A DNA stretch of 64,000 nt from a virus, in IMG/VR virus record IMGVR_UViG_3300005663_000004, positions 19,546-83,545 of that record. One strand, written 5' to 3'. The notes below the pieces were generated by a model that was given only the letters and a program-made list of their open reading frames with translations, was not told where the DNA came from and did not search any database. The position numbers and the translations under genes are program-made. Positions 1 to 64,000 of the stretch are shown here, piece after piece. The number at the start of each line of letters is the position of its first letter. The stretch's first letter is position 1.

Positions 1-1885
1 CTCCCCTCAGTTCAAGCAGCCGACCGGAAATGCTTTTCTTTAGGATCTTGTTGCGCAGTTCCTCCATAAAGATCTCGTGAGTCGTTGCTTCTAGGACCTC
101 TGCGGCTAGAGTAACTTTCTCCTTCATGGCGTCGACTTCTTTTTGGAGTGCCTTGAGGATGTCCTTGCTGTTCTTTTTCTCCTCCTCTGCTCCCTGCCTA
201 AGAAGGTCTATCACACGCTGTAAAGCCCTTTCTTGGCGCTGTATTGGAATGATCGTCTGTCTAGTCGCCGCCTCGAACAAGAACAGTGTGTCTTCTAGTG
301 GATGAAGAACCTTATCCAATCCTAGTTTGGTGACATCCAGCTCGAACATGGCATCTGCAATGCTCTCCATCTCCTTCGTCATATCCGCACGGTTGGCTTC
401 GAGTGTCTTGACACCCCTTTCCAGCTCTCTGATGGCTACCTTCATCATGTCGACTTCCATCTCTAATAGCTGGCGTTCTTCCATCAAAGCTGTGCCAAGA
501 AAGTCTGTATAGCCCTCCACAACGTCTGCTGACTCTTCTATCGATTCTGTTACATCTTCTACTTGGTTTTTAACCCTTAGCCATAATCCTGCCAGGCCAG
601 CAGCTATGCCGGAGATTGCCAACACACCCTTCACAGCAGCAATGCCACCCAAGACCTTAAACGACGCTGCCAAAAGAGCAACGAGAGGAACGAGTGTTGC
701 AACCGTGCCAGCTACGACGGCGAACACAGTTGCCACGATCAGCATTTCAGCTATCGTCTTTTTCGTTTCAGTCGAGAGAGAGTTTATCGTAGCCAGTAGC
801 CTGTTTATCGTTTTCAGCGACTTGATGTAGATAGGTAGGAGATGCCGTCCTATGCCGTTCTCTAGCCTTTCAACATTCTTCGTGACCAATCGCGTCTGGA
901 AGGCAACAGTTTCTTGTGCTTTACTGAATGCGCCGGCGAACTTTGCACTCTCTTGGTACAAGAAGGCTAGAACAGCTTGGCTTCTTTCCTGCTGGGTAAG
1001 CTCCCTCCCAACTATTCCTGCCGCCCTGGCGTAGTCCTCAAGCACTCTAGCTGTCTTTCTGTAGATGTTCAAGGAGCGAAGAATAGTGACTGTACCAACA
1101 GACACAGCACGGTTGAGTAGTTCATAAACTTGCACAGCCTTCAGACCACGGGCAGCAGCCACATCGTTTGCCAAAGCAGCGAGGAAGGCTGCGTGGCGAT
1201 AGTCTAGGTTAGCTGTGACCAACGTTCCAATGCTTGCAGCTGCTTGTTTGGCCGTGAACAACTGCCCCTCAATAGATCTTTGGACACGCTTAGCACCCTC
1301 ATTAGCCAGACCGGAAGCGGCTGCTAGGTGCTCCAACGCAAAAGTGGCTGCTTCCGTCTCTGAAGCAACACGAATGAGCTCCCCAGTGACGCCATTGAGT
1401 ACAGCAGCGAAAGAAACGGCCACGGAAGCCACAACGGAAAGTGCAAGAGCTAGTTGCTGCTGCTCTATCGCACTTTGTCTCGTAGCAAGCATCTCCTTCT
1501 GTACAAAGGTATCCAGTTTCTTGTATGCGTCAGACTCCTCTGCCATCACGCGAATCTTCTGCAGTCGAAAATTCATCAGACTGCGGATAATGTCCTGCTC
1601 TTTTTGGCCGGCATTCACAAATCGCGCAGTTGCCATTTCTGTTCTGTCGGCTGCTCGCTGCTCCTGAACTGACCGCTCTGCGAAAGCAAACTGTTGAAAG
1701 CTGGCGGCCATACGAAATGCTGAGGACCGTCTTTCCGTTGCTATAGCAGCTTTGATTGTGCTTTGTTTCAGTAAGTTTAGGCCAGTGGTAAACCGCCGAA
1801 GCTGGCTAATGGCAGCGGCAGCACGAATGACGACGAGCTCTATACCCGCCTGTGCAAAACCCGAGCTGCCTATGCCGAATGCCAT
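1..1885 (-). CDS. Phage tail tape measure protein (3' part outside window)
   Basis: Reads open from ATG at 1885 to the window edge (628 codons, no stop). The N-terminal half is Ala/Gln/Arg-rich and helical. Two long hydrophobic stretches (about residues 155-178 and 380-425) are typical of tape measure proteins, which span the tail tube and later help DNA cross the membrane. The C-terminal visible part is coiled-coil-like (Glu/Lys/Leu rich). The ATG overlaps the stop of the preceding chaperone frame (TAATG), the usual chaperone-then-tape-measure order in long-tailed phages. Full length, and so tail length, cannot be read here. The family is inferred from position and composition rather than a unique motif. 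Confidence 0.85.
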   Translation of the reverse strand, partial: MAFGIGSSGFAQAGIELVVIRAAAAISQLRRFTTGLNLLKQSTIKAAIATERRSSAFRMAASFQQFAFAERSVQEQRAADRTEMATARFVNAGQKEQDIIRSLMNFRLQKIRVMAEESDAYKKLDTFVQKEMLATRQSAIEQQQLALALSVVASVAVSFAAVLNGVTGELIRVASETEAATFALEHLAAASGLANEGAKRVQRSIEGQLFTAKQAAASIGTLVTANLDYRHAAFLAALANDVAAARGLKAVQVYELLNRAVSVGTVTILRSLNIYRKTARVLEDYARAAGIVGRELTQQERSQAVLAFLYQESAKFAGAFSKAQETVAFQTRLVTKNVERLENGIGRHLLPIYIKSLKTINRLLATINSLSTETKKTIAEMLIVATVFAVVAGTVATLVPLVALLAASFKVLGGIAAVKGVLAISGIAAGLAGLWLRVKNQVEDVTESIEESADVVEGYTDFLGTALMEERQLLEMEVDMMKVAIRELERGVKTLEANRADMTKEMESIADAMFELDVTKLGLDKVLHPLEDTLFLFEAATRQTIIPIQRQERALQRVIDLLRQGAEEEKKNSKDILKALQKEVDAMKEKVTLAAEVLEATTHEIFMEELRNKILKKSISGRLLELRG

Positions 1886-2148
1886 TATTTCGGTGTCCTC
1901 TTAGCCTTTATCTGACTCTTCTTTTGTTCTACCCAAGCCAGACTACTCTTAGACCTATGAAAGGCCACTATTCTAGCACGATCGTAGTATGGCAACGCTA
2001 TGAAGTCAACCCACGAAATGCCAGTTGCATCTGCTGCCAGCCGGCACATGAAACCTGGTGAGTATTGGTACTCGGGGCCAGTGAAGGACGAGAATGGATC
2101 CCTTTCGTCATGCTCCGCTATCCACTCCTGAATCGGCATCCCGTCCAC
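1885..2148 (-). CDS. Tail assembly chaperone, downstream frame (T-like; probable frameshift product)
   Basis: An 87-codon frame (from GTG 2148; first ATG at 2139) overlaps the end of the 215-aa chaperone by 41 nt and ends at the tape-measure start. It lies +1 relative to the upstream frame. Just before the overlap the upstream frame reads ACG TTT CTC CCT; a UUU-C slip would join the frames as ...ATFSLQVDGMP. Lambda-type G/GT pairs occupy this position. The protein has two Trp, no obvious domain and a basic C-terminus. It could instead be made by independent initiation at GTG or ATG. Confidence 0.6.
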   Translation of the reverse strand: MDGMPIQEWIAEHDERDPFSSFTGPEYQYSPGFMCRLAADATGISWVDFIALPYYDRARIVAFHRSKSSLAWVEQKKSQIKAKRTPK

Positions 2149-2755
2149 TTGGAGGGAGAAACGTGGCCATAGCGGCCTCTACGTCCTCCTCTTTGATGCC
2201 CTCAAGACGGTTGCCTGCTTTCCTCAAACCTTCCATGTCCATTGCCGATGGCAGGATTCGATAGCGCAGCCACTCGAGGTACCTGGCGGTCTTCTGTTCC
2301 TTGCCGGGAACGTCTAGTCCAATGGCTTCATACTCCTCAATCCATTCTGTATCATCTTCGTACTTCGGCTGGTCTTTGGGGAGCTCCAGAATGACCATTC
2401 CCCTGAACATGTTTACCTTCAGCACCGCTTCGCCAAGCAGGACCATCCTGCGTCGACGCTTTCTTACATAGTCTGGATCGTTTGCATTTGGTTCTTTCCA
2501 CGTTTTGGAACCTTGTGTGATAGTAACGATGGGAGGATCACGCTCAGGAAACTGGGCTAGGACCCTCTGCATGATGTTGTCTGGCGGCTCTATTGCTTCA
2601 ATCACAGCCCCCGTGGATGTCACAAAGGTAAAATCGTCTGGAAGCTGCTCCATACTCTCACTTGCCTTATCCAGAGCAGCTGACAGCTCCTTATCCTCTT
2701 CCAGTGACAATGGCTTGTCTGTCGTTTCTTCCAGTGATTGCGGTTTGTCGGTCAC
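2108..2755 (-). CDS. Tail assembly chaperone, upstream frame (G-like)
   Basis: 215-aa acidic protein with GTG start at 2755 after an AGGAGG ribosome site. The first 45 residues are low-complexity (two near-copies of LEETTDKP/LEEDKEL), followed by a mixed alpha/beta core. It lies between the major tail protein and the tape measure and overlaps a second frame there, which is the signature arrangement of tail assembly chaperones that coat the tape measure before tube polymerisation. The assignment is by position, since these proteins share little sequence. Confidence 0.7.
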   Translation of the reverse strand: MTDKPQSLEETTDKPLSLEEDKELSAALDKASESMEQLPDDFTFVTSTGAVIEAIEPPDNIMQRVLAQFPERDPPIVTITQGSKTWKEPNANDPDYVRKRRRRMVLLGEAVLKVNMFRGMVILELPKDQPKYEDDTEWIEEYEAIGLDVPGKEQKTARYLEWLRYRILPSAMDMEGLRKAGNRLEGIKEEDVEAAMATFLPPSGRDADSGVDSGA

Positions 2756-2860
2756 GAATAACCCTCCTAGTTAGGTTGACCCTCCTGGTTCAAAAGCAGA
2801 GCAACGGGGGCGGCAGGTGTCAGGAGGGTCCGAAAACCCGCCCACCACCCCCGTCACTCA
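2756..2860 (-). other. Intergenic spacer with GC-rich inverted repeat
   Basis: 105 nt between the major tail protein stop and the chaperone start. The arms ACGGGGG (about 2803) and CCCCCGT (about 2848) can pair; on the minus strand no good U tract follows. It may attenuate transcription or separate mRNA segments. Two AGGAGGGT ribosome-site-like words precede the chaperone GTG. Confidence 0.4.
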
Positions 2861-4336
2861 CTAGGATCCAATCATCAGGATGCCGTCTGTTCCTGCACGA
2901 AGACCGCCAGCGACGCAGAAGTTGCCACTTATTCCGGCGTCAATTGCATTCAAGTGAATGTTCGCAGGAGTGGCAGCTGCAGTGTCTGGCAGCTGATACC
3001 AGGTACTTCCACCATCCAAAGACCGGAAGACGTATCCCATTGCACCGTCAGTTGCCGTCATGAACCCAAAAGGAGAATCCGGGTGATGTGAAAAGGCGAT
3101 TCCATGGACCTCTCCTTGCCCACTCAATCCGAATACTTTCTCCGTCCAAGTCACACCGCCATCTGTGGTGAAATACATGCGCCCACCAGCATCACCAATC
3201 ATCCAATAGAACCGAGTCCGCATCCAGATGGTATTGATGATCTGCACAGTCGGGCTCGTGATGGCCGCCCAGGTGGCACCACCATTGGACGAGAACAGAA
3301 TCACACCGGCTGCGCCTACTGCAACGATGTTTCGACTATCTGACCCATGGACCGCAATCAGGTTCTGCGCCGTCAGGACCGCGTTGTGGATGACGGTGAC
3401 GCCGTCTGCTGGGTTGGCCATTGAGTAGATGATCCCACTATTACCAACAAGCCAGGACTGCGTTGAGCTGTGCGAGTGAATGTCATTCGGGCCACCACCG
3501 GCAATGAAGCCAGCAGCCACTTCTTGCCACGTATCCAGATCATCAAGATCCACATAGTGGAGAGAGAGTGAATCAGCAGATGGAACAACGACATTGACAC
3601 CACCGACAAGGGCCACTGCAGACGGGTCCTCATCAGCTGCCAACGTGTCGATGTCATACTGCTCACAGGTTAGTCCACCATCGAGAGACACGATCAGCTC
3701 GGCGGGCAAACCAGGAGATCCCGTAGTATACCCAACTGTCACGGCAAAGATGCGGTTCTCTCCTTCGCTTTCGTAGCCACATTCGCCGCAGGAGATGTAG
3801 TCATCAATGGTGACATCGACGACTTCCTTGTCGATCTGCGCTGCACACGTCTCAGCGAGGGCCATCTGGTCGATCTCCCACAGCATTCGAGCTGTGATGT
3901 CGCCGGTCAAGAGGATTGTGGCCCTCCCGGCCTCGTCCAGTGCCGTTTGCTCATCACCCGATCGGTTGGTGAACCTTGCTTTCTCATAAGCAAGGATTTT
4001 TTCCCATCCCCCATTCTGGTCTTGGGGGTTTCCACACTTTCCATAATGCGCTTGGATGTGCATCGGGCAAACTGCAGAGAGGATGGGGTTGGTGAGGCCA
4101 AAGCGAGCAATCATGCTAGTCGTTGGCAACGAGCTCTCGCCGCTGACCACATCAATATCCTCAAATCGATCGTAGGCAAGTCGAGAGGGAATCTGCACGC
4201 GGGACACTTCTCCCTCAGCCTTGGCAAACGAGCCAAGACGTGCCATTCCCTGGTAGACCATCGAGCTATTGGGGTTAGCCCCGCTAACTTGAAGGAAAAC
4301 CCGACCATGCCCCGTTTGGAATACTCTTTCAGACAT
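2861..4336 (-). CDS. Probable major tail protein with C-terminal BNR/YCF48-type beta-propeller
   Basis: 491 aa, ATG after GGAGGT. The N-terminal roughly 230 residues lack a recognisable motif but sit where the tail tube protein is expected (just upstream of the chaperone). The C-terminal half carries repeated Asp-box-like motifs: SLDGGLTC, SSNGGATW, TTDGGVTW and SLDGGSTW, spaced as in sialidase/YCF48 propellers. A tube subunit with an exposed propeller would decorate the tail surface, as Ig-like domains do in other phages, and could bind glycans. A CGECG cysteine cluster near residue 190 is also present. Alternative: a separate tail appendage protein. Confidence 0.65.
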   Translation of the reverse strand: MSERVFQTGHGRVFLQVSGANPNSSMVYQGMARLGSFAKAEGEVSRVQIPSRLAYDRFEDIDVVSGESSLPTTSMIARFGLTNPILSAVCPMHIQAHYGKCGNPQDQNGGWEKILAYEKARFTNRSGDEQTALDEAGRATILLTGDITARMLWEIDQMALAETCAAQIDKEVVDVTIDDYISCGECGYESEGENRIFAVTVGYTTGSPGLPAELIVSLDGGLTCEQYDIDTLAADEDPSAVALVGGVNVVVPSADSLSLHYVDLDDLDTWQEVAAGFIAGGGPNDIHSHSSTQSWLVGNSGIIYSMANPADGVTVIHNAVLTAQNLIAVHGSDSRNIVAVGAAGVILFSSNGGATWAAITSPTVQIINTIWMRTRFYWMIGDAGGRMYFTTDGGVTWTEKVFGLSGQGEVHGIAFSHHPDSPFGFMTATDGAMGYVFRSLDGGSTWYQLPDTAAATPANIHLNAIDAGISGNFCVAGGLRAGTDGILMIGS

Positions 4337-4365
4337 TTCTGATACCTCCAGGGGCTTTCCAAAGC

Positions 4366-5556
4366 CTAGACTGTAATCCCCTCAAGTGATGCATAGAAGT
4401 TCGAGACAGTTTTCCATGCTTCCCAAGCGCCTCGTTGTGGTCCGAATGGGTTGGATGCCTGCTGAAACGTCATGCTGTCATCTTGCGGGATCTCTTGCCA
4501 GTACGAAAATATCTTGTTTATCGACTCTCCTCCTCCAGAAACTGGTCCCGTCAGCAAGGCCGTGGCAAAAGCCGCGACTGTTCGAGCGAAGGGAGACGAC
4601 ATCCGCCCAAACTTATCTGAAGGCCACCCGGATAGGTAATAGAGTCGTACAAGTTGCGGTATCCGTGTCCAACTTTGTAGGAGATTCCATTCACTGTCCG
4701 TGTCATCCCACTTTGCTGGAACCAGCGATGCTATTCCTTTCTCTGGAAGCCATGGCTGTAGAAGGCCATATTGCTCACCAAAAGCAAGAGGTGCTAGCGC
4801 ACTGTCTTGCCACCCGAAGACGATGGGAGCGAATTCGTTCGTATCGCTTCTTGAGTATACTCTGTAGACATCGACGTTGGCAAGGAAAGAAGCTGGATCA
4901 TTGCCATCTATAAACTTGCCCATCCCGTCCCACAGAGTGGGCTTGACAAACCACACCGATTGTCCCTCTATCGTAATGGTCGTTCCAGAAATCCACACCT
5001 CTAGATTTCGGATACTCTCTTCGACGGTCGTGTCTGTCTCCCCTGCTGGATACACAGCAATCTCAGCAGGCAGCCACGACGAAGCATCGGCATGAATGAT
5101 CTCGAAGCGCATGATCTCGTTAAAGCCATCTCCGTCACGATCGATACTCGATCCGGAGATGTCCACGCCTGCTTCAATCAGGCTTACGAATCTTCGTCCA
5201 CCCCCTATAAAGCGCGTGTGCTTCAGGTTCACAGTCTTCCTGTGTCGGGGATAGTTCATCTCCGGTGCGATTCTAGGCTGTGGATATATTTGGCGCTCAT
5301 CTGCCACATACTTTGGAGCTAGCCAGAATCCAGTATGCATAGACATCAGGTCTTCTGCCTTGGCTATAGCATCAGCTACCTGCTGCCTGCTTGCTTTGCC
5401 TGACTGCTGCCACCCATGCTGATACCACAAATCGTGAGTCCCTCGTTCCTCCGGGATCTGTGTTGTGATCACTTGATTGAAAAGTCGTGGATCGAATTGC
5501 ATCTCCTCTGCCCACTGGTCCAAGCTGAGGAGTGTCGGAGTAGTCGCCTTTGCCAT
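4366..5556 (-). CDS. Virion/neck structural protein, unknown family
   Basis: 396 aa, ATG start, TAG stop. Tryptophan-rich beta-type protein with no enzyme motif. A DRDGDGFNE segment near residue 140 resembles a calcium-binding DxDxDG loop. It lies between the 90-aa gene and the major tail gene, so a neck, head-completion or tail-terminator role is possible, but its length exceeds those families. I do not recognise it. Confidence 0.7.
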   Translation of the reverse strand: MAKATTPTLLSLDQWAEEMQFDPRLFNQVITTQIPEERGTHDLWYQHGWQQSGKASRQQVADAIAKAEDLMSMHTGFWLAPKYVADERQIYPQPRIAPEMNYPRHRKTVNLKHTRFIGGGRRFVSLIEAGVDISGSSIDRDGDGFNEIMRFEIIHADASSWLPAEIAVYPAGETDTTVEESIRNLEVWISGTTITIEGQSVWFVKPTLWDGMGKFIDGNDPASFLANVDVYRVYSRSDTNEFAPIVFGWQDSALAPLAFGEQYGLLQPWLPEKGIASLVPAKWDDTDSEWNLLQSWTRIPQLVRLYYLSGWPSDKFGRMSSPFARTVAAFATALLTGPVSGGGESINKIFSYWQEIPQDDSMTFQQASNPFGPQRGAWEAWKTVSNFYASLEGITV

Positions 5557-5564
5557 ATCTCCTC

Positions 5565-5837
5565 CTATGAAAGGATCTTGAATGTCGTCTTTCCAAAACG
5601 GCGTACCAGCTCATCCGCATCCTGTCTAGGCATGCGAACTCTCTTCCTGGCTCCTGCATCAAACCTGTACTTTCGTCTCGACGGCAGAGGGAATGACCGA
5701 GCGCCCATGATGTCTAAGAGGAACTCCACCTGAACTTGTTCGAATCTTTTCTTCTGCTCTCTCTTCACCACTGCAGAGGACGTCTTGGGAGCATCCAGAC
5801 GGATCGAACCAGGCCGCATTCTTGATCGCGCTCGCAC
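5565..5837 (-). CDS. Small basic protein at head-tail boundary
   Basis: 90 aa, about one quarter Arg/Lys, no motif recognised. Starts 27 nt after the glycosyltransferase stop and ends 8 nt before the 396-aa gene. An internal Met (residue 44, MGARSFPL) could be the true start. The position suggests a connector or head-tail joining role, unproven. Confidence 0.55.
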   Translation of the reverse strand: MRARSRMRPGSIRLDAPKTSSAVVKREQKKRFEQVQVEFLLDIMGARSFPLPSRRKYRFDAGARKRVRMPRQDADELVRRFGKTTFKILS

Positions 5838-5864
5838 GGAGCGCGTGCGTGTCCTACGATTCCC

Positions 5865-8249
5865 TCAACCACGCCTCGCGGCTGGAGTCATATCAGAGTA
5901 CCTCCCTCTTATCTCTAGGAGGAGAGCGTCTTTGTTTCTTAAACTCTCCTCTCTGCGTACTCCGGTATCGTATCGATATGCGAAGAGCGGAAGCGGAACC
6001 CTTGCGCCTCCATAGCCGTTCATACCCAACTTGATTTCGTAGTCCCAGTCCTCCCACAGTGCCAGATTTTCGTCGAACCCACCGATGTCGAAGAACGCCT
6101 TTCTCGGGTGGAGAAAGGTGATTGCAAACAGGGCGTGCAACTTCAAACGGTCCAGATTCCATGGCTCAGCTCTATGGGCTTTCCCTTCTGGCAATGCATA
6201 CCAGTCGGAATAGAAAAACATGGCATCATCTGGGCATTCCTCAGCAGCCAAGAGGGTTTCGTGAACATATCCCCGCATCAAGTAGTCATCCGCGTCCACG
6301 AAAGTGAGATACCTTCCTCGAGTATGCATCACGCCGATATTTCTTGCTGCAGAAACGTTTCCGATCTTTTGATTTCGTACCCACCGCACCCACGGGTAAG
6401 CATCTCTGTACGGAACAGAGCCGTAGTCCTCCAGGTCTCCTTCCTTCGTATCGTCCACAACGATGACTTCCCATCGATCATCGATCTGACCGGCAATGGA
6501 CTCCAGGGCGTCTTGCAAGAGAGTCTTGTGTCCATCCCAAACAGGGATAACAAAACTGACTTCCGGCCTGTCGTAGTTGGGAACAGGGTGGGAAACTTTG
6601 TTATCTGGAGCTATTCGAGCAGCGAATGGAATTGGCCCACCGTTGGCAACGGGAAGCCATGCCAACCAGCGAGGTTCTTCCTTTTCTGCCCTTCTGATTT
6701 GCGCCGTGGAGCTCATCTTATGAACACGATACTGATAGACAGCTTCCTCTGTGCAGCGTTCGACATCGTAGCCGATCAAAGGAATCCTCGTCCACAATTC
6801 AGCATCTTCTGCAGGAGCAGCGTGCTGTCTAAACCCTCCTGCTCGCATAAATGCCCGTCTTCGCATCATATTGCACGATGGGACCTGGCATCTATTTTTC
6901 AGTTGTTGATCCATTCTAAACTTAGGGGGCCAGTCAGACTTTCTTCTGCTGACCTCTCCGGCCTCATTTATCGTAGCAAGTTTTCCATAAACCAAACCGA
7001 GAGTCGCCTTCTGAGTGATGCCCGTGAGAAGATCAACCAAGAAGTTTGGCAGCATCCTATCGTCTGCGTCAAGGAAAGAGAGGAACTCACCAGAGGATGC
7101 CATGGCGCCGCTATTTCTAGCAGCAGCCACACCCTGATTCGGTTGGTCAATCACGGTGAATCTGCTATCTCCTCTAACAGCAGCACGAATCACCTGCAAG
7201 GAGTCATCCTTGGATCCATCGTTCACAACGATGCACTCCCAATTGTCATACGTTTGCGCCTTGACTGATTCAATGGCCTCCACCACGAAGGAGCTATAGT
7301 TGTAGCAAGGAATGATGACAGAGATATGACCTTCCCTATCTCTGGCGATATTCCTCAGGGCCAAATCATAGACGGAGCGATACCTGCCCATCGATTTCGC
7401 CCACGTATACTCCAACGCACGCTTCCTAGCTGCTCGGCTTAGTTCTTGGTGATTGTCCTGGATGTACTGAAGGCCTCTCAGTGTGTCTTCCATATTTCCA
7501 GGCTCAGCAACGTACCCCTCTTTCTTGTGCCGCACAAGAAATGGAAGATGCCCCCATCGCCAACCAAGTACAGGAAGACCAGCAGCCATTGCTTCTAGTA
7601 TACCAATTCCAAACGTCTCCTTTGTTGGAGCAAAGTAGATGTTTGAGGAGTAGACGACCTTCTTCATTTCTTGGTAAGTCATAGAGCCAATGACGGACAC
7701 ATTTGTGGCACGCTCGCCGAATGTCGTGATGAACTGCGTACCCAATGCCGCTTGGGCTAGCTCGTCTAGGGACTCAGGGGAGCAAACACCAAAGGTCCTA
7801 TTCTTGTTCCAAAGAACTACCGGTGAATCAAATGAGTATGGCTTTTCTGGCCATTCATCAAAGCCCAATCCGTGTGGCACCACCTCTGGCCAGAACCCCA
7901 TATCTCTTGCAAATAGCTCAGCCACCCACGGACTTGGCACAGTGACGACTGATGCCTCCCGCGCCGAATCAATGACCAACTGGTTGATTCTCCACATCCA
8001 ATTTTCCATCTCAGCAGGCTCGGCTGTTGGGTACAACCCATGGCAGTGAAGAACATCTATCTTGCGAGTTCGCATGTTATGTGAATGTATATGTCCCGCA
8101 AACAAGTCCGCGTTTTTCTCGCTTCCTACAAAAGAGATCCCATAGTCTGGGAGCATGTTGTGCATTCGTCGAATCACAATGTCAACACCGCTACGAAGTT
8201 TCTCCTCAGGCTTCGGGGGTGGAATAAGGTGTAGCTTTATTTCCTTCAT
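5865..8249 (-). CDS. Three-domain glycosyltransferase (GT4-like + two GT2-like)
   Basis: 794 aa. Residues 1-300 form a GT-B, GT4-like domain with the ETFGIGILEAMAAGLPVLG nucleotide-sugar loop (E-x7-E). Residues about 310-540 are a GT-A/GT2 domain (ISVIIPCYNYS, VVNDGSKDDS, FLDADDR). Residues about 580-780 are a second GT2 domain (VSFVIPVWDGH, VVDDTKEGD, FVDADDY, WEDWDYE). The DxD-type aspartates are intact in both. Such proteins build oligosaccharides processively, here on a virion protein or host surface glycan. The ATG overlaps the stop of the upstream HNH gene (ATGA). It is the last gene of the carbohydrate cassette. Confidence 0.93.
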   Translation of the reverse strand: MKEIKLHLIPPPKPEEKLRSGVDIVIRRMHNMLPDYGISFVGSEKNADLFAGHIHSHNMRTRKIDVLHCHGLYPTAEPAEMENWMWRINQLVIDSAREASVVTVPSPWVAELFARDMGFWPEVVPHGLGFDEWPEKPYSFDSPVVLWNKNRTFGVCSPESLDELAQAALGTQFITTFGERATNVSVIGSMTYQEMKKVVYSSNIYFAPTKETFGIGILEAMAAGLPVLGWRWGHLPFLVRHKKEGYVAEPGNMEDTLRGLQYIQDNHQELSRAARKRALEYTWAKSMGRYRSVYDLALRNIARDREGHISVIIPCYNYSSFVVEAIESVKAQTYDNWECIVVNDGSKDDSLQVIRAAVRGDSRFTVIDQPNQGVAAARNSGAMASSGEFLSFLDADDRMLPNFLVDLLTGITQKATLGLVYGKLATINEAGEVSRRKSDWPPKFRMDQQLKNRCQVPSCNMMRRRAFMRAGGFRQHAAPAEDAELWTRIPLIGYDVERCTEEAVYQYRVHKMSSTAQIRRAEKEEPRWLAWLPVANGGPIPFAARIAPDNKVSHPVPNYDRPEVSFVIPVWDGHKTLLQDALESIAGQIDDRWEVIVVDDTKEGDLEDYGSVPYRDAYPWVRWVRNQKIGNVSAARNIGVMHTRGRYLTFVDADDYLMRGYVHETLLAAEECPDDAMFFYSDWYALPEGKAHRAEPWNLDRLKLHALFAITFLHPRKAFFDIGGFDENLALWEDWDYEIKLGMNGYGGARVPLPLFAYRYDTGVRREESLRNKDALLLEIRGRYSDMTPAARRG

Positions 8250-8758
8250 GCTTGCACACCCCCAACGTGAGGAGAAGGAACATCATTCAACAAGGCAAAT
8301 TCACCCCATGCCTCAAGAGCAGCAACGTTGTAGGCACAGCCGGCATCTGCTTCATTCACAAAGCGCCCAAGATTCCTGTAATGTCCCGATACAAGTATTT
8401 GAGCACGCCATTTCTTCTTCGGTTTGTCCCAGTAGACACCCTTAAATCTGGAACTTCCCCTAGTCTTCTTTCGATTCGCGGCGTTTTGAGATCTCGTGCA
8501 CACGCGAAGGTTCGCAATCCTACGATTATCGAGTGTGTCATGGTTTACATGGTCAACGAGCACCCCCTTGGGCGCTTTCATGATCTGCCTATGCATATAG
8601 ATTGTCCCTGGTCTCTCTCCTTTGACTCTGGGGACATTGCGCACCGCTTTTGGACCACCTTGCATTGTACACACATGCCACCTGTACTTCGATAGCTCCT
8701 CGTAGTCTTCGTCATCCACTTTTGTCGCATAGCCCCTAGTGAGCTTGATTATTCTCAT
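8246..8758 (-). CDS. HNH homing endonuclease with AP2 domain (copy 1)
   Basis: 170 aa from ATG 8758, which follows the preceding stop (TAGCATG). Order: N-terminal KLTRGYATKVDDEDYEELS segment; HNH core (VDHVNHDTLDNRRIANLR, Asp-His and Asn-His intact) near residues 68-85; RGSSRFKGVYWDKPKKKW AP2 DNA-binding domain; C-terminal YNVAALEAWGEFALLN. Free-standing HNH-AP2 genes are mobile and typically target conserved phage sequences. It sits between two sugar-cassette genes with a 4-nt overlap to the glycosyltransferase. A longer frame to 8797 exists but overlaps the upstream gene. Confidence 0.92.
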   Translation of the reverse strand: MRIIKLTRGYATKVDDEDYEELSKYRWHVCTMQGGPKAVRNVPRVKGERPGTIYMHRQIMKAPKGVLVDHVNHDTLDNRRIANLRVCTRSQNAANRKKTRGSSRFKGVYWDKPKKKWRAQILVSGHYRNLGRFVNEADAGCAYNVAALEAWGEFALLNDVPSPHVGGVQA

Positions 8759-8759
8759 G

Positions 8760-9542
8760 CTACAGCTTCTTGATCTCTGCCAGAATGCGAGCAGCAACCT
8801 GTGCAGGAGTCCATATTCCTGGGGTGTTAAGGATCGTCATGCAGCGTTCTCTTCCTTGAGGAGATTCGTATGGATAACCCTCCCTCGGAGATAGGTTTCG
8901 ATCGAGATAGATCCACCAAGGACGGGTGGGAGCCATTGCATCCTCAACGGAATTTCTGATAGACTCCGTAGGGGCTATTACAGACACAACAACGTTTCTG
9001 TATTTAACTAATTGCTTGGCCAGCCGTGCCACTCGAATGTTATGGGCAAGTCTCTCTTCGATCGAGAAACCAGCTCCTAGAGAGATCGAAGCTCTCATCT
9101 CATCCCCATCCAGGTTCACAGCATTCAAGGGACCCAGGAGCTCGTTTGCTATCGTGGTCTTCCCAGCACCGGAGTTTCCCGTTATCCAATAAATGCGATG
9201 TCCCCCGTCTTCTCGTATCGCCGTTCCGCTCACGTTGGACGCTCTTGGCGCGCTCACTTTTCGAACTTCCCATCCTGGAGTCCTTCCGTAGACGACCTCA
9301 ACGATGTTTGGCACATTGATGATTATCATGCGCCCTTCTGCAATCTCCTCCTTGTAGAAGGCCTCGAAGGCTACCGTTCTTTGCGCTTGAGTGAAGGGGT
9401 TGCTGTCTGTTCCATCCTCTTTTCTTAGGGCGATGACAACGCGCCGTCCCTCACTGAGAACCTTGTCTATCAACGCGAAGTGCCCCCTGTGTGGCATCGG
9501 CACCTGAAAGCGTCCCAGAATCAAGCTATACTCTTTGGACAT
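8760..9542 (-). CDS. Bifunctional nucleotidyltransferase / adenylylsulfate kinase-like protein
   Basis: 260 aa from ATG 9542, chosen for its strong AGGAGGGT site (an upstream ATG at 9590 has a poorer one). N-terminal domain: NMNAT/cytidylyltransferase-type GRFQVPMPHRGH with the HxGH-like motif. C-terminal domain: P-loop GNSGAGKTT, NLDGDEMR, FSIEERLAHNIRVARLAK and IAPTESIR, the set found in APS kinases that make PAPS, the sulfate donor. A sulfotransferase lies four genes away, supporting sulfation of a glycan. The nucleotidyltransferase substrate is not determined; NMN adenylyltransferase or sugar activation are possible. NadR-type kinase is a less likely alternative for the C-terminus. Confidence 0.88.
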   Translation of the reverse strand: MSKEYSLILGRFQVPMPHRGHFALIDKVLSEGRRVVIALRKEDGTDSNPFTQAQRTVAFEAFYKEEIAEGRMIIINVPNIVEVVYGRTPGWEVRKVSAPRASNVSGTAIREDGGHRIYWITGNSGAGKTTIANELLGPLNAVNLDGDEMRASISLGAGFSIEERLAHNIRVARLAKQLVKYRNVVVSVIAPTESIRNSVEDAMAPTRPWWIYLDRNLSPREGYPYESPQGRERCMTILNTPGIWTPAQVAARILAEIKKL

Positions 9543-9593
9543 ATTGACCCTCCTGAAGGTCCACCAGTTGCTTTGAATCCATTCCGTCATCCT

Positions 9594-10163
9594 CTAAAGC
9601 CCAGTCGCTCCTGGCACAGAAAAAATGATTGGGCGCAAAAGCTGTTCGTACTGTGGCGGATACGCTACGATTGCATCGCGGACCAACATAACGATGCTAT
9701 CCTCTAACCTACAACCGATCTCCTCCAGTGTTGGCCACCCCTCAAGCCCCTGTCGGCCAAATAGACGGGCGTCATCGATGAAGATGACATGGTTATACGG
9801 ATGCTGTGCGATAGCATCTAGCTCTTCTCTGATCGGAGGCCTGTGCTTACCATCGTGAGCGTCGAGCCAGAAGAGGATAGGCCCTTCTTTTACAAGACTT
9901 AGAAGATCTGGAAGGAGAGAACCGGAGTCTCCCCAAAGGGCAACGAGGTTCTCCACCCCCGCCTCCTCTGCTACATGCTGCATCGCCAGGTATCCCTTCA
10001 TGCTCTTCTCAATCGTATAAACATCCCTGAAGCGGGATGCAGCCCACATAGCTGTATCACCTCGATGCGTACCAGTTTCGATGAACACGTCAATGGACAA
10101 TGCTTCAGCAATTTCTTCGACCAGTTTTTGGAGATCCTCGTTTGCCGATAGCGATCCACCCAC
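9594..10163 (-). CDS. Methyltransferase-like protein (paralogue 1 of 3)
   Basis: 189 aa, GTG start at 10163 with AAGGAG upstream. FIETGTHRGDTAMWAA looks like a SAM-binding motif I with YTIE following, and FWLDAHDG and FIDDARLFG mark later strands, as in FkbM/class I methyltransferase relatives. Two paralogues lie at 28223-28786 and 31497-32114. Placed in the sugar cassette, it probably modifies a sugar or sugar-linked group. The exact reaction is unknown. Confidence 0.75.
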   Translation of the reverse strand: MGGSLSANEDLQKLVEEIAEALSIDVFIETGTHRGDTAMWAASRFRDVYTIEKSMKGYLAMQHVAEEAGVENLVALWGDSGSLLPDLLSLVKEGPILFWLDAHDGKHRPPIREELDAIAQHPYNHVIFIDDARLFGRQGLEGWPTLEEIGCRLEDSIVMLVRDAIVAYPPQYEQLLRPIIFSVPGATGL

Positions 10164-10178
10164 CTGCAGGTCTCCTTG

Positions 10179-11144
10179 CTACAAACTTTCCTGAAGTACG
10201 TTATCCTCAATCCACCTATAGGTAACTGAGAGTCCTGCCTCTAAGGGAATGCTAGGAGCCCACTTTAGGATTTCGTTGATTCTATCGTTGTTCGAATTTC
10301 GACCACGAACACCCTGTGGACCATCGATATGCTTCTTTTGTATCCTCACACCTGCAATCTCTGCGATGATGTCGGCAAGCTCATTGATAGAGACTAGCCT
10401 GTCACTGCCCAAATTGAGAGGATACGGGTAGTCCGAGCGCATAAGCCTAAGAATCCCCTCGATGCAATCATCTACCAGCATAAATGATCGCGTTTGCTCT
10501 CCATCACCCCAGATCTCTATCCTCGGTTCCCAGGAGGTTCTTTTTCCTTCAGCAATCTTTCTGCAAAGAGCAGCAGGAACCTTCTCTGCATTATCATTCC
10601 AAGATCCCTTCGGCCCATAGACATTATGAAACCGAGCAATCCGCGTAGTCATCCCATAGTCTTCTGCATAGGAAAGGCAGAGTTGCTCCATACACAGCTT
10701 CTCTAGGCCATAGGTATCCTGAGGATCGGCAGGGTAAGCATCATCCTCTTTTAGTCCTAGAATGTCTGTCCGTTCCTGCTTGAAATTTGGGTAGACACAG
10801 GCGGAGGAACTGTAGAAGAAGCGACCTACTCCGCCTGTCCTTGCAGCCTCAAGAATATGTGTGTCTATAAGTAGGTTGTCATGCAGAATGGATGCGCTGT
10901 GAGAGGAGATGAAGCCCATACCTCCCATAGAAGCCGCCAAGTGGTATACCTCATCTATTCCATCCACAGCGATATAGCACGTGGCTCTGTCTCGCAGATC
11001 ACCAAAGAAGAAATCGTCGCATGGAATAGGGCCATACCGTGGTTTAGCAATGTCTGCTCCACGTACCCAATACCCTTCTTCCTTCAACCGCTTTGCCAAA
11101 TGTCCGCCGATGAACCCTGACACACCTGTTACAAGTGCCTTCAT
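10179..11144 (-). CDS. GDP-mannose 3',5'-epimerase-like NAD-dependent epimerase
   Basis: 321 aa short-chain dehydrogenase fold. Features: TGVSGFIGGHLA Rossmann motif, HLAASMGGMGFI, YSSSACVYP with the catalytic Ser/Cys region, DTYGLEKL (YxxxK), ARFHNVYGPKGSWN, WGDGEQTRSFM and GPQGVRGRNSNN. These match plant and bacterial GDP-mannose 3,5-epimerases (GDP-mannose to GDP-L-galactose/L-gulose) better than generic dTDP- or UDP-sugar epimerases. The ATG overlaps the stop of the upstream dehydrogenase gene by 4 nt. It supplies an activated sugar for the cassette. Confidence 0.88.
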   Translation of the reverse strand: MKALVTGVSGFIGGHLAKRLKEEGYWVRGADIAKPRYGPIPCDDFFFGDLRDRATCYIAVDGIDEVYHLAASMGGMGFISSHSASILHDNLLIDTHILEAARTGGVGRFFYSSSACVYPNFKQERTDILGLKEDDAYPADPQDTYGLEKLCMEQLCLSYAEDYGMTTRIARFHNVYGPKGSWNDNAEKVPAALCRKIAEGKRTSWEPRIEIWGDGEQTRSFMLVDDCIEGILRLMRSDYPYPLNLGSDRLVSINELADIIAEIAGVRIQKKHIDGPQGVRGRNSNNDRINEILKWAPSIPLEAGLSVTYRWIEDNVLQESL

Positions 11145-12463
11145 CTTTGCTCCGATACACCAATGTAGCGCATCTTGATCTTCTTGGAGTTCTGTATTTT
11201 GCCCCTGAGAATTCTCCAGCAGTCAACAACTGTTCCCTGCTTCTGCCTCTGCTCGAAATCAGACTGAGAAATCTGGGCAAACTGCTCTGTGCGATTTGCG
11301 ATGATTATGACGTCTGCCTTTTTCAAACAAGCCCCTAGAGACCAAGGCTCAATGAATTCTGGAAGAGACATCTGCCTCATCCTCTCGTCATATCCTACAA
11401 CTCTTACATCCTTAGCTGCCATCCTTCTAGCTAGTTCTATGGAAGGCGATCCAATCATACATGGAGTTCCCGATTTGTATGACAACCCTAGAATGGCAAC
11501 AGTACCTTTTTCACTGAGACATCCGGTAGCAATATCAACAAGTCTTCTCCACCTAGCCTTATTGGATCTGCTTACAGCCCATGGAAAGTTGCCTGGGATA
11601 CAAAGATCTTCTACAATCTCTTCAAAGGCCCTCACATCTCGAGGAAAGCAGGTTCCCCCATACGGCATTCCCGCTATGAAGTATTTCTTTCCGACCCTAG
11701 AGTCAGATCCAACAGCAGCGGAGACCAAGTCGATATCACCACCAGGGAAGCGCTCACAAATGTCCCCAAGAAGATTTGCGAATGCTATCTTCGAAGAAAC
11801 AAACATGTTGATCCCCATCTTGACAATCTCTGCATTAGTGAGTGACATCTGGTGAATCTGATGTGGTTCTACCAGCATTGTTGAGAGTATAAAGCCGACC
11901 AAACCAACTCCAGCCTGCTGACCAGACTGTCCCACGATAACAAGGTTCGGGTTCAGGTAGTCTTCTATGACACTGCCTATGGCAACAAGCTCAGGATTGT
12001 ATGCAAGTTCCCAGCTGTCACCACAGGCGTATCCCGACGCCTGTTCGATCGCCGGCTTGATCACTTCCTCCATCGTTCCTGGCATGAGCGTACTCATCAC
12101 GGAGATGATTCTACTGTCTCCATATGGCACTGTACCTCGGATGGCCTTTCCGATCCGCTTGCACACATCCAGCACATATTCATGAGAAAACTTCCCATTT
12201 TTCAGGCTGGGTGTTGGTACCAGTACACCAATGACATCTGCACCATGCACACCTTGCTTCAGGTCAGTGGACGCGGAAAAGCTCCCCTTTACAGCGGACA
12301 TCATTTGCTTCATGTGGGGCTCATCCACAGGAGAAATCCCTGCGTTAATCTTATCCACAACCTTTCTGTTTTTGTCTATTCCAATGACATCATGGCCTCT
12401 ACTGGCGATGGCAGCCGCTATCGGTGCCCCCAACTTTCCCAGCCCAACTATTGTGATGTTCAC
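11141..12463 (-). CDS. UDP-glucose/GDP-mannose 6-dehydrogenase family protein
   Basis: 440 aa, GTG start overlapping the preceding stop (GTGA). N-terminal NAD motif VGLGKLGAPIAAAIASRGH, central AEIVKMGINMF, catalytic-cysteine motif PYGGTCFPRD, and C-terminal LGLSYKSGTPCMIGSPS. Length and order match NDP-sugar 6-dehydrogenases, which oxidise C6 to uronic acid using two NAD+. Whether the substrate is UDP- or GDP-linked cannot be read. The adjacent GDP-mannose epimerase-like gene makes a GDP-sugar possible. Confidence 0.92.
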   Translation of the reverse strand: MNITIVGLGKLGAPIAAAIASRGHDVIGIDKNRKVVDKINAGISPVDEPHMKQMMSAVKGSFSASTDLKQGVHGADVIGVLVPTPSLKNGKFSHEYVLDVCKRIGKAIRGTVPYGDSRIISVMSTLMPGTMEEVIKPAIEQASGYACGDSWELAYNPELVAIGSVIEDYLNPNLVIVGQSGQQAGVGLVGFILSTMLVEPHQIHQMSLTNAEIVKMGINMFVSSKIAFANLLGDICERFPGGDIDLVSAAVGSDSRVGKKYFIAGMPYGGTCFPRDVRAFEEIVEDLCIPGNFPWAVSRSNKARWRRLVDIATGCLSEKGTVAILGLSYKSGTPCMIGSPSIELARRMAAKDVRVVGYDERMRQMSLPEFIEPWSLGACLKKADVIIIANRTEQFAQISQSDFEQRQKQGTVVDCWRILRGKIQNSKKIKMRYIGVSEQR

Positions 12464-13086
12464 CAGTTTTCCCTAATCCATATTGTCGTTTTCTTATCCC
12501 TCTTCCCATGCGTGAACCAGTTTCTTTGCACGAGAATCGGCTTGGTTGCTCCAAGAAACTTGCCTTTCACGCTTTTTGCTCTTTCTGCGCCTATTCGCTC
12601 CGCTGTCCATGGAGTAGCATGTCTTCGTAGCAACCGACGAAACACACCTGTTTGCCAAATGGTTCCCTTTTGTGAAAACAAAAACGGATTATCTTTGGCC
12701 ATCCTAACGAAAAGAGCATCGCGTTTGTACGGCGTCCCCTTCGTTGTGAATCTCTTCGACAGCCTAACCATGCAGACTGAGGAATCTTCAGTTAGGGCAG
12801 CTAGCGCCCGAGCAATCCTTCGCGGATAAATCTCTACGGGGATGAGATCATCTAGGCAGAGCATCATTAGCTCGTCATGCATGTGATGGCGAAGGAACAA
12901 ATGCAGATTGTCCGCAAAGCCAAGATCTTTTCCCAGCTTGATGACCGTTGCATCAACGTCTATGTTCTCTTCGTTTGTGATGACAATCACGTCGTAGGGA
13001 CACTGTGGCCAAAGTTTCCGAAGAAAATGAATGTGTGCCGGGATAGTATGGGCATACTTGTCACAAGTGGGAATGACAATCTTCAC
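12460..13086 (-). CDS. Small glycosyltransferase-like protein (tandem copy B)
   Basis: 208 aa, GTG start in a GTGA overlap. Begins MKIVIPTCDKY and contains LMMLCLDDLIPVEI, a GT-A-like Asp pair. It resembles the next upstream gene along its length (same start, HxHFLxKLWPxCPY, LxDDL, C-terminal NWxxHGKRDK), so the two are tandem paralogues. Likely transfers a sugar in the cassette; acceptor unknown. Confidence 0.7.
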   Translation of the reverse strand: MKIVIPTCDKYAHTIPAHIHFLRKLWPQCPYDVIVITNEENIDVDATVIKLGKDLGFADNLHLFLRHHMHDELMMLCLDDLIPVEIYPRRIARALAALTEDSSVCMVRLSKRFTTKGTPYKRDALFVRMAKDNPFLFSQKGTIWQTGVFRRLLRRHATPWTAERIGAERAKSVKGKFLGATKPILVQRNWFTHGKRDKKTTIWIRENW

Positions 13087-13742
13087 CAGTGACGCTCAAT
13101 CCACCTGGTTACGAACTTGTCCTTTCGTCCCCGATGGGAGATCCAATTCATCTGCTCCAGGGTAGCGTGGGTAGCCCCAAGGTTCATCCCTCCTCTACTT
13201 CTTAGCCTGGCAGTGCCATTTCCTTCTGTGCGTGTTGATGTCTCTCCTCCCTCAAGAATCGATTGATGAACTGACGATCTCCACAGGGTGGCCTTGTTTG
13301 AGTACGTATACCTATCTCTGCGCATATGCACGTAGATATTGTCAGGCCCATAGCGATCGTGTGGCTTTTCTAGTGGTCGCTTGACCCAACGCTCCGCCAG
13401 CCGAATCTGATTGACGACACGATCTGCAGAGACTACTGTTACTGCCTCCTCGATGAGAACGCCATCAATATGAAACGGGACCAAGTCATCCATGCACAAG
13501 ATGAAAAATTGATCATCTTGAAGGAACCTTTTATGCGTCTCAAGAAAGTTGCTGGCCCACAGCCTATCTTGACCAAGGTGCTCTATCCTAGCATTGATTT
13601 CCTTGGCATGAGGAACGGGAGCAGATCCTCCAACGACCACCAGCACCTCGTATGGGCAGGAAGGCCACAGCTTGTGGAGGAAGTGAACATGTGCGTGAAT
13701 CGTATGCACATACTTGTCGCAGGTGGGGATGACAATCTTCAT
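13083..13742 (-). CDS. Small glycosyltransferase-like protein (tandem copy A)
   Basis: 219 aa, ATG start overlapping the sulfotransferase stop (ATGA). Starts MKIVIPTCDKY like its downstream neighbour; FFILCMDDLVPFHI supplies the presumed metal-binding aspartates. The C-terminal half (YSNKATLWRSS, GATHATLEQMNW) is shared with copy B. The divergence suggests an old duplication with different specificities. The family is only weakly recognisable. Confidence 0.7.
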   Translation of the reverse strand: MKIVIPTCDKYVHTIHAHVHFLHKLWPSCPYEVLVVVGGSAPVPHAKEINARIEHLGQDRLWASNFLETHKRFLQDDQFFILCMDDLVPFHIDGVLIEEAVTVVSADRVVNQIRLAERWVKRPLEKPHDRYGPDNIYVHMRRDRYTYSNKATLWRSSVHQSILEGGETSTRTEGNGTARLRSRGGMNLGATHATLEQMNWISHRGRKDKFVTRWIERHW

Positions 13743-14491
13743 TTGTACCCCCAGCGAGCCATGTATTTTTTGCAGCTTCTTTCAATCATCCTCACCTGAG
13801 TGTGATTCAGCCAGGTTTTCCAGTGGCCAGAAGTTCCGAACACGACAGCAGGAAGAGAAGGGAGCACCGGGTGCTCTCTGGGGGGATTCTCCCCTGCCTT
13901 CTCCAGCTTCCTTCTCTTTTTCCAGTACTCATCTTTTGCCTTCTGCTGATCTGGCAACCTGAATGGGTTGGTAAGTGTCCTTGCCTCTTTTAGGGAGATG
14001 GCGATGCCCAAGAAAGTGGCGATCCGCAATGCCTCTGCAGATAGATCCTCAATCATCACCTCAAACTTTGAGACGTGGATCATGTTTCTTGGAATTTTAT
14101 CTACCCACATGTCAAACCAGCCAAGCCACATGGGAAGCTTTTCATTTATCACTGTCTTCCCAGAAAACTCACCGATCTTCCCAGAGCGTCTTGCTCGCTC
14201 CTGCATGGAGACGAAGATGTCTCTAGGATCTCGAACAGTTCCTACCACCCGAATGCGCCCCTCCTTTAAGAACCGCGCAGCTGTCTCTGACTCGTCTGGT
14301 AGATACCGAAAGACTTTGCAGATGACGAGCTCGTCTTCGTCCTTGTCGTGCTCCACCAGCCTACTCTCCTTGTGATAGCCTATCCCCCTTCCCCTGTTTG
14401 CGTGTTCAACTATGGCAGCCGCTATTCTATTCTGCGTTGTTGATCCTGTACGATACGTCCCTGTGACGAATACCCATATAGGTGCACTCAT
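13739..14491 (-). CDS. PAPS-dependent sulfotransferase-like protein
   Basis: 250 aa, ATG after AGGAGGGT. The N-terminal VFVTGTYRTGSTTQ fits the 5'-phosphosulfate-binding loop. VVGTVRDPRDIFVSM fits the 3'-phosphate-binding motif (RxPxD, then Ser). The C-terminal HWKTWLNHTQVRMIE region is also typical. These enzymes move sulfate from PAPS to a sugar or protein hydroxyl. The APS-kinase-like gene in the same operon could provide PAPS. The acceptor is unknown, most likely a glycan made by the cassette. Confidence 0.83.
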   Translation of the reverse strand: MSAPIWVFVTGTYRTGSTTQNRIAAAIVEHANRGRGIGYHKESRLVEHDKDEDELVICKVFRYLPDESETAARFLKEGRIRVVGTVRDPRDIFVSMQERARRSGKIGEFSGKTVINEKLPMWLGWFDMWVDKIPRNMIHVSKFEVMIEDLSAEALRIATFLGIAISLKEARTLTNPFRLPDQQKAKDEYWKKRRKLEKAGENPPREHPVLPSLPAVVFGTSGHWKTWLNHTQVRMIERSCKKYMARWGYK

Positions 14492-14515
14492 TCTGACCCT
14501 CCTGGAGTCGTATGT

Positions 14516-15427
14516 CTACCTGCTCCCAATTAGGATGTTGGAATCAAAGTCGATTCTCTTTACAGCCTGTTTTCCACCGAAGGATGTCACAGCGGCAAGG
14601 AGATCGTAGCTGTCTTCCAAGTTTCCCTCCTTTGGTGGTATAGGCTTTCCGCTCATTCGTATGAGCAGTCGCGTCGCTCCGAACCAGTCTCTGTCCTCGA
14701 CCACAGTGCGAACGACCTCTGCCGGGCATTCATTCAACGCGTTTGTTGAAATAAACAACTCAGGATTTCCCAGTGCTTCGTTGCTCATTCTTAGGACGAG
14801 GGATGAGGGGATGATATTTATCTTCCCTTTCTCTGCTTCCTTCCCCTCCACAGTGATCAGGTTGACCGCATCCTCCCCAAAGAGGACGGATAGGTACAAC
14901 CACTGAAGCACACAAACCGGAGGAAAGTCAGCAATCGTATAGGTTAGCGAATCGTGTCCCATCCGCTTGTAGATCTTTGGTTGGCCACCATAGCCAGAGC
15001 CCCAGTCAAGGATTGATTTTGTCTGTCTTATTGGCACCCCCGTTTCCTTTGCAGCCACATACGCGTAGAACAAGAACTTGGTGACATCCCAGTTCACCGT
15101 CTTTCCTAGAAGGTTGGTTTGGGGAACGCCACCAAACTGATCTACAACCAGGGCAGCCTTGGTCAACCGCTGATCAAAGTTGTCCTCCAACCACGTCTTC
15201 ACCAGATTGTACTTCGCAGGGTTGGTTCCCATTCTGCCCCGAAGACCAGGCTTTCCCATGAAATCAAAGTCAGGATGTGGTAGGAGAAGTTTTTCCGCCC
15301 TCCACGCACCACTCACCCAAAAATCCGACAGCTGCTCTTCTTTAGCAAACTGACGGATGTTCTCATACCTCTGTTGCACTTGCTCTCGTAGTCTCAAATA
15401 CCTATCGTGTTGCGTTTCCTCCAACAT
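14516..15427 (-). CDS. Putative sugar O-methyltransferase
   Basis: 303 aa, ATG after AGGAGGGT. SILDWGSGYGGQPKIY is the SAM-binding GxGxG, TIADFPP the acidic strand-2 end, and FISTNALNECP follows in order. The architecture matches putative sugar O-methyltransferases of capsule and O-antigen clusters. It is the first gene of the cassette after the capsid gene, separated from it by the repeat-plus-hairpin element. Confidence 0.72.
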   Translation of the reverse strand: MLEETQHDRYLRLREQVQQRYENIRQFAKEEQLSDFWVSGAWRAEKLLLPHPDFDFMGKPGLRGRMGTNPAKYNLVKTWLEDNFDQRLTKAALVVDQFGGVPQTNLLGKTVNWDVTKFLFYAYVAAKETGVPIRQTKSILDWGSGYGGQPKIYKRMGHDSLTYTIADFPPVCVLQWLYLSVLFGEDAVNLITVEGKEAEKGKINIIPSSLVLRMSNEALGNPELFISTNALNECPAEVVRTVVEDRDWFGATRLLIRMSGKPIPPKEGNLEDSYDLLAAVTSFGGKQAVKRIDFDSNILIGSR

Positions 15428-15448
15428 TGCTGGTTACCCTCCTGATAA

Positions 15449-15468
15449 GGGAGGGCCGAAGCCCTCCC
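15449..15468 (-). terminator. C(UUCG)G hairpin, terminator-like
   Basis: On the minus strand GGGAGGGC-TTCG-GCCCTCCC forms a perfect 8-bp stem with an extra-stable UUCG tetraloop, 25 nt after the solitary repeat and 22 nt before the methyltransferase start. The following T run is short (TTATC), so it may terminate partially or act as an RNA 3'-end stabiliser or processing barrier. Confidence 0.7.
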
Positions 15469-15493
15469 TGATGAATACGACACACAGAACCAC

Positions 15494-15530
15494 GTTTCAA
15501 TCCCCATCCACCTCTGTGGGTGGATGCAAC
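15494..15530 (-). repeat. Solitary CRISPR-type repeat (copy 1)
   Basis: 37 nt read on the minus strand: GTTG, stem arm CATCCACC, loop CACAGA, arm GGTGGATG, GGG, then the 8-nt tag ATTGAAAC typical of type I/III CRISPR repeats. It matches the copy at 60529 at 30 of 37 positions; the differences are the six loop bases and one stem base that keeps pairing (A-U versus G-U). No second repeat follows within spacer distance. It lies between capsid and methyltransferase genes in a late mRNA. Confidence 0.88.
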
Positions 15531-15551
15531 TAGCTCCTACAAACGAAGTGT

Positions 15552-16985
15552 TTACCACTCCTTGTAGTAGCTTGGCGGCGTCGGGTAGTACTCGTCTCCA
15601 CCCTTCTCGAAGTACGGGCTGGATGGGAAGGGCTCACGCAGATGCTGGAGCGGCTCGTACATGATGTTCTCGAGACGACCGGCTAGTTGGGGAGTCCTGA
15701 GCACCACTCGGGGCTCAATTTTCCCCTGGAACTTGAAACAGTAATTCAAGTTCTGCATGCTCCACATGTATCGGCCCCCATCGGTAACCCAAAACTGTCC
15801 CTTGTTCCGTAGCACAGCCAGATCGCCCTGAGCCTGTGAGTAGTCCAGATACTCCCAGTACAACGTCCTCATCCCCTTCGCCCGAAGCGGAAGGATGTAG
15901 ATGTCGCTGGCAAACTGACCAGGGATCAGGTTTGCATTGGTCGCGTTATTGTCTTCGAAAATACCGTCATCAGTGATGACCGGAACCTGGAGACCGTTGA
16001 TCCAGAGGTACTTTCCCCTCCGCATTTCGTCTCTCATGTTCACATTCGTCGCATCATTCATGATCACGACATTCGTACCCGCAGAGTTTGCACATCGATC
16101 GGTGAGATACTGGCAGGGCCATACGGCGCTCAGCTCGAAGAAAAGCTGCGGTCGCATAGCAATGACCCAGTCCACAGGATCGAGGCTCATGCGCTCGGCG
16201 TTGTGGGTCAGATACTGCATCATCATCGAGAGATACTGAACGATGCTAGGAGAGGCTCCATCGATGCTGTTGAATCCAAAGTCTTTGATGTCTGAATCCA
16301 AAGCAGGGCAAGGAGACTGGCTGAGTGCGTCAACCTTTCCAGTCGAGACCAGGATCTCAAGTCCAGGAAACTCCGCATATCCGCCGTTGGTGTTGTTCAC
16401 AGGGTTGCCCTGGAAAAGCATCCTCGTAAGCCACCGCTGAAACTCAATGCCGATGATGACGAGCTGCGACTGAACAACAGAGTTCAGCCATCCGCCCTTG
16501 GGAACACCTTCCTGAGTCAACAGCTGATGACCCTCACCAATGACATCACCTAGAAGGCGAAGATCTGTGGTGAGTTTGTTATTCAACACCTGCATTAGCG
16601 TGTTGACTTCCATCTCTTTCGAGCTTCGTGCCACACGGCCAAAGGCAGCAGTCTGATGACAGACCTCGAGAACACCACCAGGGGCGTCATCACAGGGGCC
16701 ATCCGGCTCAGCCGATCCATCCCCCTCAAAGCCGGTGAGGAAGGGGTAGATTGGGTTCAGGTAGACTGTTGGGATTGCCGGAATCATACCCGACATGCCC
16801 CGAGGAGAAATAGACGCATTGATAACCGTGTCTTCAAGACCAAAGTTGCTGAAGAAGCCCTTTGGTCCGAAGACGAGCTGTGCATTAGGAACACCGGAGA
16901 TCGCCTTTTGCTGGATTTGATTACCAGCGAGGAGGGCGAGAGTCTTGTTGATGCCCTCCAAAATTGCAACTGTTTGCCTATCCAC
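15552..16985 (-). CDS. Major capsid protein (probable)
   Basis: 477 aa from GTG 16985, preferred because GGAGGG lies 7 nt upstream (GTG 17000 has no site). Sits right after the protease-scaffold gene, where HK97-fold capsid genes lie. Soluble mixed protein with an N-terminal helical segment (VAILEGINKTLALLAG) and a C-terminal Pro/Tyr-rich tail; no enzyme motif. Seven Cys are unusual and could allow crosslinks. Identification is by position and size; the fold is not directly visible. Confidence 0.72.
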   Translation of the reverse strand: MDRQTVAILEGINKTLALLAGNQIQQKAISGVPNAQLVFGPKGFFSNFGLEDTVINASISPRGMSGMIPAIPTVYLNPIYPFLTGFEGDGSAEPDGPCDDAPGGVLEVCHQTAAFGRVARSSKEMEVNTLMQVLNNKLTTDLRLLGDVIGEGHQLLTQEGVPKGGWLNSVVQSQLVIIGIEFQRWLTRMLFQGNPVNNTNGGYAEFPGLEILVSTGKVDALSQSPCPALDSDIKDFGFNSIDGASPSIVQYLSMMMQYLTHNAERMSLDPVDWVIAMRPQLFFELSAVWPCQYLTDRCANSAGTNVVIMNDATNVNMRDEMRRGKYLWINGLQVPVITDDGIFEDNNATNANLIPGQFASDIYILPLRAKGMRTLYWEYLDYSQAQGDLAVLRNKGQFWVTDGGRYMWSMQNLNYCFKFQGKIEPRVVLRTPQLAGRLENIMYEPLQHLREPFPSSPYFEKGGDEYYPTPPSYYKEW

Positions 16986-18993
16986 TTTTGTTCCCTCCAC
17001 CGAGGAATGTGTCCATTAGGGCATCGCCCATGTCCTGGACAACACCTGCCCCGACGCTTTCTTGGTCGGCCTTTTCCTTCGCCGCTACAGTAGCATTAGG
17101 ATCAACGGTTTTTGGATCGGTCGACGGACGAGTAAGCGATGCGCGAGTCGATTGATTCCGTCGCAGCGCCTGTACCTCAAATGAGACGGAGGCGAGTTGG
17201 TCAGACATCTCTTTCACCAAGCCGGCTAGAGCTTCCTGCCCTTCGTCAGCAGTGAAATTCGGTGGATCGGAGGCGACTTCTTTGGCCTTTTTCTTGGCCT
17301 TGCCGTCCTTACCATCCTCGTCGTCTTCGTCTTCCTCTTCATCTTCCTGTTTCTTCTTCTTGGCCTTCTCAGCCAAGGAGAGGAAGGCTACCTTGAGTTC
17401 ACAGTCTGGCAGGTCACCCATCGCCTTTATGAACAAGTCATTTGGGTCAGGTTCCTGGGTGTCTTCCTTCTCCTCCTGGTCGGGAATGTGTGACACGAAG
17501 ACAGCAGCACTCTTGAGTATCTGCTTGTGATCTTCGTTTTCCTCCGCGTCGACCATCATCAAGAGCTCTTTCACCAGGTTATCTCGTGAGATCTCCTCGT
17601 CCTTGAAGATGGCATCCGGCTCGACTGACTTAGCATTGATTCCATCCGCCTGAGAGACTGCTTTCGTGGCCAGTTCATCGCCGAGCAGCTCTCGGAGAAT
17701 GGCAATCTTGTGTTGCAACATTTCTGGTTCTCCTTCAGTAGTGATCCGAGAGAAGACATTCGCAGACTGCTGGACAGGAAGTAATGATCTCTCTAGGATC
17801 GCAATGCTGTGATAAACGTTATTGACTCTTTTTCCTCGCACATCGACGTTGCGTTCCTTATCTGTTGGGTCAGAAAGGAATGCAATGCTGATCGCCCATC
17901 TTTCAGGGTGCCTCGATGTTTCTTTCCTGGCCTGCTGGCTAACTGCATCGTTGTACCACAGGCCGGATTCTATCAGACACAACCCATCGTGCATCGCAAA
18001 GTCGCAGTTGCCGAAGTCGACACCCCTCACGTGCCAAAAACGCAGTGGACCACGGTCTTTGACCACACTGTCTGCAGACCTCTCCAATGCCTTGGAGGAT
18101 ACGATGTCAAACTCACGGTCCATGAAAGCAGTGGACGAAATCGATACCCAACGATATTGTCCATCATGCTGCTTTGTGGTGAAGAACACGTTCTGCCCCT
18201 TGGTGATCGCAGGCTCTGGTGCTAACTCCTTCGTCAGCATCTGCCCCAACGAGGACCACACCTGGGAGAACTTATCCTTCCAACTCTTCGGCTTTGCTCG
18301 CGTTCCCATGAGAGGTGCTCCACAATCGGGGCAGACCTTGTCTACACAAGCTGCACCCTTCGAGTGGTCTCCGGAGTAGCCGCACTCCTTGCAAACACAG
18401 GTGCCTACTCCATCCTCTAGGACCGCTTTCTCTTGCCCTCCTGATTTTATATCCAACAGAGCAGGGGCTGGAAGAACACTGGTCCCGTCTGATTTCCGCG
18501 TCTCCTCGGTCACCGACGCTCCCTCTTCCTGCTCAGAAAGAACTTTGTCCACAGACAGGTTTACTTGCCTGTGCGAATGCTCCATGCCCCATCCCTTGTG
18601 TGTTTTCCCCGCAAGGTAGGTTGCAATCTTGTCCCACGTTTCCGGAGTTATCTCTGCTACCTCGTCAAGCCATACCAAAGGAGATCCTAAGGCATTCTCC
18701 TTTTTCACAGGCCATGACACCACACCAACTCGCGGAAGCTGCAGGTGATGCTGCACGGAACCGTCTTTGGGGATAGCACCCGTGTTCATCCCAAGTCGCC
18801 ATGCGAGATCCGCGACCAGTTGAACAAGGAGGTCCTTCTGCCTACGCTCCTCAGAAGACTCAATCGCACCTATTTGCGCCACTGCGGCCTCCCTACTATC
18901 GTGACATCCCATTGACTTCCCTGCGGCTGTTCCGTCTGGGGACTTCTTGAACACACAATGCTGTCCGCCTTGCATAACGATGGTGTATGGCAT
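16978..18993 (-). CDS. Fused prohead protease and scaffold protein
   Basis: 671 aa. N-terminal 1-70 small domain (GQHCVFKKSPDGTAAGKSMG). A four-cysteine zinc ribbon sits near 200-230 (CKECG...CPDCG). The protease region (about 270-420) has STAFMDREFDIVSSKAL, HDGLCLIESGLWYND and WAISIAFLSDP, resembling XkdF/phage serine proteases of the prohead. The C-terminal third is highly charged with KKKQEDEEEDEDDEDGKDG and a coiled coil, as expected of a scaffold. It lies immediately before the capsid gene and overlaps its start. Catalytic residues are not certain. Confidence 0.75.
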   Translation of the reverse strand: MPYTIVMQGGQHCVFKKSPDGTAAGKSMGCHDSREAAVAQIGAIESSEERRQKDLLVQLVADLAWRLGMNTGAIPKDGSVQHHLQLPRVGVVSWPVKKENALGSPLVWLDEVAEITPETWDKIATYLAGKTHKGWGMEHSHRQVNLSVDKVLSEQEEGASVTEETRKSDGTSVLPAPALLDIKSGGQEKAVLEDGVGTCVCKECGYSGDHSKGAACVDKVCPDCGAPLMGTRAKPKSWKDKFSQVWSSLGQMLTKELAPEPAITKGQNVFFTTKQHDGQYRWVSISSTAFMDREFDIVSSKALERSADSVVKDRGPLRFWHVRGVDFGNCDFAMHDGLCLIESGLWYNDAVSQQARKETSRHPERWAISIAFLSDPTDKERNVDVRGKRVNNVYHSIAILERSLLPVQQSANVFSRITTEGEPEMLQHKIAILRELLGDELATKAVSQADGINAKSVEPDAIFKDEEISRDNLVKELLMMVDAEENEDHKQILKSAAVFVSHIPDQEEKEDTQEPDPNDLFIKAMGDLPDCELKVAFLSLAEKAKKKKQEDEEEDEDDEDGKDGKAKKKAKEVASDPPNFTADEGQEALAGLVKEMSDQLASVSFEVQALRRNQSTRASLTRPSTDPKTVDPNATVAAKEKADQESVGAGVVQDMGDALMDTFLGGGNKSG

Positions 18994-19679
18994 TATGTCG
19001 TTACTATCGCAACGGTCGGCTTCGGTCCAGCTCCGCCTTTAGCGATCGCGGCCTGAAGAACAGGCCCGATTTCTCTTGCCATTTTCTTCTGCATTTCAAG
19101 AGCGATAGAGGCAGAGAATCCACGAGGCTCAACACCAGGATGCTTGACCCTCTCGTACTTCTTTACGTAGTTCCCTGTCCTGTCCCGCTTTCGTGTATTC
19201 AATCCGGGGAAAGACATGAGGAAGCTAGGAGCCGTTTTCGGCGCATAGGGATTGGACCAGAAGAGAAATCCTCCCTCTTCCTTCGGGCCAATCCAGTGTT
19301 CCCCAGTGCCATAGTCGATCAGTGTGTATAAGGCAGCAAGATCCATTTCTTTCGAGCCACCAGGGCTGGGCTGAGTTGGACTTAGACCGGCCAAAACAAG
19401 CATGTCACCAGAAGCAAGAAAGCTTTGCTTGATGACCTTGAATCTTGGATGCCTTTTCCACGAAAGAACCGTCTGCCTATACAAATCGGATCCCGAGGAT
19501 CCCACTCTCCCTAGCCAGTTAAGAATTTCCAGGCGAACATCTTGAAGCGTCCACAAATCAGGAAAGACAGGGAGAAGACCATACAGCTCGCCACCGGGTG
19601 TTACTGAGCCAGCAGCAAATGCTGTTGATCGAAAATGCGGGTCTGCTCCGCGAACCGATCCTGTATCCTGGCTAGCCAA
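18993..19679 (-). CDS. HK97 gp10-like / minor head protein
   Basis: 228 aa from TTG 19679 (AGAGGT 6 nt upstream; a longer TTG start at 19700 exists). The central YGTGEHWIG and the C-terminal KHPGVEPRGFSASIALEMQ match the pattern of HK97 gp10-like head-tail proteins. Overlaps the portal 3' end and abuts the protease start. Likely a head-completion or tail-attachment component. Its position before the protease is unusual for gp10 families. Confidence 0.6.
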   Translation of the reverse strand: MASQDTGSVRGADPHFRSTAFAAGSVTPGGELYGLLPVFPDLWTLQDVRLEILNWLGRVGSSGSDLYRQTVLSWKRHPRFKVIKQSFLASGDMLVLAGLSPTQPSPGGSKEMDLAALYTLIDYGTGEHWIGPKEEGGFLFWSNPYAPKTAPSFLMSFPGLNTRKRDRTGNYVKKYERVKHPGVEPRGFSASIALEMQKKMAREIGPVLQAAIAKGGAGPKPTVAIVTT

Positions 19680-21021
19680 GGTGGTACCTCTGCATAACAA
19701 CCTGCATGGCTGATCTCATCTCTTGTAGAGATCGAACGATATGAGTGACCCTTTCCTCTTCTTCATCTCTTGGATCGGCTATCGTCGCCTGAGCCAAGAA
19801 GGACTCGGGAGCGTCGCCCTCAGTAACTGCAAGTTCTAATGCCTGTTGCGGCGTGATTTCTTGCGAAGTTACTCTCAGCGCACGCTCCCGTGCCCTGGCG
19901 TGGGAAAGCTCAACTCTCTCACGTTCTGCCGCAGGATCAGTCGAAGTAAACTGAAACTCAAGCGACTGCGGCAGAACAAAGTGGTTGAAGCCAAACTCAA
20001 ACTGCTGAATAATAACGCCAGGTCCCTTTCCCCTCGCCTTCGCCGCCATCGTTTCAACTTGTGAAGCGGAACCCAGGTTTCCCCCCGGCAAAGGAGCGAA
20101 CTCCGAGTAGTCTGTACCAAAGCCAAGCGCCAAAGTGGCGATGTACCACTTCAGAAGAATATCTTCGTTGAATCCATCAGGCAGGCCGGCTAGTTCAATA
20201 AGCTTTGCGTCCAATGGAACACCGGGGTCAGGACCAGCCAAAATGACGGGACCCGTGTAGAGAGTCCTTCCCCGATGCTCTATCTCCGCCTCCATCGACC
20301 GTGTGATCGCTTCCTCTACAGCACCCCGCCGAATTCCCTGAACAAAGAGGATGCCAGGAACACGCTTTCCAGATAGCTTCTGTCTTTTGTAAACGCTCAG
20401 TGCCTTCAGTGTCTGAGCCGCTCGCAGGATTCTCGATATGGCACAGAATCCGATACCGACATGTTTTTCCCGTGAGGAGGGCATGTCCACCATTGGAATG
20501 ACATCATACCACTGCAGCTTATGAACATTGTCACGCACATCATAGTAGTCGACAGGCTGCACAGGGTCCCCTGTACGAACGCATCTCTGTGAATCCAGCT
20601 GGGCAACGCCCTGGGCAGCTGTGTGCTTACCGGATCCGGGCTGTCTCAGCAGCTCAATGAATGCCCCATTGTCTTGCGTAAACAAATCCTGTGCAAGGGC
20701 GAAGACGAAATGTATCCAGCCATTCCCCAAATCTGCTGATTGGAGAATGGTATTCCACCGATTCACTGCCTTTCGCGGACCAGTGAGCTTGTAGTCCAAA
20801 GCCGCGATCTTGGCACACATGGAATACACCGCGCCGGCCACGATTGGCTCTTCTCTCCAGATCCTATCCAAGTACACATCTCTCTGTGGAGTAGGCCACG
20901 TAGGGGTATCGTCGGCCAAAGCAGAAAGATAGAAGACCAAGGGAGAAAGAGCGCTTGCCTCTTGCTCAGCCCTGTTTTGAATGGACAGATCCACTTGGAC
21001 CTGTGGATCGACGATACCCAT
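19672..21021 (-). CDS. Portal protein
   Basis: 449 aa, immediately downstream of the large terminase. Portal-like features: an N-terminal region with WREEPIVAGAVYSMCAKIAAL, a central VGIGFCAISRILRAAQTLKAL stem-like helix, and a C-terminal helical region with ARARERALRVTSQEITPQQALEL. It forms the dodecameric ring for DNA entry and exit. Family by order and architecture. Confidence 0.85.
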   Translation of the reverse strand: MGIVDPQVQVDLSIQNRAEQEASALSPLVFYLSALADDTPTWPTPQRDVYLDRIWREEPIVAGAVYSMCAKIAALDYKLTGPRKAVNRWNTILQSADLGNGWIHFVFALAQDLFTQDNGAFIELLRQPGSGKHTAAQGVAQLDSQRCVRTGDPVQPVDYYDVRDNVHKLQWYDVIPMVDMPSSREKHVGIGFCAISRILRAAQTLKALSVYKRQKLSGKRVPGILFVQGIRRGAVEEAITRSMEAEIEHRGRTLYTGPVILAGPDPGVPLDAKLIELAGLPDGFNEDILLKWYIATLALGFGTDYSEFAPLPGGNLGSASQVETMAAKARGKGPGVIIQQFEFGFNHFVLPQSLEFQFTSTDPAAERERVELSHARARERALRVTSQEITPQQALELAVTEGDAPESFLAQATIADPRDEEEERVTHIVRSLQEMRSAMQVVMQRYHLG

Positions 21022-21030
21022 GAATGTCTC

Positions 21031-22404
21031 CTACATACCTGTCCAGATGCTGGCATAGTATTGCTGCAAGGAAGCTGGATGTGCAGCACGCTCGGCTGCT
21101 TCGTCCATCATTCTCTTGTCATGAGCTCTTTGAGCAAGAACAGCGTCAGGATCAGCTTCCTCTCCCCAAATATCTTCCCTGTCCTTAAACCAAAGACCGT
21201 ATCTTAGAGCATCTGCTGCATTGTCGGACGCTTTGATCGGTTTCTTCGTGGCGGAGTCCCTCACATACCCAGGGATCTCTTTCAAGGAGAACTCACAGCG
21301 TGGATGCCAGCGAACGTGCGCAACACCTGCAGCGTTGCGGATCCACGAGGCCGTCCTCTTTATTCCTTCCTCCACACTGTGCGTCGCCTTGATAGTATCA
21401 ATGTTCTTGTTCCATAATCGCGATCGCAGCTCCGCTGCTGAGGAGTCCACGTAAGCTAAACCCGGAAGAGGCCATGGACGATCAAGTGCATTATCGATGG
21501 AGATCTCTGGCAGCTCATACGTTGCTACATACTCGTCGAAAACATTGATAAAAGGAGGAATGATTTGCGCCATTAGGATGACTCTCGGGTGCCCTACGGT
21601 GAAGCCATCATCCACCCACCACTCAATAGGGACCCCAGAAAAGTAATCTGCTTTCTCTGTGACGTTTCTACCGGAAGGCTCGAAATCATCCCAAATGGCC
21701 CCATCCAAGGAAACAAACCCGCCAAGCAGCTCTTGCTCCCGCATCTTCCCTGTATACAGTCCCATGAGTGTCGCATAGTAGAAGGGATCGACATGCTGCT
21801 TGTTGTCTTCCGTAGTGACATGGAAATAGTCAACGACCTTCCCCTTGTATCCCAGCTCGTAAAGAATCTTTAGGACATCCTCATCAAAGATACCCTTAAC
21901 GAAGACATCGTATAGCCAATGAGCAATACCTGCGGGGGTTGTCGTGACCCACAGTTGGGGGTTAAGTCCAACGCGTATTCGAGCTGCAAGGATGTTGAAG
22001 GCTAAGCGAGTTCGCTTCCGTCCTCCCTCATCGAACCAAGCCCAATTAACATTTGGCCCTGCCCATCCCTTCTCTTTCTCAATTCCTCCGTAGTAGACCA
22101 AGACCTCCTTTCCCCGAATGTTGAAAGTCATGATCTTCTTTTGGGTATGTGGGTGGTCCAGGTGTGCATTTGTACACAAAGACATTGGTGCCCACTTCAG
22201 AAACTCGGGAAAAGTGGACTTATACAGCTGGGGAAAATCGGGAGCAACGATGATCCCATCCTCCCCCTCACTGATCTTCTTGACCGCCTTCACAGCTCCA
22301 GCAGCAGTCTTACCACTCCCAACTCCTCCCATCAATCCTATGTATCTTGCTAGAGACAGTAGGAATTGCGATTGTGGAATTGAGGCGACAAATCGCTTAG
22401 GCAT
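21031..22404 (-). CDS. terL: Terminase large subunit
   Basis: 457 aa. ATPase: Walker A GGVGSGKT near residue 27, Walker B WAWFDEG near residue 125, and VTTTPAG coupling motif. The RNase H-like nuclease has acidic clusters WVDDGF, AYVDSSAAEL and DNAADALRYG. Drives DNA packaging through the portal and cuts concatemers. The small subunit lies about 5 kb upstream with virion genes in between, an unusual separation. Confidence 0.95.
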   Translation of the reverse strand: MPKRFVASIPQSQFLLSLARYIGLMGGVGSGKTAAGAVKAVKKISEGEDGIIVAPDFPQLYKSTFPEFLKWAPMSLCTNAHLDHPHTQKKIMTFNIRGKEVLVYYGGIEKEKGWAGPNVNWAWFDEGGRKRTRLAFNILAARIRVGLNPQLWVTTTPAGIAHWLYDVFVKGIFDEDVLKILYELGYKGKVVDYFHVTTEDNKQHVDPFYYATLMGLYTGKMREQELLGGFVSLDGAIWDDFEPSGRNVTEKADYFSGVPIEWWVDDGFTVGHPRVILMAQIIPPFINVFDEYVATYELPEISIDNALDRPWPLPGLAYVDSSAAELRSRLWNKNIDTIKATHSVEEGIKRTASWIRNAAGVAHVRWHPRCEFSLKEIPGYVRDSATKKPIKASDNAADALRYGLWFKDREDIWGEEADPDAVLAQRAHDKRMMDEAAERAAHPASLQQYYASIWTGM

Positions 22405-22416
22405 TGTCTACTTATG

Positions 22417-22743
22417 TTAAAGGTTCACGTTCTGCGGAAAGCCGCCGGGCAGCAACGCGAGCATCTGCGTGTTGGCATCATCAGCCTCATCAATGCCCCA
22501 GCCCTCAGCGATGCGCCGGAACTCGTCTACCAGAGCGGTCAACTTCTCGCCATCTGACCATGTGGGGTGCTCCGTGATGCTCAGCACCGTCCCGCCATCC
22601 ATCACCATCGTGCGATGTCCGTTAGGCACTAGCTCCCACACGGCGGGATCTTCCGAAACAAGCTTCTGAATCTGGCACATTAGGTGGATATTCCCATCCG
22701 CCGCTGCCTCGCTTTTTGTAATGTGTGCTCTATAGGTTGCCAT
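22417..22743 (-). CDS. Small protein between virion and terminase genes
   Basis: 108 aa from ATG 22743, which overlaps the preceding stop (TAATG); a longer frame to 22896 lies inside the upstream gene and is not used. Acidic, predicted alpha/beta; segments MVMDGGTVLSITEHPTW and RRIAEGWGIDEADD. No family recognised. Possibly a virion accessory protein. Confidence 0.7.
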   Translation of the reverse strand: MATYRAHITKSEAAADGNIHLMCQIQKLVSEDPAVWELVPNGHRTMVMDGGTVLSITEHPTWSDGEKLTALVDEFRRIAEGWGIDEADDANTQMLALLPGGFPQNVNL

Positions 22744-25220
22744 TACGGCTCCTTGATCACGGTGTCTATGTTCGTGCCGCCGCTGTTGAGCAGACCCCAG
22801 TAGAGGATCGTCGGCAGCACGGCAAAGTTCACTGGCTGATTGATCGTCGCTACTGGAATCCCAGCCACTGAGAGTTGCATGAAATGGCCGCGCCAATACA
22901 GCTCCAAGAACAGTTCGTCATCTGCGGCCCATGCTCCAGCAGCAGCCCAGTTGACGGTTTGCGCGCCGCCGCCATCATCGAATCGCGTGTCTACTGTGTT
23001 GAGCACCGTCGCTCGTACCCGTGCATAGTTGGCTGCTGCGCCAAAGGCGTCTAGCAACGTGACCTCGGCGCCTTCCCAGAATGCCACCAGGTTGGCTGGC
23101 ACATGTCTTAGTCTACCCCGCCACACGATATGCCCGCTTCGCGCTTTGAGCCGGTTAAGCACGGGCTGCGTCAAGGCGTCGTAGCCGTCTACCCGAATGC
23201 CGCCTGATTCGAGGCTGTTTGCTTCGCTGGCGGGTGTCACCGTGAGGGCGACATCGTCTAGAGCGACCAAGTAGGCATCATCAGCATACCCAACTCCTGC
23301 GGTTTCCGCCTTGATAAGGGGACGCAGGTTATTGAACACGGATCGGAATATCGCACGCGTATCAGACCAAGCCGCAGCCGCTGTTGAAAGATAGGAAAAC
23401 AATGTTGTGGAATTCTGCAATAGCCCGCGGCTCGATGCCCAAGCCCCTATTCGTAACTGCCCAGACGAAGCATATGCCCATGTTCCCAGCATATAGAATT
23501 GCCCACCAGCTACACCAGCATCAACATAAAGTCCCTCGCCTATCACGGCACCGCCAAGGAACTCTATACACTCACGTCCGCTATGAATGATTCCCGCACC
23601 AGCGGTACTGGCTTGCGCATCACCGGGATCAAGTCCTTGATTTACCCACCCGTCTGGTATCCAAGGATTCCCCGCGCCCGTTTCGAGCGACGGGTTGTCG
23701 ATCAGGTTCTCTTGGACCTCGCACTGATGAACATAAAGTGTACCTGCGTTGTTGGCCGACAGCACTTTAACGGAGATACTCACGCAGTCTGCGCCAACAC
23801 CGTTGCGCGCTATCGTGGGTAGTTCGAAGCAGAACGTCTCCGCCCAGGGATGCCGAATCGCCAAATCCCATGTGATCGTAAACGTATCGCCGGTATCCCA
23901 ATCATCATCCCCGCCGCCAGCGAGAGCAGCCGTGATTGTTAGCCCATCCCCACTGATAGCTGTGATTGTCCCGCTACTACCGTCCGCCGTATTATTGATC
24001 GTCGCGCCCATCAAAGACTGTGGGAAATGACCCGTCGCATCTGTGAGCGTTGCGGAGCCATTTGCTCCTGTATGTGTGCCCGTATATGTTGGTCCATCGA
24101 ATACAACAATGTCTGCGCCGTTGGTTTCGTCGTGTATCGTGATCCTCGGATGCACAGTGCCGTCAGAATGGACAACAGCACGCACGACGTAGTTCTCGCC
24201 AGCATCTAGGCCCGCAAGCGTCTGCGTGATCCCCTCATCCGCTGCGTCTACAGTGATTTGGTACCCGCCGGCCCCAAAGAGCTGATTAGCTGCGACAGCA
24301 ATGTCAGCAGGGCCTGCGGAGGGTGTGCCCTCAGTCCCCCACGCACTCGCGCCGTAGGTCGTTTCCATCCAGGAATCGTCGAGCACCGCGCTTGAATGAG
24401 GATGCGACCACGCTTCGCCTGCGCCGGTGACGAGAGCGCCGGTGCTGCTGTCAGTGGGCATGGCGAACACCACGTCCCAGCTACCCGTCGTCAGCGTCGG
24501 GTCTGCGCCTGCGCCAGCGGCGTAGATGGCGGCAAGCTCATCTCCATTTCCGACGTCGGTGCCGTATGCGCCATCCCACAAGACACGGCGGTAGATCGTC
24601 AAGCCCTCGATGATTGCGTTGGCGGAATTGACCGGAATCTGAGTGGACCCAATGTAGGCCGGAGTGGCTGGCTGACCCAAAAAGGGCAGGTTTGCGTCCC
24701 GTCCGAAGCTATGGACATCATCAATAGAAATAGAAATTCTATTCGCGCCGTCTAGTGTGTTGGTCGCATCCCAACGGGCCACGATACAGTATGTGGTGCC
24801 AGCAGTCCATGCCGAAACGTCCACAGAATGTAGCGGCCCCGTGATATTGGCTATCCGTAGCCCCAGGAGCCCGGCGGCGGTCTTGTCCAGGCTCATCCAG
24901 TTGGTAGCCCACGGGCTTAACGCATGAACAAGGCCGTCGTCACCATCCCATTCGGGCGTAACCCAAAACACAATAGAGCCCTGCGTTTGGTCAAAGTTGG
25001 CGTACCACGTAGGGGCGACAACGCCAGCACCACGCGAGAACCTCGCGCTGTCCGGCGTCCCGCTCCCGTCCCATGCGCCCTGCATGATAGGCGCTGCCGC
25101 AAACGGCCCCGGCCCTTCCCGCTTCGCCATGCCAGGCGTGAAAGTGTGCTCGTGGTCGAGATATTGGAGAGGCGACCGAACAGGCCGCATCCTATGTCGA
25201 GCTCTAGTTCTTACACTCAT
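22743..25220 (-). CDS. Large virion protein with LamG/concanavalin-like and CBM-like domains
   Basis: 825 aa, Ala/Gly/Thr/Trp-rich beta protein. Residues about 60-220 resemble a LamG/jelly-roll domain (GSIVFWVTPEW, TTYCIVARWDATN, RISISIDDVHSF). About 560-690 resembles a carbohydrate-binding module (NPSLETGAGNPWIPDGW). About 690-825 is another jelly roll (GHIVWRGRLRHV, ELFLELYWRGHFMQLSVAG). Likely a head or tail decoration or adhesin that binds host polysaccharide. Overlaps the upstream gene by 4 nt. Confidence 0.72.
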   Translation of the reverse strand: MSVRTRARHRMRPVRSPLQYLDHEHTFTPGMAKREGPGPFAAAPIMQGAWDGSGTPDSARFSRGAGVVAPTWYANFDQTQGSIVFWVTPEWDGDDGLVHALSPWATNWMSLDKTAAGLLGLRIANITGPLHSVDVSAWTAGTTYCIVARWDATNTLDGANRISISIDDVHSFGRDANLPFLGQPATPAYIGSTQIPVNSANAIIEGLTIYRRVLWDGAYGTDVGNGDELAAIYAAGAGADPTLTTGSWDVVFAMPTDSSTGALVTGAGEAWSHPHSSAVLDDSWMETTYGASAWGTEGTPSAGPADIAVAANQLFGAGGYQITVDAADEGITQTLAGLDAGENYVVRAVVHSDGTVHPRITIHDETNGADIVVFDGPTYTGTHTGANGSATLTDATGHFPQSLMGATINNTADGSSGTITAISGDGLTITAALAGGGDDDWDTGDTFTITWDLAIRHPWAETFCFELPTIARNGVGADCVSISVKVLSANNAGTLYVHQCEVQENLIDNPSLETGAGNPWIPDGWVNQGLDPGDAQASTAGAGIIHSGRECIEFLGGAVIGEGLYVDAGVAGGQFYMLGTWAYASSGQLRIGAWASSRGLLQNSTTLFSYLSTAAAAWSDTRAIFRSVFNNLRPLIKAETAGVGYADDAYLVALDDVALTVTPASEANSLESGGIRVDGYDALTQPVLNRLKARSGHIVWRGRLRHVPANLVAFWEGAEVTLLDAFGAAANYARVRATVLNTVDTRFDDGGGAQTVNWAAAGAWAADDELFLELYWRGHFMQLSVAGIPVATINQPVNFAVLPTILYWGLLNSGGTNIDTVIKEP

Positions 25221-25738
25221 GACTTTAGCTCGTACACCATGTCTCTTTCAGCTACTTGTAACACATTCACCCCAGCCAACTGACTCCAAAATCTCACGAA
25301 GCGACAGGCATATACCTCGGGTGGGAATGAGTGACACTCGCTCGTCACCGCGCCCACCGTACTCTGCACCCGGTTGCCGTTGTCGTCGTAGAGGATCATA
25401 TACGTTCCGCCGACTGTCGGCGCGACCTTGAATCCAATGTCGGCATTTGTCCATGCCGCTGGGATATAGACATTGCCACCCGAGTAGGCTTGCATATCGA
25501 ATGGGTCCGTCTGGAAGGCACCGGCTAGGAAAGTTACCAAGTCCGTGACGCTGTCCCGTAGAATCTCCGACGAAACTCCGGCCACGATATCTACCGGCAC
25601 AGGATTCCCGGCTGCTACATCTACATCCCCAACCTGCAAGTTAGCATCGACCGGAATTCGTGCGCCAGCGCCACCTGCTAAGTCTATACTCTCAATAGAA
25701 ACAGGTGTTGAGTATCCACCTTGTACTTTTCTGGCCAT
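25217..25738 (-). CDS. Virion-associated protein, unknown
   Basis: 173 aa. The N-terminal half has repeated short beta strands (IPVDANLQVGDVDVAAGNPVPVDI). The C-terminal half (TYMILYDDNGNRVQSTVG, VYACRFVRFWSQLAGVNV) resembles discoidin-like virion proteins. Precedes and overlaps the lectin-like gene, so the two may form one appendage. Confidence 0.65.
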   Translation of the reverse strand: MARKVQGGYSTPVSIESIDLAGGAGARIPVDANLQVGDVDVAAGNPVPVDIVAGVSSEILRDSVTDLVTFLAGAFQTDPFDMQAYSGGNVYIPAAWTNADIGFKVAPTVGGTYMILYDDNGNRVQSTVGAVTSECHSFPPEVYACRFVRFWSQLAGVNVLQVAERDMVYELKS

Positions 25739-25747
25739 TGGAATCTC

Positions 25748-26668
25748 CTATCTCAGATACTCTACAGCTACATCGCAAGGATGTGAAGCGGGACTCATGT
25801 ACAAGGCATCGTTTTCGAACCACTGAAACTTCCACCTGTGAATTGTTTCATCAGGCATATGGATGACGATCAAAAAGTCTGGAGCTGTAGAACGCCCATT
25901 CCCATCCTTGTCTGCAGCGATCTCGAAGCAAGTTCCGGGCTCATACTCATTCGCAATAAGGGCATGCTGCATAATAATAGGGAGGAGGTCAGAGGGAACT
26001 GTTATGCGATTGATAGGTGAGATAGGAGCACTGGTGGCTCGAGGAGTGGGTGAAGGTTGCGGAGTTGGAGTAACAGGCTCTTTGCACCAAGTAGGTTTGC
26101 CTTCCCAGCCGTCTGAAGACATGATGGCATAGCCTACAGAGGGTCCCCGTGCTTCAAGCATGATGTATTGTGCGCCGTAGGTCTTCAACGAGTACCGTCC
26201 TAAACCGTCTACTAACGCCTGATCGAGCATCCCACCAAGAAAGTCATCTCGAATCTCAGACCAAATGGAGAAGGTCATGCTCGAAGGCCAGGGACCCTTT
26301 AATCGATGAGCCACAACCGTGATAGGATTTGCACTCGTGCGAGAGACAAAAGAGAACTCTATTTTCGACGCCGGCTCATCTAATGCTAGAAAAGCAAAAT
26401 CGGCCCCTGTACGAATCCACATCCTTGGTTCATCGTCATAACTTTCAGCCGGAAACCAAGCACGAACATGTGTGTCTCTAAGACCTCCGGTCGTAGAGCA
26501 GGGCTGGGACTGCCCCACGACCTTTGGTCCAAGCAGAAGGCACATGCCGATAGTGATCAAGAAGGGTCTGAGGAGTCTTCGCCTGATTCCGAAGATCTTT
26601 CGTCTGTCAGAGCGCTGTCCATATCCAATATGGCGTGAGCAAATGCGCACAGTATCTTTTCTCTCCAT
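25748..26668 (-). CDS. Exported protein with Pro/Thr linker
   Basis: 306 aa (or from GTG 26650, preceded by GGAGAG). A basic stretch RRRLLRP and a hydrophobic segment FLITIGMCLLLGP form a signal anchor or signal peptide at residues 31-50. A Trp-rich beta domain follows, then the linker TPTPQPSPTPRATSAP and a C-terminal domain with DKDGNG. Pro-Thr linkers are frequent in exported proteins of some bacteria such as Chloroflexota. It lies after the holin-like gene, so a lysis or surface role is possible. The exact start is uncertain. Confidence 0.65.
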   Translation of the reverse strand: MERKDTVRICSRHIGYGQRSDRRKIFGIRRRLLRPFLITIGMCLLLGPKVVGQSQPCSTTGGLRDTHVRAWFPAESYDDEPRMWIRTGADFAFLALDEPASKIEFSFVSRTSANPITVVAHRLKGPWPSSMTFSIWSEIRDDFLGGMLDQALVDGLGRYSLKTYGAQYIMLEARGPSVGYAIMSSDGWEGKPTWCKEPVTPTPQPSPTPRATSAPISPINRITVPSDLLPIIMQHALIANEYEPGTCFEIAADKDGNGRSTAPDFLIVIHMPDETIHRWKFQWFENDALYMSPASHPCDVAVEYLR

Positions 26669-26786
26669 AGTTGGCCGGGCGTGGGCAGCTTTACCTGTTC
26701 TCGAACCCGCTTAGCGAAACAGCGTAGAAAAAGGCGAAGGAGAGGACGGCTGTCCAGTTCCTGCAGTGCAGACGAGATTTCCAATA

Positions 26787-27134
26787 TCAGCTACCCTTAA
26801 CTTTCCGTCTACGTGCGCCTATTACGCGAAAGGCTTTCTTCACCAGCTCATACTCGCCTATGGCCATTGGAAGGGAAATAATACCGCGAAGAACAGCCTC
26901 ACGAAGCGGAACAGAAGTATCCGCAAAAACTATGGCTATTCCTACAGTAAGTAGGAGGGTGAGTGAATGCACCGCAAGATTTGCTGGCTGTCTTTCCCTC
27001 CAGACGGCCTCCCCAATCGCCGAAAGGATTCCCTTCCCAACGTACTGCATGAAGATCATAGCAATGAGAGCGATGTACATCGGATTTGACATTTGTTTCA
27101 CGCCGATGGCAATGAGTTCCTCAATGGTAGGCAT
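26787..27134 (-). CDS. Holin-like membrane protein
   Basis: 115 aa with three hydrophobic segments (IALIAMIFMQYVGKGIL, LAVHSLTLLLTVGIAIVFA, LRGIISLPMAIGEYELV) and a basic C-terminus RRRKVKG, the general profile of a holin. The ATG lies at the end of the small terminase gene. No endolysin is recognisable nearby, so the lysis function is tentative. Confidence 0.5.
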   Translation of the reverse strand: MPTIEELIAIGVKQMSNPMYIALIAMIFMQYVGKGILSAIGEAVWRERQPANLAVHSLTLLLTVGIAIVFADTSVPLREAVLRGIISLPMAIGEYELVKKAFRVIGARRRKVKGS

Positions 27135-27598
27135 TAACCCTCCTGTGTTGTGATCTGCAACATCGACGACGCATCCTGGTCAACCCTTTTGGAGGGCATG
27201 TCTATCGTGATAGGAGCAGGCAGCTCTGCAGGCTTAGAATCAACAGTTGTATTCAACACGATTATCAACTGATCTGCTAGCAAGTCTTGCTCCACGGTAA
27301 GCTTGTCGTTATGAAGATCAAGCATGGACAAGCACAATTTAGCAGCAGGAACATTTCCCGCCTTGGCTTTGATAACCAAGGCTGACATCACATCGGACAA
27401 AGCTCTACCGATGATGGACTTTGCACGCTGGTAGACTTCGTCCCACCATCCCAGCGTGTTTTCCCACACGTACAGAGTCTCTGGGGAGACTTTGATTGCA
27501 GAAGCAAACTGAGCAGTCGTCTTCATGCCATCGGGCCGTAGTCCCTTAGGCAATCCAGACCACAACTGATACTTAATTTGCCTCTCCGACCACTGCAC
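27134..27598 (-). CDS. terS: Terminase small subunit-like DNA-binding protein
   Basis: 154 aa, GTG start. Helix-turn-helix region TTAQFASAIKVSPETLYVWEN (residues 27-47) and VMSALVIKAKAGNVPAAKLCLSML, as in phBC6A51/small-terminase families; the C-terminus is polar. First gene after the late promoter. It would recognise the packaging site and recruit the large subunit. Confidence 0.72.
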   Translation of the reverse strand: MQWSERQIKYQLWSGLPKGLRPDGMKTTAQFASAIKVSPETLYVWENTLGWWDEVYQRAKSIIGRALSDVMSALVIKAKAGNVPAAKLCLSMLDLHNDKLTVEQDLLADQLIIVLNTTVDSKPAELPAPITIDMPSKRVDQDASSMLQITTQEG

Positions 27599-27634
27599 AG
27601 CGCCCCCACATCGTCAACTGATAAGAATCATACC

Positions 27635-27664
27635 ATCCTAGCATGTCAACCTTGTGAGTGTCAA
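27635..27664 (-). promoter_or_regulatory. Sigma70-type promoter for the late operon
   Basis: On the minus strand TTGACA (27664-27659), an 18-nt spacer and TAGGAT (27640-27635), about 40 nt before the small terminase start and just after a terminator. The -10 box matches consensus at 4 of 6. Confidence 0.55.
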
Positions 27665-27700
27665 GAAAACAAAAGAAGGCCCTCTTTCAAGGACCTTCTT
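27665..27700 (-). terminator. Rho-independent terminator
   Basis: On the minus strand AAGAAGGTCC, an 8-nt loop TTGAAAGA and GGGCCTTCTT form a 10-bp stem (one G-U) followed by TTGTTTTC. It closes the 38.6-27.7 kb transcription unit and isolates the late promoter. Confidence 0.82.
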
Positions 27701-27728
27701 CCAAGCAGCCTAAACAGAGATGGAAAGT

Positions 27729-27974
27729 TTACTCCTCTTCCGGATCAAACAAGAAGTCTTCTACCATAGAGACGATGACTCCAGCGTCAAATTCTGCAAA
27801 GAAAAATCCCCACCAAATTTTACACCAGGGCTTCACACAATCCAACCCGATGCATTCACAATCTGGCACGAAAGGTTCCTTGCTATAGAGGGCAGCGATG
27901 TCATCCATAGATATTTTCTGCTCTCTCAATAGCTTCTCTCGGTCTTCTGGAGAAGGTAAAAGAGATTCAGCCAT
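27729..27974 (-). CDS. Small acidic protein, unknown
   Basis: 81 aa with three clustered cysteines (CECIGLDC then C) and an aromatic segment WWGFFFAEF; acidic C-terminus. Last gene before the terminator, overlapping the winged-helix gene by 8 nt. Function unknown. Confidence 0.65.
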   Translation of the reverse strand: MAESLLPSPEDREKLLREQKISMDDIAALYSKEPFVPDCECIGLDCVKPWCKIWWGFFFAEFDAGVIVSMVEDFLFDPEEE

Positions 27975-28203
27975 CGTCTTCCCGCACTAGGTAATACATC
28001 TTGGTATTACCCCGAGAATGCAGATTGAACCCAGTATTCCACTCGACAACACCCTCACGACATAATGCACCGAGATGCCTTTGGGCAACGCTGCGGGAGC
28101 GTCCAACAGCCAATGCAACAGCTTCCGCTGATACATCAACAGTTACACGACCTAGGTACTCTAGGATGGCCTGCCTCAGTGCAATCGGCACAGTTGATGT
28201 CAT
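27967..28203 (-). CDS. Small winged helix-turn-helix protein
   Basis: 78 aa. Helices VSAEAVALAVGRSRSVAQRHL and a wing-like GVVEWNTGFNLHSRGNTKMYYL fit a MarR/ArsR-like winged helix. Probably a DNA-binding regulator; its place at the end of the operon, next to the late promoter, would suit control of late transcription. Confidence 0.7.
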   Translation of the reverse strand: MTSTVPIALRQAILEYLGRVTVDVSAEAVALAVGRSRSVAQRHLGALCREGVVEWNTGFNLHSRGNTKMYYLVREDDG

Positions 28204-28222
28204 GATTCAATCTGTTCTAGCA

Positions 28223-28786
28223 TTACAGTTTCTCCTTTCTTGCCTTTTGTATGACAGACATCACGACTTGTGTATACTCGTGGGGAAATGCAGTCAGAAC
28301 ATCCCCCTCGAGGAAGAAGGCAAGCCCTTTCAACACCGCGCATATCTCATCGAAGGTTGGCCATGTAGGATAGACTCCCTTTCTGAACCTTTCCATGTCG
28401 TCGATCATGATGAAGTGACTATCACTGCCACCCCGAATAAGGGCCAGCTCCTCCATGAGGGGACAGTCATCCTCCGTCCGGGCGCCCAACCAGAAGAAGG
28501 TTGTTGAATCGACAAAGGGGATTATCTTCTCTAGGACCTCACGAGAATCCCCCAAGTGGGTGACGATCGTGTCATGCAGCCCCAGCCCCATGATCTTTCC
28601 ACAGGCCGCATGAAATCTCGCTTCGTCAATCTCGATGGTGTGCACACGATCGAAGTGTTGAGCAGCCCATATCGCCGTCAATCCCTCCCATGTCCCTGTG
28701 TCGATAAACATGCATAGATGTAGCCGCTTTTGTATCTCCGCGACAAACAAGCTGGGTATGCGTAGAGTCGGCAACGGACCCGTCAT
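28223..28786 (-). CDS. Methyltransferase-like protein (paralogue 2 of 3)
   Basis: 187 aa, GTG- or ATG-region start at 28786. Shares FIDTGTWEGLTAIWAA, HTIEID, FIMIDDMERF and the WPTFDEI segment with the genes at 9594 and 31497. The FWLDAH motif is changed to FWLGARTEDD, losing the Asp and His, so activity may be lost or altered. Lies outside the sugar cassette, next to HNH genes, perhaps after recombination. Confidence 0.68.
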   Translation of the reverse strand: MTGPLPTLRIPSLFVAEIQKRLHLCMFIDTGTWEGLTAIWAAQHFDRVHTIEIDEARFHAACGKIMGLGLHDTIVTHLGDSREVLEKIIPFVDSTTFFWLGARTEDDCPLMEELALIRGGSDSHFIMIDDMERFRKGVYPTWPTFDEICAVLKGLAFFLEGDVLTAFPHEYTQVVMSVIQKARKEKL

Positions 28787-28798
28787 TTTCTACTCCAT

Positions 28799-29290
28799 TC
28801 ATGCGTTGTTAGGTGAAGCAAATTCACCAAAGTATTCCACAGCGGCTAAGTCATAAGCACAAGCGGCATCGCGCTCGTTGGAGAAACATCCCAGGTGGTA
28901 GCGTTTGCCCTCTTTTTGTATCTGAGCGAGCCACCTGCGATCGCGCTTGTGCCAGTAAACACCCTTATATCGCGACGAACAACCAAGACGCTTCCGCGAA
29001 TTCATTAAGTTCTGCGATCTTGTGCACCTTCGAATGTTCTTTCGCTGATTATCCAGTGTATCGTGGTTTGCGTGGTCAACGTCTTCTCCTGGTTGAGCAT
29101 CAAGGATGACGCGATGCATGTAAATTATCCGGTGACCACTACCCCCATCGGCCTTCGGAGCCACACGCACTGCCCTTGGTCCACCAGCCTGCACGGACAC
29201 GGCAGCATACCACTTCCATAGCGAAAGCCACTCGTAGTCTTCATCATCTACTAGAGAAACGAAGCCTTGTGTCAGAGGAATCTCCTTCAT
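28799..29290 (-). CDS. HNH homing endonuclease with AP2 domain (copy 2)
   Basis: 163 aa. MKEIPLTQGFVSLVDDEDYE N-terminus, HNH core VDHANHDTLDNQRKNIRR with intact Asp-His and Asn-His, CSSRYKGVYWHKRDRRW AP2 domain, and C-terminal AYDLAAVEYFGEFAS. Same family as copies at 8246, 29501, 55688 and 57527. Flanked by a methyltransferase-like gene and a 64-aa gene. Confidence 0.92.
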   Translation of the reverse strand: MKEIPLTQGFVSLVDDEDYEWLSLWKWYAAVSVQAGGPRAVRVAPKADGGSGHRIIYMHRVILDAQPGEDVDHANHDTLDNQRKNIRRCTRSQNLMNSRKRLGCSSRYKGVYWHKRDRRWLAQIQKEGKRYHLGCFSNERDAACAYDLAAVEYFGEFASPNNA

Positions 29291-29293
29291 ACG

Positions 29294-29488
29294 CTACCCC
29301 AATATCCGTGCTCTTCGGCGCAGCATTGCATTGGTCAGCTTGGCAAACTCGTAATGAACCATCTCTTTCGACACACCAGGAGGGAGATGCATCGCTTCAT
29401 ATGGAATATGGTGCGCTTCGAGAACTCTGGCGGCCTCGCCTAAAGCGAACGCCTTTGCCACGAGGATCCGAGGGTTACGTTGAGTCAC
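29294..29488 (-). CDS. Small helical protein between two HNH genes
   Basis: 64 aa, basic, helical (AKAFALGEAARVLEAHH; FAKLTNAMLRRRARIL). It sits 3 nt upstream of copy 2 and 12 nt downstream of copy 3. Function unknown; possibly the original gene of this locus between two mobile insertions. Confidence 0.6.
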   Translation of the reverse strand: MTQRNPRILVAKAFALGEAARVLEAHHIPYEAMHLPPGVSKEMVHYEFAKLTNAMLRRRARILG

Positions 29489-29500
29489 TGCACACCTCCT

Positions 29501-29977
29501 TCATAATTCATTAAGAAGAGCAAACTCCCCCCACTCTTTGCCTGCTCTCACATTGTAGGCTCTGGCAGCATCCTTTTCCCTATCGAAGCGACCAAGATTG
29601 GTAACATGGTTAGACACTGTTATCTGCGCTCGCCATTTCTTCCTTGGCTTGTCCCATACAACCCCTTTATATCTGCTTGAGCATCCCCTCATCTTGTATC
29701 TGTTCACAAGATTTTGGGCATGCGTACACAAGCGAAGATTTCTCTTGCAATTGAATAGCGTATCGTGATTGATGTGATCCACCTGCCTATCTGATGGAGC
29801 GTCCATAATCTGCCTGTGCATCAAAACAGTTTTATGTTCGCCATCGACGGTGACACTCCGAACAGCCCTCGGGGCATTCCTATGCATTTGAGCACACCAC
29901 TTCCACTGAGACAACCATTCATAGTCTTCGTCATCTACAAGGGCTACAAAACCTTGCGTCAGAGGAATCTCCTTCAC
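29501..29977 (-). CDS. HNH homing endonuclease with AP2 domain (copy 3)
   Basis: 158 aa. MKEIPLTQGFVALVDDEDYE, HNH core VDHINHDTLFNCKRNLR (catalytic His pair intact), CSSRYKGVVWDKPRKKW AP2 domain, AYNVRAGKEWGEFALLN end. Nearly the same N-terminus as copies 2 and 4, indicating recent spread. Confidence 0.92.
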   Translation of the reverse strand: MKEIPLTQGFVALVDDEDYEWLSQWKWCAQMHRNAPRAVRSVTVDGEHKTVLMHRQIMDAPSDRQVDHINHDTLFNCKRNLRLCTHAQNLVNRYKMRGCSSRYKGVVWDKPRKKWRAQITVSNHVTNLGRFDREKDAARAYNVRAGKEWGEFALLNEL

Positions 29978-29989
29978 ATGTACCTCTCT

Positions 29990-30205
29990 TCACTCTTGGT
30001 GTCCAAGCTCTTTCGCAAGCCTTTCACACTCTCTACAGTAGTGGTCATTGCACTTCAATTCGGCGTCTACGAGGGAACGCCATAGAGGATATTCGTCGGT
30101 GGGGAGCTCTCCACACAACGACTTACCATCCTCGATGTAGTGATCCTCCATCCAGTCCCCTGCGTCGTTACCCTGTACAATGACCCAATACCAGCCGTCA
30201 TTCAT
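29990..30205 (-). CDS. Small Cys/Trp-containing protein
   Basis: About 71 aa from ATG 30205 (ATGAATGA overlap with the preceding stop; a longer frame to 30247 overlaps more). Contains WYWVIVQGNDAGDWMEDHYIE and a C-terminal CNDHYCREC zinc-like cluster. Unknown function. Confidence 0.62.
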   Translation of the reverse strand: MNDGWYWVIVQGNDAGDWMEDHYIEDGKSLCGELPTDEYPLWRSLVDAELKCNDHYCRECERLAKELGHQE

Positions 30206-30521
30206 CGTCATCATTGGGAATTGGCGTGTAGATCCCTTCTGCCTCACTGGGCACCTCCCGAAGCTTCACTGGAGCGAAGTCGTCCTTGTCTACAGGAAAC
30301 TTCTGTCCACAGAAAGGACAGTAATTGAGGGCTACCAACTGAGACCCTGCGGAGCTTCTTTTTCCGGAACGCGTCTTTTTGTGGAGCCTGACAAACCATG
30401 ACGGCATGACAAGCTCCATCTTCTTCAGGTTGAATCCGAGGGGCTGTGTGAACGGAAAGTCATATCCCCGCCCCATCAGCTGCCCGATACACGAGCAGGG
30501 CTTACGCTCCTTGTCTGGCAT
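30198..30521 (-). CDS. Small zinc-ribbon-like protein
   Basis: 107 aa. Cysteines in CSC near the N-terminus and CPFCGQKF in the middle suggest metal binding; acidic tail NDDDE. Overlaps the metallophosphoesterase end by 20 nt. Unknown role. Confidence 0.65.
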   Translation of the reverse strand: MPDKERKPCSCIGQLMGRGYDFPFTQPLGFNLKKMELVMPSWFVRLHKKTRSGKRSSAGSQLVALNYCPFCGQKFPVDKDDFAPVKLREVPSEAEGIYTPIPNDDDE

Positions 30522-31125
30522 GTACTTCTCCTTCTTGCGTTTTCATATACGTTCGTATCTCGTCGAGACTGACGGGAGCATAGGCCCAGCCATCCACCCC
30601 CACATCAAGCATGAACCCACCACCATGGTATTGGTCGTGTGAATGGCCATGCAGGTGCCACGCCCCGTGATACGACGCCTCCCACGACGCCATCGGATAA
30701 TGTCCCAAAGTGATCTTCACGGGGCGCTCTTTCAGTGTGGACCGACTATCAGCGTAGTTAGCAACTGTAATGACTTCTATTGGAGGAAGGAGACGGACAA
30801 ACGTCTGGCTGTGCACATAGGACTTGTCCTGCGTGTGAGGAGGAGCGGTTTGAGCCTTTTTCAGCCAGCGCCTGTCATGATGCCATAAAAGGCTCAGTAT
30901 CCGAACTCTCCCATTTAATTGGGCAAAGATCTCCTTGGCATAGGCATACCCTTCCATCGTAAAGTCGCCGAGGTGATAGACTGCGTCACCTGGCTCGACG
31001 ACTGCATTCCAGCGACGGATCATCTCTGCGTCCATCTCTTCCACACTCTCAAAAGGCCGATTGCAGAACTTGATGATGTTCCGATGACCAAAGTGTTGAT
31101 CTGCGGTGAACCAAACGTTACTCAT
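30502..31125 (-). CDS. Metallophosphoesterase (calcineurin-like)
   Basis: 207 aa from ATG 31125 (overlaps the preceding stop, ATGAGTAA). Motifs in order: FTADQHFGHRNII (DxH), GDAVYHLGDFT (GDxxD-like), LGHYPMASW, and HLHGHSH (GHxH). The GNH(D/E) loop, where the family usually has its catalytic His, reads LLWHHDRRW. Phage members of this family hydrolyse phosphomono- or diesters; the substrate is unknown. Confidence 0.88.
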   Translation of the reverse strand: MSNVWFTADQHFGHRNIIKFCNRPFESVEEMDAEMIRRWNAVVEPGDAVYHLGDFTMEGYAYAKEIFAQLNGRVRILSLLWHHDRRWLKKAQTAPPHTQDKSYVHSQTFVRLLPPIEVITVANYADSRSTLKERPVKITLGHYPMASWEASYHGAWHLHGHSHDQYHGGGFMLDVGVDGWAYAPVSLDEIRTYMKTQEGEVHARQGA

Positions 31126-31297
31126 CTTCGTTCTCCACCTGCACACAGCCCTCTTTGACTACAAACGTCAACGGAGGGCAGTCCAACGAACGAACGACCC
31201 TATCAGCCTCCAACCTCTTCTGTTCTGCCATAGGATCGAGTTGCCGCAGCAAAAAGTCTCCTAATCTGAGGACCAGCCTACCGTGATCACTTCTCAT
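31118..31297 (-). CDS. Small protein, unknown
   Basis: 59 aa from ATG 31297 (ATGA overlap with the upstream stop); starts at 31321 or 31330 are possible. Helical N-terminus LVLRLGDFLLRQLDP, beta C-terminus with a single Cys. No family recognised. Confidence 0.55.
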   Translation of the reverse strand: MRSDHGRLVLRLGDFLLRQLDPMAEQKRLEADRVVRSLDCPPLTFVVKEGCVQVENEDE

Positions 31298-31500
31298 CTT
31301 GTCGCCAGCTTTCTTAGGCATAGCTTGCACTTACTTCTCTCATCTACTTCATGGCCGGGCTGAAGATGTAGGTGGCTGATGTGAATGTGGGTCATCCTGC
31401 ATAGGGAAAGGTTCCACAAAACTTTGCCCTCGAAGTAGTGAAACTTCAGCCCTTTCCACGAGTGATGCCAACCTTTTGCATCTGGCTCTTCTGGTATCAT
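31294..31500 (-). CDS. Small His-rich protein, unknown
   Basis: 68 aa from ATG 31500 in an ATGA overlap. Contains MTHIHISHLHLQPGHEVDE and CKLCLRK, a possible metal-binding set. Part of the overlapping small-gene chain. Confidence 0.6.
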   Translation of the reverse strand: MIPEEPDAKGWHHSWKGLKFHYFEGKVLWNLSLCRMTHIHISHLHLQPGHEVDERSKCKLCLRKLATR

Positions 31501-32114
31501 CTTAGACACTTCCCACCTAACTCTTTGTCCACGAACCACATAATGCCTTTTGTCATTTCAGCATAGTCAGCTAGTGAACCTTTATACACCCGTGGAAAGC
31601 TGACGAGGACATCTGCTCGCTCAAGAGATGGCCGGTCCCCCAATGCCTTATAGACCTCCTCAATCTTCGGCCAGGAGGAATACCTCGGATCGTAGAACCG
31701 ACCACGGGAAAAGATAGAGATGTCATCTATGAAGATGAACGCTTGTTTGCCCCAATCGAGGATGATCTCAATCTCCTCCAACACAGGAGTACCGACATCC
31801 TTGGGACCGTGTGCATCGAGCCAAAAGATGGCAGGATCATCAATCCATTCAATGAGCCCGCGAAGGACATTAGGCGAGTTGCCTATGTGATAGAAGATTC
31901 CCCCATCACGAATATGATCGAGAAACTGCCCTTTGGGCTCTCTATCTAGGATGTCGATCGTGTAGCAGGGGTAAAAGCCGTTGATGGAGGCCCATGTGAC
32001 ACCGCTGCCGTGACGAGTACCTGTTTCAACGAACGACACAGACCCAAACAAGTCTTCCTGCAGCTTGAGCATAATCGCTCTAATAGGTTCATTCCTAGAA
32101 AGAGAAAACGCCAT
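31497..32114 (-). CDS. Methyltransferase-like protein (paralogue 3 of 3)
   Basis: 205 aa. FVETGTRHGSGVTWA and CYTIDI resemble SAM-binding strands; FWLDAHGPKD and FIFIDDISIFSRG keep the Asp/His and double-Asp motifs of the family. Related to 9594 (sugar cassette) and 28223. The target is unknown. The ATG coincides with the previous gene's stop region. Confidence 0.72.
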   Translation of the reverse strand: MAFSLSRNEPIRAIMLKLQEDLFGSVSFVETGTRHGSGVTWASINGFYPCYTIDILDREPKGQFLDHIRDGGIFYHIGNSPNVLRGLIEWIDDPAIFWLDAHGPKDVGTPVLEEIEIILDWGKQAFIFIDDISIFSRGRFYDPRYSSWPKIEEVYKALGDRPSLERADVLVSFPRVYKGSLADYAEMTKGIMWFVDKELGGKCLR

Positions 32115-32371
32115 CAGTCACCATCTTCTTCTTCGCTTTGCTCTACATAAGCCTGGATCAAGTATTGAAAGGCGTCGACTACTTCTGCAAGAGCATCCAA
32201 GATAGGATTCCTTCCATTGTGGATAGATAGAGGCATGCTATACTTCTCGAGGCCCTTTGCCTCTTGCTCCTGCAGGATTCTCTCGAACATTTCCCGAGCC
32301 ACAGGTCCCACAGGAGTAGAACCCGATATGGGAGGAGGCTGCTCGACTTTCTCGAAGCGACCCTCCATCAT
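32114..32371 (-). CDS. MazG/pyrophosphohydrolase-like small protein
   Basis: 85 aa. EKYSMPLSIHNGRNPILDAL followed by AEVVDAFQYLIQAYVEQ resembles phage MazG-type NTP pyrophosphohydrolases (Glu/Asp helix for metal). Possibly removes alarmone or unwanted nucleotides. Short, so only a moderate match. ATGA overlap with the upstream stop. Confidence 0.5.
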   Translation of the reverse strand: MMEGRFEKVEQPPPISGSTPVGPVAREMFERILQEQEAKGLEKYSMPLSIHNGRNPILDALAEVVDAFQYLIQAYVEQSEEEDGD

Positions 32372-32694
32372 CCTTCTGTACTCATGGGGAAGTATTTTTC
32401 GTCATATGCCCTGTACCACGAAAGATTCAACTCTTTGTCAACCAGCTCATATGTTTCAGCAAAGATATCCGGCTTGCAAGGATAGAGCTCCCCATGCGCA
32501 CCCTTAATGAGGAAATCCCCTGGAGACCCTGTGTGCATTCCCTCTAGGGTGTCTACCTCAAAGGGGCAGTCAATCTGTACTGCGTGGATGACGACAGGAA
32601 GCTTCCTGTAATGCTCGAATCCGAGCTGCGAAAAGTCCACAGCATGTCCGTCTACACGAAGGCTACGGTCATTCCTATCATCGCTCATGATCAC
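32368..32694 (-). CDS. Phage protein with PGDFLIKG / ELYPCKPDIF motif
   Basis: 108 aa, GTG start with AAGGAG upstream. PGDFLIKGAHGELYPCKPD and IFAETYELVDK belong to a small protein family common in tailed phages and of unknown function. Part of the overlapping chain. Confidence 0.75.
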   Translation of the reverse strand: MIMSDDRNDRSLRVDGHAVDFSQLGFEHYRKLPVVIHAVQIDCPFEVDTLEGMHTGSPGDFLIKGAHGELYPCKPDIFAETYELVDKELNLSWYRAYDEKYFPMSTEG

Positions 32695-32936
32695 TCATAC
32701 TCCTTTTGAGCCAGCTCTGCTGCTGCTTCGTGTACCTGCTCGAGCATTTCCTCTGCAGACCCACACCCAACGTCCATCCAGAACTCGGCCAAAGATAAGA
32801 CAACGTTGACAATGATCCTCCTCAAGGAAAGGGGAGCCTTGTGTCCTGTTCGCCACCGCATACTTGATAGGGGGTGATCCTTGACGTATTTGACCTTTTG
32901 CAGCCTAGATGCCTGGAAGTTTACTTTGATGTTCAC
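32691..32936 (-). CDS. Small protein, unknown
   Basis: 81 aa, GTG start in a GTGA overlap. Basic N-terminal half, acidic helical C-terminus (EEMLEQVHEAAAELAQKEYE). No family recognised. Confidence 0.65.
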   Translation of the reverse strand: MNIKVNFQASRLQKVKYVKDHPLSSMRWRTGHKAPLSLRRIIVNVVLSLAEFWMDVGCGSAEEMLEQVHEAAAELAQKEYE

Positions 32937-33220
32937 GACTTCCCTTTCATGAGATCCTCAAATTCTTTGATACTGATCATTCCGGAATCTTGCACAGACT
33001 GGCAGTTCAGGCACAGATGTGTATTCTCAGCCTGGCTGATGGGAGCCTCCTCGAGTATGTTGTCCTCCCCCTTCCTATTTCTGGGTGGTAGACCACACAA
33101 GGTCCAAGAGAGCACCCTAACATCGCTGCCGTCCATAGCCAGGCTCACATCACACGTCACCTGATAGACGATGTGATACACTTTAGAGTGCACATGCCGA
33201 AAATATCCTACAAGTCCCAC
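32933..33220 (-). CDS. Small protein, unknown
   Basis: 95 aa, GTG start; overlaps the membrane-protein gene by 13 nt. Contains CLNCQSVQDSG, a possible metal site. Unknown. Confidence 0.62.
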   Translation of the reverse strand: MGLVGYFRHVHSKVYHIVYQVTCDVSLAMDGSDVRVLSWTLCGLPPRNRKGEDNILEEAPISQAENTHLCLNCQSVQDSGMISIKEFEDLMKGKS

Positions 33221-33390
33221 TTTCCCCTCCTAGCCTCGTCCCAGTCCTGTACAGACAGCGCCACCATGTATATCTGGAGTACAATTAGGGCGACAAATGT
33301 GATATGAGCCACGACGTAGACGACCAGCAGAAGCATCCACTGCCAGACAGCCAAGCCTAAAAGAAGTCGCTTCCAAATTACCGGGGTCAT
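33208..33390 (-). CDS. Small two-pass membrane protein
   Basis: 60 aa from ATG 33390 (ATGA overlap with the nuclease-like gene). Hydrophobic from LLLGLAVWQWMLLLVVYVV to TFVALIVLQIYMVAL, then a charged tail. Could be a membrane-acting early protein; unknown. Confidence 0.62.
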   Translation of the reverse strand: MTPVIWKRLLLGLAVWQWMLLLVVYVVAHITFVALIVLQIYMVALSVQDWDEARRGKWDL

Positions 33391-34064
33391 CCTTCCTCCT
33401 GACGAAAGTTCCACAGACGCGCCTCCCGTAAAGCCTGCTGGACTTCTGGGTCTTTCCCTGCCTGTCCTATCTCCCAGCAGTTACGACAGCAGATTTGATC
33501 ATTGAAAGCAAGGCAAATTGAATTGCATACAGAGCATCTTGCCCAAGTCATGTACCGCTTTCCCTTGTTGCCGATGCCTATGAAGGGTGGACGCCCCAAC
33601 GGGTCAGACTTATACTCCCCTGGAATTCCGCACAGTGTGATGATCTCAACCTGGTGGTACTCGGTCAGCCCTCGCTGCTTCTCCATCGGAGGCATAATCA
33701 TATCCCCTGCCGAATCGTACATCAAGGGCTTGATTTCCAAAAATAGCTCCTGCTCCAAAAGGTAATAATCCGGTAGATACCACAGGGGTCTACGTCGTGA
33801 TGGCCAGTCAGGCCTAAGCATCCTGATCACAGGACTTGGGTGTATCACATCCCCCGTCTTCGAGGAGCGAACAAGCTCTGGCGGAGGCTTCTCACCCACA
33901 AGCCACGGTGTGGGTGAGTGCTCCTTCTCAAACTGAAAAGGAATGCCTGCAAGAGAGAAGAAAACAGCCCATCGAGCCTCCGTGCGAGAGCGGTAGGTTC
34001 GACCCTCGTATCTGGTGCGTATGGCCTTTATCGATCGGTAGAACTCAATCTTCTGCTTTGCCAT
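33387..34064 (-). CDS. Possible PD-(D/E)XK nuclease with zinc ribbon
   Basis: 225 aa. YRSRTEARWAVFFSLAGIPF followed by LPDYYLLEQELFLEIKP fits the TnsA/VSR-like core (E...PD...ExK). A C-terminal CSVCNSICLAFNDQICCRNC is a four-cysteine zinc ribbon. Phages carry such proteins near DNA metabolism and homing genes. Function not shown. Confidence 0.66.
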   Translation of the reverse strand: MAKQKIEFYRSIKAIRTRYEGRTYRSRTEARWAVFFSLAGIPFQFEKEHSPTPWLVGEKPPPELVRSSKTGDVIHPSPVIRMLRPDWPSRRRPLWYLPDYYLLEQELFLEIKPLMYDSAGDMIMPPMEKQRGLTEYHQVEIITLCGIPGEYKSDPLGRPPFIGIGNKGKRYMTWARCSVCNSICLAFNDQICCRNCWEIGQAGKDPEVQQALREARLWNFRQEEG

Positions 34065-34323
34065 AGGTCCTTCCTGTCACAAGTCCTGGATTATACCAAG
34101 ATGGGTCATCGTTGCCTACTTTCCATGCTCCGCTCTTCAGGTTGTTCACTACAGTTTCCAGCTTTTTTACAATTGCTTGCACATGGAGCAGCGCTCCTAT
34201 AAGGGCAAACAGCCACTTCCCTGGTCTTATCTCCCGCAAGATCTCTGGTGTAATGAATGGCGGATTAGCTACCTGTAGGACTAGAAGGATGAAAAACGAG
34301 AGATAGAACAACGACTCTACCAT
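34045..34323 (-). CDS. Membrane protein downstream of tRNA-Glu
   Basis: 92 aa from ATG 34323 with AGGAGG 4-5 nt upstream; longer frames run through the tRNA and are not used. N-terminal transmembrane helix (SLFYLSFFILLVLQVA) and a second hydrophobic segment WLFALIGALLHV. Unknown function. Confidence 0.65.
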   Translation of the reverse strand: MVESLFYLSFFILLVLQVANPPFITPEILREIRPGKWLFALIGALLHVQAIVKKLETVVNNLKSGAWKVGNDDPSWYNPGLVTGRTYGKAED

Positions 34324-34337
34324 TATTCCTCCTCTTG

Positions 34338-34409
34338 TAGGACGCCGGGGAATTGAACCCCGATTGGAGGGTTGAAGGCCCTCTAGCCTATCCGTTAGCT
34401 GAGCGCCCC
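34338..34409 (-). tRNA. tRNA-Glu (UUC), copy 1
   Basis: 72 nt, no encoded CCA. Acceptor GGGGCGC/GCGUCCU (two G-U), D stem AGCU/GGCU, anticodon stem GAGGG/CCCUC with loop CCUUCAA, anticodon UUC (34376-34374), T arm CGGGG-UUCAAUU-CCCCG. Position 33 is C rather than U, which is unusual and may weaken decoding. Confidence 0.85.
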
Positions 34410-34439
34410 TGCTTGCATGGTCGTTAGTGCGCTGAACCA

Positions 34440-35207
34440 TCATTCTACCAGAGAGACATCCCAAACCTCAGTGCGACCACCTGAGACCAAGGCCTCTTTG
34501 ACATGATCATCGCAGTAGTAATTGTCCGTACTGTAGTATCTCTCCCCACCCAGATCCCAAGCATACCACTCTGCCTCGTTGGGACACTGGTTCTCGCCTT
34601 TTTCATCGCAAACGCAGCATTGTTCTGCCATATGTAGTCCTCCCAGCGATCTTATTCTTGTTCCCCGCGTCCCTTTGAGCAATTCTCTCCGAGCGTAATC
34701 CAACCTACCTACCGATGCTTCCACCCAACGACGCGTTGTCGGATGCAGCCGCATCTTGCCCTTGTTTGCTTCGTACCATTGAGCAACTGTGGACTTGGAC
34801 CCCTGTGCTCTGCTTGCCCCCCGCCAATCGCAAATCATCTCGCAAAAGTATCTGTGGGGAATCTTGAGAACGACCTCACCGCCACTGTCGTCAGCCTGCA
34901 CCCAGAACTGCCAGTGATGGGCATTTCTCCGCTGATGGTAATGCCAAGCCAAGTCGAATGCTGGGTCTCCAGTATCCGTAGGCTTGTAATACCCTGTTTC
35001 ATCCCTCACAGGGGTATGGGTTCCGTCCTTGTGATGCGAGTCAGGTCCATAGAAGTGGTTGGCATATGCCGACCACTCGCTGGGTCGAAACTTGCTCAGA
35101 TCGTGGATGACGCCCAGCCAGGGTCCCTTTCCCAACTTACGCAGCTCGAGAAACACGAACCACTTGTGCCGTAGCACATAGGATAGGTACCGCAGATGCT
35201 TTCTCAT
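34440..35207 (-). CDS. DUF5662-like protein with C-terminal zinc module
   Basis: 255 aa. KWFVFLELRKLGKGPWLG, HDLSKFRPSEW and FDLAWHYHQRRNAHHWQFW are the signature His/Asp motifs of the phage DUF5662 family, suggestive of a metal-dependent hydrolase. An additional C-terminal CCVCDEKGENQCPNEAEWY...CDDH cluster probably binds zinc. Function unknown. Confidence 0.78.
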   Translation of the reverse strand: MRKHLRYLSYVLRHKWFVFLELRKLGKGPWLGVIHDLSKFRPSEWSAYANHFYGPDSHHKDGTHTPVRDETGYYKPTDTGDPAFDLAWHYHQRRNAHHWQFWVQADDSGGEVVLKIPHRYFCEMICDWRGASRAQGSKSTVAQWYEANKGKMRLHPTTRRWVEASVGRLDYARRELLKGTRGTRIRSLGGLHMAEQCCVCDEKGENQCPNEAEWYAWDLGGERYYSTDNYYCDDHVKEALVSGGRTEVWDVSLVE

Positions 35208-35211
35208 TCAC

Positions 35212-35346
35212 TCACCTTCCTTTATTTCGTCTTTTCCACCAATTTGACCCGCCCAGAGCCGCCGCAGATATAACAGTCAGAACTCCAATCACGAGCAACC
35301 AGAATACCCAGTCTGGCAGCGCATCTATGATATCAAAGAGGTTCAT
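35212..35346 (-). CDS. Single-pass membrane microprotein
   Basis: 44 aa from ATG 35346 (ATGA overlap with the upstream gene). One transmembrane helix (WVFWLLVIGVLTVISAAAL) and a basic tail WWKRRNKGR. Function unknown. Confidence 0.65.
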   Translation of the reverse strand: MNLFDIIDALPDWVFWLLVIGVLTVISAAALGGSNWWKRRNKGR

Positions 35347-35738
35347 TCTCTCCTCCACCACCAGTACACCGTCGTCTTTTCGGGGCAGTACCCAAGTCCA
35401 ACCTCAAACAGGCGAAGACACTTGGCACCAAAAAAATGATCGTATACAAAGCCATCTGCGATGCGCAGAATAGTCATGTCGACGGAGACATCTTTAACGA
35501 CAACAAGGATGTTCGAGTCCTCTGGGACCTCCGATGGTTCGGGAACTATAGCGGCAGCAACCAGCCTGACGCCAGGGCAAACTGCAACAAGCTTCACACC
35601 CTCTGCTGGAATCTCTACGTGGCGAACCATGAGATGGAGAATCTCACGTGCAAGCCGCTCTGGCAGGTATCTGTGTGCTTGGTCGCTATTCCTGTGTGAG
35701 TCTAGAACAGTCTGTCCAATCATGACTTTGCTCGCCAC
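35343..35738 (-). CDS. Small protein, unknown
   Basis: 131 aa, overlaps the TOPRIM gene's end by 19 nt. Central beta-rich region (VKLVAVCPGVRLVAAAIVPE, ILVVVKDVSVDMTIL). C-terminal CPEKTTVYWWWRRE. No family recognised. Confidence 0.62.
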   Translation of the reverse strand: MASKVMIGQTVLDSHRNSDQAHRYLPERLAREILHLMVRHVEIPAEGVKLVAVCPGVRLVAAAIVPEPSEVPEDSNILVVVKDVSVDMTILRIADGFVYDHFFGAKCLRLFEVGLGYCPEKTTVYWWWRRE

Positions 35739-36775
35739 TCGAGGGTGATCCGAGACTTATCTTCCTTCTCTGCTTGCAGGACTTCATCTAGGGCAGTTAG
35801 GTCCATGATGTCTCTGATGGAGTCTTCTAGGCGCTTTAGCAGCACAGTGACCGGAAGGGCATCGAGCTCAACTGAGATGTCCCCATGTTCAGCGATGAAC
35901 GAAGCAGCACGCGAGTCTGTCTTCTTGGCAAAGTCTGGGGGTAAGTCGTATTCATCGATGTCGCTCCTTAAAAGGGCGCTGATCCTGATCTTTGGGTAGG
36001 TGCCAAAGAAGTTTATTCTCTTCTCAAGAGAACGGACCATGTCTCGTCCCGAAGGATCAAAGTCCCCAAAGTAAAGAACGGTCACAGGTCTCGGTCGATG
36101 CTTCAAAGGATTGGCAGAGAAGGCTTTCCTCGCGTCAGCAACTGCCAGGAACCCTCGCAGCTTCTCGTTCAAGACTTCTGTGCTATCCTCTGTCTTCGGG
36201 AGGACTTCCTCTGGATAGGGCTCCTCCTCATCGTCATCATTCCCTCTTTCCCAAGCCAAGTAGCGCATGGCTGCGTTCCGAATGGACGACCAGCCGTCAT
36301 ACCCTCGACCAACATTAAGGGTGACGCCATAGGGGCGCAGCACATCCTCGAACAGACCGGAAAGTGCATCTTTCTCGAGCCAGCACTCGACATAATGCTC
36401 CTGGGTCTCCCACACGTCGCGCCGATAGGAATTCACAGCGGTAGTGGCAAACTCAGCCAAGTCGTGCCACATTGACACTCTCCGTGGCCGGCGAAGGCGA
36501 TCCTCTATCCACTCCCAGGGGATTTCTCCCCACTTGCGTGCATCTCGAAGGGCGATGCTCACAGCTTGGTACTGACTACGCTTGTTCTCGATAATGTGCC
36601 TGGCAACTAGCTGGTAGTATACCTGGCGAACTGTCATGGGACGGTACTCGCCGAGAACTTCGAGGGCTACGTCAACGATCCTTTGGGTCTTGGCTCGTCG
36701 CCTTCTGCGTGGACGCACACCGTGCTTCCTAAAGACTCGGTCAACCACACGCATTACTGGATCTTGGTCTGCCAC
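35720..36775 (-). CDS. TOPRIM protein related to topoisomerase VI A/Spo11
   Basis: 351 aa. Winged-helix part with MTVRQVYYQLVARHI, in which the RQxYY motif is at the place of the topo VI-A/Spo11 catalytic tyrosine. The TOPRIM part has VTVLYFGDFDPSGRDM (DxD-type) and ISALLRSD. No ATPase (subunit B) gene is visible. It may cleave or nick DNA, or be a phage recombination or anti-host factor. Arg-rich N-terminus (RPRRRRRAK). Confidence 0.78.
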   Translation of the reverse strand: MADQDPVMRVVDRVFRKHGVRPRRRRRAKTQRIVDVALEVLGEYRPMTVRQVYYQLVARHIIENKRSQYQAVSIALRDARKWGEIPWEWIEDRLRRPRRVSMWHDLAEFATTAVNSYRRDVWETQEHYVECWLEKDALSGLFEDVLRPYGVTLNVGRGYDGWSSIRNAAMRYLAWERGNDDDEEEPYPEEVLPKTEDSTEVLNEKLRGFLAVADARKAFSANPLKHRPRPVTVLYFGDFDPSGRDMVRSLEKRINFFGTYPKIRISALLRSDIDEYDLPPDFAKKTDSRAASFIAEHGDISVELDALPVTVLLKRLEDSIRDIMDLTALDEVLQAEKEDKSRITLEWRAKS

Positions 36776-36811
36776 TTAGCCTCCTAAAGAATCTCGTCGT
36801 CCACGTGGCAT

Positions 36812-36991
36812 TCAGACCCTCCTTAAAACGATTAGGGCTATCATAGCGAGGGAGCCCATGAGGGAAGCAAGGGAGAGGAAGACCATGAAAATCTGATACT
36901 GATTGAGCACTCTTGGAGACCTGCGGAGCGTGTGGATTGTCATTGTGAGAGAAACAGCGGCTAAGGTGCAGCCAGCAAACAGCTCAAGCAT
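36812..36991 (-). CDS. Small two-pass membrane protein
   Basis: 59 aa from ATG 36991; the start overlaps the stop of the HNH remnant (ATGCTTGA). Two hydrophobic helices (LFAGCTLAAVSLTMTI and FMVFLSLASLMGSLAMIALIV). Unknown. Confidence 0.6.
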   Translation of the reverse strand: MLELFAGCTLAAVSLTMTIHTLRRSPRVLNQYQIFMVFLSLASLMGSLAMIALIVLRRV

Positions 36992-37082
36992 TCGGTCCCT
37001 CCGGCCAAATGTGCCTGTACAAAGCAGCAATTGCATCGTCTACCAAGGTCACATAGCCCTTGGTCAGTGAAATCTCTCTCAT
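36984..37082 (-). pseudogene. N-terminal remnant of AP2-HNH endonuclease
   Basis: 32-codon frame, ATG in an ATGA overlap with the gene above. It reads MREISLTKGYVTLVDD and then departs to AIAALYRHIWPEGPNA before a stop. The first 16 residues match the start of the five full AP2-HNH copies, while the HNH and AP2 parts are gone. The frame still links the genes above and below by start-stop overlaps, so it may survive as a coupling peptide. Confidence 0.75.
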
Positions 37083-37375
37083 AAGGACATCGCAATCTCC
37101 AAGAATTCCAGGTAGACCCCTCGTACCTTACATCTCTCACAGACGTGCTCATGGCCCTTGAGGGGAGTGCACTTACGTCTCCCACCAAGAGCACAGGGGA
37201 AGTGCTCAAGCTTCGTTCTTACGGCTCGGATTCCCTTGCCGCTCTTCAGCTTGTTGAGCTCTATGAAGATGCCGATCGTCGAGCAGGCGTCACAGTAGCC
37301 TAGATGGCGATGGTACTCCTGGTCGCAGAGCCCGAAAAGTCTACAGGGGAAGGTGCTACCATCTGTTCTAATCAT
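37079..37375 (-). CDS. Cysteine-rich zinc-binding-like protein
   Basis: 98 aa from ATG 37375 (a longer frame to 37405 exists). About ten Cys and several His in CRLFGLCDQ, CDACSTIG, FPCALGGRRKC and HEHVCERCKVRG, a multi-zinc pattern. Unknown. Confidence 0.65.
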   Translation of the reverse strand: MIRTDGSTFPCRLFGLCDQEYHRHLGYCDACSTIGIFIELNKLKSGKGIRAVRTKLEHFPCALGGRRKCTPLKGHEHVCERCKVRGVYLEFLEIAMSL

Positions 37376-37379
37376 CAGG

Positions 37380-37481
37380 CTAGCTTCTCCTGACCTGCCA
37401 GACAACGATAAGCAACCTGACTACGTTGAAGACGACCGTTGCAACCATTCCACCTATGAAAAGCTGAAGACCGTCGTTCAT
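37380..37481 (-). CDS. Single-pass membrane microprotein
   Basis: 33 aa, ATG directly after the upstream stop (TAGATG) with GGAGGG inside the end of that gene. Hydrophobic span FIGGMVATVVFNVVRLLIVVW and tail QVRRS. Confidence 0.6.
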   Translation of the reverse strand: MNDGLQLFIGGMVATVVFNVVRLLIVVWQVRRS

Positions 37482-37874
37482 CTACCCTCCACCGCCTGCA
37501 TACAAGTCCGCCATGTGTTCATACTTGCTCTTGAAATTCCCACAGTCTACACAGTGGATGCCATCGTGCTTCCACTCGCAGCGCACGTGATAGAGCCCTG
37601 TCGAGCAGCCCGCCCACCGGAGGAAGCGGTCTAGCAGGGATCCACTTGGCAACACAGGCTTTATCTGCCAGGTACTTGGCGGACCAGCGGTTGAGGGCTC
37701 CAGATAACAAGGGTCTGCCCCTTCCACTATGCTACCGTCCGGCTGATTCGTCACGTCGGTGACAGTGAATGTCGTATTCGTGCATACGGCGCGCAAACAG
37801 CACATGACATTGTCCTGGTTCAACCACATAGGTCCATCATCGTCTGGCCACTTGATCTTGAAAACGCGCTCCAT
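37482..37874 (-). CDS. Small Cys-containing protein, unknown
   Basis: 130 aa. Cys pairs MCCLRAVC, CSTGLYHVRC and CVDCGNF suggest metal binding. Poly-Gly end. First protein gene after the tRNA-Ile. No family recognised. Confidence 0.62.
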   Translation of the reverse strand: MERVFKIKWPDDDGPMWLNQDNVMCCLRAVCTNTTFTVTDVTNQPDGSIVEGADPCYLEPSTAGPPSTWQIKPVLPSGSLLDRFLRWAGCSTGLYHVRCEWKHDGIHCVDCGNFKSKYEHMADLYAGGGG

Positions 37875-37914
37875 GTTTCCTCCTTGGGAAGTTCAAGATT
37901 TCCTAAATAGCCCA

Positions 37915-37986
37915 TGAAGATGGCAGGGAAGTTGAACCCTGCATACCCAGTAATCAGCTGAGCGTCCTTCCTTAGACGACATCTTC
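37915..37986 (-). tRNA. tRNA-Ile (GAU)-like, atypical T arm
   Basis: 72 nt. Perfect acceptor GAAGAUG/CAUCUUC, D stem GUCU/GGAC with a short loop, anticodon stem CUCAG/CUGGG with loop CUGAUUA, anticodon GAU (37955-37953). The T arm has a 6-bp stem GCAGGG/CCCUGC and an 8-nt loop UUCAACUU instead of 5+7, and the variable loop is 3 nt. May be divergent or non-functional. Confidence 0.62.
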
Positions 37987-38075
37987 ACCGAAATCAGGAG
38001 GCAGTCAGCTTGCCCGATCTCAGGTTGAAAGAATCTGTCTGTGGCCCCCATGGAGACCCTAGTAGAAACTCCCAG

Positions 38076-38147
38076 TGAGGCGACGGCGAATTGAACGCCG
38101 ATTGGGAGGTTGAAAACCTCCTATCCTAGCCATTAGATGACCGCCCC
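38076..38147 (-). tRNA. tRNA-Glu (UUC), copy 2
   Basis: 72 nt. Acceptor GGGGCGG/UCGCCUC, D stem AUCU/GGAU, anticodon stem GGAGG/CCUCC with loop UUUUCAA, anticodon UUC, T arm CGGCG-UUCAAUU-CGCCG. Its first 15 nt overlap the 3' end of the HNH gene (38133-38147), whose last codons are read from the tRNA acceptor and D-arm sequence. Confidence 0.9.
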
Positions 38148-38579
38148 GTTCTGCCTGCAAAGATCAAGACGCTTCCTAGTTACTGCCTCGTGAGCCAGAC
38201 GTTCTTGTGGCCAGTACCCCAATTCGTAAATCTCTTTACGGTACTGTATTCTGGCTCTCCATGGATTCTTCCTGTGAGGATTGTACGTAACGCCCGGACC
38301 TGACCACTTAGGAGCCCACGGCCACTGCACTCGCCACTCAGCCAGCTCATGACACAATCTGCAGAGAACTTCGCACTTTGCTATCTCTGCCTCTCTCCTC
38401 TTCCTACTCCAAGACCATATGTTGTGGTCAGTCTTTGTAAGGGGATCGAGGTGGTGTAAAGACAAGTCGCCTGCGCTTCCACAATAATAGCACGTCTTAT
38501 CGGCAAAAAACGCCATACGACGCTTTCTTCGCCAATCTCGGGCATACTTACGCCTCTTTGCTTGCTCTGCGTAGGGCAT
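38133..38579 (-). CDS. HNH endonuclease (different family), 3' end inside a tRNA gene
   Basis: 148 aa. Basic N-terminus, zinc-knuckle HNH: CYYCGSAGDLSLHHLDP...CEVLCRLCHELAEW (four Cys, HH). The C-terminal part GPGVTYNPHRKNPWRARIQY resembles an AP2-like DNA-binding segment. The TAA stop lies at nt 13-15 of tRNA-Glu copy 2. First gene after the consensus promoter. Proximity to the tRNA suggests the tRNA or its flank is its target or landing site. Confidence 0.88.
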   Translation of the reverse strand: MPYAEQAKRRKYARDWRRKRRMAFFADKTCYYCGSAGDLSLHHLDPLTKTDHNIWSWSRKRREAEIAKCEVLCRLCHELAEWRVQWPWAPKWSGPGVTYNPHRKNPWRARIQYRKEIYELGYWPQERLAHEAVTRKRLDLCRQNGAVI

Positions 38580-38624
38580 TTGTGTTGTTGTTGTCCTTAC
38601 CCAAGAACGTCACTCTCTAGGAGA

Positions 38625-38653
38625 ATTATATCATATCGCCTTTTGGATGTCAA
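38625..38653 (-). promoter_or_regulatory. Full-consensus sigma70 promoter
   Basis: On the minus strand TTGACA, exactly 17 nt, TATAAT: a perfect consensus, about 46 nt upstream of the HNH/tRNA operon start codon. It probably drives the 38.6-27.7 kb minus-strand unit with host RNA polymerase. Confidence 0.85.
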
Positions 38654-38724
38654 GAAAGTGACAGGAGGAAATTGTGTGTTGGCTTTTGGCAGAATGAGTT
38701 GTTAGAGAGGTTGCCAAAAACAGC

Positions 38725-38994
38725 TCACAGCTTCTCCACCACGTCAGCTAAGGCGTTGAAACGTCGCTCGGCTTCTACGTTCCCCCGCTCAGCATAAAGC
38801 CGGCCCGCGTCGCGGTATACATATGCTGCTACCTCTGGCGGTAAGTCCCCCAGCACCGCCTTGCGTAGGGCAATGTCTTCAAGGAACAGCTTGCCCAATT
38901 CGCACTCATCTTCATCATCGAATGTGCATTTCTCTTCGCACCGCCCAAAGATCTCATACTTACATGGGTAGTCAGAGAGTTTGTCACCAATCAT
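38725..38994 (-). CDS. Small acidic protein, unknown
   Basis: 89 aa from ATG 38994, set by a strong AAGGAGG 5 nt upstream; the open frame continues to 39183 but lacks a site. Cys cluster CKYEIFGRCEEKC and an acidic DDEDECE segment; helical C-terminus. Monocistronic, before the divergent region. Confidence 0.72.
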   Translation of the reverse strand: MIGDKLSDYPCKYEIFGRCEEKCTFDDEDECELGKLFLEDIALRKAVLGDLPPEVAAYVYRDAGRLYAERGNVEAERRFNALADVVEKL

Positions 38995-39302
38995 GATGTC
39001 CTCCTTTTCATGGAGCTTACCACGACTATCGCTTTTAGGCAAATGACATGTTAGAAAAACGAGGATGTAAACCTGTCGTATGTGACGTTCCATCCCGAGG
39101 ACACTTATTATGTCAATAAATATACATACGATGCGCATCGAAGCACTATCGCAACCCACCCCATACCCCCCAGCGCAGCACATACCATGCTAGAACGTGT
39201 GTAACCACTATGCTAACCATACTCAAACCGTCATAAACCAACGCATACCACCACAAACTGGAAGTACTCAAACCAGCTCAAACCACTAAAATCATGCATA
39301 AT

Positions 39303-39330
39303 TTGACAGCAAAACGAACGCCGCTATAAT
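39303..39330 (+). promoter_or_regulatory. Full-consensus sigma70 promoter (16-nt spacer)
   Basis: TTGACA (39303-39308), 16 nt, TATAAT (39325-39330). Points into the compositionally distinct block. The expected mRNA leader is about 200 nt and includes the hexamer repeat array. Confidence 0.8.
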
Positions 39331-39349
39331 GCCCGCAGTTGCACGAGAA

Positions 39350-39404
39350 ATATCACACACGCACACGCACACGCACACGCACACGCACACGCACACGCAC
39401 ACGC
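39350..39404. repeat. (CACACG)n hexamer microsatellite
   Basis: About eight tandem copies of CACACG, then CGCGGCGCGCG. It lies in the leader downstream of the consensus promoter. Copy number could vary by slippage and alter expression. Shorter CA runs occur at 39843-39862 and 40370. Confidence 0.9.
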
Positions 39405-39538
39405 GGCGCGCGCACGCTGCGCACGTTGACGCAAGTTATATGTAGCGTTGACGCAAGACGAACGGCGCAGTCTTGACAGCATGCTATACTGGCCTTGACC
39501 GTACCCGACGAACGCACACACGCACACGGGAGAAGCAC

Positions 39539-39835
39539 ATGAACGCCGCACGCAACGCAAGGTTACCCGCGATTGTACTCAAACCGTACACTAGGCAAGA
39601 CAATGGCAACGACAGACTGCGCAAGCGCACGCGGCTACCTACCGACGCCAATGCTGAAAGCTACGGCGTCAGAATGGAAAACGCCGTCACACTTGCAAAG
39701 TCGGACGCATTGCGCGCCGACGCGTACAATGAGTCGTGCACGAACGACGTACCACTAGGACACGTGCAAGACGCCGACGCGTACACCGACGCCGACGCGT
39801 TGCATATGGCCGCTACTTGGCAAGTGTTCGCGTAG
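39539..39835 (+). CDS. Unknown protein of the distinct block
   Basis: 98 aa from ATG 39539 with CGGGAGAA upstream. Arg/Ala/Asp rich, with DADAYTDADAL at the end. No homologue recognised. Same ribosome-site word and A/C-rich coding strand as its neighbours. Confidence 0.6.
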   Translation: MNAARNARLPAIVLKPYTRQDNGNDRLRKRTRLPTDANAESYGVRMENAVTLAKSDALRADAYNESCTNDVPLGHVQDADAYTDADALHMAATWQVFA

Positions 39836-39877
39836 ACTCCAAACACACACACACACACACACGGGAGAAATGCTCGA

Positions 39878-41137
39878 ATGACACACGACGAACGAACCCC
39901 AGTAGACACACATAGGCAAGCGATACTCGACATCTTGAACGCGCGCGCCGACGTGAGGCACGCTGTCGGACTCGTCAACGTTGCATGTGAAAACGCTATC
40001 CGAACACTAACGCGGACCGCATCACTGGACGCCGAACACTTTGACTTGAACCCATCACATGCAAGCGCTCCGGTAGTTGCACACGACGCGCCAACGGTGC
40101 AAGACACGGCTACGCTCCCAAAAGTAGCCGCACGTGAGGAACACACGAACGCCGCAAAGGTAGCGATTGACAAGGAACTGTCAACACTGGCCAACACATG
40201 GGACCTTGACGACTTGCAACCGTGTGGAACGGTTAGAATCCTTGACTGTGCATGCTTTGACTGTAGAAGCGCTCCCGTGTGCAAGCATGTGAACGATGCT
40301 ACAGTGGCCGCGTACGATAGTAAGCATTCTAGGCAAGCGCCGACAGGGTATAAGGCACCTACAGTCACACACACACAGTCAACGCCAGCACCGACAGGAA
40401 CGCCGACGCACGCAGCCACCTTTGCCAACGTCCAGCGAACCGCACCAAACGCAACGATTGCCACAATGCCAGTACCCGCCGCGCGTCCATATGCTGGCGT
40501 CGACGCAATGGCACAAGTGTACGATGCAACGATGGCGTCACTGTGTAGAACTGGCGTGAACGTTGCACGTGCACACGCCGAACGGAACACGAGGATAGAC
40601 ACAAGCACCACAGGGATTGTAAGGATATCGGTCAATCTTGCCAACGTGCAAACCGTCCCAGCGTATATCGGCCAATCTGACAAGACGTGGGGTTTGTACG
40701 TTGCCACGACAATAGTAGCAAACCCCCGACAGAACGCACGCCGCCGCCGAATCACCTATGCCCAGATGGAAGGGATGGACTCGCTCGATTTTGCGTTCTA
40801 CCTGGCCATACCGGAGCGCAAAGCAAACGCCAACACCACGTTCGCTATGCCTAACGCGCCACACTTAGCAATGAACGCCGACGCCGCAACGCTGGGCCAA
40901 CAAGTCGACGCCGGCGACAATTGGAGTCTGGCAGTGGTCAACGATTGCTTGATTGTGTCCTTTGCGCTCCCGACGTATGCTAACATTGTAGCAGTCAAAC
41001 GAACGCCGACATGGGGTTCGTCAATTGCCACGACAAGACACGCGGGTTCGCGCCGTATCATCAAAACCGTCAAGCTTGGCGCGTCCCTTGTGCTTCTACT
41101 CGATGTAGTCCAGCGTGTGACGGCGCGTCGCCAGTGA
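39878..41137 (+). CDS. Large unknown protein of the distinct block
   Basis: 419 aa, ATG 14 nt after CGGGAGAA, which follows a CA run. Ala/Thr/Asn-rich; an Ala-rich first third, CACFDCRSAPVCKHV near 125, a Pro/Thr-rich linker (APTGTPTHAATFANVQRTA) and a beta-rich C-terminal domain (TGIVRISVNLANVQTVPAYI). An antisense frame at 39661-40755 is regarded as a shadow. Codon use (ACG, GCC, AAC) differs from the rest of the phage. Function unknown. Confidence 0.65.
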   Translation: MTHDERTPVDTHRQAILDILNARADVRHAVGLVNVACENAIRTLTRTASLDAEHFDLNPSHASAPVVAHDAPTVQDTATLPKVAAREEHTNAAKVAIDKELSTLANTWDLDDLQPCGTVRILDCACFDCRSAPVCKHVNDATVAAYDSKHSRQAPTGYKAPTVTHTQSTPAPTGTPTHAATFANVQRTAPNATIATMPVPAARPYAGVDAMAQVYDATMASLCRTGVNVARAHAERNTRIDTSTTGIVRISVNLANVQTVPAYIGQSDKTWGLYVATTIVANPRQNARRRRITYAQMEGMDSLDFAFYLAIPERKANANTTFAMPNAPHLAMNADAATLGQQVDAGDNWSLAVVNDCLIVSFALPTYANIVAVKRTPTWGSSIATTRHAGSRRIIKTVKLGASLVLLLDVVQRVTARRQ

Positions 41138-41250
41138 CACATCTTCTCAAGGTCTACGCTGTCAGTATGCTTCTCGCAATCGTCGCCGCGTCGGTAGTGG
41201 GCTCAGCACTCGGGAGCGCCATTCGAGAAACATTCGCCTTCATGCTCTGA
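41134..41250 (+). CDS. Small membrane peptide
   Basis: 38 aa from GTG overlapping the preceding stop (GTGA). Hydrophobic span MLLAIVAASVVGSALGSAI. It would be translationally coupled to the 419-aa gene. An internal ATG at 41167 is an alternative start. Confidence 0.5.
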   Translation: MTHLLKVYAVSMLLAIVAASVVGSALGSAIRETFAFML

Positions 41251-41267
41251 GCCCGCTTGACTCACAG

Positions 41268-41292
41268 AGCGCCTACCGTTGGGGTAGGCGCT
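41268..41292 (+). terminator. Strong hairpin, probable terminator
   Basis: AGCGCCTACC, a 5-nt loop and GGTAGGCGCT give a 10-bp perfect stem followed by TTCT, after the small membrane peptide. The T tract is short but the position fits. Confidence 0.65.
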
Positions 41293-41315
41293 TTCTCACG
41301 TACGGGAGAAAAGTC

Positions 41316-41453
41316 GTGAAATTGCCAAAGACCGCAGGGAATGCACGTATGTATATGCGAAGTGCCTATACGACATGGATACGCGCAGTGGGTATGCGAA
41401 GGGCACAGGCCCGAGTATACTCAGGGGCGAGGAGGGCAGCCGTAGTAAAATAG
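41316..41453 (+). CDS. Small very basic protein
   Basis: 45 aa from GTG 41316, 6 nt after CGGGAGAA. Eleven Arg/Lys (RMYMRSAYTTWIRAVGMRR, ARRAAVVK). Possibly nucleic-acid binding. Shares its ribosome site with the two genes at 39539 and 39878. Confidence 0.55.
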   Translation: MKLPKTAGNARMYMRSAYTTWIRAVGMRRAQARVYSGARRAAVVK

Positions 41454-41628
41454 TATAGGCAGGCGTCCCTCGTTTTGGACTTTAAGAAAGAGTAAGAGAA
41501 TGTAAGAAACTAAGATTGTTTCACGTGAAACAATGACAATTCCAGCAAGGGGGGTATGTAAAAAAGACTAACTCGGCAAGAGAGGAGGGAGACCGTCACT
41601 CCTCCTATTTCACACAAGGAGTCACAGG
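41454..41628. other. Intergenic region with parS
   Basis: 175 nt, no gene. Contains the parS palindrome (41517-41532) and an AGGAGG/CCTCCT weak hairpin near 41583-41606 followed by ATTT. Confidence 0.6.
41517..41532. promoter_or_regulatory. parS: parS site (ParB-binding palindrome)
   Basis: TGTTTCACGTGAAACA, a perfect 16-bp palindrome identical to the conserved bacterial chromosomal parS pattern (TGTTNCACGTGAAACA); one more pair on each side gives an 18-20 bp palindrome. Only one copy was noticed and no ParA or ParB gene is in the window. Confidence 0.85.
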
Positions 41629-41769
41629 ATGGAATAGCCAACTATCGAAGAACTGATGTTATGGGAGCAGGAAGGCTTTTGCTGCGCTACTGATGGATGC
41701 GTCGTTGAACCTGACGGAACGTGCTCGCATGGTAGCAAGTCGTGGCTTGTTGTACTCGGGTTCATTTAA
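41629..41769 (+). pseudogene. Small phage-family gene with in-frame amber codon 3
   Basis: ATG 41629 follows AAGGAG at an ideal distance; codon 2 GAA, codon 3 TAG, then an open frame of 43 codons (PTIEELMLWEQEGFCCATDG, CVVEPDGTCSHG, SWLVVLGFI) to TAA. This sequence resembles a widespread small bacterial/phage family. Either translation starts at the internal ATG 41656 (37 aa, no good site), or the amber is suppressed, or the gene is broken. Confidence 0.6.
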
Positions 41770-41790
41770 CACACTCTAAGGAGTTTCAAC

Positions 41791-42084
41791 ATGCAATCTA
41801 GTTCGCCTCATCCTGATCGTGAGATCGTCAGCGGATCTGGCTCACGTTCCATCTCACACTGCATGTCTGTCAAGTCGGCATTCGCTGCTTGTCGGCGACT
41901 GACCGCTCAGTTCCCTTTGCGCCGAGCGACTTACCGCCGTGCCTTGAAGCGTCGTGTCTTTACTCTGAAGCATCGTGAGGAGAAGGCTATGCAGGATCAG
42001 CTCGCCCTCCTGAAGTCTCGCCGGCAAAACTATCTTGACTCGATCGCCTCTGACCTTGGTGTTCGAATCCTACGAGTTGCCTAA
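41791..42084 (+). CDS. Small basic protein, unknown
   Basis: 97 aa, AAGGAG 9 nt before the ATG. Ser/Arg-rich N-terminus, then basic helix RRATYRRALKRRVFTLKHRE. Possibly nucleic-acid binding. Precedes the 1.2-kb non-coding region. Confidence 0.65.
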   Translation: MQSSSPHPDREIVSGSGSRSISHCMSVKSAFAACRRLTAQFPLRRATYRRALKRRVFTLKHREEKAMQDQLALLKSRRQNYLDSIASDLGVRILRVA

Positions 42085-42103
42085 CCTGCCTCAGCAACTG
42101 CCG

Positions 42104-42122
42104 AAGGAGACTAAGTCTCCTT
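42104..42122 (+). terminator. Short perfect hairpin
   Basis: AAGGAGAC, loop TAA, GTCTCCTT; 8-bp stem just after the 97-aa gene, with no long T run. Possible weak terminator or RNA processing site. Confidence 0.4.
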
Positions 42123-42351
42123 AGGAGAGGATCGACTTGGCATAAAGTTTCACTGTCTTCTACAGTTGAGGGTCTGTCTTTTACGCTTGAGCACCTGTCA
42201 AGTCGAATCGTCAACTTGCGCCTTTTGCCTCGCCACTTCTTGATAGAGTTGCTTTACTCTCTGCACCTATTTCGCTACCGTTTACTACACAAATGCAATC
42301 GGACCTAAAGTGCAACATTATGTCATTACTGCCTTTTACAGTTGACAAAGA

Positions 42352-42400
42352 GTCCTTTACTGCGAATACATTAGAGACTTAAACTTTCGCAGTAAAGGAC
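42352..42400. repeat. 15-bp perfect inverted repeat
   Basis: GTCCTTTACTGCGAA (42352-42366) and TTCGCAGTAAAGGAC (42386-42400) with a 19-nt spacer. A TTGACA box lies 4 nt before the left arm. It could be an operator, origin stem-loop or terminator. Confidence 0.85.
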
Positions 42401-42859
42401 TGGAAGGGAGGTACAATAACAGTATAATAATAATATAACTCTCTCTCTCTCTTACTTTTTCTCCATCCTACTTCGATTTTAAGCCGATCCCAATACAACG
42501 CGAGTTAAAACACACTTCGGAACAAAGAAAAACTCGAGCGCGTTCAAGACTTTCAACTCTCTCTGATTTTCATTCTCCCTTATGAAAGTGCATACCAGCC
42601 ACGAGTTGCCCCTCTCCTCATGGCCTACTCACTCTCGTTTACAGTCTTATAAGGCAAAAACTTAGGCTGCATTGCATTTTACCTAGAAAACAGCAGTAAG
42701 CAGCAGTCACACCCGTGGTCCATTTGCATGTCGTCGACAAAACAGTAACAAAGTGATGCTACTTAGCCAACAGATGGAGATAACACGCTTTTCCTGCCTT
42801 AGTCTACTTCTGTTGCGTCTGGCTACTGTGAACTCCACCCAATTCGCTGTTCACTGATC

Positions 42860-43190
42860 CCTTGTTCACCAGACTTGTGAACGAAGAGTAGTGGGTGCAC
42901 AAAGGGATAAGGATTGACGCATTTACCCTTGCTTATAATGCCCAAGCGAAAAGCGATTCTCGAAGATTTTCGAAAAGATTACACAGGCTACGGTATTCTA
43001 CGCTCCGTTAGAGCATAAAGCACCATGTTCTCACTTTCCCCTTTGTTCACACCTTTCCTTGTTCACCAGATTCGTGAAGGGAGAATAGTGCACAGAAGCG
43101 CATAGATTGACGCATGAGCACTTGTTCAAGTGTTCTTACAAAACACACTTTCCGAAACTGTTACACAGGCTACTGTTCTTTACATTCCCT
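42860..43190. repeat. Two diverged long direct repeats
   Basis: Unit A (about 42860-43000) and unit B (about 43057-43185) share, in order, CTTGTTCACCAGA, GTGAA, TAGTG, ATTGACGCAT, TTACACAGGCTAC and a TTCT(A/T)AC block. The TTCAC...GTGAA half-palindrome recurs in both. They may be protein-binding iterons. Confidence 0.72.
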
Positions 43191-43214
43191 TCCGCAATCT
43201 TAGCTATGTTTGCC

Positions 43215-43243
43215 TTGACAGGATAGGCAAAATGCGATAGACT
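43215..43243 (+). promoter_or_regulatory. Sigma70-type early promoter
   Basis: TTGACA (43215-43220), 17 nt, TAGACT (43238-43243; 4 of 6 to consensus), about 40 nt before the first gene of the plus-strand early operon. AGGAG/CTCCT short hairpin in the leader. Confidence 0.7.
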
Positions 43244-43283
43244 AGGAGCACAGCTCCTCTTCTCACATCACTGGAGGTTAACG

Positions 43284-43517
43284 ATGGAAGCCAAGCAGAT
43301 TACAAAAGTTGTAATAGTCACCTACAAAGTATCTTGCTGGGGGCCTAAAGACCTGTTTGTTTCCTGCGATGTTTGGCCTAAAGGCGTATCAAAGGAAACG
43401 CTTAAAGACTTAGACGAAAACGGATCCATTCCTTGTGATAGGGAGCAAAACCTAAGCACTTCATGCAATAGCTGTAGGTTTGGGTCAGTAGATTGGCTAG
43501 ATTCAGAGGAAGAATAG
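43284..43517 (+). CDS. Small early protein, unknown
   Basis: 77 aa, GGAGG before ATG. Cys motif CNSCRFG and acidic end. First gene of the early operon. Confidence 0.7.
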   Translation: MEAKQITKVVIVTYKVSCWGPKDLFVSCDVWPKGVSKETLKDLDENGSIPCDREQNLSTSCNSCRFGSVDWLDSEEE

Positions 43518-43560
43518 CATGGCCCCTCCCAGTCACTAGCCGATACATAGGAGAATAACG

Positions 43561-43890
43561 ATGTTCAACACGATGCTCCGCCAAGTCATATCCCTGCTAT
43601 GGGAGATCCGACCGGGCTTGGATGATAAGGACGCTGAGACGCTCAGTGCCACTGTAAAAATGCTTTGCCGCTACCTATCGTCAGACCTAAGAGATCGGCT
43701 GTCTAAACCGCCTGCACATAGCCCGAAAGAAGCGGCGACGTTCCTGTCTAACATCACATTGTCTATGGCTATTGACCTGCTGTGTATGATCCGTCCGGAT
43801 TTGGCTGAAGGCGACGAAAAGGCACTCACTAACCTTGTCGAAGTGCTACGACGAAACCATCGAGAGCGACACACAAAGGAGGCAACGTGA
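43561..43890 (+). CDS. Small helical protein with internal repeat
   Basis: 109 aa. Two copies of a motif: LLWEIRPGLDDKDAETL (residues 12-28) and LLCMIRPDLAEGDEKAL (73-89). A third copy ends the gene at 45075. A small helical dimerisation or binding module is likely. Confidence 0.7.
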   Translation: MFNTMLRQVISLLWEIRPGLDDKDAETLSATVKMLCRYLSSDLRDRLSKPPAHSPKEAATFLSNITLSMAIDLLCMIRPDLAEGDEKALTNLVEVLRRNHRERHTKEAT

Positions 43891-44060
43891 AAGTCGAGAT
43901 CATCGTTCGGGTATACGAGGACAACGAGCCCCATGCAACCCTGGCGGTTAAGCAGTCGGTATTCGAAAGCGACTACTTGGACAGCTTGCAAATTGGCTAC
44001 GTAGTTCAAAGAATGCTGGGCGACGCCGTGCTGGAGGCGGAAGACAAGCTGGCCGAGTAA
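43887..44060 (+). CDS. Small protein, unknown
   Basis: 57 aa, GTG start in a GTGA overlap. Alpha/beta, acidic (KVEIIVRVYEDNEPHATL, LEAEDKLAE). Unknown. Confidence 0.62.
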   Translation: MKVEIIVRVYEDNEPHATLAVKQSVFESDYLDSLQIGYVVQRMLGDAVLEAEDKLAE

Positions 44061-44104
44061 AAAGCGGAGACAAAAGTTGCCTGCGACGATGAAGAGCACC
44101 CCCT

Positions 44105-44323
44105 GTGATCACACGGGTACTTAACCTCGCAACCAGGCAGGAGTGGGTTTACTCGCTAGCACCTGAGATGGCCGTCGTCTGCGCCGCTGAGCAAGAGAGG
44201 GGCAACTGGAACACATGGGAGTATGACCTGAGTACCCTCAGGCAAGAGCACAAGCTACCAGTCATCTATGGCGAACACACGGTTCGTTGCGGAGACTGGA
44301 CCGCAATAAGGAGCACAGCATGA
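44105..44323 (+). CDS. Small phage-family protein (LATRQEWVYSLAPE)
   Basis: 72 aa, GTG start. AVVCAAEQERGNWNTWEYD is a conserved small phage protein pattern of unknown function. Overlaps the next gene (ATGA). Confidence 0.7.
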   Translation: MITRVLNLATRQEWVYSLAPEMAVVCAAEQERGNWNTWEYDLSTLRQEHKLPVIYGEHTVRCGDWTAIRSTA

Positions 44324-45042
44324 GCAACGACGACTTTAGCAGGGTTGTCCGAATCGGTACCCGAAGGATGGGCATGGCCCAACGACAGCACAGCGTCTAC
44401 GTCACTATAGAGCACAAGGACGGGCGCCTGTCGATAACTGGGGTCGAAGGACCAGACAAGAACGGTGGTTGTCTAGGATCATCTGGCCAAATCGACATGG
44501 GCATGGATGCCGATTACCTGCAAAACCTGCATCTGGCCCCCGGCTGGACACTGGCTGCCGTTCGCAAGTTGCTGTCAGTCTGGCGCGAGTGGCACATGAA
44601 CGACATGCGTCCCGGATGCAGACACCAAACTCGCAGCGCATCGTGGGATACCACTCGTAAGCTAACCCTGCACAAGTACACGTGGACACCCCGATACCGC
44701 CATATGAGGGAGAACGCAGCCAACGGCATCCTGTCCGATGCACAGTACCATCGCCACAGTGAACGTGTGAAACTTGTTGCCACAGCCTGCAAGAGCAACA
44801 TCCCTCACAACCACCACGTAGTGCATGCACTTGCTGACAAGCTGATTCGAGAGAGCGGAACCAAGACAGAGGCCGCAGGATGGGTGCACCCTGAGGAGCA
44901 TCCCGATGGATTGCTGATGAAGCCCTGCCCAGAATGCGGCTACAAATACGGCTCCGAATGGAAAAGCGAACCTGTGCCCAAGCCCGTGCTTGACTGGCTA
45001 CGAGCATTGCCCGAGACTGACCGCGTATACCCCTGGGCCTAA
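44320..45042 (+). CDS. Conserved phage protein with C-terminal Cys pair
   Basis: 240 aa from ATG 44320. Contains GGCLGSSGQIDM, HLAPGWTLAAVRKLLSVWRE and WHMNDMRPGCRHQ, recognisable in many phages as a conserved protein of unknown function, then CPECGYKYGSEW at the end. Confidence 0.78.
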   Translation: MSNDDFSRVVRIGTRRMGMAQRQHSVYVTIEHKDGRLSITGVEGPDKNGGCLGSSGQIDMGMDADYLQNLHLAPGWTLAAVRKLLSVWREWHMNDMRPGCRHQTRSASWDTTRKLTLHKYTWTPRYRHMRENAANGILSDAQYHRHSERVKLVATACKSNIPHNHHVVHALADKLIRESGTKTEAAGWVHPEEHPDGLLMKPCPECGYKYGSEWKSEPVPKPVLDWLRALPETDRVYPWA

Positions 45043-45074
45043 CAGAGTCTCAGCAGCTACAAGGAGAGCACAGC

Positions 45075-45476
45075 ATGACAGTCTTTAGAATCAGCGCAAA
45101 CCCAACAGACTACGGACCTGACTGCACAGACGGGCCGGCCAGCGCTCGTTCCCTCAAGCGTGCAATCGAGAACTACATCAAGGGTGCAAGACTCGAATGC
45201 GAAGTAGAGATCGTACCGGACTCGGAATCCTTCACCTACAAGTCCACAGGCGACCAAGACGTAATCGACGAGATATGTGACTGGCTTGAGCCTCGATGGC
45301 AGAGCCTTCTATCTGACGAGAAGGAGCCTTCGATGCACCTATCAGCCATCAAGCTGCTCTGGGAGATATGGGCAGGCTTAACGGATGACGATGCCGAAAC
45401 GATCGTGTCTTGCATAGACATGCTATGCGCGTACCTAACAGAGGAAGAGAAGGCCAGCATGAAGGAGCCCAAGTGA
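45075..45476 (+). CDS. Small protein with LLWEIxxGL motif
   Basis: 133 aa; TM-free. C-terminal LLWEIWAGLTDDDAETI and ML CAYL correspond to the repeat in the 43561 gene. N-terminal domain unknown. Ends in the same KEPK tail as its neighbour. Confidence 0.68.
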   Translation: MTVFRISANPTDYGPDCTDGPASARSLKRAIENYIKGARLECEVEIVPDSESFTYKSTGDQDVIDEICDWLEPRWQSLLSDEKEPSMHLSAIKLLWEIWAGLTDDDAETIVSCIDMLCAYLTEEEKASMKEPK

Positions 45477-45697
45477 ACCCCAATGGCAAGCCTGACACAG
45501 AGTTTGTGTCCCATCAGACGTGGGACTCATACGCACGTCGCATAGAGCGCGAGAATCTGAACGCTACGGGGACTTCATTAACAGCCGCGAGCATATCCAG
45601 AAGAGCCAAACACCTCATCTTGGACGTGCAGACAGACCAAGGTGGGATGATAGTCACCAAAGGATGGCGAAAGACAATGCGAAGGGAGCCCAAGTGA
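45473..45697 (+). CDS. Small basic protein, unknown
   Basis: 74 aa, GTG start overlapping the previous stop (GTGA), AAGGAG upstream. Helical and basic, REPK end. Unknown. Confidence 0.6.
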   Translation: MNPNGKPDTEFVSHQTWDSYARRIERENLNATGTSLTAASISRRAKHLILDVQTDQGGMIVTKGWRKTMRREPK

Positions 45698-45698
45698 C

Positions 45699-46154
45699 AT
45701 GATCACCTACCAGCAAGGCAACATCTTCGACTCGCAGATGGAGTGCCTTGTCAATCCAGTCAACACAGTGGGTGTCATGGGCAAAGGCTTGGCCTTGGAG
45801 TTCAAGCGTAGGTACCCAGCTATGTTCAGCTCATATGTCCGGCTGTGTAACAGCAAGCAACTGGTCGTTGGCAATCCACACCTGTGGACCGGCCCGTTTG
45901 GGTTCAAGGTGCTGCTCTTCCCAACGAAGAAGCACTGGCGACAGCCATCGAAGGAGCTGTACATCAAAGGCGGTCTGCGTGTCGTGGCTCAGGCTGTAAG
46001 CGCAGGTCTCATAGACAGCATAGCCTTCCCAGCTATAGGCTGCGGGCTTGGTGGTCTCGACTTCGAGACACAGGTTCGGCCACTGCTAGACAAGTATCTA
46101 GCAGACCTCCCAATCGATGTGGAGGTATACATGCCCAAGGAGAGAAAGCGATGA
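45699..46154 (+). CDS. Macro domain protein, DarG-like ADP-ribosylhydrolase
   Basis: 151 aa single macro domain. N-terminal GNIFDSQMECLVNPVN, then TVGVMGKGLALEFKRRYP, LLFPTKKHWRQPSKE and AFPAIGCGLGGLDFE. These match the DarG/TARG1-type macro domain that removes ADP-ribose from DNA thymidine; the FPTKKHW Lys corresponds to the region of the catalytic Lys in DarG. No DarT toxin is nearby, so it could counter a host DarTG abortive-infection system. Other de-ADP-ribosylating roles remain possible. Confidence 0.88.
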   Translation: MITYQQGNIFDSQMECLVNPVNTVGVMGKGLALEFKRRYPAMFSSYVRLCNSKQLVVGNPHLWTGPFGFKVLLFPTKKHWRQPSKELYIKGGLRVVAQAVSAGLIDSIAFPAIGCGLGGLDFETQVRPLLDKYLADLPIDVEVYMPKERKR

Positions 46155-46594
46155 GACAGTGCACAAAGACTGAGTCCATTGACTGCCAAAGGCTGGCCGA
46201 GGCAGATTATCAGATAGCCGAGCTGGAAAACGAGATCGCCTTGCTCAAGCTTGAGAAGGGGGGTATCAGTGATGGATACTCACGTGTGAAGGCAGAGCTT
46301 GACCTGCGCAAGGGACTCAAGCCTGGCCACGTCATCGTGAAGGACAAGCCAGACATGGACATAGACATGCCGGACATGAACATGTATTCGCACTTGGATG
46401 TGTTTGCTGTCTACTTGCCCGTTCCTACTGGCGCAAAGGAGTTGCGTGAGAAAGAAGACGCTTATGACGCGCTTGATAAGCTCATAGACCAACATATGGA
46501 AGCGCTCCAAGAGGACATGGGAGATCTTCCCATTAGGCTAAGCGCCTCCGTAGCCAACGCCAGGTCCCTTAGGCAGCACAGTATGAAATTCTAA
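46151..46594 (+). CDS. Coiled-coil protein, unknown
   Basis: 147 aa from ATG in an ATGA overlap with the macro gene. Coiled coil ADYQIAELENEIALLKLE near the N-terminus; Asp/Met-rich centre. Possibly a partner of the macro protein, by overlap only. Confidence 0.7.
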   Translation: MRQCTKTESIDCQRLAEADYQIAELENEIALLKLEKGGISDGYSRVKAELDLRKGLKPGHVIVKDKPDMDIDMPDMNMYSHLDVFAVYLPVPTGAKELREKEDAYDALDKLIDQHMEALQEDMGDLPIRLSASVANARSLRQHSMKF

Positions 46595-46604
46595 GGAGTA
46601 AGCA

Positions 46605-46850
46605 ATGAACGTCATTGTCGCTGCATCGAATCAGACAGAGTCACAGCCTATCCCTGTGGTCACGTCGATTACAGGAATGGACATCTGCCCCTTGTGTGGG
46701 TCGGATGAGACAAAGGGTGAGTCGTTCAACACCGAGGGGGACGATCGCATCTCACAAGAGATGTCGTGCCTCGTGTGTGAGTCGGAGTGGATGGCCTACT
46801 ACACCCCTACCCGAAAAGTTGTAACCTTTGTGGGAAAGAAAGGAGCATAG
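46605..46850 (+). CDS. Zinc-ribbon protein (paralogue 1)
   Basis: 81 aa. CPLCGSDETKG and CLVCESEWMAYYTP form a zinc ribbon of the family shared by genes at 51921, 52166, 55348 and 59278. Confidence 0.72.
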   Translation: MNVIVAASNQTESQPIPVVTSITGMDICPLCGSDETKGESFNTEGDDRISQEMSCLVCESEWMAYYTPTRKVVTFVGKKGA

Positions 46851-47302
46851 TGTACGAGGTTCTTGTAGCGGGTCCTGATGGTGAGCTTTGGGAGGAAGGC
46901 AAGGAGGCTCTGGCTGCACCTGCACAGATTTTCGAGGTGACGGTCACTGAGCACATCCGCCCAGTGAGTGGGTCTGTCAAGTCGTTCCTCTCCGACGCTC
47001 ACAACGTCGGGTGGCTGTTCGATGAGGGAGACGAGCACGGGTGCAACGACGCGGAGCTATTCAGGATATGGCACAGGAGGCTATGGCTCTACGTCATATC
47101 CGACTTTCCCATTCTGACTCGCCTCGTTGATCGGTCTGGCGGTGTGAGGATCACAATCATGAGAGCTGGGGACTTGTTCCTCCTCCCTAATAGGGGCTAC
47201 TTCTCATACAGCTACAGAAGCAGCCCGATAACGCATGCCATCATGGTACTGGATACGATGGATACGCTGCTCGAACGCATCACAAAGAAGGAGAAACCAT
47301 GA
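46850..47302 (+). CDS. Unknown early protein
   Basis: 150 aa, GTG overlapping the previous TAG, AAGGAG upstream. Mixed alpha/beta with VTEHIRPVSGSVKSF and a C-terminal helix. Unknown. Confidence 0.65.
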   Translation: MYEVLVAGPDGELWEEGKEALAAPAQIFEVTVTEHIRPVSGSVKSFLSDAHNVGWLFDEGDEHGCNDAELFRIWHRRLWLYVISDFPILTRLVDRSGGVRITIMRAGDLFLLPNRGYFSYSYRSSPITHAIMVLDTMDTLLERITKKEKP

Positions 47303-48504
47303 CATCCAACCTCTATAGGATGTACGATTTTGAGCTACGGACCTTGGTACAAAAGCTCCAAGAGGAAGCAAGACAGGGAAACCTCACGAGAGCGGCCTCC
47401 TCCCATAGTCTCAACAAAATCCTTGGGGAGCTGCGCCAAGCAGAGGAGTGCGCCAACAGGCTGAGGACACAAAGAGACAAGGCAGTCGAAGAGTACGAGG
47501 ACACGCACAAGGACCTGCTTATTGTAGAATCTCAAGTCACTGCATACAGGACAAGAGTTGATGAAGGCGAGGCACAGTACGCCATTCTATCAAAGCAGTG
47601 GAGCTCCCTACTCAGTCATAAGAACTATGTAGAACGACAGGTTGGCAAGTTGCGGGTGGAGGTCAAAGAGCTGAAGTCCGAAGCCGTATCGAACCGAGCC
47701 CATATCTCATTCCAGATGGGCAGAGCTGAGGGTGGCAGCCTGTGTGTCAAGCAGCTTAAGACGCAAGTGGAGGAACTCATAGAGGAGTGGAACAAAGCAG
47801 AAGCCAAGGTTGGCAATCTCTCTACCATCAAGGCTGATCAGGCTATGCGCATCGTGAGAGACGAGAGAGATGACCTCAGGGCACGACTGAATGCATCTAT
47901 CGAACAGGTGAATAGGATCGGCTATCAGAGTAGCCTCGACGAGGCTTGCTTGGCTGCCTCTCGTCAGTCCGTTCGGGAGCTTGGGGGTGCTCTCGCTTGC
48001 AAGGAGAGACGCATAGTCGAACTCCAAGAGGGCCACGAACAAGCGTGTCAAAGTCGAGACTACTCCCAGGTCCGTTGGGAGAAGTTCTCTAAGAAGAACA
48101 CCGAGCTGGAAGCGCAGCTAGCGAATACACACCGAGACTTGCTCACCGTAGAGAGCCGTGTCGCTTCGCTCATAGAGAGATTCGAGACTCTACAAGCTGA
48201 GCAGAACGATCAAGGCAAGGTATCCCGACTTGAGCAGCAGCTTAAAACTGTAACAGAGGCATACAACGCCCTTCACCTGGAGACTCAAGCTATCATCAAC
48301 GTCGTGCCCACCGCCATCAAGGTTAGGGACAACCATGAAAATGGTCCCTTGTACTGCATCTACTGCCACAGGGAGTTTGAGTCGTTCGTAGATGCCAGGG
48401 ACAAAGAGCAGCACGAGATGGACTGCCATTGGGTAGAGTTGGAAGAAGTATCTCTGTGGACAGAGCAAGACGTGCTTAGAGCAGTTCAAGGAGAGACAGG
48501 ATGA
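47299..48504 (+). CDS. Long coiled-coil protein with C-terminal zinc finger
   Basis: 401 aa, largely coiled coil from residue 15 to 335 (many EL, RL, K/E heptads). C-terminal CIYCHREF...HEMDCHW is a C2HC/C2H2-like finger. May scaffold a phage or host complex. Four-nucleotide overlaps with both neighbours. Confidence 0.75.
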   Translation: MTSNLYRMYDFELRTLVQKLQEEARQGNLTRAASSHSLNKILGELRQAEECANRLRTQRDKAVEEYEDTHKDLLIVESQVTAYRTRVDEGEAQYAILSKQWSSLLSHKNYVERQVGKLRVEVKELKSEAVSNRAHISFQMGRAEGGSLCVKQLKTQVEELIEEWNKAEAKVGNLSTIKADQAMRIVRDERDDLRARLNASIEQVNRIGYQSSLDEACLAASRQSVRELGGALACKERRIVELQEGHEQACQSRDYSQVRWEKFSKKNTELEAQLANTHRDLLTVESRVASLIERFETLQAEQNDQGKVSRLEQQLKTVTEAYNALHLETQAIINVVPTAIKVRDNHENGPLYCIYCHREFESFVDARDKEQHEMDCHWVELEEVSLWTEQDVLRAVQGETG

Positions 48505-48908
48505 ATCAGCGAACGATCAATACGATACTAGCAGCCCTCAGAAGCTGGCAACGGCACCTCCCTGGGGGAGACTCGGATTTCGGTCCAACAGACGAGAACA
48601 CGGACATAGCTACAGATGGGGGGACACTACCCCTCTCTTTCGTAGAGATAGACACCCTCTGTGAACAGATTAACGAGAACGGCCTTCGACTCACGACAGA
48701 CGACAGGGACATCGCTCAGCCCCTCTTCAGTTTGGTCGATCAGGGGTTCTCAGTTCGCTTTGCTCCACACGGCCCAACGAAAGAGCTAGAGATCGTGATA
48801 GAGGAAGAGAAGGGCCTAACGCACATGGAAGTGTACACGAGGAAGCACAGGGCCGACGCAGTACTAGCCCTTCTGAACAGAGCCATGCACATGCGAAGGA
48901 CTACCTGA
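48501..48908 (+). CDS. Conserved-type small phage protein
   Basis: 135 aa; RTINTILAALRSWQRHLP and TDGGTLPLSFVEID occur in a recurrent phage protein family of unknown function. C-terminal alpha/beta extension. Confidence 0.68.
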   Translation: MNQRTINTILAALRSWQRHLPGGDSDFGPTDENTDIATDGGTLPLSFVEIDTLCEQINENGLRLTTDDRDIAQPLFSLVDQGFSVRFAPHGPTKELEIVIEEEKGLTHMEVYTRKHRADAVLALLNRAMHMRRTT

Positions 48909-49411
48909 TGGAGTTTCTGCTCGGAAGAGATTACCCACATCTATGTGACACATGCAGAGCAGCCATTGACACGGCTGCTCTGCTGCTTGGGGAGGAGGGT
49001 CCCGATACAGACAACATCGAGGCACCGATCGACTTCGTCTATGACCACAGCCTCTACTGTGGTGGTCGCCAGACAGCATGCTACCATCCCACGAGGGACT
49101 ACATCCAGTGGTACTTCATCCGCGTAGGTGACGACGATGTAGAGGGTCACGGGGACATAGCCAAAGCCATCGAACGAGCTGAATACTACAGAGACAGGTC
49201 GCACATTGGAAACCTGGACCTTCGCTTGATTGACGATGTTACAGGGGAGGTACTCTACTCCCTGTTCACCTACGGAAAGCATCAGCTTCGTGAGGAGAGA
49301 CACGGAAGCATCAAGGATCTTAGAGAGAGGTTGGGTGTGCCCGACCCATCCGAATCCACTGAGCTGGTAGAGTTGTGCAAGAGTCTAGGTCTGAGCAAGG
49401 AGAAATCATAG
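48908..49411 (+). CDS. Unknown early protein
   Basis: 167 aa. CDTCRAAID near the N-terminus, YDHSLYCGG, C-terminal leucine-rich helix. Overlaps the previous stop by 1 nt. Unknown. Confidence 0.7.
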   Translation: MEFLLGRDYPHLCDTCRAAIDTAALLLGEEGPDTDNIEAPIDFVYDHSLYCGGRQTACYHPTRDYIQWYFIRVGDDDVEGHGDIAKAIERAEYYRDRSHIGNLDLRLIDDVTGEVLYSLFTYGKHQLREERHGSIKDLRERLGVPDPSESTELVELCKSLGLSKEKS

Positions 49412-50226
49412 TGAAAGTGAATCTGAAATCGTTCAGCATCAAGCGTCGTGTACAACAGGATGGGAGGGTGTCCCTTGCCTTTCGGGTGTCGTTTACTGAC
49501 AGTGACCACGACATCTCCCCGATGCTTCACTGCACACAGCACATCGATGAGTTTTGCATGAGGCTTCGAGGAATTATGGGATTCTGGGCTGCCCATGCAT
49601 TTGAGGATGGGTTGTACTACCTTCTGCCATCCCCTACAGGCATCAGGTTCCTCGTGTCCGCTGGATCCTTGTTCAAGCGTGTTAAGTCGCCTGTGGAACC
49701 AGGTGAGTCGGACGACCCCTTCGATATTCTACGAGGGTACAGGTATGTCGACGAGCAGGTACTTAGAGGATTTGAGACGGTCCAACTGACCTTCCCAGGT
49801 GATGAGCTCGCTGACTTGATAGACAAGACAAGGCTTAGCTACAAGGTCAGGGACTTAGCCAAGGGAGTCAGCGCCGAGATCGATGAGGTGGCTGCGGCTC
49901 GTCTCCGGTACAAATACCGAGAGGTAGCCAAGATCATCTTTCGTAACGATGAAACGAAGGAGCGCTTCATCAAGGCCCTGCATGGTCCGCATGCTGAGTC
50001 ATTCAGGGACTGTGTTCAGGCCACCTACCGTGGAACTAGAAACATGAGCATGGGAAACGTAATGCACCTTGAGGTGCATTCGGATGGTGCAAGTTCCTTC
50101 ATGTTCATTCGACGAAACATGGAGAAGCTGGATGAGTACGGTCGGGGAGCCTACTGCGGCAACGGGGGTTGGATAAACCACCATAATGCTGATGGCTCCT
50201 CCGCTGGGTTCAGCACGCACACATAG
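49411..50226 (+). CDS. Unknown early protein
   Basis: 271 aa from GTG 49411 (overlaps TAG; AAGGAG upstream). C-terminal part HLEVHSDGASSFMF and GAYCGNGGWINHHNADGSS suggests a beta domain with conserved Gly/His. No family recognised. Confidence 0.68.
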   Translation: MKVNLKSFSIKRRVQQDGRVSLAFRVSFTDSDHDISPMLHCTQHIDEFCMRLRGIMGFWAAHAFEDGLYYLLPSPTGIRFLVSAGSLFKRVKSPVEPGESDDPFDILRGYRYVDEQVLRGFETVQLTFPGDELADLIDKTRLSYKVRDLAKGVSAEIDEVAAARLRYKYREVAKIIFRNDETKERFIKALHGPHAESFRDCVQATYRGTRNMSMGNVMHLEVHSDGASSFMFIRRNMEKLDEYGRGAYCGNGGWINHHNADGSSAGFSTHT

Positions 50227-50237
50227 AAAGGAGAGAC

Positions 50238-50480
50238 ATGACAAATCCAACGATAGACGCTTTGACTATGGCTGTCGTCGATGTCAATGGGACAACACCA
50301 ACGTACCATGAAGGCTTGGGCTTTTCATTCTCAAGTCTCCAATCTGAAGCCAACTTCTGCTATGGTCTTGTGTGTCGCGCGGTGCCCTCCTGTTGTTGGC
50401 TACAGCCAGAGAACTCAGCCAGTGACAAGAGTGGCTGCAAAAACTGCACGACAGACTGCTCTGGTGCAGGGAAGGGGTAA
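50238..50480 (+). CDS. Small Cys-rich protein
   Basis: 80 aa, AAAGGAGAG before ATG. C-terminal cluster of five cysteines (CRAVPSCCW, CKNCTTDC). Unknown. Confidence 0.6.
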   Translation: MTNPTIDALTMAVVDVNGTTPTYHEGLGFSFSSLQSEANFCYGLVCRAVPSCCWLQPENSASDKSGCKNCTTDCSGAGKG

Positions 50481-50481
50481 C

Positions 50482-50889
50482 ATGCTAGCAAAGGGAACGA
50501 TCGTCATTTACATAGAGAAAGGAAGCTTTCAAGAAGCGTACTGTGTAGGAGAGCGCCGTCCATTCATCATCTACGACTTTGACGATGACGCCGAAGACAT
50601 CAAGCACATCAGGGAGGCAACGACTGCACCTACTGTGCCTGAAGACATACTGGAGGACATAGAGGAAGAGCGAAAGAAAAAGGCGGCCAATGAGATTGAC
50701 ATACTGAAGACACACCTGCGCCGGCTCACATCCCTACCTATGACTACCGTCCACCTAGCAGCCTGGGTGTGTAACTACTGCAACATTCGCATAAGCCTAG
50801 CCAAGGGATCTCCTAAGGACATCGAGAACCATATGGATGACTGCATCTGGGCTCTAGCCAAGAAGGCGTTGGAGAACGACGACGGATGA
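50482..50889 (+). CDS. Unknown protein with Cys pair
   Basis: 135 aa from ATG 50482. Acidic-basic helix EDILEDIEEERKKKAANEID and WVCNYCNIRI. Unknown. Confidence 0.66.
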   Translation: MLAKGTIVIYIEKGSFQEAYCVGERRPFIIYDFDDDAEDIKHIREATTAPTVPEDILEDIEEERKKKAANEIDILKTHLRRLTSLPMTTVHLAAWVCNYCNIRISLAKGSPKDIENHMDDCIWALAKKALENDDG

Positions 50890-50987
50890 AAATGTGGGAG
50901 TTCATCGCCCTCGTCATCCTTGGTATAGTCTTCCTCATCCCTGAGACCTTTGCTGACTTTGTCTTCAAGCTGCTGGGGGTAGAATGA
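50886..50987 (+). CDS. Single-pass membrane microprotein
   Basis: 33 aa, ATGA overlaps on both sides. Hydrophobic FIALVILGIVFLIP then FADFVFKLLG. Overlap chain supports translation. Confidence 0.65.
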   Translation: MKMWEFIALVILGIVFLIPETFADFVFKLLGVE

Positions 50988-51205
50988 GCAGACTAACATG
51001 TCCCATCTGTGACAAGTCTCTATTCTATGAGCAAACAGTCAGCGAGTCTGGATTTCTTGAGGTCCAGGGACCCTCTATCTCGCTGGAGTGGCATGACACA
51101 GAGTCCCGTGGTGGACTCATTATCTCTTGCGCGACGAAGGATTGCGAGTTTGAGCTGGAAAACTTTCCCAAGCTCAATCGCAGGATCACATTGAACTTAG
51201 GGTAG
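50984..51205 (+). CDS. Small zinc-binding-like protein
   Basis: 73 aa; CPICDKSLFYEQ and CATKDCEFEL. Possible zinc domain. Unknown role. Confidence 0.65.
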   Translation: MSRLTCPICDKSLFYEQTVSESGFLEVQGPSISLEWHDTESRGGLIISCATKDCEFELENFPKLNRRITLNLG

Positions 51206-51216
51206 GGAGAAGAGCA

Positions 51217-51492
51217 ATGACTGAAGAGTTCGTATCTTACGCTTGTTACTTTCGCCTGACTAGGAAGCACAAGTGGCGTCGTCAAATGACCGGCCATGGT
51301 CCAGATGTGAACGAGCTGGAAGAGCAGTGTCGGCGACTCCTACCTGCCTATCATGCCGAAGGAAAGACAGCGTCTTACGCTATCGTCATAGCAGACAGGC
51401 CGATGACATTGCCAAACACGCTGTGGAACGATCAGCTAATGGACATACTCGAGACACAGAGGAGAATCATTCATGTACCCGATACAGCATGA
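51217..51492 (+). CDS. Small protein, unknown
   Basis: 91 aa; SYACYFRLTRKHKWRR start, alpha/beta centre. The last 20 nt overlap the next gene. Unknown. Confidence 0.62.
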   Translation: MTEEFVSYACYFRLTRKHKWRRQMTGHGPDVNELEEQCRRLLPAYHAEGKTASYAIVIADRPMTLPNTLWNDQLMDILETQRRIIHVPDTA

Positions 51493-51943
51493 GGGAAAGG
51501 TGTACCTAGAAGATGGGCTGACTTCCCCCGGTCCAGACACATTCGTGTGTCACAGGTGTGGAAAGACTGTCGTTGTTAACAAGACAGACCTCTGTCCTAA
51601 CTATGCTATCTTGAGGACTGGAGACGGCGAGGATGTCAGACTGTGCATCTGGTGCGCCTCTGATCTGGAGAGGGAGTGGATGCTCTCCAATGGCAGGACC
51701 TGCCTTTACCTGCAAGAGGCAGATGGAATACCCAAAGAGGTCACTGACTGGCGTGGTATATTGCGCTTCAAGGTTATGGAGTACCGATTCGGTAGGCACA
51801 ACATCGCAGGCAGTCGGACAGACGTGTGGTTCTGGGGTCCGGACAGGCACCTCTGGTGGGGTGTCCTGTATGGGCAAAACACTCAGCTGATTCACTGTAA
51901 GAGGACAAAGGAGAAGAAAGATGACCGAGTCCACAGGGAGTAA
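51473..51943 (+). CDS. Cys-containing protein, unknown
   Basis: 156 aa. CHRCGKTVVV...CPNYAI and CIWCASDLE give a zinc-like pattern; Trp-rich centre (DVWFWGPDRHLWWG). AGGAGA upstream of ATG supports the start. Unknown. Confidence 0.66.
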   Translation: MYPIQHEGKVYLEDGLTSPGPDTFVCHRCGKTVVVNKTDLCPNYAILRTGDGEDVRLCIWCASDLEREWMLSNGRTCLYLQEADGIPKEVTDWRGILRFKVMEYRFGRHNIAGSRTDVWFWGPDRHLWWGVLYGQNTQLIHCKRTKEKKDDRVHRE

Positions 51944-52166
51944 CAAGAGTGTAAAGCTGACACAGCAGCAGAAGGATGACTACCTGGAGTTCGACGCTTC
52001 CTGTTGCCCAATCTGCAACGATGACCGGCTGTCTTTGGGAAAGCTGAAGCACCCATCGAACATCTTGATCATACAAAGGAGCACGTGCAGGGCCTGCGGA
52101 GCCGAGTGGCTAGAGCAATATGCTATGAACGATATCATTCTAACGAAGGAAGGATCGGATCTCTAA
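51921..52166 (+). CDS. Zinc-ribbon protein (paralogue 2)
   Basis: 81 aa; CCPICNDDRL and STCRACGAEWLEQY. Followed with a TAATG overlap by paralogue 3, so the two are a tandem pair. Confidence 0.72.
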   Translation: MTESTGSNKSVKLTQQQKDDYLEFDASCCPICNDDRLSLGKLKHPSNILIIQRSTCRACGAEWLEQYAMNDIILTKEGSDL

Positions 52167-52405
52167 TGGGAACAGAGCTGACTGAAGAACAAAAGATACA
52201 CTACCTAACCGTAGCCCTCGGGGATAGGTGTCCATTCTGTGGCTGCACAGACATTGAATCGATCTACGATGGGCCAATTACCACGCAGGACTGGGAGGTC
52301 ATCATGGACATTCGCTGCCCCGACTGCAAAGCCAAGTGGCGAGACATCTATACCTTGTCGGATGTGGAAGACATAGAAGAGGAAGATTCGCATGACAACG
52401 CGTGA
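52166..52405 (+). CDS. Zinc-ribbon protein (paralogue 3)
   Basis: 79 aa; CPFCGCTDIE and CPDCKAKWRDIYTLSDVED. Acidic C-terminus. Start overlaps the stop of paralogue 2 (TAATG). Confidence 0.74.
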   Translation: MGTELTEEQKIHYLTVALGDRCPFCGCTDIESIYDGPITTQDWEVIMDIRCPDCKAKWRDIYTLSDVEDIEEEDSHDNA

Positions 52406-53873
52406 GACTAGAGAACTGACTGCTACGGAAACCAAACTGATTGAGCTGCTGACAACAAGCACAGGCTCAGCGATGATGGACTCGGGAGGAATTCCTCAGT
52501 ATGATGCAGATGGAAAATACACTGGCTCCATCCATGGATATGGGCGTGCACACGAGCGAAACCAAGGCAGGACGTTTGTCGATAAGCCCGAGACATCCCT
52601 GCATTTCTCTTCTTGGTATACGAACAGGGAGGGAAAGGATGGATGGAAGACTGAGCACAGTGGGGACATGGAGTTCTCTGTCAGTGTCTTCCACTATCTG
52701 AACCGATACCTCGACTACGACAAATCCCTCGATGGGTTCTATGGCTGGTACCTCGATGAGATCAAGAAGGATAAAGACGATCCACACACCACCGACGTAG
52801 AAGACTTTATCCAGTGGATGCGAGACAGTGACTTCGAGATTGGTGGGCTATATGGGGATAACGAGGCTGCCTGGTCTGGCAATACGTACAACGGGGAGTG
52901 CAATCTGACACAGACCCTCCAGTATTGGCTCCTCTCTGTCAACGAGGTGCCAGAGGAGTACGAGGAGCGGCTTCCTTGCCCCAGCTTCTACATGCTCATT
53001 TTGCAGATCCATCAAGGGGCTGACGTTCGAGGTGGATACACAGCCCCCACAGTGTTCACAGCCAACCAGTACGACATAGATAGCTTCTTCGGATTCTCCG
53101 ATGGAGAGATCTACTGCAACGGATGTGAAGCTCACTGGAGCACAGATGACGGGTACTACTGGTACGAGGACGGCTCTTCAGGTGGATACAAAGTCTTGGA
53201 TCTGCCTGCACACACGAAAGCATTGGCTGCTCTCAAAGATGTTCGGCAGAAACAGATCAAGATTCATGCGGAACTTTGGCCAAGACTACAGTCTCAGGGG
53301 ATGGCTGCATGGATGAGAAGCAACCGCTCGTATGCGCTGGAGTATCGTTCCCTCTTCGACGAGCTAGAAGCAGTCAGACGAGGTGATCCAGAACTAGGAG
53401 AAGTCATCCTAAAACTGTCCAATATAGCTCCCATCTTCCTACAGGTGGACACTGCGAGTAACATCCTTAAACGACTCATCGAGAGTGCAGCACAGGCTCT
53501 GGCTACTCCTATCTGTAGGAAGCTTGTGTCGAGTGAGCGAGAAGAAGCCCAGAACATGATGGATGCTGTCGCCAAGCGTCCCCATGTGCAGCTGGACAAG
53601 TGCACCTTCGTCGAGCTTCATGACATTGAGGAGCACGATGACCTCAAGCAGTCGCTAAATGAGTATATGAATAACCCAATCGTTCCTGAGCCTGTTTCAG
53701 ATGAGCAGACGACCTATCTCGAGGACGATTCGGACATCCGAGACAGCAGAAACCACCCAAGAAACAAGCAAGACATCAAGGGCTGGGCTGTTACTCACGG
53801 CTACGTACTGATCGATGAGGACCACAACGGCCACTGCCCATTCTGTGGTGACAAACTGAAAGGGGGATTCTGA
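52392..53873 (+). CDS. Conserved early phage protein with fused C-terminal zinc-like tail
   Basis: 493 aa. The N-terminal LTATETKLIELLTTSTGSAM and GYGRAHERNQGRTF belong to a recurrent phage protein family (DSGG...RxxERNQ) of unknown function. The C-terminal part after residue 270 is helical and charged; the end has CPFCGDKLKGGF. Longest gene of the early block. A fusion of two parts is likely. Confidence 0.76.
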   Translation: MTTRETRELTATETKLIELLTTSTGSAMMDSGGIPQYDADGKYTGSIHGYGRAHERNQGRTFVDKPETSLHFSSWYTNREGKDGWKTEHSGDMEFSVSVFHYLNRYLDYDKSLDGFYGWYLDEIKKDKDDPHTTDVEDFIQWMRDSDFEIGGLYGDNEAAWSGNTYNGECNLTQTLQYWLLSVNEVPEEYEERLPCPSFYMLILQIHQGADVRGGYTAPTVFTANQYDIDSFFGFSDGEIYCNGCEAHWSTDDGYYWYEDGSSGGYKVLDLPAHTKALAALKDVRQKQIKIHAELWPRLQSQGMAAWMRSNRSYALEYRSLFDELEAVRRGDPELGEVILKLSNIAPIFLQVDTASNILKRLIESAAQALATPICRKLVSSEREEAQNMMDAVAKRPHVQLDKCTFVELHDIEEHDDLKQSLNEYMNNPIVPEPVSDEQTTYLEDDSDIRDSRNHPRNKQDIKGWAVTHGYVLIDEDHNGHCPFCGDKLKGGF

Positions 53874-54424
53874 TGCCACGAGGGGGTCAAATGCTACTGC
53901 TCCCACTCATAGGGGAGGCCAGGTATGTCAAGTGCGTAGCCATTCCTGTGGGGGTGCGGCACATCGCTCGACTAAGCCAATACATAGCACATGCGAAGGG
54001 CATGGGTCGCTACGATTCGACCCTCCATTCTGTACAGTTCTATGATAGCAACGTGTATTGGCTAGCATCTTGGCCAGAGGGGTTCCCACTAGACGAGGAG
54101 TGGCGGCTTAATCACACAGTAGAGGGAGAGAAGCCGTGGAATGAAGAAGTCGTTGGCTTCATTGAGCGGTGTCTGTGGCAACCGAAGATGCTGGAAGACA
54201 GCCGCTATCCACACGTAGTCTTCCACACATGGAACGCAGATGAAGTCCGTGTCGTGGTCACAGGAGGCGGCGTTCACTGGGTAGCGCTGGGTCCTTGTCC
54301 GGCCTACGGGCAGTGTCGGGAGCAACAAGTGATGGAAATGGAAGTAGCCACCCACTGCATCGCCGAGGAGTACCTGCGCTACATTCCACACGCTGCTGGG
54401 GAGCTTGATCAATACCCGAGGTGA
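53873..54424 (+). CDS. Unknown early protein
   Basis: 183 aa, ATG overlapping the previous stop by one base. Trp- and His-rich (WLASWPEGFPLDEEWRLNH, VVTGGGVHWVAL). Unknown. Confidence 0.68.
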   Translation: MPRGGQMLLLPLIGEARYVKCVAIPVGVRHIARLSQYIAHAKGMGRYDSTLHSVQFYDSNVYWLASWPEGFPLDEEWRLNHTVEGEKPWNEEVVGFIERCLWQPKMLEDSRYPHVVFHTWNADEVRVVVTGGGVHWVALGPCPAYGQCREQQVMEMEVATHCIAEEYLRYIPHAAGELDQYPR

Positions 54425-54427
54425 CAC

Positions 54428-54643
54428 ATGCGCTGGATGATCAGAAGACTGTGCGACGAGGAGGGTGTGCTTCCTGTGTTTTTCGGCGGAGACCTTCGAG
54501 ACAGCCTCATGGGAGTGCAGGAGGAAGCCGATTTTTGGTACGACTTCATTTGCAAGCTGATTCCAGCGGATCATTGGATCCAACCTGGAAGATCCGCAAG
54601 GAAGCCCAATGTCACGTACTTGCGAAGGAGAGTGAAAAGATGA
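54428..54643 (+). CDS. Small protein, unknown
   Basis: 71 aa; WFYDF-like aromatic patch FWYDFICKLIPADHW and basic tail RRRVKR. Overlaps the next ATG. Unknown. Confidence 0.62.
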   Translation: MRWMIRRLCDEEGVLPVFFGGDLRDSLMGVQEEADFWYDFICKLIPADHWIQPGRSARKPNVTYLRRRVKR

Positions 54644-54987
54644 TAGGCGTTAGATTCTACCTCGACTACGTGTCAGCACAGAGAAAAAGGAAGGGCCAAC
54701 ATGCCGGTAATGTGATCGCTGCCCATGTCATCACGAGTGGACGGAGCTGGTCACATGTAGGCACTGTGAGCAAGGGAGAAACAGGGAAGATCCTCTTTTC
54801 TGTGGAGTGCATAGCCGCCGTATATGCCTCTCCGAATTCGCCTGTCTGCTCTTCATCAGTCTCACGAACTTACCTACAAGAGTCGTGCAAGTTCATCTCG
54901 GAGGGCAAGGCTCGCGAGATCCATCCAGCTCTGTTCGAGCGCCTGGACGCGGCAAACGAGGAGAAGGGTGTACCTCAGCAAGGCTGA
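54640..54987 (+). CDS. Small protein, unknown
   Basis: 115 aa, ATG in an ATGA overlap. VIAAHVITSGRSWSHVGTV and ILFSVECIAAVYA. Unknown. Confidence 0.64.
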   Translation: MIGVRFYLDYVSAQRKRKGQHAGNVIAAHVITSGRSWSHVGTVSKGETGKILFSVECIAAVYASPNSPVCSSSVSRTYLQESCKFISEGKAREIHPALFERLDAANEEKGVPQQG

Positions 54988-55255
54988 CCGAAGGAAGCTT
55001 GCTGAGATCATCGAGGTCTTTGCCGGCGAAATGGTAACCCTCATGGCCTACCGTGTTAAATTGATCACACCAACTAGAGAGGAGGTTGCTTCGAGGATGG
55101 CCCGTTGTCATAGAAAAACGAACGAGTGGCTATGGGAGATGTCCTGCATTCTGATGATACCCATCAAGCAGGTAGGAGACAAGGAGACACATGTTGACTC
55201 ACGAGCAACACCGGAAGAAGCATCAGAGGAAGATGACGAGGCTACTGGTTCTTGA
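54968..55255 (+). CDS. Small helical protein, unknown
   Basis: 95 aa from GTG 54968 (GAGGAGAAG upstream). Basic helix SKADRRKLAEIIEVFAGEM; acidic end. Overlaps the previous gene by 20 nt. Confidence 0.6.
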   Translation: MYLSKADRRKLAEIIEVFAGEMVTLMAYRVKLITPTREEVASRMARCHRKTNEWLWEMSCILMIPIKQVGDKETHVDSRATPEEASEEDDEATGS

Positions 55256-55355
55256 GGTTGTTCTCTTGATGAGTGTCGGGTTTGTACTGAGCTTGTTCCT
55301 CCAATCTATTAGCATAGATACGTATGGCCTGATAGAGAGGGCATTCAGTGGGTAA
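55191..55355 (+). CDS. Membrane microprotein overlapping its neighbour
   Basis: 54 aa, ATG preceded by AAGGAG 5 nt upstream. It overlaps the end of the 95-aa gene by 65 nt in another frame and the start of the next gene by 8. Hydrophobic span LLVLEVVLLMSVGFVLSLFL. Overlaps this long are unusual here, so it may be a separate function. Confidence 0.52.
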   Translation: MLTHEQHRKKHQRKMTRLLVLEVVLLMSVGFVLSLFLQSISIDTYGLIERAFSG

Positions 55356-55629
55356 CACGATTGACCTCAAGCCAAGTGACCTGGAAGGAGACGAGAGCCT
55401 AACTGAAGAGCGAAAGCTCAGATACGTGAATGTGGATGGTGGAAAGAGGTGCCCCTTCTGCGGCAGTTCAGTAGTAATGTGCTCATATGAGAAGGGACAG
55501 TTTGTCGGAGACCAGGGCAGGTTGCATTTAGAGATCCCAAGTGATTGCCTAACATGCAAGAAAGAATGGATAGATTTCTTCACACTAACAGACGTTAGAG
55601 AAGCGCCAGATCACATAGAAGGAGACTAG
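55348..55629 (+). CDS. Zinc-ribbon protein (paralogue 4)
   Basis: 93 aa, GTG start. CPFCGSSVVMCS and CLTCKKEWIDFFTLTDV. Same family as 52166 with a longer insert between Cys pairs. Confidence 0.72.
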   Translation: MGNTIDLKPSDLEGDESLTEERKLRYVNVDGGKRCPFCGSSVVMCSYEKGQFVGDQGRLHLEIPSDCLTCKKEWIDFFTLTDVREAPDHIEGD

Positions 55630-55630
55630 G

Positions 55631-55678
55631 ATGCCGAAGCCGATCTGCTGTGAGTACTCGTTGGAGATGCATAAATAA
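55631..55678 (+). CDS. 15-aa microORF before an HNH gene
   Basis: ATG after AAGGAG, reads MPKPICCEYSLEMHK to TAA, just before the AP2-HNH gene. Could be a truncated remnant of a gene displaced by that insertion. Too short to prove. Confidence 0.3.
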   Translation: MPKPICCEYSLEMHK

Positions 55679-55687
55679 GGAGACGCA

Positions 55688-56173
55688 ATGAAAGAGATTC
55701 TGCTCACTCAAGGATATGTTGCTCTCGTCGACGATGAAGACTACGAGTGGTTATCACAGTGGAAATGGTATTCACACCGGGGGAGTAGTAGTGGTCCTTG
55801 GGCAGAACGAAATTCTCCGCCGGATGACAACGGGAAGAGAAGTCCTGTGCTTATGCACAGACAAATAATGGACGCTCCTTCAGATAGAGACGTGGATCAT
55901 CACGATCATTGTATGCTGAATAATCAAAGGGCAAACCTGCGCGTGTGTACAACGGCGCAAAACATGGCAAATAGGCGCAAGTCGAGGGGATGCTCCAGTA
56001 GATTTAAGGGAGTGTGCTGGGACAAAGAGCACAAAAAATGGAGAGTGCGGATTGGAGTCAATGGCTGTTCAAGGCATCTTGGATACTGTGACGACGAAAT
56101 GAAGGCTGCTCTTGTCTACAACAAAGAGGCAATAAAGGAGTGGGGAGAGTTCTCCCTCCCAAATAATGTATGA
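55688..56173 (+). CDS. HNH homing endonuclease with AP2 domain (copy 4)
   Basis: 161 aa. MKEILLTQGYVALVDDEDYE; core DVDHHDHCMLNNQRANLRV (Asp-His kept, Asn-His changed to Asp-His); CSSRFKGVCWDKEHKKW AP2; end EAIKEWGEFSLPNN. Plus strand, early operon. Confidence 0.9.
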   Translation: MKEILLTQGYVALVDDEDYEWLSQWKWYSHRGSSSGPWAERNSPPDDNGKRSPVLMHRQIMDAPSDRDVDHHDHCMLNNQRANLRVCTTAQNMANRRKSRGCSSRFKGVCWDKEHKKWRVRIGVNGCSRHLGYCDDEMKAALVYNKEAIKEWGEFSLPNNV

Positions 56174-56195
56174 AGAAGAAGGAGTGTAGACCAAC

Positions 56196-56468
56196 ATGAG
56201 GATCATTCGAGACGACGACGACAGCTCCTTTGAAATGCTAGCCGTGCTCATCGACTGGGGCATACGACGATGCAACGTGAAGGGATGCACGACTGTCCCC
56301 AACACGATCATCGTTAGTGCTCCAGGAGCACAGGCAACCATTGGCCTCTGTGAGGAGCATTTCCAGAAGGCCAATCAGCCCACTGGCCCCGTCACATACT
56401 CGTTTGTGTGGGACACATTCGACGCATTCGCATATCAGGATACTCACAAGGACCCGAAAGAAGAATGA
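56196..56468 (+). CDS. Small protein, unknown
   Basis: 90 aa with acidic N-terminus; CNVKGCTTVP and GLCEEHFQKA. Possible zinc site (CxxxxC, CxxH). Overlaps the next ATG by 4 nt. Confidence 0.65.
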   Translation: MRIIRDDDDSSFEMLAVLIDWGIRRCNVKGCTTVPNTIIVSAPGAQATIGLCEEHFQKANQPTGPVTYSFVWDTFDAFAYQDTHKDPKEE

Positions 56469-56728
56469 GCAGCGCACTAGAGTTCTCGCCAGGATTTCAA
56501 ACACACCACTTCAAAACTACCAACGTGCCGGGTACCCTTGTTACCGTCGTCCCCATTGCCTCGATGCCCAAGCCAGACGGAGAGGATCTCGAGGAATGGA
56601 CACAGGATTTCCTAGCCCTGGTAGCCAAAGACATGGGTGGTACCTATGAGCTAAGTGAATCGTTCAGAGTCGGTTCATACGGGGGAACAAACGTAGTGAT
56701 CCACGTGAAGAAGGTATCAGATGAGTAG
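56465..56728 (+). CDS. Small protein, unknown
   Basis: 87 aa from ATG 56465 (ATGA overlap). Alpha/beta; VVPIASMPKPDGEDLEEW, C-terminal beta strands. Unknown. Confidence 0.65.
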   Translation: MSSALEFSPGFQTHHFKTTNVPGTLVTVVPIASMPKPDGEDLEEWTQDFLALVAKDMGGTYELSESFRVGSYGGTNVVIHVKKVSDE

Positions 56729-57287
56729 CCCCTGGTCATTGGAGAGGCGACTTGGTTGGGACAGGAGGAAAGCCCCACATATGGAGAATCCATCTCACCC
56801 AACGATGAAGGAACTGAAAGGTTTGCTCAACGAGCAGGCTGACCTCATGCATCACAACGCTAGTCTGTCGAGCATGCTACCCACCATGAACTACTATGGA
56901 GAGGAGATCGACAATCGGTTTGATGGGCGGCTAGCCAACTACGTGGAGCACATCCTACTTGTCGACCTGTCATACAGAATGAAGGGAAAGTTTGGCATCG
57001 ACCTCACTTTCAGGCAATATGGAAGGGGCGGAGCAACTATCGCTCCTACAGAGTGGGTCGTCGAGGGATATGGAATTATGACCGAGTATTCTGGACTCGA
57101 CGGAGACACAGCGATCGAAGAGTTGCTGCCGTTCTACTGTGAAGACCAGACCAACCTCAGTAGATACCATGCCATGCGCAAGCTGCTGCTCATCCTGGAG
57201 TACATCAATGACTACTGGACAGAGCAGGTGAAGCACTGTTCAGAGTGGTGGGACCAAGAAGTCGAATGCATGCAGGAAACTGCCTAG
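56721..57287 (+). CDS. Unknown early protein
   Basis: 188 aa; basic N-terminus, central GRGGATIAPTEWVVEGYG and helical C-terminus ending in a Trp/Cys cluster. Unknown. Confidence 0.66.
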   Translation: MSSPWSLERRLGWDRRKAPHMENPSHPTMKELKGLLNEQADLMHHNASLSSMLPTMNYYGEEIDNRFDGRLANYVEHILLVDLSYRMKGKFGIDLTFRQYGRGGATIAPTEWVVEGYGIMTEYSGLDGDTAIEELLPFYCEDQTNLSRYHAMRKLLLILEYINDYWTEQVKHCSEWWDQEVECMQETA

Positions 57288-57289
57288 TG

Positions 57290-57318
57290 TTGACACGACA
57301 GCCAAAAAGCGATACAAT
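57290..57318 (+). promoter_or_regulatory. Sigma70-type promoter
   Basis: TTGACA (57290-57295), 17 nt, TACAAT (57313-57318; 5 of 6). Drives the zinc-finger/HNH pair and the following genes. Confidence 0.78.
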
Positions 57319-57333
57319 GGGGGTACTCATTCA

Positions 57334-57576
57334 GTGTTACTTTTGGACATCGTAGAAAGCCTCACTAACCGGGTGGCAACCCAGCCAGATGAGCGCACAG
57401 GAATAGCGAAGTGTATCTATTGCGGTGCACTCATCCTTGACGTATCTGGTCGGACTGCCCACGAACACAAAGCGTTTTGTGCCTGGCGTTTGGGTAAGGA
57501 GCTCGTACAAAAGAAGGCAAGTCGATGTGAAAGAGATCCCATTGACACAGGGCTACGTGGCTCTGGTAGACGATGA
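57334..57576 (+). CDS. Small zinc-finger protein, C-terminus overlapped by HNH gene
   Basis: 80 aa, GTG start. CIYCGALILDVSGRTAHE and HKAFC form a C2HC-type finger. The last 50 nt overlap the HNH start in another frame, so its present C-terminus (ERDPIDTGLRGSGRR) may be produced by the insertion. Confidence 0.58.
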   Translation: MLLLDIVESLTNRVATQPDERTGIAKCIYCGALILDVSGRTAHEHKAFCAWRLGKELVQKKASRCERDPIDTGLRGSGRR

Positions 57577-58009
57577 TGACTATGAGGAGCTATCTAAGTA
57601 CAAATGGCACGTGGACCTCCAGCGTAGTGGGCCTAAAGCGAAGCGAAATTCTCTCGTAAGTGAGGGGGAAGGGCAGAAGGCCATCTACATGCACCGCCAG
57701 ATCATGTATGCTCCAGCAGGAACGTATGTAGATTATAAGGATCACGACACGCTGAACAATCAGAGAGTGAACCTGCGTCCCTGCACGAGATCGCAGAACG
57801 CAGCCAATCAGCGCCCACAGGAGGGCTGCTCGTCCAGGTTCAAGGGAGTGTACTGGCACAAGGCAGCTAGAAAATGGCACGCCGCTATTCTCGTGGAGGG
57901 GAAGCGGAAGTATCTTGGCCTCTTTGTTGATGAAGTGAGAGCGGCCCAGGAGTACAACAAGGCCGCTCTCCAGCATTTCAAGGAGTTTGCCTTGCTGAAT
58001 GTCATATGA
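57527..58009 (+). CDS. HNH homing endonuclease with AP2 domain (copy 5), altered active site
   Basis: 160 aa from GTG 57527. MKEIPLTQGYVALVDDDDYEE; the core VDYKDHDTLNNQRVNLR has Tyr in place of the first catalytic His and Asp in place of Asn; AP2 part CSSRFKGVYWHKAARKW; end AALQHFKEFALLN. Cleavage is probably impaired. Confidence 0.88.
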   Translation: MKEIPLTQGYVALVDDDDYEELSKYKWHVDLQRSGPKAKRNSLVSEGEGQKAIYMHRQIMYAPAGTYVDYKDHDTLNNQRVNLRPCTRSQNAANQRPQEGCSSRFKGVYWHKAARKWHAAILVEGKRKYLGLFVDEVRAAQEYNKAALQHFKEFALLNVI

Positions 58010-58089
58010 GAAAAAGGAGCTAAGGGACAGAATGAGTAGATAACAGAGCTCAGTGACGTATCCTTTTTCGTGACCACAGGAGGGTCCAC

Positions 58090-58800
58090 ATGTTTATCGA
58101 GACCGAGTTCCAGGTACATCTGACGACGTTGACAACTATGTTCGGGTCCTGCCCAAACGATCCCGGCATCTACGCGGAGCACTTGCAAGACGAGATAGAC
58201 TCCAGTACACCTGAAGCTCGTGCAGAGATTGCTGCTCTGCCATACGACGAGGAAGAGGGTGACAAGACAGACCGCACCACTGTGTTCCTACGTGTTGGGG
58301 ATCTGCCTGGTATCCACAGCCACGTTATGAAAGGTTTCTTCAAGAGTGCTTGCGGAGCCTTGTGGGTAGTGGGTGGCACATTCTCGTCCAAAGTGCGAGC
58401 ATACAAGAAACGCATCGACACTCTCATCTTCATCGAACCCCAGATCATCCCTCTCCATCCAGCAGACAACGAAATCAAGAACCTGACTACGTACATAGAT
58501 AAGACAACAGGACAGGTGGTTTGCGTTCGTCCACTGAGAGCAGAAACGGCTAAGGGACCCCGCGTGGCCTTGGCTAGATCCGAAGTGCTTCCACCAGGGA
58601 CAGAACTGACATTCAAGATGATCATCGTGGGCAAGGTACCCAAGCTTTGGCGTGAGACAACCAAGAAGACACCCCTCCACGAGGAACTGCTGCACGAATG
58701 GCTGAGCTATGGTAGGAGACATGGATTAGGTTCTTGGAGAAATGCTGGGTGGGGCCAGTTCACGTATGAGATGAAGAGGCTCACTCCAGAACCCAGCTAG
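58090..58800 (+). CDS. Unknown protein with glycine-rich C-terminus (RAMP-like?)
   Basis: 236 aa, AGGAGG before ATG. Two segments recall Cas RAMP proteins: SACGALWVVGGTFSSKVRA, and the C-terminal WLSYGRRHGLGSWRNAGW (G-rich loop). No catalytic residues are evident. A phage protein family with this C-terminus is also known to me from other phages. The RAMP relation is an inference. Confidence 0.6.
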   Translation: MFIETEFQVHLTTLTTMFGSCPNDPGIYAEHLQDEIDSSTPEARAEIAALPYDEEEGDKTDRTTVFLRVGDLPGIHSHVMKGFFKSACGALWVVGGTFSSKVRAYKKRIDTLIFIEPQIIPLHPADNEIKNLTTYIDKTTGQVVCVRPLRAETAKGPRVALARSEVLPPGTELTFKMIIVGKVPKLWRETTKKTPLHEELLHEWLSYGRRHGLGSWRNAGWGQFTYEMKRLTPEPS

Positions 58801-59277
58801 GGCATTGGTCGACCAGAGGCGCTAGGAAAGGCAAAAGCCTCGATCGTAGCTCGCTGCGGCGGCCATGTCAAGTTCAGCTGCGGCATAGATAGCGTGGCTT
58901 TGGCATTGATAGCCTTGATGTGCTTTGGCGAGGGTAGCAGAGGGATGCATGGCAACGGCAGAAGAGGTGCTAGGAGCAGCAAAGGCGTATTGAGGTGACG
59001 AGTGTGCAGCAAAGGCGTCTCCAGGTGCGGTAGGGAACGCAACAGCGTCTCAAGGCGAGGACGGTGTTGCATCGGCTCATCAAGGTGGAGCATCGTCGGG
59101 GCAAAGGCGGGGCAGGGATGGCACGAAATGCGGAGGATCAAGCAGCCTGCATAGGCACGATAGGGTATCGTTCGCGCAGGCTGAGCTGAGCACGATCTTG
59201 TGAGGATACGCACTGGTGAAGGAAGGCACAGCAAAGCATATACACGCCTGAATGTCCAGTGAAAAAAGGAGAATCGC
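58801..59277 (+). other. Non-coding stretch with degenerate ~31-33-nt repeats
   Basis: 477 nt without a plus-strand gene. Between about 58965 and 59095 at least four units share GCAGCAAAGGCGTCT(C)AGGTG-like words at about 33-nt spacing. A minus-strand open frame crosses it because the repeats lack stops, which makes it look coding. Confidence 0.62.
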
Positions 59278-59649
59278 ATGGCTATCAAGTGGGGAATTCT
59301 AAGAAAAGAGATTGCAGCGGTCAGAGCTGGGATGTACGTGTTGAATCTGGTGTTGGAGGCGTCGAAGGTAGGAGGAGAGGTCGACGTGCCACTCCTGGGC
59401 AGAGAAGCACATAGGATGATGACACATAACCATGAGCATGGCTCACTCTCTTCCACAGAACTGGAAAAGATCAAGATGATATGCGCCGACGACGGGCGAT
59501 TCCTTTGTCCATACTGTGGCTGTCCACACACAGGAGGAGATGACCCACAGATACTGGAAGACGGCATCCTACAAAACATGCAGTGCACTCGATGTGAGGA
59601 GACATGGGACAATCACTACATCTTGATAGAAAGATTCAAAGGATTCTGA
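59278..59649 (+). CDS. Zinc-ribbon protein (paralogue 5)
   Basis: 123 aa, AAAGGAGAA before ATG. N-terminal helical part, then CPYCGCPHTGG and CTRCEETWDNHYI. Family as at 46605, with a longer N-terminal domain. Confidence 0.74.
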   Translation: MAIKWGILRKEIAAVRAGMYVLNLVLEASKVGGEVDVPLLGREAHRMMTHNHEHGSLSSTELEKIKMICADDGRFLCPYCGCPHTGGDDPQILEDGILQNMQCTRCEETWDNHYILIERFKGF

Positions 59650-59677
59650 CTGACGCGGGAGCAAACCATTAAGCCGC

Positions 59678-59706
59678 TTGACAGCGCGGTTGAAGTATGA
59701 TACTAT
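59678..59706 (+). promoter_or_regulatory. Sigma70-type promoter
   Basis: TTGACA (59678-59683), 17 nt, TACTAT (59701-59706; 4 of 6). Its -10 box contains the ATG of the longer candidate start (59697), so translation should begin downstream. Confidence 0.66.
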
Positions 59707-59732
59707 CAAGAAAGCGACAGGCGGAGGTGACA

Positions 59733-60149
59733 TTGGGATACGACATGCCCGACATACAAATCTTCTGGAAAAGGTCTCGTGGTGGATTGGAGTTTGGTGC
59801 GCCTATCACCTGCGTAACGTCTCACGTACTGGTTGATGGGGAGGTGGTTGAGTTTCCAAGGGCAGTAGCTCAGCTATTTCCTGGTGGATCAGCACAGGTA
59901 TGCATCAGTCAGTCCAAAGAAATCAGCTGGATACTAGCAGGACCAAACAGAAGGTTCGTTCAAATGACAGCCACTCTGTGGCTGTTCTATCTGGCATCCC
60001 TTAACGATGCTGCAATGGACAGCCTTACCTTGGACCTAGAAGATAAGGGGGAAGATGACACGGAAGAAGTGATGACAACACTCGACAGCATTCAGGCGTT
60101 CCTAAAATCAGAAGATAAGAAGAAAGGTACAACAGATGAAGCTGAGTGA
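59733..60149 (+). CDS. Unknown early protein
   Basis: 138 aa from TTG 59733, chosen because GGAGGTGA lies just upstream and the ATG at 59697 is inside the promoter. Alpha/beta; ISWILAGPNRRFVQMTATL; acidic C-terminus. Unknown. Confidence 0.6.
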   Translation: MGYDMPDIQIFWKRSRGGLEFGAPITCVTSHVLVDGEVVEFPRAVAQLFPGGSAQVCISQSKEISWILAGPNRRFVQMTATLWLFYLASLNDAAMDSLTLDLEDKGEDDTEEVMTTLDSIQAFLKSEDKKKGTTDEAE

Positions 60150-60471
60150 GTTTCAGGCAGGACACAAGGCGCTCGCCACCGAGATAGCCAAGATCATAAG
60201 AGCGGATATTTTCGAGACTACGTCCAAGCAACGAACATACACCCTCAACCGGCTGGAAAAGATGTCAGCATCGATCAGACAGGCAGACAAGATCTGCGCC
60301 CTGCTTGACACAGAGCCCAATTCTCCAGGGGAGGTCGCTCCTGTTTTTGGGGCGGCCATCGAGGATGCTGTGCCGGTCACGAATGTGGTCAACATATCCG
60401 CCCCAAGCAAGGAAGACGAGTCTCCGACAGAAGAGAAACCTACTACCAAAGCAGGTCGACGCAGTAAGTAG
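60136..60471 (+). CDS. Small helical protein, unknown
   Basis: 111 aa. Helical N-terminus (LATEIAKIIRADIFE, RLEKMSASIRQADKI), Pro/Glu/Thr-rich tail with GRRSK end. Last gene before the solitary repeat. Confidence 0.66.
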   Translation: MKLSEFQAGHKALATEIAKIIRADIFETTSKQRTYTLNRLEKMSASIRQADKICALLDTEPNSPGEVAPVFGAAIEDAVPVTNVVNISAPSKEDESPTEEKPTTKAGRRSK

Positions 60472-60528
60472 CCCGATCGAGGAAGGTGAGACTCTCTTGA
60501 GTGGCAGGCATCTTGGGAGTTTGGAGAA

Positions 60529-60565
60529 GTTGCATCCGCCTCTGCGGGTGGATGGGGATTGAAAC
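60529..60565 (+). repeat. Solitary CRISPR-type repeat (copy 2)
   Basis: 37 nt: GTTG, arm CATCCGCC, loop TCTGCG, arm GGTGGATG (one G-U pair), GGG, tag ATTGAAAC. Same layout and 30/37 identity to copy 1 with loop replacement. It ends 9 nt (AAACAAACG) before the start codon of the 148-aa gene, so it lies in that gene's mRNA leader; no second repeat follows. Confidence 0.88.
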
Positions 60566-60574
60566 AAACAAACG

Positions 60575-61021
60575 ATGTATAGAGTAGGCATCTTGGAAGT
60601 GTGGCAAAGAAACATTCTTGTCGAAGCCGAAACGAAAGCAGCGGCTGTTGAGGCTGTGCTATCTTCCAAGGTGCCTGCTATGCAAGAAAGTCTGACCTAC
60701 TTACGTATCTTAGATCCAAAGGAGTGGATGGTAGAGTCCACAGAGCCAGAGGAAATTCTAGCAGAAGCACTCGGTCTTGTTGGAGCACTATGCTCCATTA
60801 TACAGATGAGTGGAGGAGACAAACGTGAGGTACTAGAGAGAGCAAAAGCGTGGGAAAACAGGTTCCTCGCATTTGCACAGGATGCTCAAGAGGCAGATGA
60901 ACAACCAAGCAGAGTACAAGGCAACGAAGACGGAACAGATGAGCCTGACTTCAGTGGAGATGCTCTTCTCGGGGATAGTAAAATCCCTAAGCAAGCTGGG
61001 ATATGGGACGTCAGTGGATGA
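60575..61021 (+). CDS. Unknown protein immediately downstream of the solitary repeat
   Basis: 148 aa. Helical core (KAAAVEAVLSSKVPAMQE, EALGLVGALCSIIQM), acidic tail. It has no separate Shine-Dalgarno; the repeat's GGGG block is 17-20 nt upstream. The last third overlaps the peptidase gene. Unknown. Confidence 0.62.
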   Translation: MYRVGILEVWQRNILVEAETKAAAVEAVLSSKVPAMQESLTYLRILDPKEWMVESTEPEEILAEALGLVGALCSIIQMSGGDKREVLERAKAWENRFLAFAQDAQEADEQPSRVQGNEDGTDEPDFSGDALLGDSKIPKQAGIWDVSG

Positions 61022-61376
61022 CCCGAGAATCCCAGATTACGCGGAGGCAAGGTTACTTCGCAGCGATTTCCTAGTGGCAGTGAGACGAAGAGATACTTCC
61101 GACATGTGCTACTCGCTTGCTCATGAGCTTGGACACATCATCTCCAATCCGCGAAACGATCTGGTATCGGCATCGGAGATCAAAGCGGATCTGTTTGCCT
61201 GCTCTCTCCTCCTCATGTTTGGGATTGACAAGTCAAAAGAGTCAGCAGAGTACGTTCTCGGGTGGTTGAGGTATGGCCCAATGAGAGATACCTTCTGGAT
61301 CGCCCAAAGGGAGCAAGAGATGAGACAGAGAGCCACAGATGAAGCACACAGAATCTGGAGGTACATTAAAGAGTGA
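60897..61376 (+). CDS. ImmA/IrrE-type metallopeptidase
   Basis: 159 aa from ATG 60897 (other starts at 60873 or 60936 possible). Motif SLAHELGHIIS (HExxH with a downstream zinc-binding Glu in ASEIKADLFACSLL), the pattern of ImmA/IrrE proteases that cleave repressors. Starts inside the end of the preceding gene. Might control a phage or host regulator. Confidence 0.8.
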   Translation: MNNQAEYKATKTEQMSLTSVEMLFSGIVKSLSKLGYGTSVDDPRIPDYAEARLLRSDFLVAVRRRDTSDMCYSLAHELGHIISNPRNDLVSASEIKADLFACSLLLMFGIDKSKESAEYVLGWLRYGPMRDTFWIAQREQEMRQRATDEAHRIWRYIKE

Positions 61377-61636
61377 CAGTCGTTGACAAAGTCTACATAG
61401 CTGTCATGGTGAAGTCAGGAGGAACCCTGCTTAAGCGATCCGGCATTGTAAAAGCCATATGCAAAGAGCCTCGAGATGCAGTAACAGCGCTGAACCCGTC
61501 CCTCAAAAAGGTGTCAGTCAGGGTACCGGAGAGGGATAAGAGTGGAGTCACGATCTTCAGGACAGCATCGAGGAGTGATGTCATGGTGATAGATCTGGAC
61601 TCGCTTTATCAGGCACAATGTCAGACCCTCGACTGA
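61373..61636 (+). CDS. Small protein, unknown
   Basis: 87 aa, GTG in a GTGA overlap. Beta-rich (VYIAVMVKSGGTLL, KKVSVRVPERDKSGVTI). Unknown; could partner the peptidase. Confidence 0.62.
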   Translation: MTVVDKVYIAVMVKSGGTLLKRSGIVKAICKEPRDAVTALNPSLKKVSVRVPERDKSGVTIFRTASRSDVMVIDLDSLYQAQCQTLD

Positions 61637-62487
61637 CCTCAGAAGAGTATGGTATTCTTCTGAGTATGGAGGTCTCGTCCGAATACCAAGATGGATACAG
61701 GGACACCACAAGAATGGCAAGAGTAATTGTAGAAAGAGCCCCCCTGCACCGGCTAAAGAAGCTGTGTCAGGAGCTTGGTATTAGGCACACCAGCGTTGCT
61801 TCGCTGCTGATCCATCGTCATAACCACTCAATCAACGAGCAGTCTGCGGATTGGCTACATAGACTGGATCTCATACCCATCTCCCATCTTGCTACCCTGT
61901 CAATCAGCCATATTGCATCTCAGACAGCCTCTAATATCAGTCGGATTCTGAGATGTAAGAAGGGATCTGTAGCCACAGCCGTTCTACTAGACTGTCTACC
62001 TGTGTTGGCGACGATGCCTGAGACAATCCCAGGGATCAAGAGCCTGATCAGATACCCCTCCAGAAGTAGGAGGTCAATTGGCCTGTACAAGACGACTAGA
62101 GACAAGGTTAGCGCTAGATGTAGGCTATTGGCTGACGAGACAGATGAGAGACTGTCTGTTTCTGACTACGTCCGGACAGCTCTCAGCACTGTGCCAACAG
62201 CCGAGATAGAATCGATACTTCGAAGCGAAGACTTTGCTGTTGCCCTAAGCAACACAGCGGAAAAGAGCAAAGTTTCCTGCATCGAGGTGGATACAGGACT
62301 GTATGAGTATCTCAAGGATCTAAGTAAGTATCTCGGATGCTCAGTCACTCGTATAGTGTCATTCTTCATCGATGAAGAGTTGCACGCTACAGAGCAGGGG
62401 TTCAAATATGAGGAAGAGGTCATCTCATTGAACCCAGTGAGTCGGTGGAAGACAATCCTCAATCACTACATTCGATCCGGGAACTGA
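61618..62487 (+). CDS. Putative DNA-binding protein, unknown
   Basis: 289 aa. Helical segments resembling ribbon-helix-helix/HTH units: LKKLCQELGIRHTSVASLLI and LYEYLKDLSKYLGCSVTRIV. Ser-rich. No family recognised; regulator is a guess. Confidence 0.6.
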   Translation: MSDPRLTSEEYGILLSMEVSSEYQDGYRDTTRMARVIVERAPLHRLKKLCQELGIRHTSVASLLIHRHNHSINEQSADWLHRLDLIPISHLATLSISHIASQTASNISRILRCKKGSVATAVLLDCLPVLATMPETIPGIKSLIRYPSRSRRSIGLYKTTRDKVSARCRLLADETDERLSVSDYVRTALSTVPTAEIESILRSEDFAVALSNTAEKSKVSCIEVDTGLYEYLKDLSKYLGCSVTRIVSFFIDEELHATEQGFKYEEEVISLNPVSRWKTILNHYIRSGN

Positions 62488-62490
62488 GAA

Positions 62491-62769
62491 ATGATGTGCG
62501 CAGCCGCATTTGTGGGCGCCATCTTTGGACTGGCTCTGCTTTCTCTTTGGCTCAAGATGGTACTCAACGAACCAAGGCCCCCACCGCCTATGCCCATTGC
62601 TACGACAAAGGAGATCATGGATCTGATCCTTGGAGAGGAAAGCGAGGAGAGTGAGGAAGAAGAAGAAAACGGCACCACATACGTGTACACGGAGGGCGGA
62701 GTGGCCAAAGAAGCCAAGCCAGGTACTGAGATGCATCGTCTGATCGAACAAGTCGTAAGGAGGCGATAG
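62491..62769 (+). CDS. Membrane-anchored acidic protein
   Basis: 92 aa; N-terminal transmembrane helix AAFVGAIFGLALLSLWLKMV, Pro-rich PRPPPPMP, then an acidic stretch EESEESEEEEENG. Unknown. Confidence 0.62.
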   Translation: MMCAAAFVGAIFGLALLSLWLKMVLNEPRPPPPMPIATTKEIMDLILGEESEESEEEEENGTTYVYTEGGVAKEAKPGTEMHRLIEQVVRRR

Positions 62770-63570
62770 ATGCTCGATAGCAACCAAACTAGAGATATGA
62801 AGCTGCTGCGCTTGATGGGACAGGAGCGGCGATTCCAAGTTCTCCTGCTCCTGTGTAAGAGACAGATGTCACACGAGGAGATCTGCCTTGCCCTCGGAAA
62901 GCCGATGGGTGTGTACAAGCACCTGAAGGGTATGGTTGAGGCCGGGCTACTGATTCGCACGGATATCACATCGAGGGACGTTGTGTACAGGGCTAACCCA
63001 AAGGTTCTGGAAGAGGTAGGCATGTGCCTACAAGACATGGCCACCGATGCTCACGAGATCTCGTTTCGGATAGCACATGGCATACCAGACGAAGAAATGG
63101 ACGAGAAGCCGGCCCATGCAGATAGGCGGTTTGAGGAGGTAGAAGCTGTGAGAGACACCCATCGGGAGGAGCAGCGACGAGCAAGAGATGCAGAAACAGG
63201 CAGGTGCTACGACTTGTGTATCGCCGAAGATGATGAATGGGGCCGCCTAAATGCCAAGGGCCTGGAGGAGGAGCAGGATGAAAGGGCACAGAGAAGGGCA
63301 CAGATAAAGACCACACCAGACGAGGACTCAGGAGACCCAGAGAGAAAGGCGGCACGCAAGGTAACTGCTGAACAACTGTTTGAGAAGCTGGCCGACATGG
63401 GCAAGGTATACGGACGTAAGCCGGAGGACATCATGCCAGACGTAGACGACGCAACCCGTAGAGAGATGATGGCTATCCTCGGCGATGAGATAAAACCAGC
63501 AGAGTTGTCACAGGAAGAGATCGACAATGCTGCTGCGTTGTACGAAGAGACGAAGCTGGACGATGAATAG
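62770..63570 (+). CDS. ArsR-like winged-helix protein with charged tail
   Basis: 266 aa. N-terminal winged helix (RRFQVLLLLCKRQMSHEEIC, GVYKHLKGMVEAGLLIRTD, VVYRANP) as in ArsR/MarR regulators; a long acidic, Arg-rich helical tail. ATG directly after the preceding stop. Early regulator likely. TAG stop overlaps the next start. Confidence 0.76.
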   Translation: MLDSNQTRDMKLLRLMGQERRFQVLLLLCKRQMSHEEICLALGKPMGVYKHLKGMVEAGLLIRTDITSRDVVYRANPKVLEEVGMCLQDMATDAHEISFRIAHGIPDEEMDEKPAHADRRFEEVEAVRDTHREEQRRARDAETGRCYDLCIAEDDEWGRLNAKGLEEEQDERAQRRAQIKTTPDEDSGDPERKAARKVTAEQLFEKLADMGKVYGRKPEDIMPDVDDATRREMMAILGDEIKPAELSQEEIDNAAALYEETKLDDE

Positions 63571-64000
63571 AACAGTCATCTCCGTCTCCGACATCAGAAC
63601 ATTCCTCTCCTGCCGGCAGAAGTGGCAGTGGCAATCGAGGAACGGTGAGCACCTACGATCACGGCACCCAAGCAAGCACCTGTTCCTTGGATCAGTGATG
63701 CACGAGGCGCTGGCTGCGTACTACGGTCCGCAAGCTGCCCCTGAAACAACCGATATGCTATCCAGCGCCAAGTCTGCTCTTCTCGACGCCATTATCGATC
63801 GAGCGAAGACTATCAAGGAGGATCTATACGGAGACTTCCCCCAGCCGATCCAAGACTATGCTATCCTAGCCATGCGAATGATCGAGCAGTACGAACGTTG
63901 GGCACCTTCAGTTGACAAGTTCGAGGTGATCGATGTAGAGTATGAGTTAGCTGTTGACTACACCTACTGGCTCTTCATCGGGTTCATCGACGCCATCGTA
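63563..64000 (+). CDS. PD-(D/E)XK nuclease, RecB/Cas4-like (3' end outside window)
   Basis: First 146 codons. SVSDIRTFLSCRQKWQWQS, FLGSVMHEALAAYY and VEYELAVDYTYWLFIGFIDA match the N-terminal half of the RecB/Cas4 nuclease fold (His in helix 1; Gly-Phe-Ile-Asp). The ExK strand should follow beyond the edge. In phages it acts in DNA end processing or recombination. Start overlaps the previous stop. Confidence 0.85.
   Translation, partial: MNRTVISVSDIRTFLSCRQKWQWQSRNGEHLRSRHPSKHLFLGSVMHEALAAYYGPQAAPETTDMLSSAKSALLDAIIDRAKTIKEDLYGDFPQPIQDYAILAMRMIEQYERWAPSVDKFEVIDVEYELAVDYTYWLFIGFIDAIV

Follow-up and report, generated by a model that had tools for sequence, protein, structure and literature searches.

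A solitary type I-C-like CRISPR repeat behind a probable phage head gene as a candidate RNA anti-CRISPR

Results

Gene and RNA elements at the locus

The DNA analysed here (hereafter the window) is a stretch of 64,000 nucleotides forming part of an 83,545-base virus record (IMG/VR IMGVR_UViG_3300005663_000004), and the segment under study is read on its minus strand. On that strand a gene for a 482-aa conserved phage protein ends in a TAA stop codon (15554-15552), followed in order by 21 nt, a 37-nt CRISPR-like repeat (a solitary repeat unit, which we call SRU1), 25 nt and a UUCG hairpin. This is exactly the arrangement reported in an earlier reading of the letters (henceforth the sequence-only reading). 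The features are as follows.

15552..17000, minus: conserved phage protein of 482 aa, a probable major head protein to judge from gene order alone
15531..15551, minus: 21-nt gap from the stop codon to SRU1, ACACTTCGTTTGTAGGAGCTA
15494..15530, minus: SRU1, solitary 37-nt type I-C-like CRISPR repeat, GTTGCATCCACCCACAGAGGTGGATGGGGATTGAAAC
15494..15504, minus: 11-nt tail of SRU1, unpaired in the predicted structure, also given as GGGATTGAAAC
15469..15493, minus: 25-nt segment from repeat to hairpin, GTGGTTCTGTGTGTCGTATTCATCA
15449..15468, minus: hairpin core, GGGAGGGC-TTCG-GCCCTCCC, 8 named pairs
15448..15469, minus: 9-bp C(UUCG)G hairpin, intercistronic, with the flanking A-T pair included
14516..15427, minus: next gene of the operon, with its ribosome-binding site AGGAGGG directly after the hairpin

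SRU1 is made up of 4 nt, an 8-nt stem arm, a 6-nt loop, a second 8-nt stem arm and the 11-nt tail (GGGAUUGAAAC). It is intergenic in the virus record, between the open reading frames (ORFs) at 14516-15427 and 15552-17000, and no ORF of at least 80 aa overlaps it. The hairpin had been described as a perfect 8-bp UUCG hairpin; it is indeed perfect, and its stem is one pair longer (9 bp) because the A-T pair 15469-15448 belongs to it. Once that pair is counted in the stem, 24 unpaired nt separate repeat and hairpin.

The upstream gene had been labelled a capsid gene, and its position downstream of the terminase large subunit (21031-22404) agrees with that label. Specifically, the order of the terminase, a very weak portal match (19672-21021; phrog_11117, E 0.26) and then the gene at 15552..17000 is what identifies the 482-aa product as a probable major head protein, and the "late" expression of its gene is likewise deduced from gene order. 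The protein itself gave no capsid match: family searches were uninformative, a PDB profile search returned weak chance matches only, and fold predictions with 5 and 8 homologues had a mean pLDDT of 29 and were unusable.

Two solitary repeats that differ in the loop

A pattern for the 37-nt repeat matched twice in the window (15494-15530 on the minus strand and 60529-60565 on the plus strand), compared with no matches in 100 shuffles. Across the whole 83.5-kb record, the Rfam family CRISPR-DR9 (RF01322) had exactly two matches up to E = 10 (1.8e-6 and 3.0e-6), namely SRU1 and the second copy, SRU2, both aligned end to end over 37 positions. Their scores (30.1 and 30.7 bits) are below the Rfam gathering cut-off of 45 bits: both copies share with DR9 the 37-nt length, the position of the stem and an 11-nt GGAUUGAAAC-type tail, but differ from it in the sequence of the stem. 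The second locus comprises:

60529..60565, plus: SRU2, second solitary repeat, 30/37 identical to SRU1
60575..61021, plus: 148-aa ORF, weakly DpnD/PcfM-like (PF14207, E 2e-4, below cut-off), with its ATG 9 nt after SRU2

Of the 37 positions, the copies differ at seven, namely the complete six-position loop and one stem site, position 10, at which A-U gives way to G-U and pairing is kept; the stem and the 11-nt tail are otherwise unchanged. The chance that seven random differences would include all six loop sites is 3e-6. This confinement of divergence to the loop points to constraint on the stem and tail, i.e., on the parts recognised by a repeat endonuclease. The same pattern could alternatively result if the two copies were captured separately from related arrays.

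When the 100-nt flanks of SRU1 and SRU2 were searched for a second full or degenerate repeat, local matches stayed at the level of random stretches, so neither copy is a mini-array; a comparison of the flanks also found no context shared by the two loci. The 25-nt segment behind SRU1 had been suggested to be spacer-like. Matches to it elsewhere in the phage record are at most 12 nt long, and an exact match is lacking in 2.9 million viral contigs, so neither comparison gives a sign of a spacer. The repeat itself is real and has the form of a CRISPR repeat.

SRU2 also lies between two imperfect direct repeats (60506-60524 and 60586-60604; 17/19 identical, 80 nt apart), the downstream one being the start of the 60575 ORF. 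They score 28, above the best of 3000 random placements (27), and the arrangement fits a partial gene duplication or an insertion footprint.

Repeats of this shape occur in type I-C arrays

Searches for array repeats with the exact stem and tail found none in 85k genomes, and a pattern for the exact shape had no match in viral contigs. A looser 22-base pattern recovered 17 stretches (from Chloroflexi, Deinococcales/Truepera, Armatimonadota, Betaproteobacteria and others), in which the repeats are 7 to 13 mismatches away from the phage repeat. Type I-C arrays with the same repeat shape are listed below.

L016, L017, L018, L023, L026, L027 and L028: type I-C arrays of Chloroflexi, Armatimonadota, Deinococcales and Betaproteobacteria

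Such arrays resemble the phage repeat in having 37-nt GUUGC...GGAUUGAAAC repeats of the same shape; they differ from it by the 7 to 13 mismatches and in being organised with spacers and cas genes. The arrays L016 and L023 adjoin genes for Cas1c, Cas4, Cas7/Csd2 and Cas8c/Csd1, and both L016 (in addition to these) and L027 have Cas5c and Cas3. Cas5c was encoded on the array's own contig in seven genomes (G011, G012 and G017 to G021) and on a contig other than that of the array in G013; it was absent from the other four genomes, which hold only one to three scattered repeat matches. Cas6, checked as the PF10040 family, was absent from six of the seven genomes with Cas5c on the array's contig, and the seventh has it on another contig.

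In type I-C systems, which lack Cas6, the repeat is cut by Cas5d/Cas5c, leaving an 11-nt 5' handle (PMC5965380; PMC10651486 Extended Data Fig. 9; PMC7684278), and the unpaired tail after the SRU1 stem has this same length of 11 nt. Given that Cas5c accompanies arrays of the same shape and that the tail is 11 nt, the host enzyme to be expected is Cas5c and not Cas6. The proposal that host Cas6 processes the transcript is thus not upheld, and the phage repeat, judged by the arrays that share its shape, is type I-C-like.

Search for matching host repeats and spacers

The SRUFinder rule defines a solitary repeat unit by at least 90% identity to a known CRISPR repeat. The closest array repeats matched 30/37 positions of SRU2 and 29/37 of SRU1, as found with fixed-position patterns, which may miss some 90% matches. 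A repeat search allowing 2 mismatches, carried out in 400 Chloroflexota and 291 Armatimonadota genomes, had as its nearest case a Fimbriimonadales array that is off by 7/37. Comparing the repeat by BLAST with plasmids and phages gave short chance matches only, all at less than 80% coverage, among them stretches of some 25 nt in P. aeruginosa phages (E 0.1-0.5). In the opposite direction, 77 array spacers compared with the phage had only chance-size matches. No Cas5c was found in the phage record, and the search for defence proteins in the phage found none.

Solitary repeats of this kind were also seen elsewhere. In the bacterial bin AUK090, which has no Cas5c, three contigs carry solitary repeats of this shape, three non-identical copies in all; one of them adjoins an L31-like ribosomal gene (by reading of the sequence). 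Moreover, two other viral contigs each carry a single DR9-like repeat of I-C type, scoring 43 bits, i.e., just under the DR9 cut-off, and these could be further Racr (RNA anti-CRISPR) candidates.

L020 192-228, L021 4001-4037 and L029 1697-1733: solitary repeats of AUK090
L032 4470-4506 and L033 10720-10756: single repeats of the two viral contigs

The hairpin is shared with relatives that have no repeat

According to the sequence-only reading, repeat, spacer-like segment and hairpin form one compact unit that could yield a short RNA with its 3' end at the hairpin. Of random 60-nt stretches taken from these phages, 4% contain a stem of at least 9 pairs, so the hairpin is beyond chance expectation. 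We looked at the corresponding junction on other phage contigs that carry a homologous head-type gene (54-67% identical protein), examining eight contigs that represent about six distinct lineages, some of the contigs being near-identical. All eight have a stem of 10-14 pairs starting 4-33 nt behind the stop codon (random 60-nt stretches have such stems in 1.6% of cases), and in each the next gene follows close behind. By contrast, none of the eight has a repeat at this junction, and DR9 searches of their records (several of which are fragments) found no match. The hairpin therefore predates the repeat at the junction and is independent of it.

The sequences of the relatives' hairpins differ between lineages, with a common core in two of them (L050/L051/L053); one relative has the same ribosome-binding stretch after the hairpin as the phage (ATCAGGAGGGTA). 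Comparing 15448-15469 with the same place in L045-L054, the structure is conserved and the sequence largely is not. The phage hairpin is followed by UAUCAGGAGG, and a U-tract is missing here as well as in all eight relatives.

Since the hairpin stands behind the gene in relatives without the repeat, and, lacking a U-tract, has nothing to mark it as a 3' end, the compact unit dissolves into two elements. From this comparison the UUCG hairpin is a separate, ancestral intercistronic element, and it probably serves as an mRNA 3'-end stabiliser or processing signal. A stable, GC-rich stem at a conserved position directly behind a gene would suit an ordinary intrinsic terminator that ends the head-gene transcript, a reading that concerns the hairpin alone and does not compete with the interpretation of the repeat; we nevertheless find it improbable, given the missing U-tract, the absence of the hairpin from the terminator scan, and a start codon within 21 nt with a ribosome-binding site in between. 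The positional conservation of this hairpin cautions that adjacent RNA elements should not be taken for a single unit.

Discussion

Solitary repeats as probable RNA anti-CRISPRs

A solitary repeat of this form is best explained as an I-C-type RNA anti-CRISPR (Racr), and we consider it reasonably likely that SRU1 is one. It would then probably be a new case of an anti-CRISPR class described only recently, and no new type of unit. The explanation is supported by what is directly observed in the record (i.e., two sole DR9 matches with their predicted fold, the loop-only divergence that indicates constraint on stem and tail, and the solitary state of both copies), together with the co-occurrence of this repeat class with type I-C arrays and the precedent of RacrIC1. 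It is weakened by the lack of any array repeat closer than the 30/37 (SRU2) and 29/37 (SRU1) given above, by DR9 scores below the gathering cut-off and by the absence of the repeat from the related phages tested, meaning it is not conserved in the lineage.

The closest precedent, RacrIC1 from a Bifidobacterium pseudocatenulatum prophage, lies 11 nt behind acrIC5, is carried with it on one bicistronic RNA and inhibits type I-C (PMC10651486). Like SRU1, it is a solitary, intergenic repeat of I-C type placed a few nucleotides behind a phage gene, and the suggestion that the phage repeat is a mimic placed for co-transcription with its upstream gene appears sound when set against this arrangement. 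However, the upstream gene of RacrIC1 is an acr gene whereas that of SRU1 is a probable head gene, and, unlike RacrIC1, SRU1 has a second repeat in the same phage and is known from sequence alone, with no matching host repeat found. Similarly, RacrIF1 and other Racrs (PMC10651486) share with SRU1 a single phage-borne repeat with an intact stem-loop and tail but no spacer.

We infer the following course of transcription, cutting, sequestration and benefit to the phage. Being in the short gap behind the probable head gene, SRU1 would place one repeat stem-loop in every transcript of the operon. In an infected type I-C cell, Cas5c would bind this stem-loop and treat it like pre-crRNA, cleaving it at the base, presumably between 15505 and 15504, such that the 11-nt tail becomes a 5' handle. 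The cut products would tie up Cas5c, as well as Cas7 polymerising along the RNA, leaving less functional Cascade, and SRU2, on the plus-strand gene arm, would have the same effect from a different transcript. Placed in the transcript of a late gene, a repeat may be made too late to stop interference with incoming DNA.

Which cut product would act

In type I-F systems, Cas6f remains on the stem-loop, and inhibition comes from the upstream product; a handle-only variant of RacrIF1 was inactive (PMC10651486). I-C Cascade is built differently: the 5' handle is gripped by Cas5c, Cas7 binds the backbone regardless of its sequence, and there is no Cas6 on a 3' stem-loop (PMC7684278). With Cas5c staying on the 5' handle, the active product of a I-C Racr may differ from that of RacrIF1, and it may be the handle side that is kept.

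One sub-case of the Racr explanation is that the downstream product acts, with the 11-nt handle, the following 24-25 nt and the UUCG hairpin serving as a dummy crRNA around which a short, non-targeting Cascade would assemble. Such a product is near to the unit proposed in the sequence-only reading, with Cas5c replacing Cas6. The architecture of I-C Cascade favours it, as does the observation in the I-F study that a non-targeting crRNA also lowered interference; we hold it to be unlikely, however, considering that the hairpin is ancestral and, having no U-tract, sets no 3' end, and that in the case of RacrIF1 it was the upstream and not the handle-only product that worked. What remains of the earlier idea is this revised form, in which the hairpin, as a bystander, would cap the product by coincidence. 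A fuller scenario, which we regard as distinctly unlikely, combines these elements: a Racr in the 3' end of the probable head-gene message would act as a Cas5c trap, the handle, 24 nt and ancestral hairpin would lead to a dead-end short Cascade, and CRISPR would be titrated in step with late expression, with the second copy on the other arm covering another phase.

Explanations without anti-CRISPR activity

The repeat could instead be a cis-acting cut site, at which host Cas5c splits the RNA of the head gene and the next gene and alters the stability or ratio of the messages with no net anti-CRISPR effect. On the sense strand, SRU1 sits exactly in the gap between two genes and SRU2 precedes a start codon by 9 nt, and repeat-like sequences can serve Cas-dependent regulation (Camara-Wilpert et al.). 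Yet the relatives manage the same gene junction with the hairpin alone, and phage gene expression would become tied to a host defence system that is absent in many hosts, which makes this account very doubtful. Less probable still is a now functionless relic, i.e., a piece of a host array or mini-array that recombination brought in: this would agree with the absence of the repeat from the related phages tested, with no second repeat being left and with the imperfect 19-nt direct repeat bounding SRU2 as a trace of past insertion or duplication, but a relic would decay evenly, whereas the two copies keep the stem and 11-nt tail while the loop has fully diverged.

If the Racr explanation holds, the phage would add to a field in which Racrs are recent and the founding paper tested only one type I-C example. 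As a I-C-type case with two copies whose loops are fully diverged and whose stem and handle are fixed, it offers a natural test of the bases that Cas5c needs. A I-C Racr can also show whether the handle side or the stem side is the inhibitor, given that Cas5c is held on the 5' handle and Cas6f on the stem-loop.

Other features of the window

The only tRNA genes in the record are two for tRNA-Glu(TTC), at 34337-34409 and 38075-38147 on the minus strand. Beyond the repeat locus, the minus strand at 5865-14491 holds sugar and sulfate genes (glycosyltransferase, APS kinase, epimerase, UDP-glucose dehydrogenase and sulfotransferase), with virion or host surface modification as a possible role. Repeated gene starts that are 74-81% alike occur on both strands (29204-29290, 29891-29976, 37034-37088, 55688-55771 and 57521-57575); since the gene at 57425-58009 encodes an HNH endonuclease, they probably belong to a mobile HNH gene family.

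Follow-up and report, generated by a model that had tools for sequence, protein, structure and literature searches.

The early operon around SRU1

The window, a stretch of 64,000 nucleotides of phage DNA, comprises bases 19546–83545 of an 83,545-base IMG/VR virus record. The same 77 bases are found at both ends of this record (L006:1–77; window 63924–64000), indicating that the assembly of the phage genome is probably complete and circular. Early genes are carried on the + strand and late genes, terminase among them, on the − strand. Two tRNA-Glu genes, both with the anticodon ttc, are located at 34337–34409 and 38075–38147 (−). A motif like KEIPLTQGYVALVDDEDYEWLSQWKW is common to the ORFs at 8246–8797 (−), 28799–29290 (−), 29501–29977 (−), 55688–56173 (+) and 57425–58009 (+), which look like a multi-copy family, perhaps of HNH/AP2 homing-type proteins. 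The region 58800–59180 is rich in repeats and devoid of an obvious gene, with an early gene on either side.

A probable operon promoter, TTGACA-17-TACTAT (59678–59706, +), is matched at the same place by TTGACA-17-TATGAT in G001, a 71-kb phage relative whose head gene is 67% identical to that of the phage. In both genomes the shared form TTGACA-17-TAnnAT stands immediately 5’ of the first gene of the group. Further along this group, a 111-aa gene (60136–60471, +), with a syntenic G001 homologue of 28% identity, ends 57 nt before a perfect, solitary 37-nt CRISPR-type repeat, GTTGCATCCGCCTCTGCGGGTGGATGGGGATTGAAAC (60529–60565, +), designated solitary repeat unit 1 (SRU1). Downstream of the repeat lies a 148-aa ORF (60575–61021, +), whose syntenic G001 homologue shows 33% identity and whose N-terminus is weakly DpnD/PcfM-like (E = 2e-4, below the Pfam cut-off). 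This ORF is overlapped by a gene for an M78 (ImmA/IrrE)-type metallopeptidase with an HELGH motif (60873–61376, +, start position approximate), identified from a weak profile match below cut-off, a match to phrog_87 (E = 7.5e-5) and a syntenic homologue in G001. The order of genes is kept in G001 (142 aa – 92 aa – 142 aa – M78-like peptidase), which was also the sole match when the 148-aa protein was used as a query for additional phage relatives. Predicted structures of the 148-aa protein and of the head-gene protein were too poor for a structural search.

The position of the repeat is exactly that claimed in the earlier note, with SRU1 ending at 60565, the ATG of the 148-aa ORF at 60575 and a gap of 9 nt between them. 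The same note had assigned the repeat to the leader of this gene; it lies instead between two cistrons, past the point (60471) where the 111-aa gene stops and ~820 nt downstream of the probable promoter, inside a polycistronic early unit. The 9 nt available between repeat and ATG hold no promoter-like site, the feature that the note had named as speaking against control of the gene through the repeat. Its description of the 148-aa gene as lacking its own ribosome site holds insofar as the normally spaced pairing is weak (−3.6 kcal/mol), yet this is not special to the gene, as similarly weak sites precede the operon genes at 59697, 61618 and 60136 and the G001 homologue (L013:4039).

A strong Shine-Dalgarno (SD) sequence, GGAAGGTGA (~60482–60491), is present upstream of SRU1. 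It is followed by a GTG at 60501 and the translated stretch MAGILGVWR, which matches the present start MYRVGILEVWQR and makes this region look like a former start of the 148-aa gene that has since been displaced. SRU1 is bracketed by the two copies (83%) of a 24-nt direct repeat, at 60506–60529 and 60586–60609 (+), the second copy falling inside the start of the 148-aa gene. In G001 the start of the corresponding gene is separated from the preceding stop by 6 nt that contain no repeat. Given this repeat-free syntenic gene pair and the shared place of the promoter, SRU1 most likely entered the early operon as an insertion between neighbouring genes. The simplest history would be an insertion with partial duplication of the gene start that stranded the old ribosome site upstream, which would account for a gene seemingly without a ribosome site of its own. 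The start of the G001 gene (L013:4098–4190) contains two strong local hairpins, ATAGGCAT...ATGCCTAT and GGGCGAACG...CGTTCGCCC (fold z −4.0), so that structured RNA at the start of this gene may be of older date.

A second repeat and the type I-C class

A second solitary repeat, SRU2 (15494–15530, −), absent from the earlier note, was located in the late head module. It is preceded by the stop of a head-module gene (15552–17000, −), putatively encoding the major capsid protein as judged from position and conservation, with terminase nearby. A GC-rich UUCG hairpin (15449–15468, −) lies 25 nt after SRU2 and ahead of the next gene. At the corresponding place in relatives the GC-rich hairpin is kept and the repeat is absent. 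As flanking features are thus kept and the repeat is missing in relatives at both places, SRU1 and SRU2 are probably both added elements. Elsewhere in the late region, 8760–14491 (−) holds a cluster of nucleotide-sugar and transferase-like genes, including NAD-dependent dehydrogenase-like ORFs at 10179 and 11141 and a related ORF pair at 12460 and 13083.

Both repeats are full-length and intergenic, on the coding strand of their own operon and outside any array or mini-array. They are separated by 45 kb with no second repeat near either one. SRU1 forms an 8-bp stem (60533–60540 with 60547–60554; hairpin z = −2.9) followed by the 11 nt GGGATTGAAAC. No further copy of SRU1 with three or fewer mismatches was found in the window, and none is expected by chance. 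A covariance model (R1) built from ten repeats of the same class was used to search 141,717 bases of the phage and its relatives. SRU1 gave the best score (47.7 bits, E = 9e-12), followed by SRU2 (46.0 bits, E = 3e-11), with a runner-up of only 15.3 bits that is the reverse side of SRU2; as a test of class these scores are partly circular, since the model repeats were gathered through patterns derived from SRU1 and SRU2, although the arrays themselves are unambiguous. No repeat of the class was found by the model in the phage relatives, SRU1 had no match in Rfam, and a literature search for the exact repeat yielded no occurrence. Other viral contigs (L003:4470–4506 and L004:10720–10756) likewise hold lone repeats of this class, GTTGCACCCGCC...GGCGGGTGnGGATTGAAAC, as further solitary-repeat candidates.

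SRU1 and SRU2 are identical at 30/37 positions and differ only at positions 10 and 13–18. Six of the seven differences occupy all six loop positions, a placement with a chance probability of 3e-6, and the seventh changes a G·U pair of the stem to A-U in SRU2. The placement of these differences points to selection on the hairpin and ends of the repeat. It bears equally on the very unlikely possibility that both repeats are evolutionary debris, acquired by recombination with a host array and now functionless. The flanking 24-nt direct repeat and displaced gene start are as expected for an insertion or partial duplication, and independent capture from two arrays could yield the same pattern of differences; neutral decay, however, would not be expected to keep every stem pair and 30 of the 31 non-loop positions while all six positions of the loop diverge.

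A looser scan of cellular genomes recovered look-alike arrays of 37-nt repeats with a GTTGCATCC start and a GGATGaGGATTGAAAC end in Deltaproteobacteria, Chloroflexi, Thermoactinomycetaceae and Armatimonadetes, with two more from further genome searches. The stems of these array repeats covary, with 80/80 cells paired and changes on both sides in four of the eight pairs. The cas genes adjoining the arrays encode Cas3c, Cas5c, Cas8c, Cas7c, Cas4c and Cas1c, as in type I-C systems, and in one divergent look-alike system Cas8c and Cas1c were identified. Type I-C systems lack Cas6. The earlier note had proposed a Cas6-type cut at SRU1; with look-alike repeats adjoining I-C cas operons that contain no Cas6, the enzyme would be Cas5c. 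Cleavage of the I-C repeat by Cas5d/Cas5c results in an 11-nt 5’ handle (PMC5965380), the same length as the 11 nt between the stem end and the 3’ end of the SRUs. SRU1 and SRU2 are thus classified as CRISPR repeats of type I-C, the subtype being assigned by likeness of class.

An exact cellular source was sought at several levels. The SRUFinder program accepts units that are 90% or more identical to one of the known CRISPR repeats in a reference set of 17,823; in our comparison, made outside that set, the best match to the SRUs was a viral array at 31/37 (84%) and the best cellular arrays reached 30/37. The SRU-like pattern gave no match in cellular genome contigs, nor did the SRUs at up to two mismatches in 400 genomes from the phylum of the Chloroflexi isolate. 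A scan of the phyla of three look-alike genomes returned further look-alikes only and no exact repeat.

Full-length repeats with an intact 11-nt handle make a 5’-tagged RNA possible, and each repeat with its next 35 nt could in principle act as a crRNA-like guide for host Cascade, in the style of CreA or a viral mini-array, that would silence or attack DNA. We regard such a guide as highly improbable: the downstream 35-nt pieces have no match combining a TTC-PAM seed with good pairing in the phage genome or the relatives compared, neither 19-nt seed is present in other viral contigs, and no second repeat is nearby. A viral CRISPR mini-array was rejected on the grounds of single repeats 45 kb apart and no spacer-like guide match, and CreTA on those of an intact repeat and no good seed-plus-PAM match in the phage’s own genome.

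Pairing arms around SRU1

SRU1 lies among RNA segments that are predicted to pair. Arm A (60475–60519, +) is intergenic and contains the strong SD and the apparent old start. Arm B (60576–60606, +) covers the first codons of the 148-aa ORF, and arm C (60657–60709, +), also coding, is complementary to A through 60663–60709 and to B through 60657–60684, such that the two pairings are alternatives. At a threshold of 25/36 and a span of up to 500 nt, the A:C inverted repeat (29/36) has no rival in the 64 kb, shuffled sequences topping out at 24–26. Its duplex (−62.9 kcal/mol) ranks first of ~15,900 pairs of the same geometry, its own neighbouring offset aside, and 14 of 1,000 synonymous recodings equalled its strength. 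The B:C duplex (−41.5 kcal/mol) ranks approximately 11th among the ~15,900 pairs and was stronger than in all 1,000 recodings. The RNA of 60470–60720 folds with a z of −7.1, a segment picked after the inverted repeat was known; unselected 240-nt tiles there gave z values of −3.1 to −3.7, among the lower of 344 tiles and not the lowest. The SRU1 hairpin was retained in every fold spanning the whole of SRU1.

This arrangement, with SRU1 exactly between two arms that compete for C, raises the possibility of an mRNA switch, a recast form of the regulation by host CRISPR proteins proposed in the earlier note, through which the phage senses host I-C proteins. Binding or cutting by Cas5c at SRU1 would split arm A off from arms B and C, or cover the leader, so altering how the 148-aa gene and the M78 peptidase are translated. 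The singular strength of A:C, which masks the strong SD, the rank of B:C above its recodings and the z of −7.1 are all in keeping with such a switch. We nevertheless judge it unlikely. In predicted folds the SD is unpaired with a probability of 0.17–0.24 when A:C is formed and 0.62 before C is made, the AUG is free at 0.01 with A:C, where a weak hairpin forms, and 0.38 after the cut, and the leader segment opens (0.54 to 0.87 unpaired) after the predicted cut. The accessibilities of SD and AUG leave the direction of any effect ambiguous, and folding yielded no clean on/off prediction. Furthermore, A:C was equalled in recodings, the low z belongs to a segment chosen post hoc, SRU2 has no comparable arrangement of arms, and G001 has neither repeat nor arms, leaving no close relative in which compensating changes could be checked. 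In light of the recodings and the missing close relative, the arms may be a by-product of local duplication.

A stronger form of the same idea, in which a Cas5c cut between competing arms decides translation of the downstream early genes and the defence enzyme is both titrated and used as ligand by a viral riboregulator, appears distinctly doubtful. SRU1 offers a concrete system for asking if gene control in phages can work by letting host Cas nucleases cleave phage mRNAs. An origin of the unit by capture of a spacer and repeat from a CRISPR array is not supported: the direct copy abuts the repeat exactly (60506–60529), but no second repeat end lies upstream, the A:C match covers a different interval, and no TTC PAM was seen.

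A proposed decoy function and known systems

In our assessment, SRU1 and SRU2 are reasonably likely to be candidates for Racr-like RNA anti-CRISPRs, decoys against host type I-C systems made both early and late in infection. SRU1 would be carried within the early operon transcript and SRU2 within the late head-gene transcript, as gene arrangement suggests. The hairpin of the repeat RNA would, by analogy with I-C biochemistry, be bound and cut by host Cas5c, and the cut fragments, with Cas5c and Cas7c attached, would trap Cas proteins in useless complexes, presumably weakening CRISPR interference at both stages. Cutting would also split the operon mRNA just 5’ of the 148-aa gene; some effect on this gene, and likely on the M78 peptidase, is thus to be expected where I-C Cas proteins are present, probably as a side effect, although such control could also be what SRU1 is for. 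As the second repeat stands in another context, behind a head-module gene, a decoy explains the pair better than regulation does. Against this, the searches recovered no host with a matching repeat, and, where a dedicated small RNA would bring its own promoter and terminator, SRU1 has neither. If the decoy reading is correct, I-C decoys are dosed in early and late transcripts from inside a coding operon, with no separate small-RNA gene.

Racrs inhibit I-F, I-C, I-E and V-A systems (PMC10651486), and the SRUs resemble them, RacrIC1 in particular (Camara-Wilpert et al. 2023, PMC10651486), as lone phage repeats outside genes with an intact hairpin and ends, of a repeat class that fits I-C systems, in which Cas5 cuts. 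The transcript may likewise include protein genes, RacrIC1 being co-transcribed with acrIC5 as a bicistronic RNA (PMC10651486). However, RacrIC1 follows an acr gene, whereas SRU1 has a gene on either side within a long mRNA able to fold; no known anti-CRISPR was matched among the neighbours of SRU1 in libraries with poor Acr coverage, and an acr neighbour is frequent and not required. RacrIF1, the best-studied Racr, forms a subcomplex without the 5’ handle (PMC10651486), whereas the phage SRUs are full-length, a difference that counts against a decoy. A further difference from RacrIC1 is that the phage carries two copies, one early and the other late.

Repeats of I-C arrays share with the SRUs their length, both ends, an 8-bp covarying stem and an 11-nt tail, and differ in forming arrays rather than lone units, in being identical at 25–30 of 37 positions, and in carrying GAGGATT where the phage has GGGGATT. 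CreA of CreTA (PMC9458426, PMC8501985) is similarly located away from arrays, and its RNA interacts with Cas proteins and may influence a neighbouring gene. CreA repeats, however, are degenerate, usually come paired and act as guides that repress a toxin RNA’s promoter (PMC9458426, PMC8501985), whereas SRU1 is intact, single and has no detectable target. In the leader-repeat hairpins of type VI arrays (PMC13187072), upstream RNA also pairs around a repeat and could alter access of the nuclease; in those arrays the repeat itself is the pairing partner of the leader and Cas13b is blocked (PMC13187072), while SRU1 sits inside a long predicted helix whose partner strand is coding sequence. The SRUs thus join the known solitary repeat units and Racr candidates, among which their placement inside an operon is unusual.
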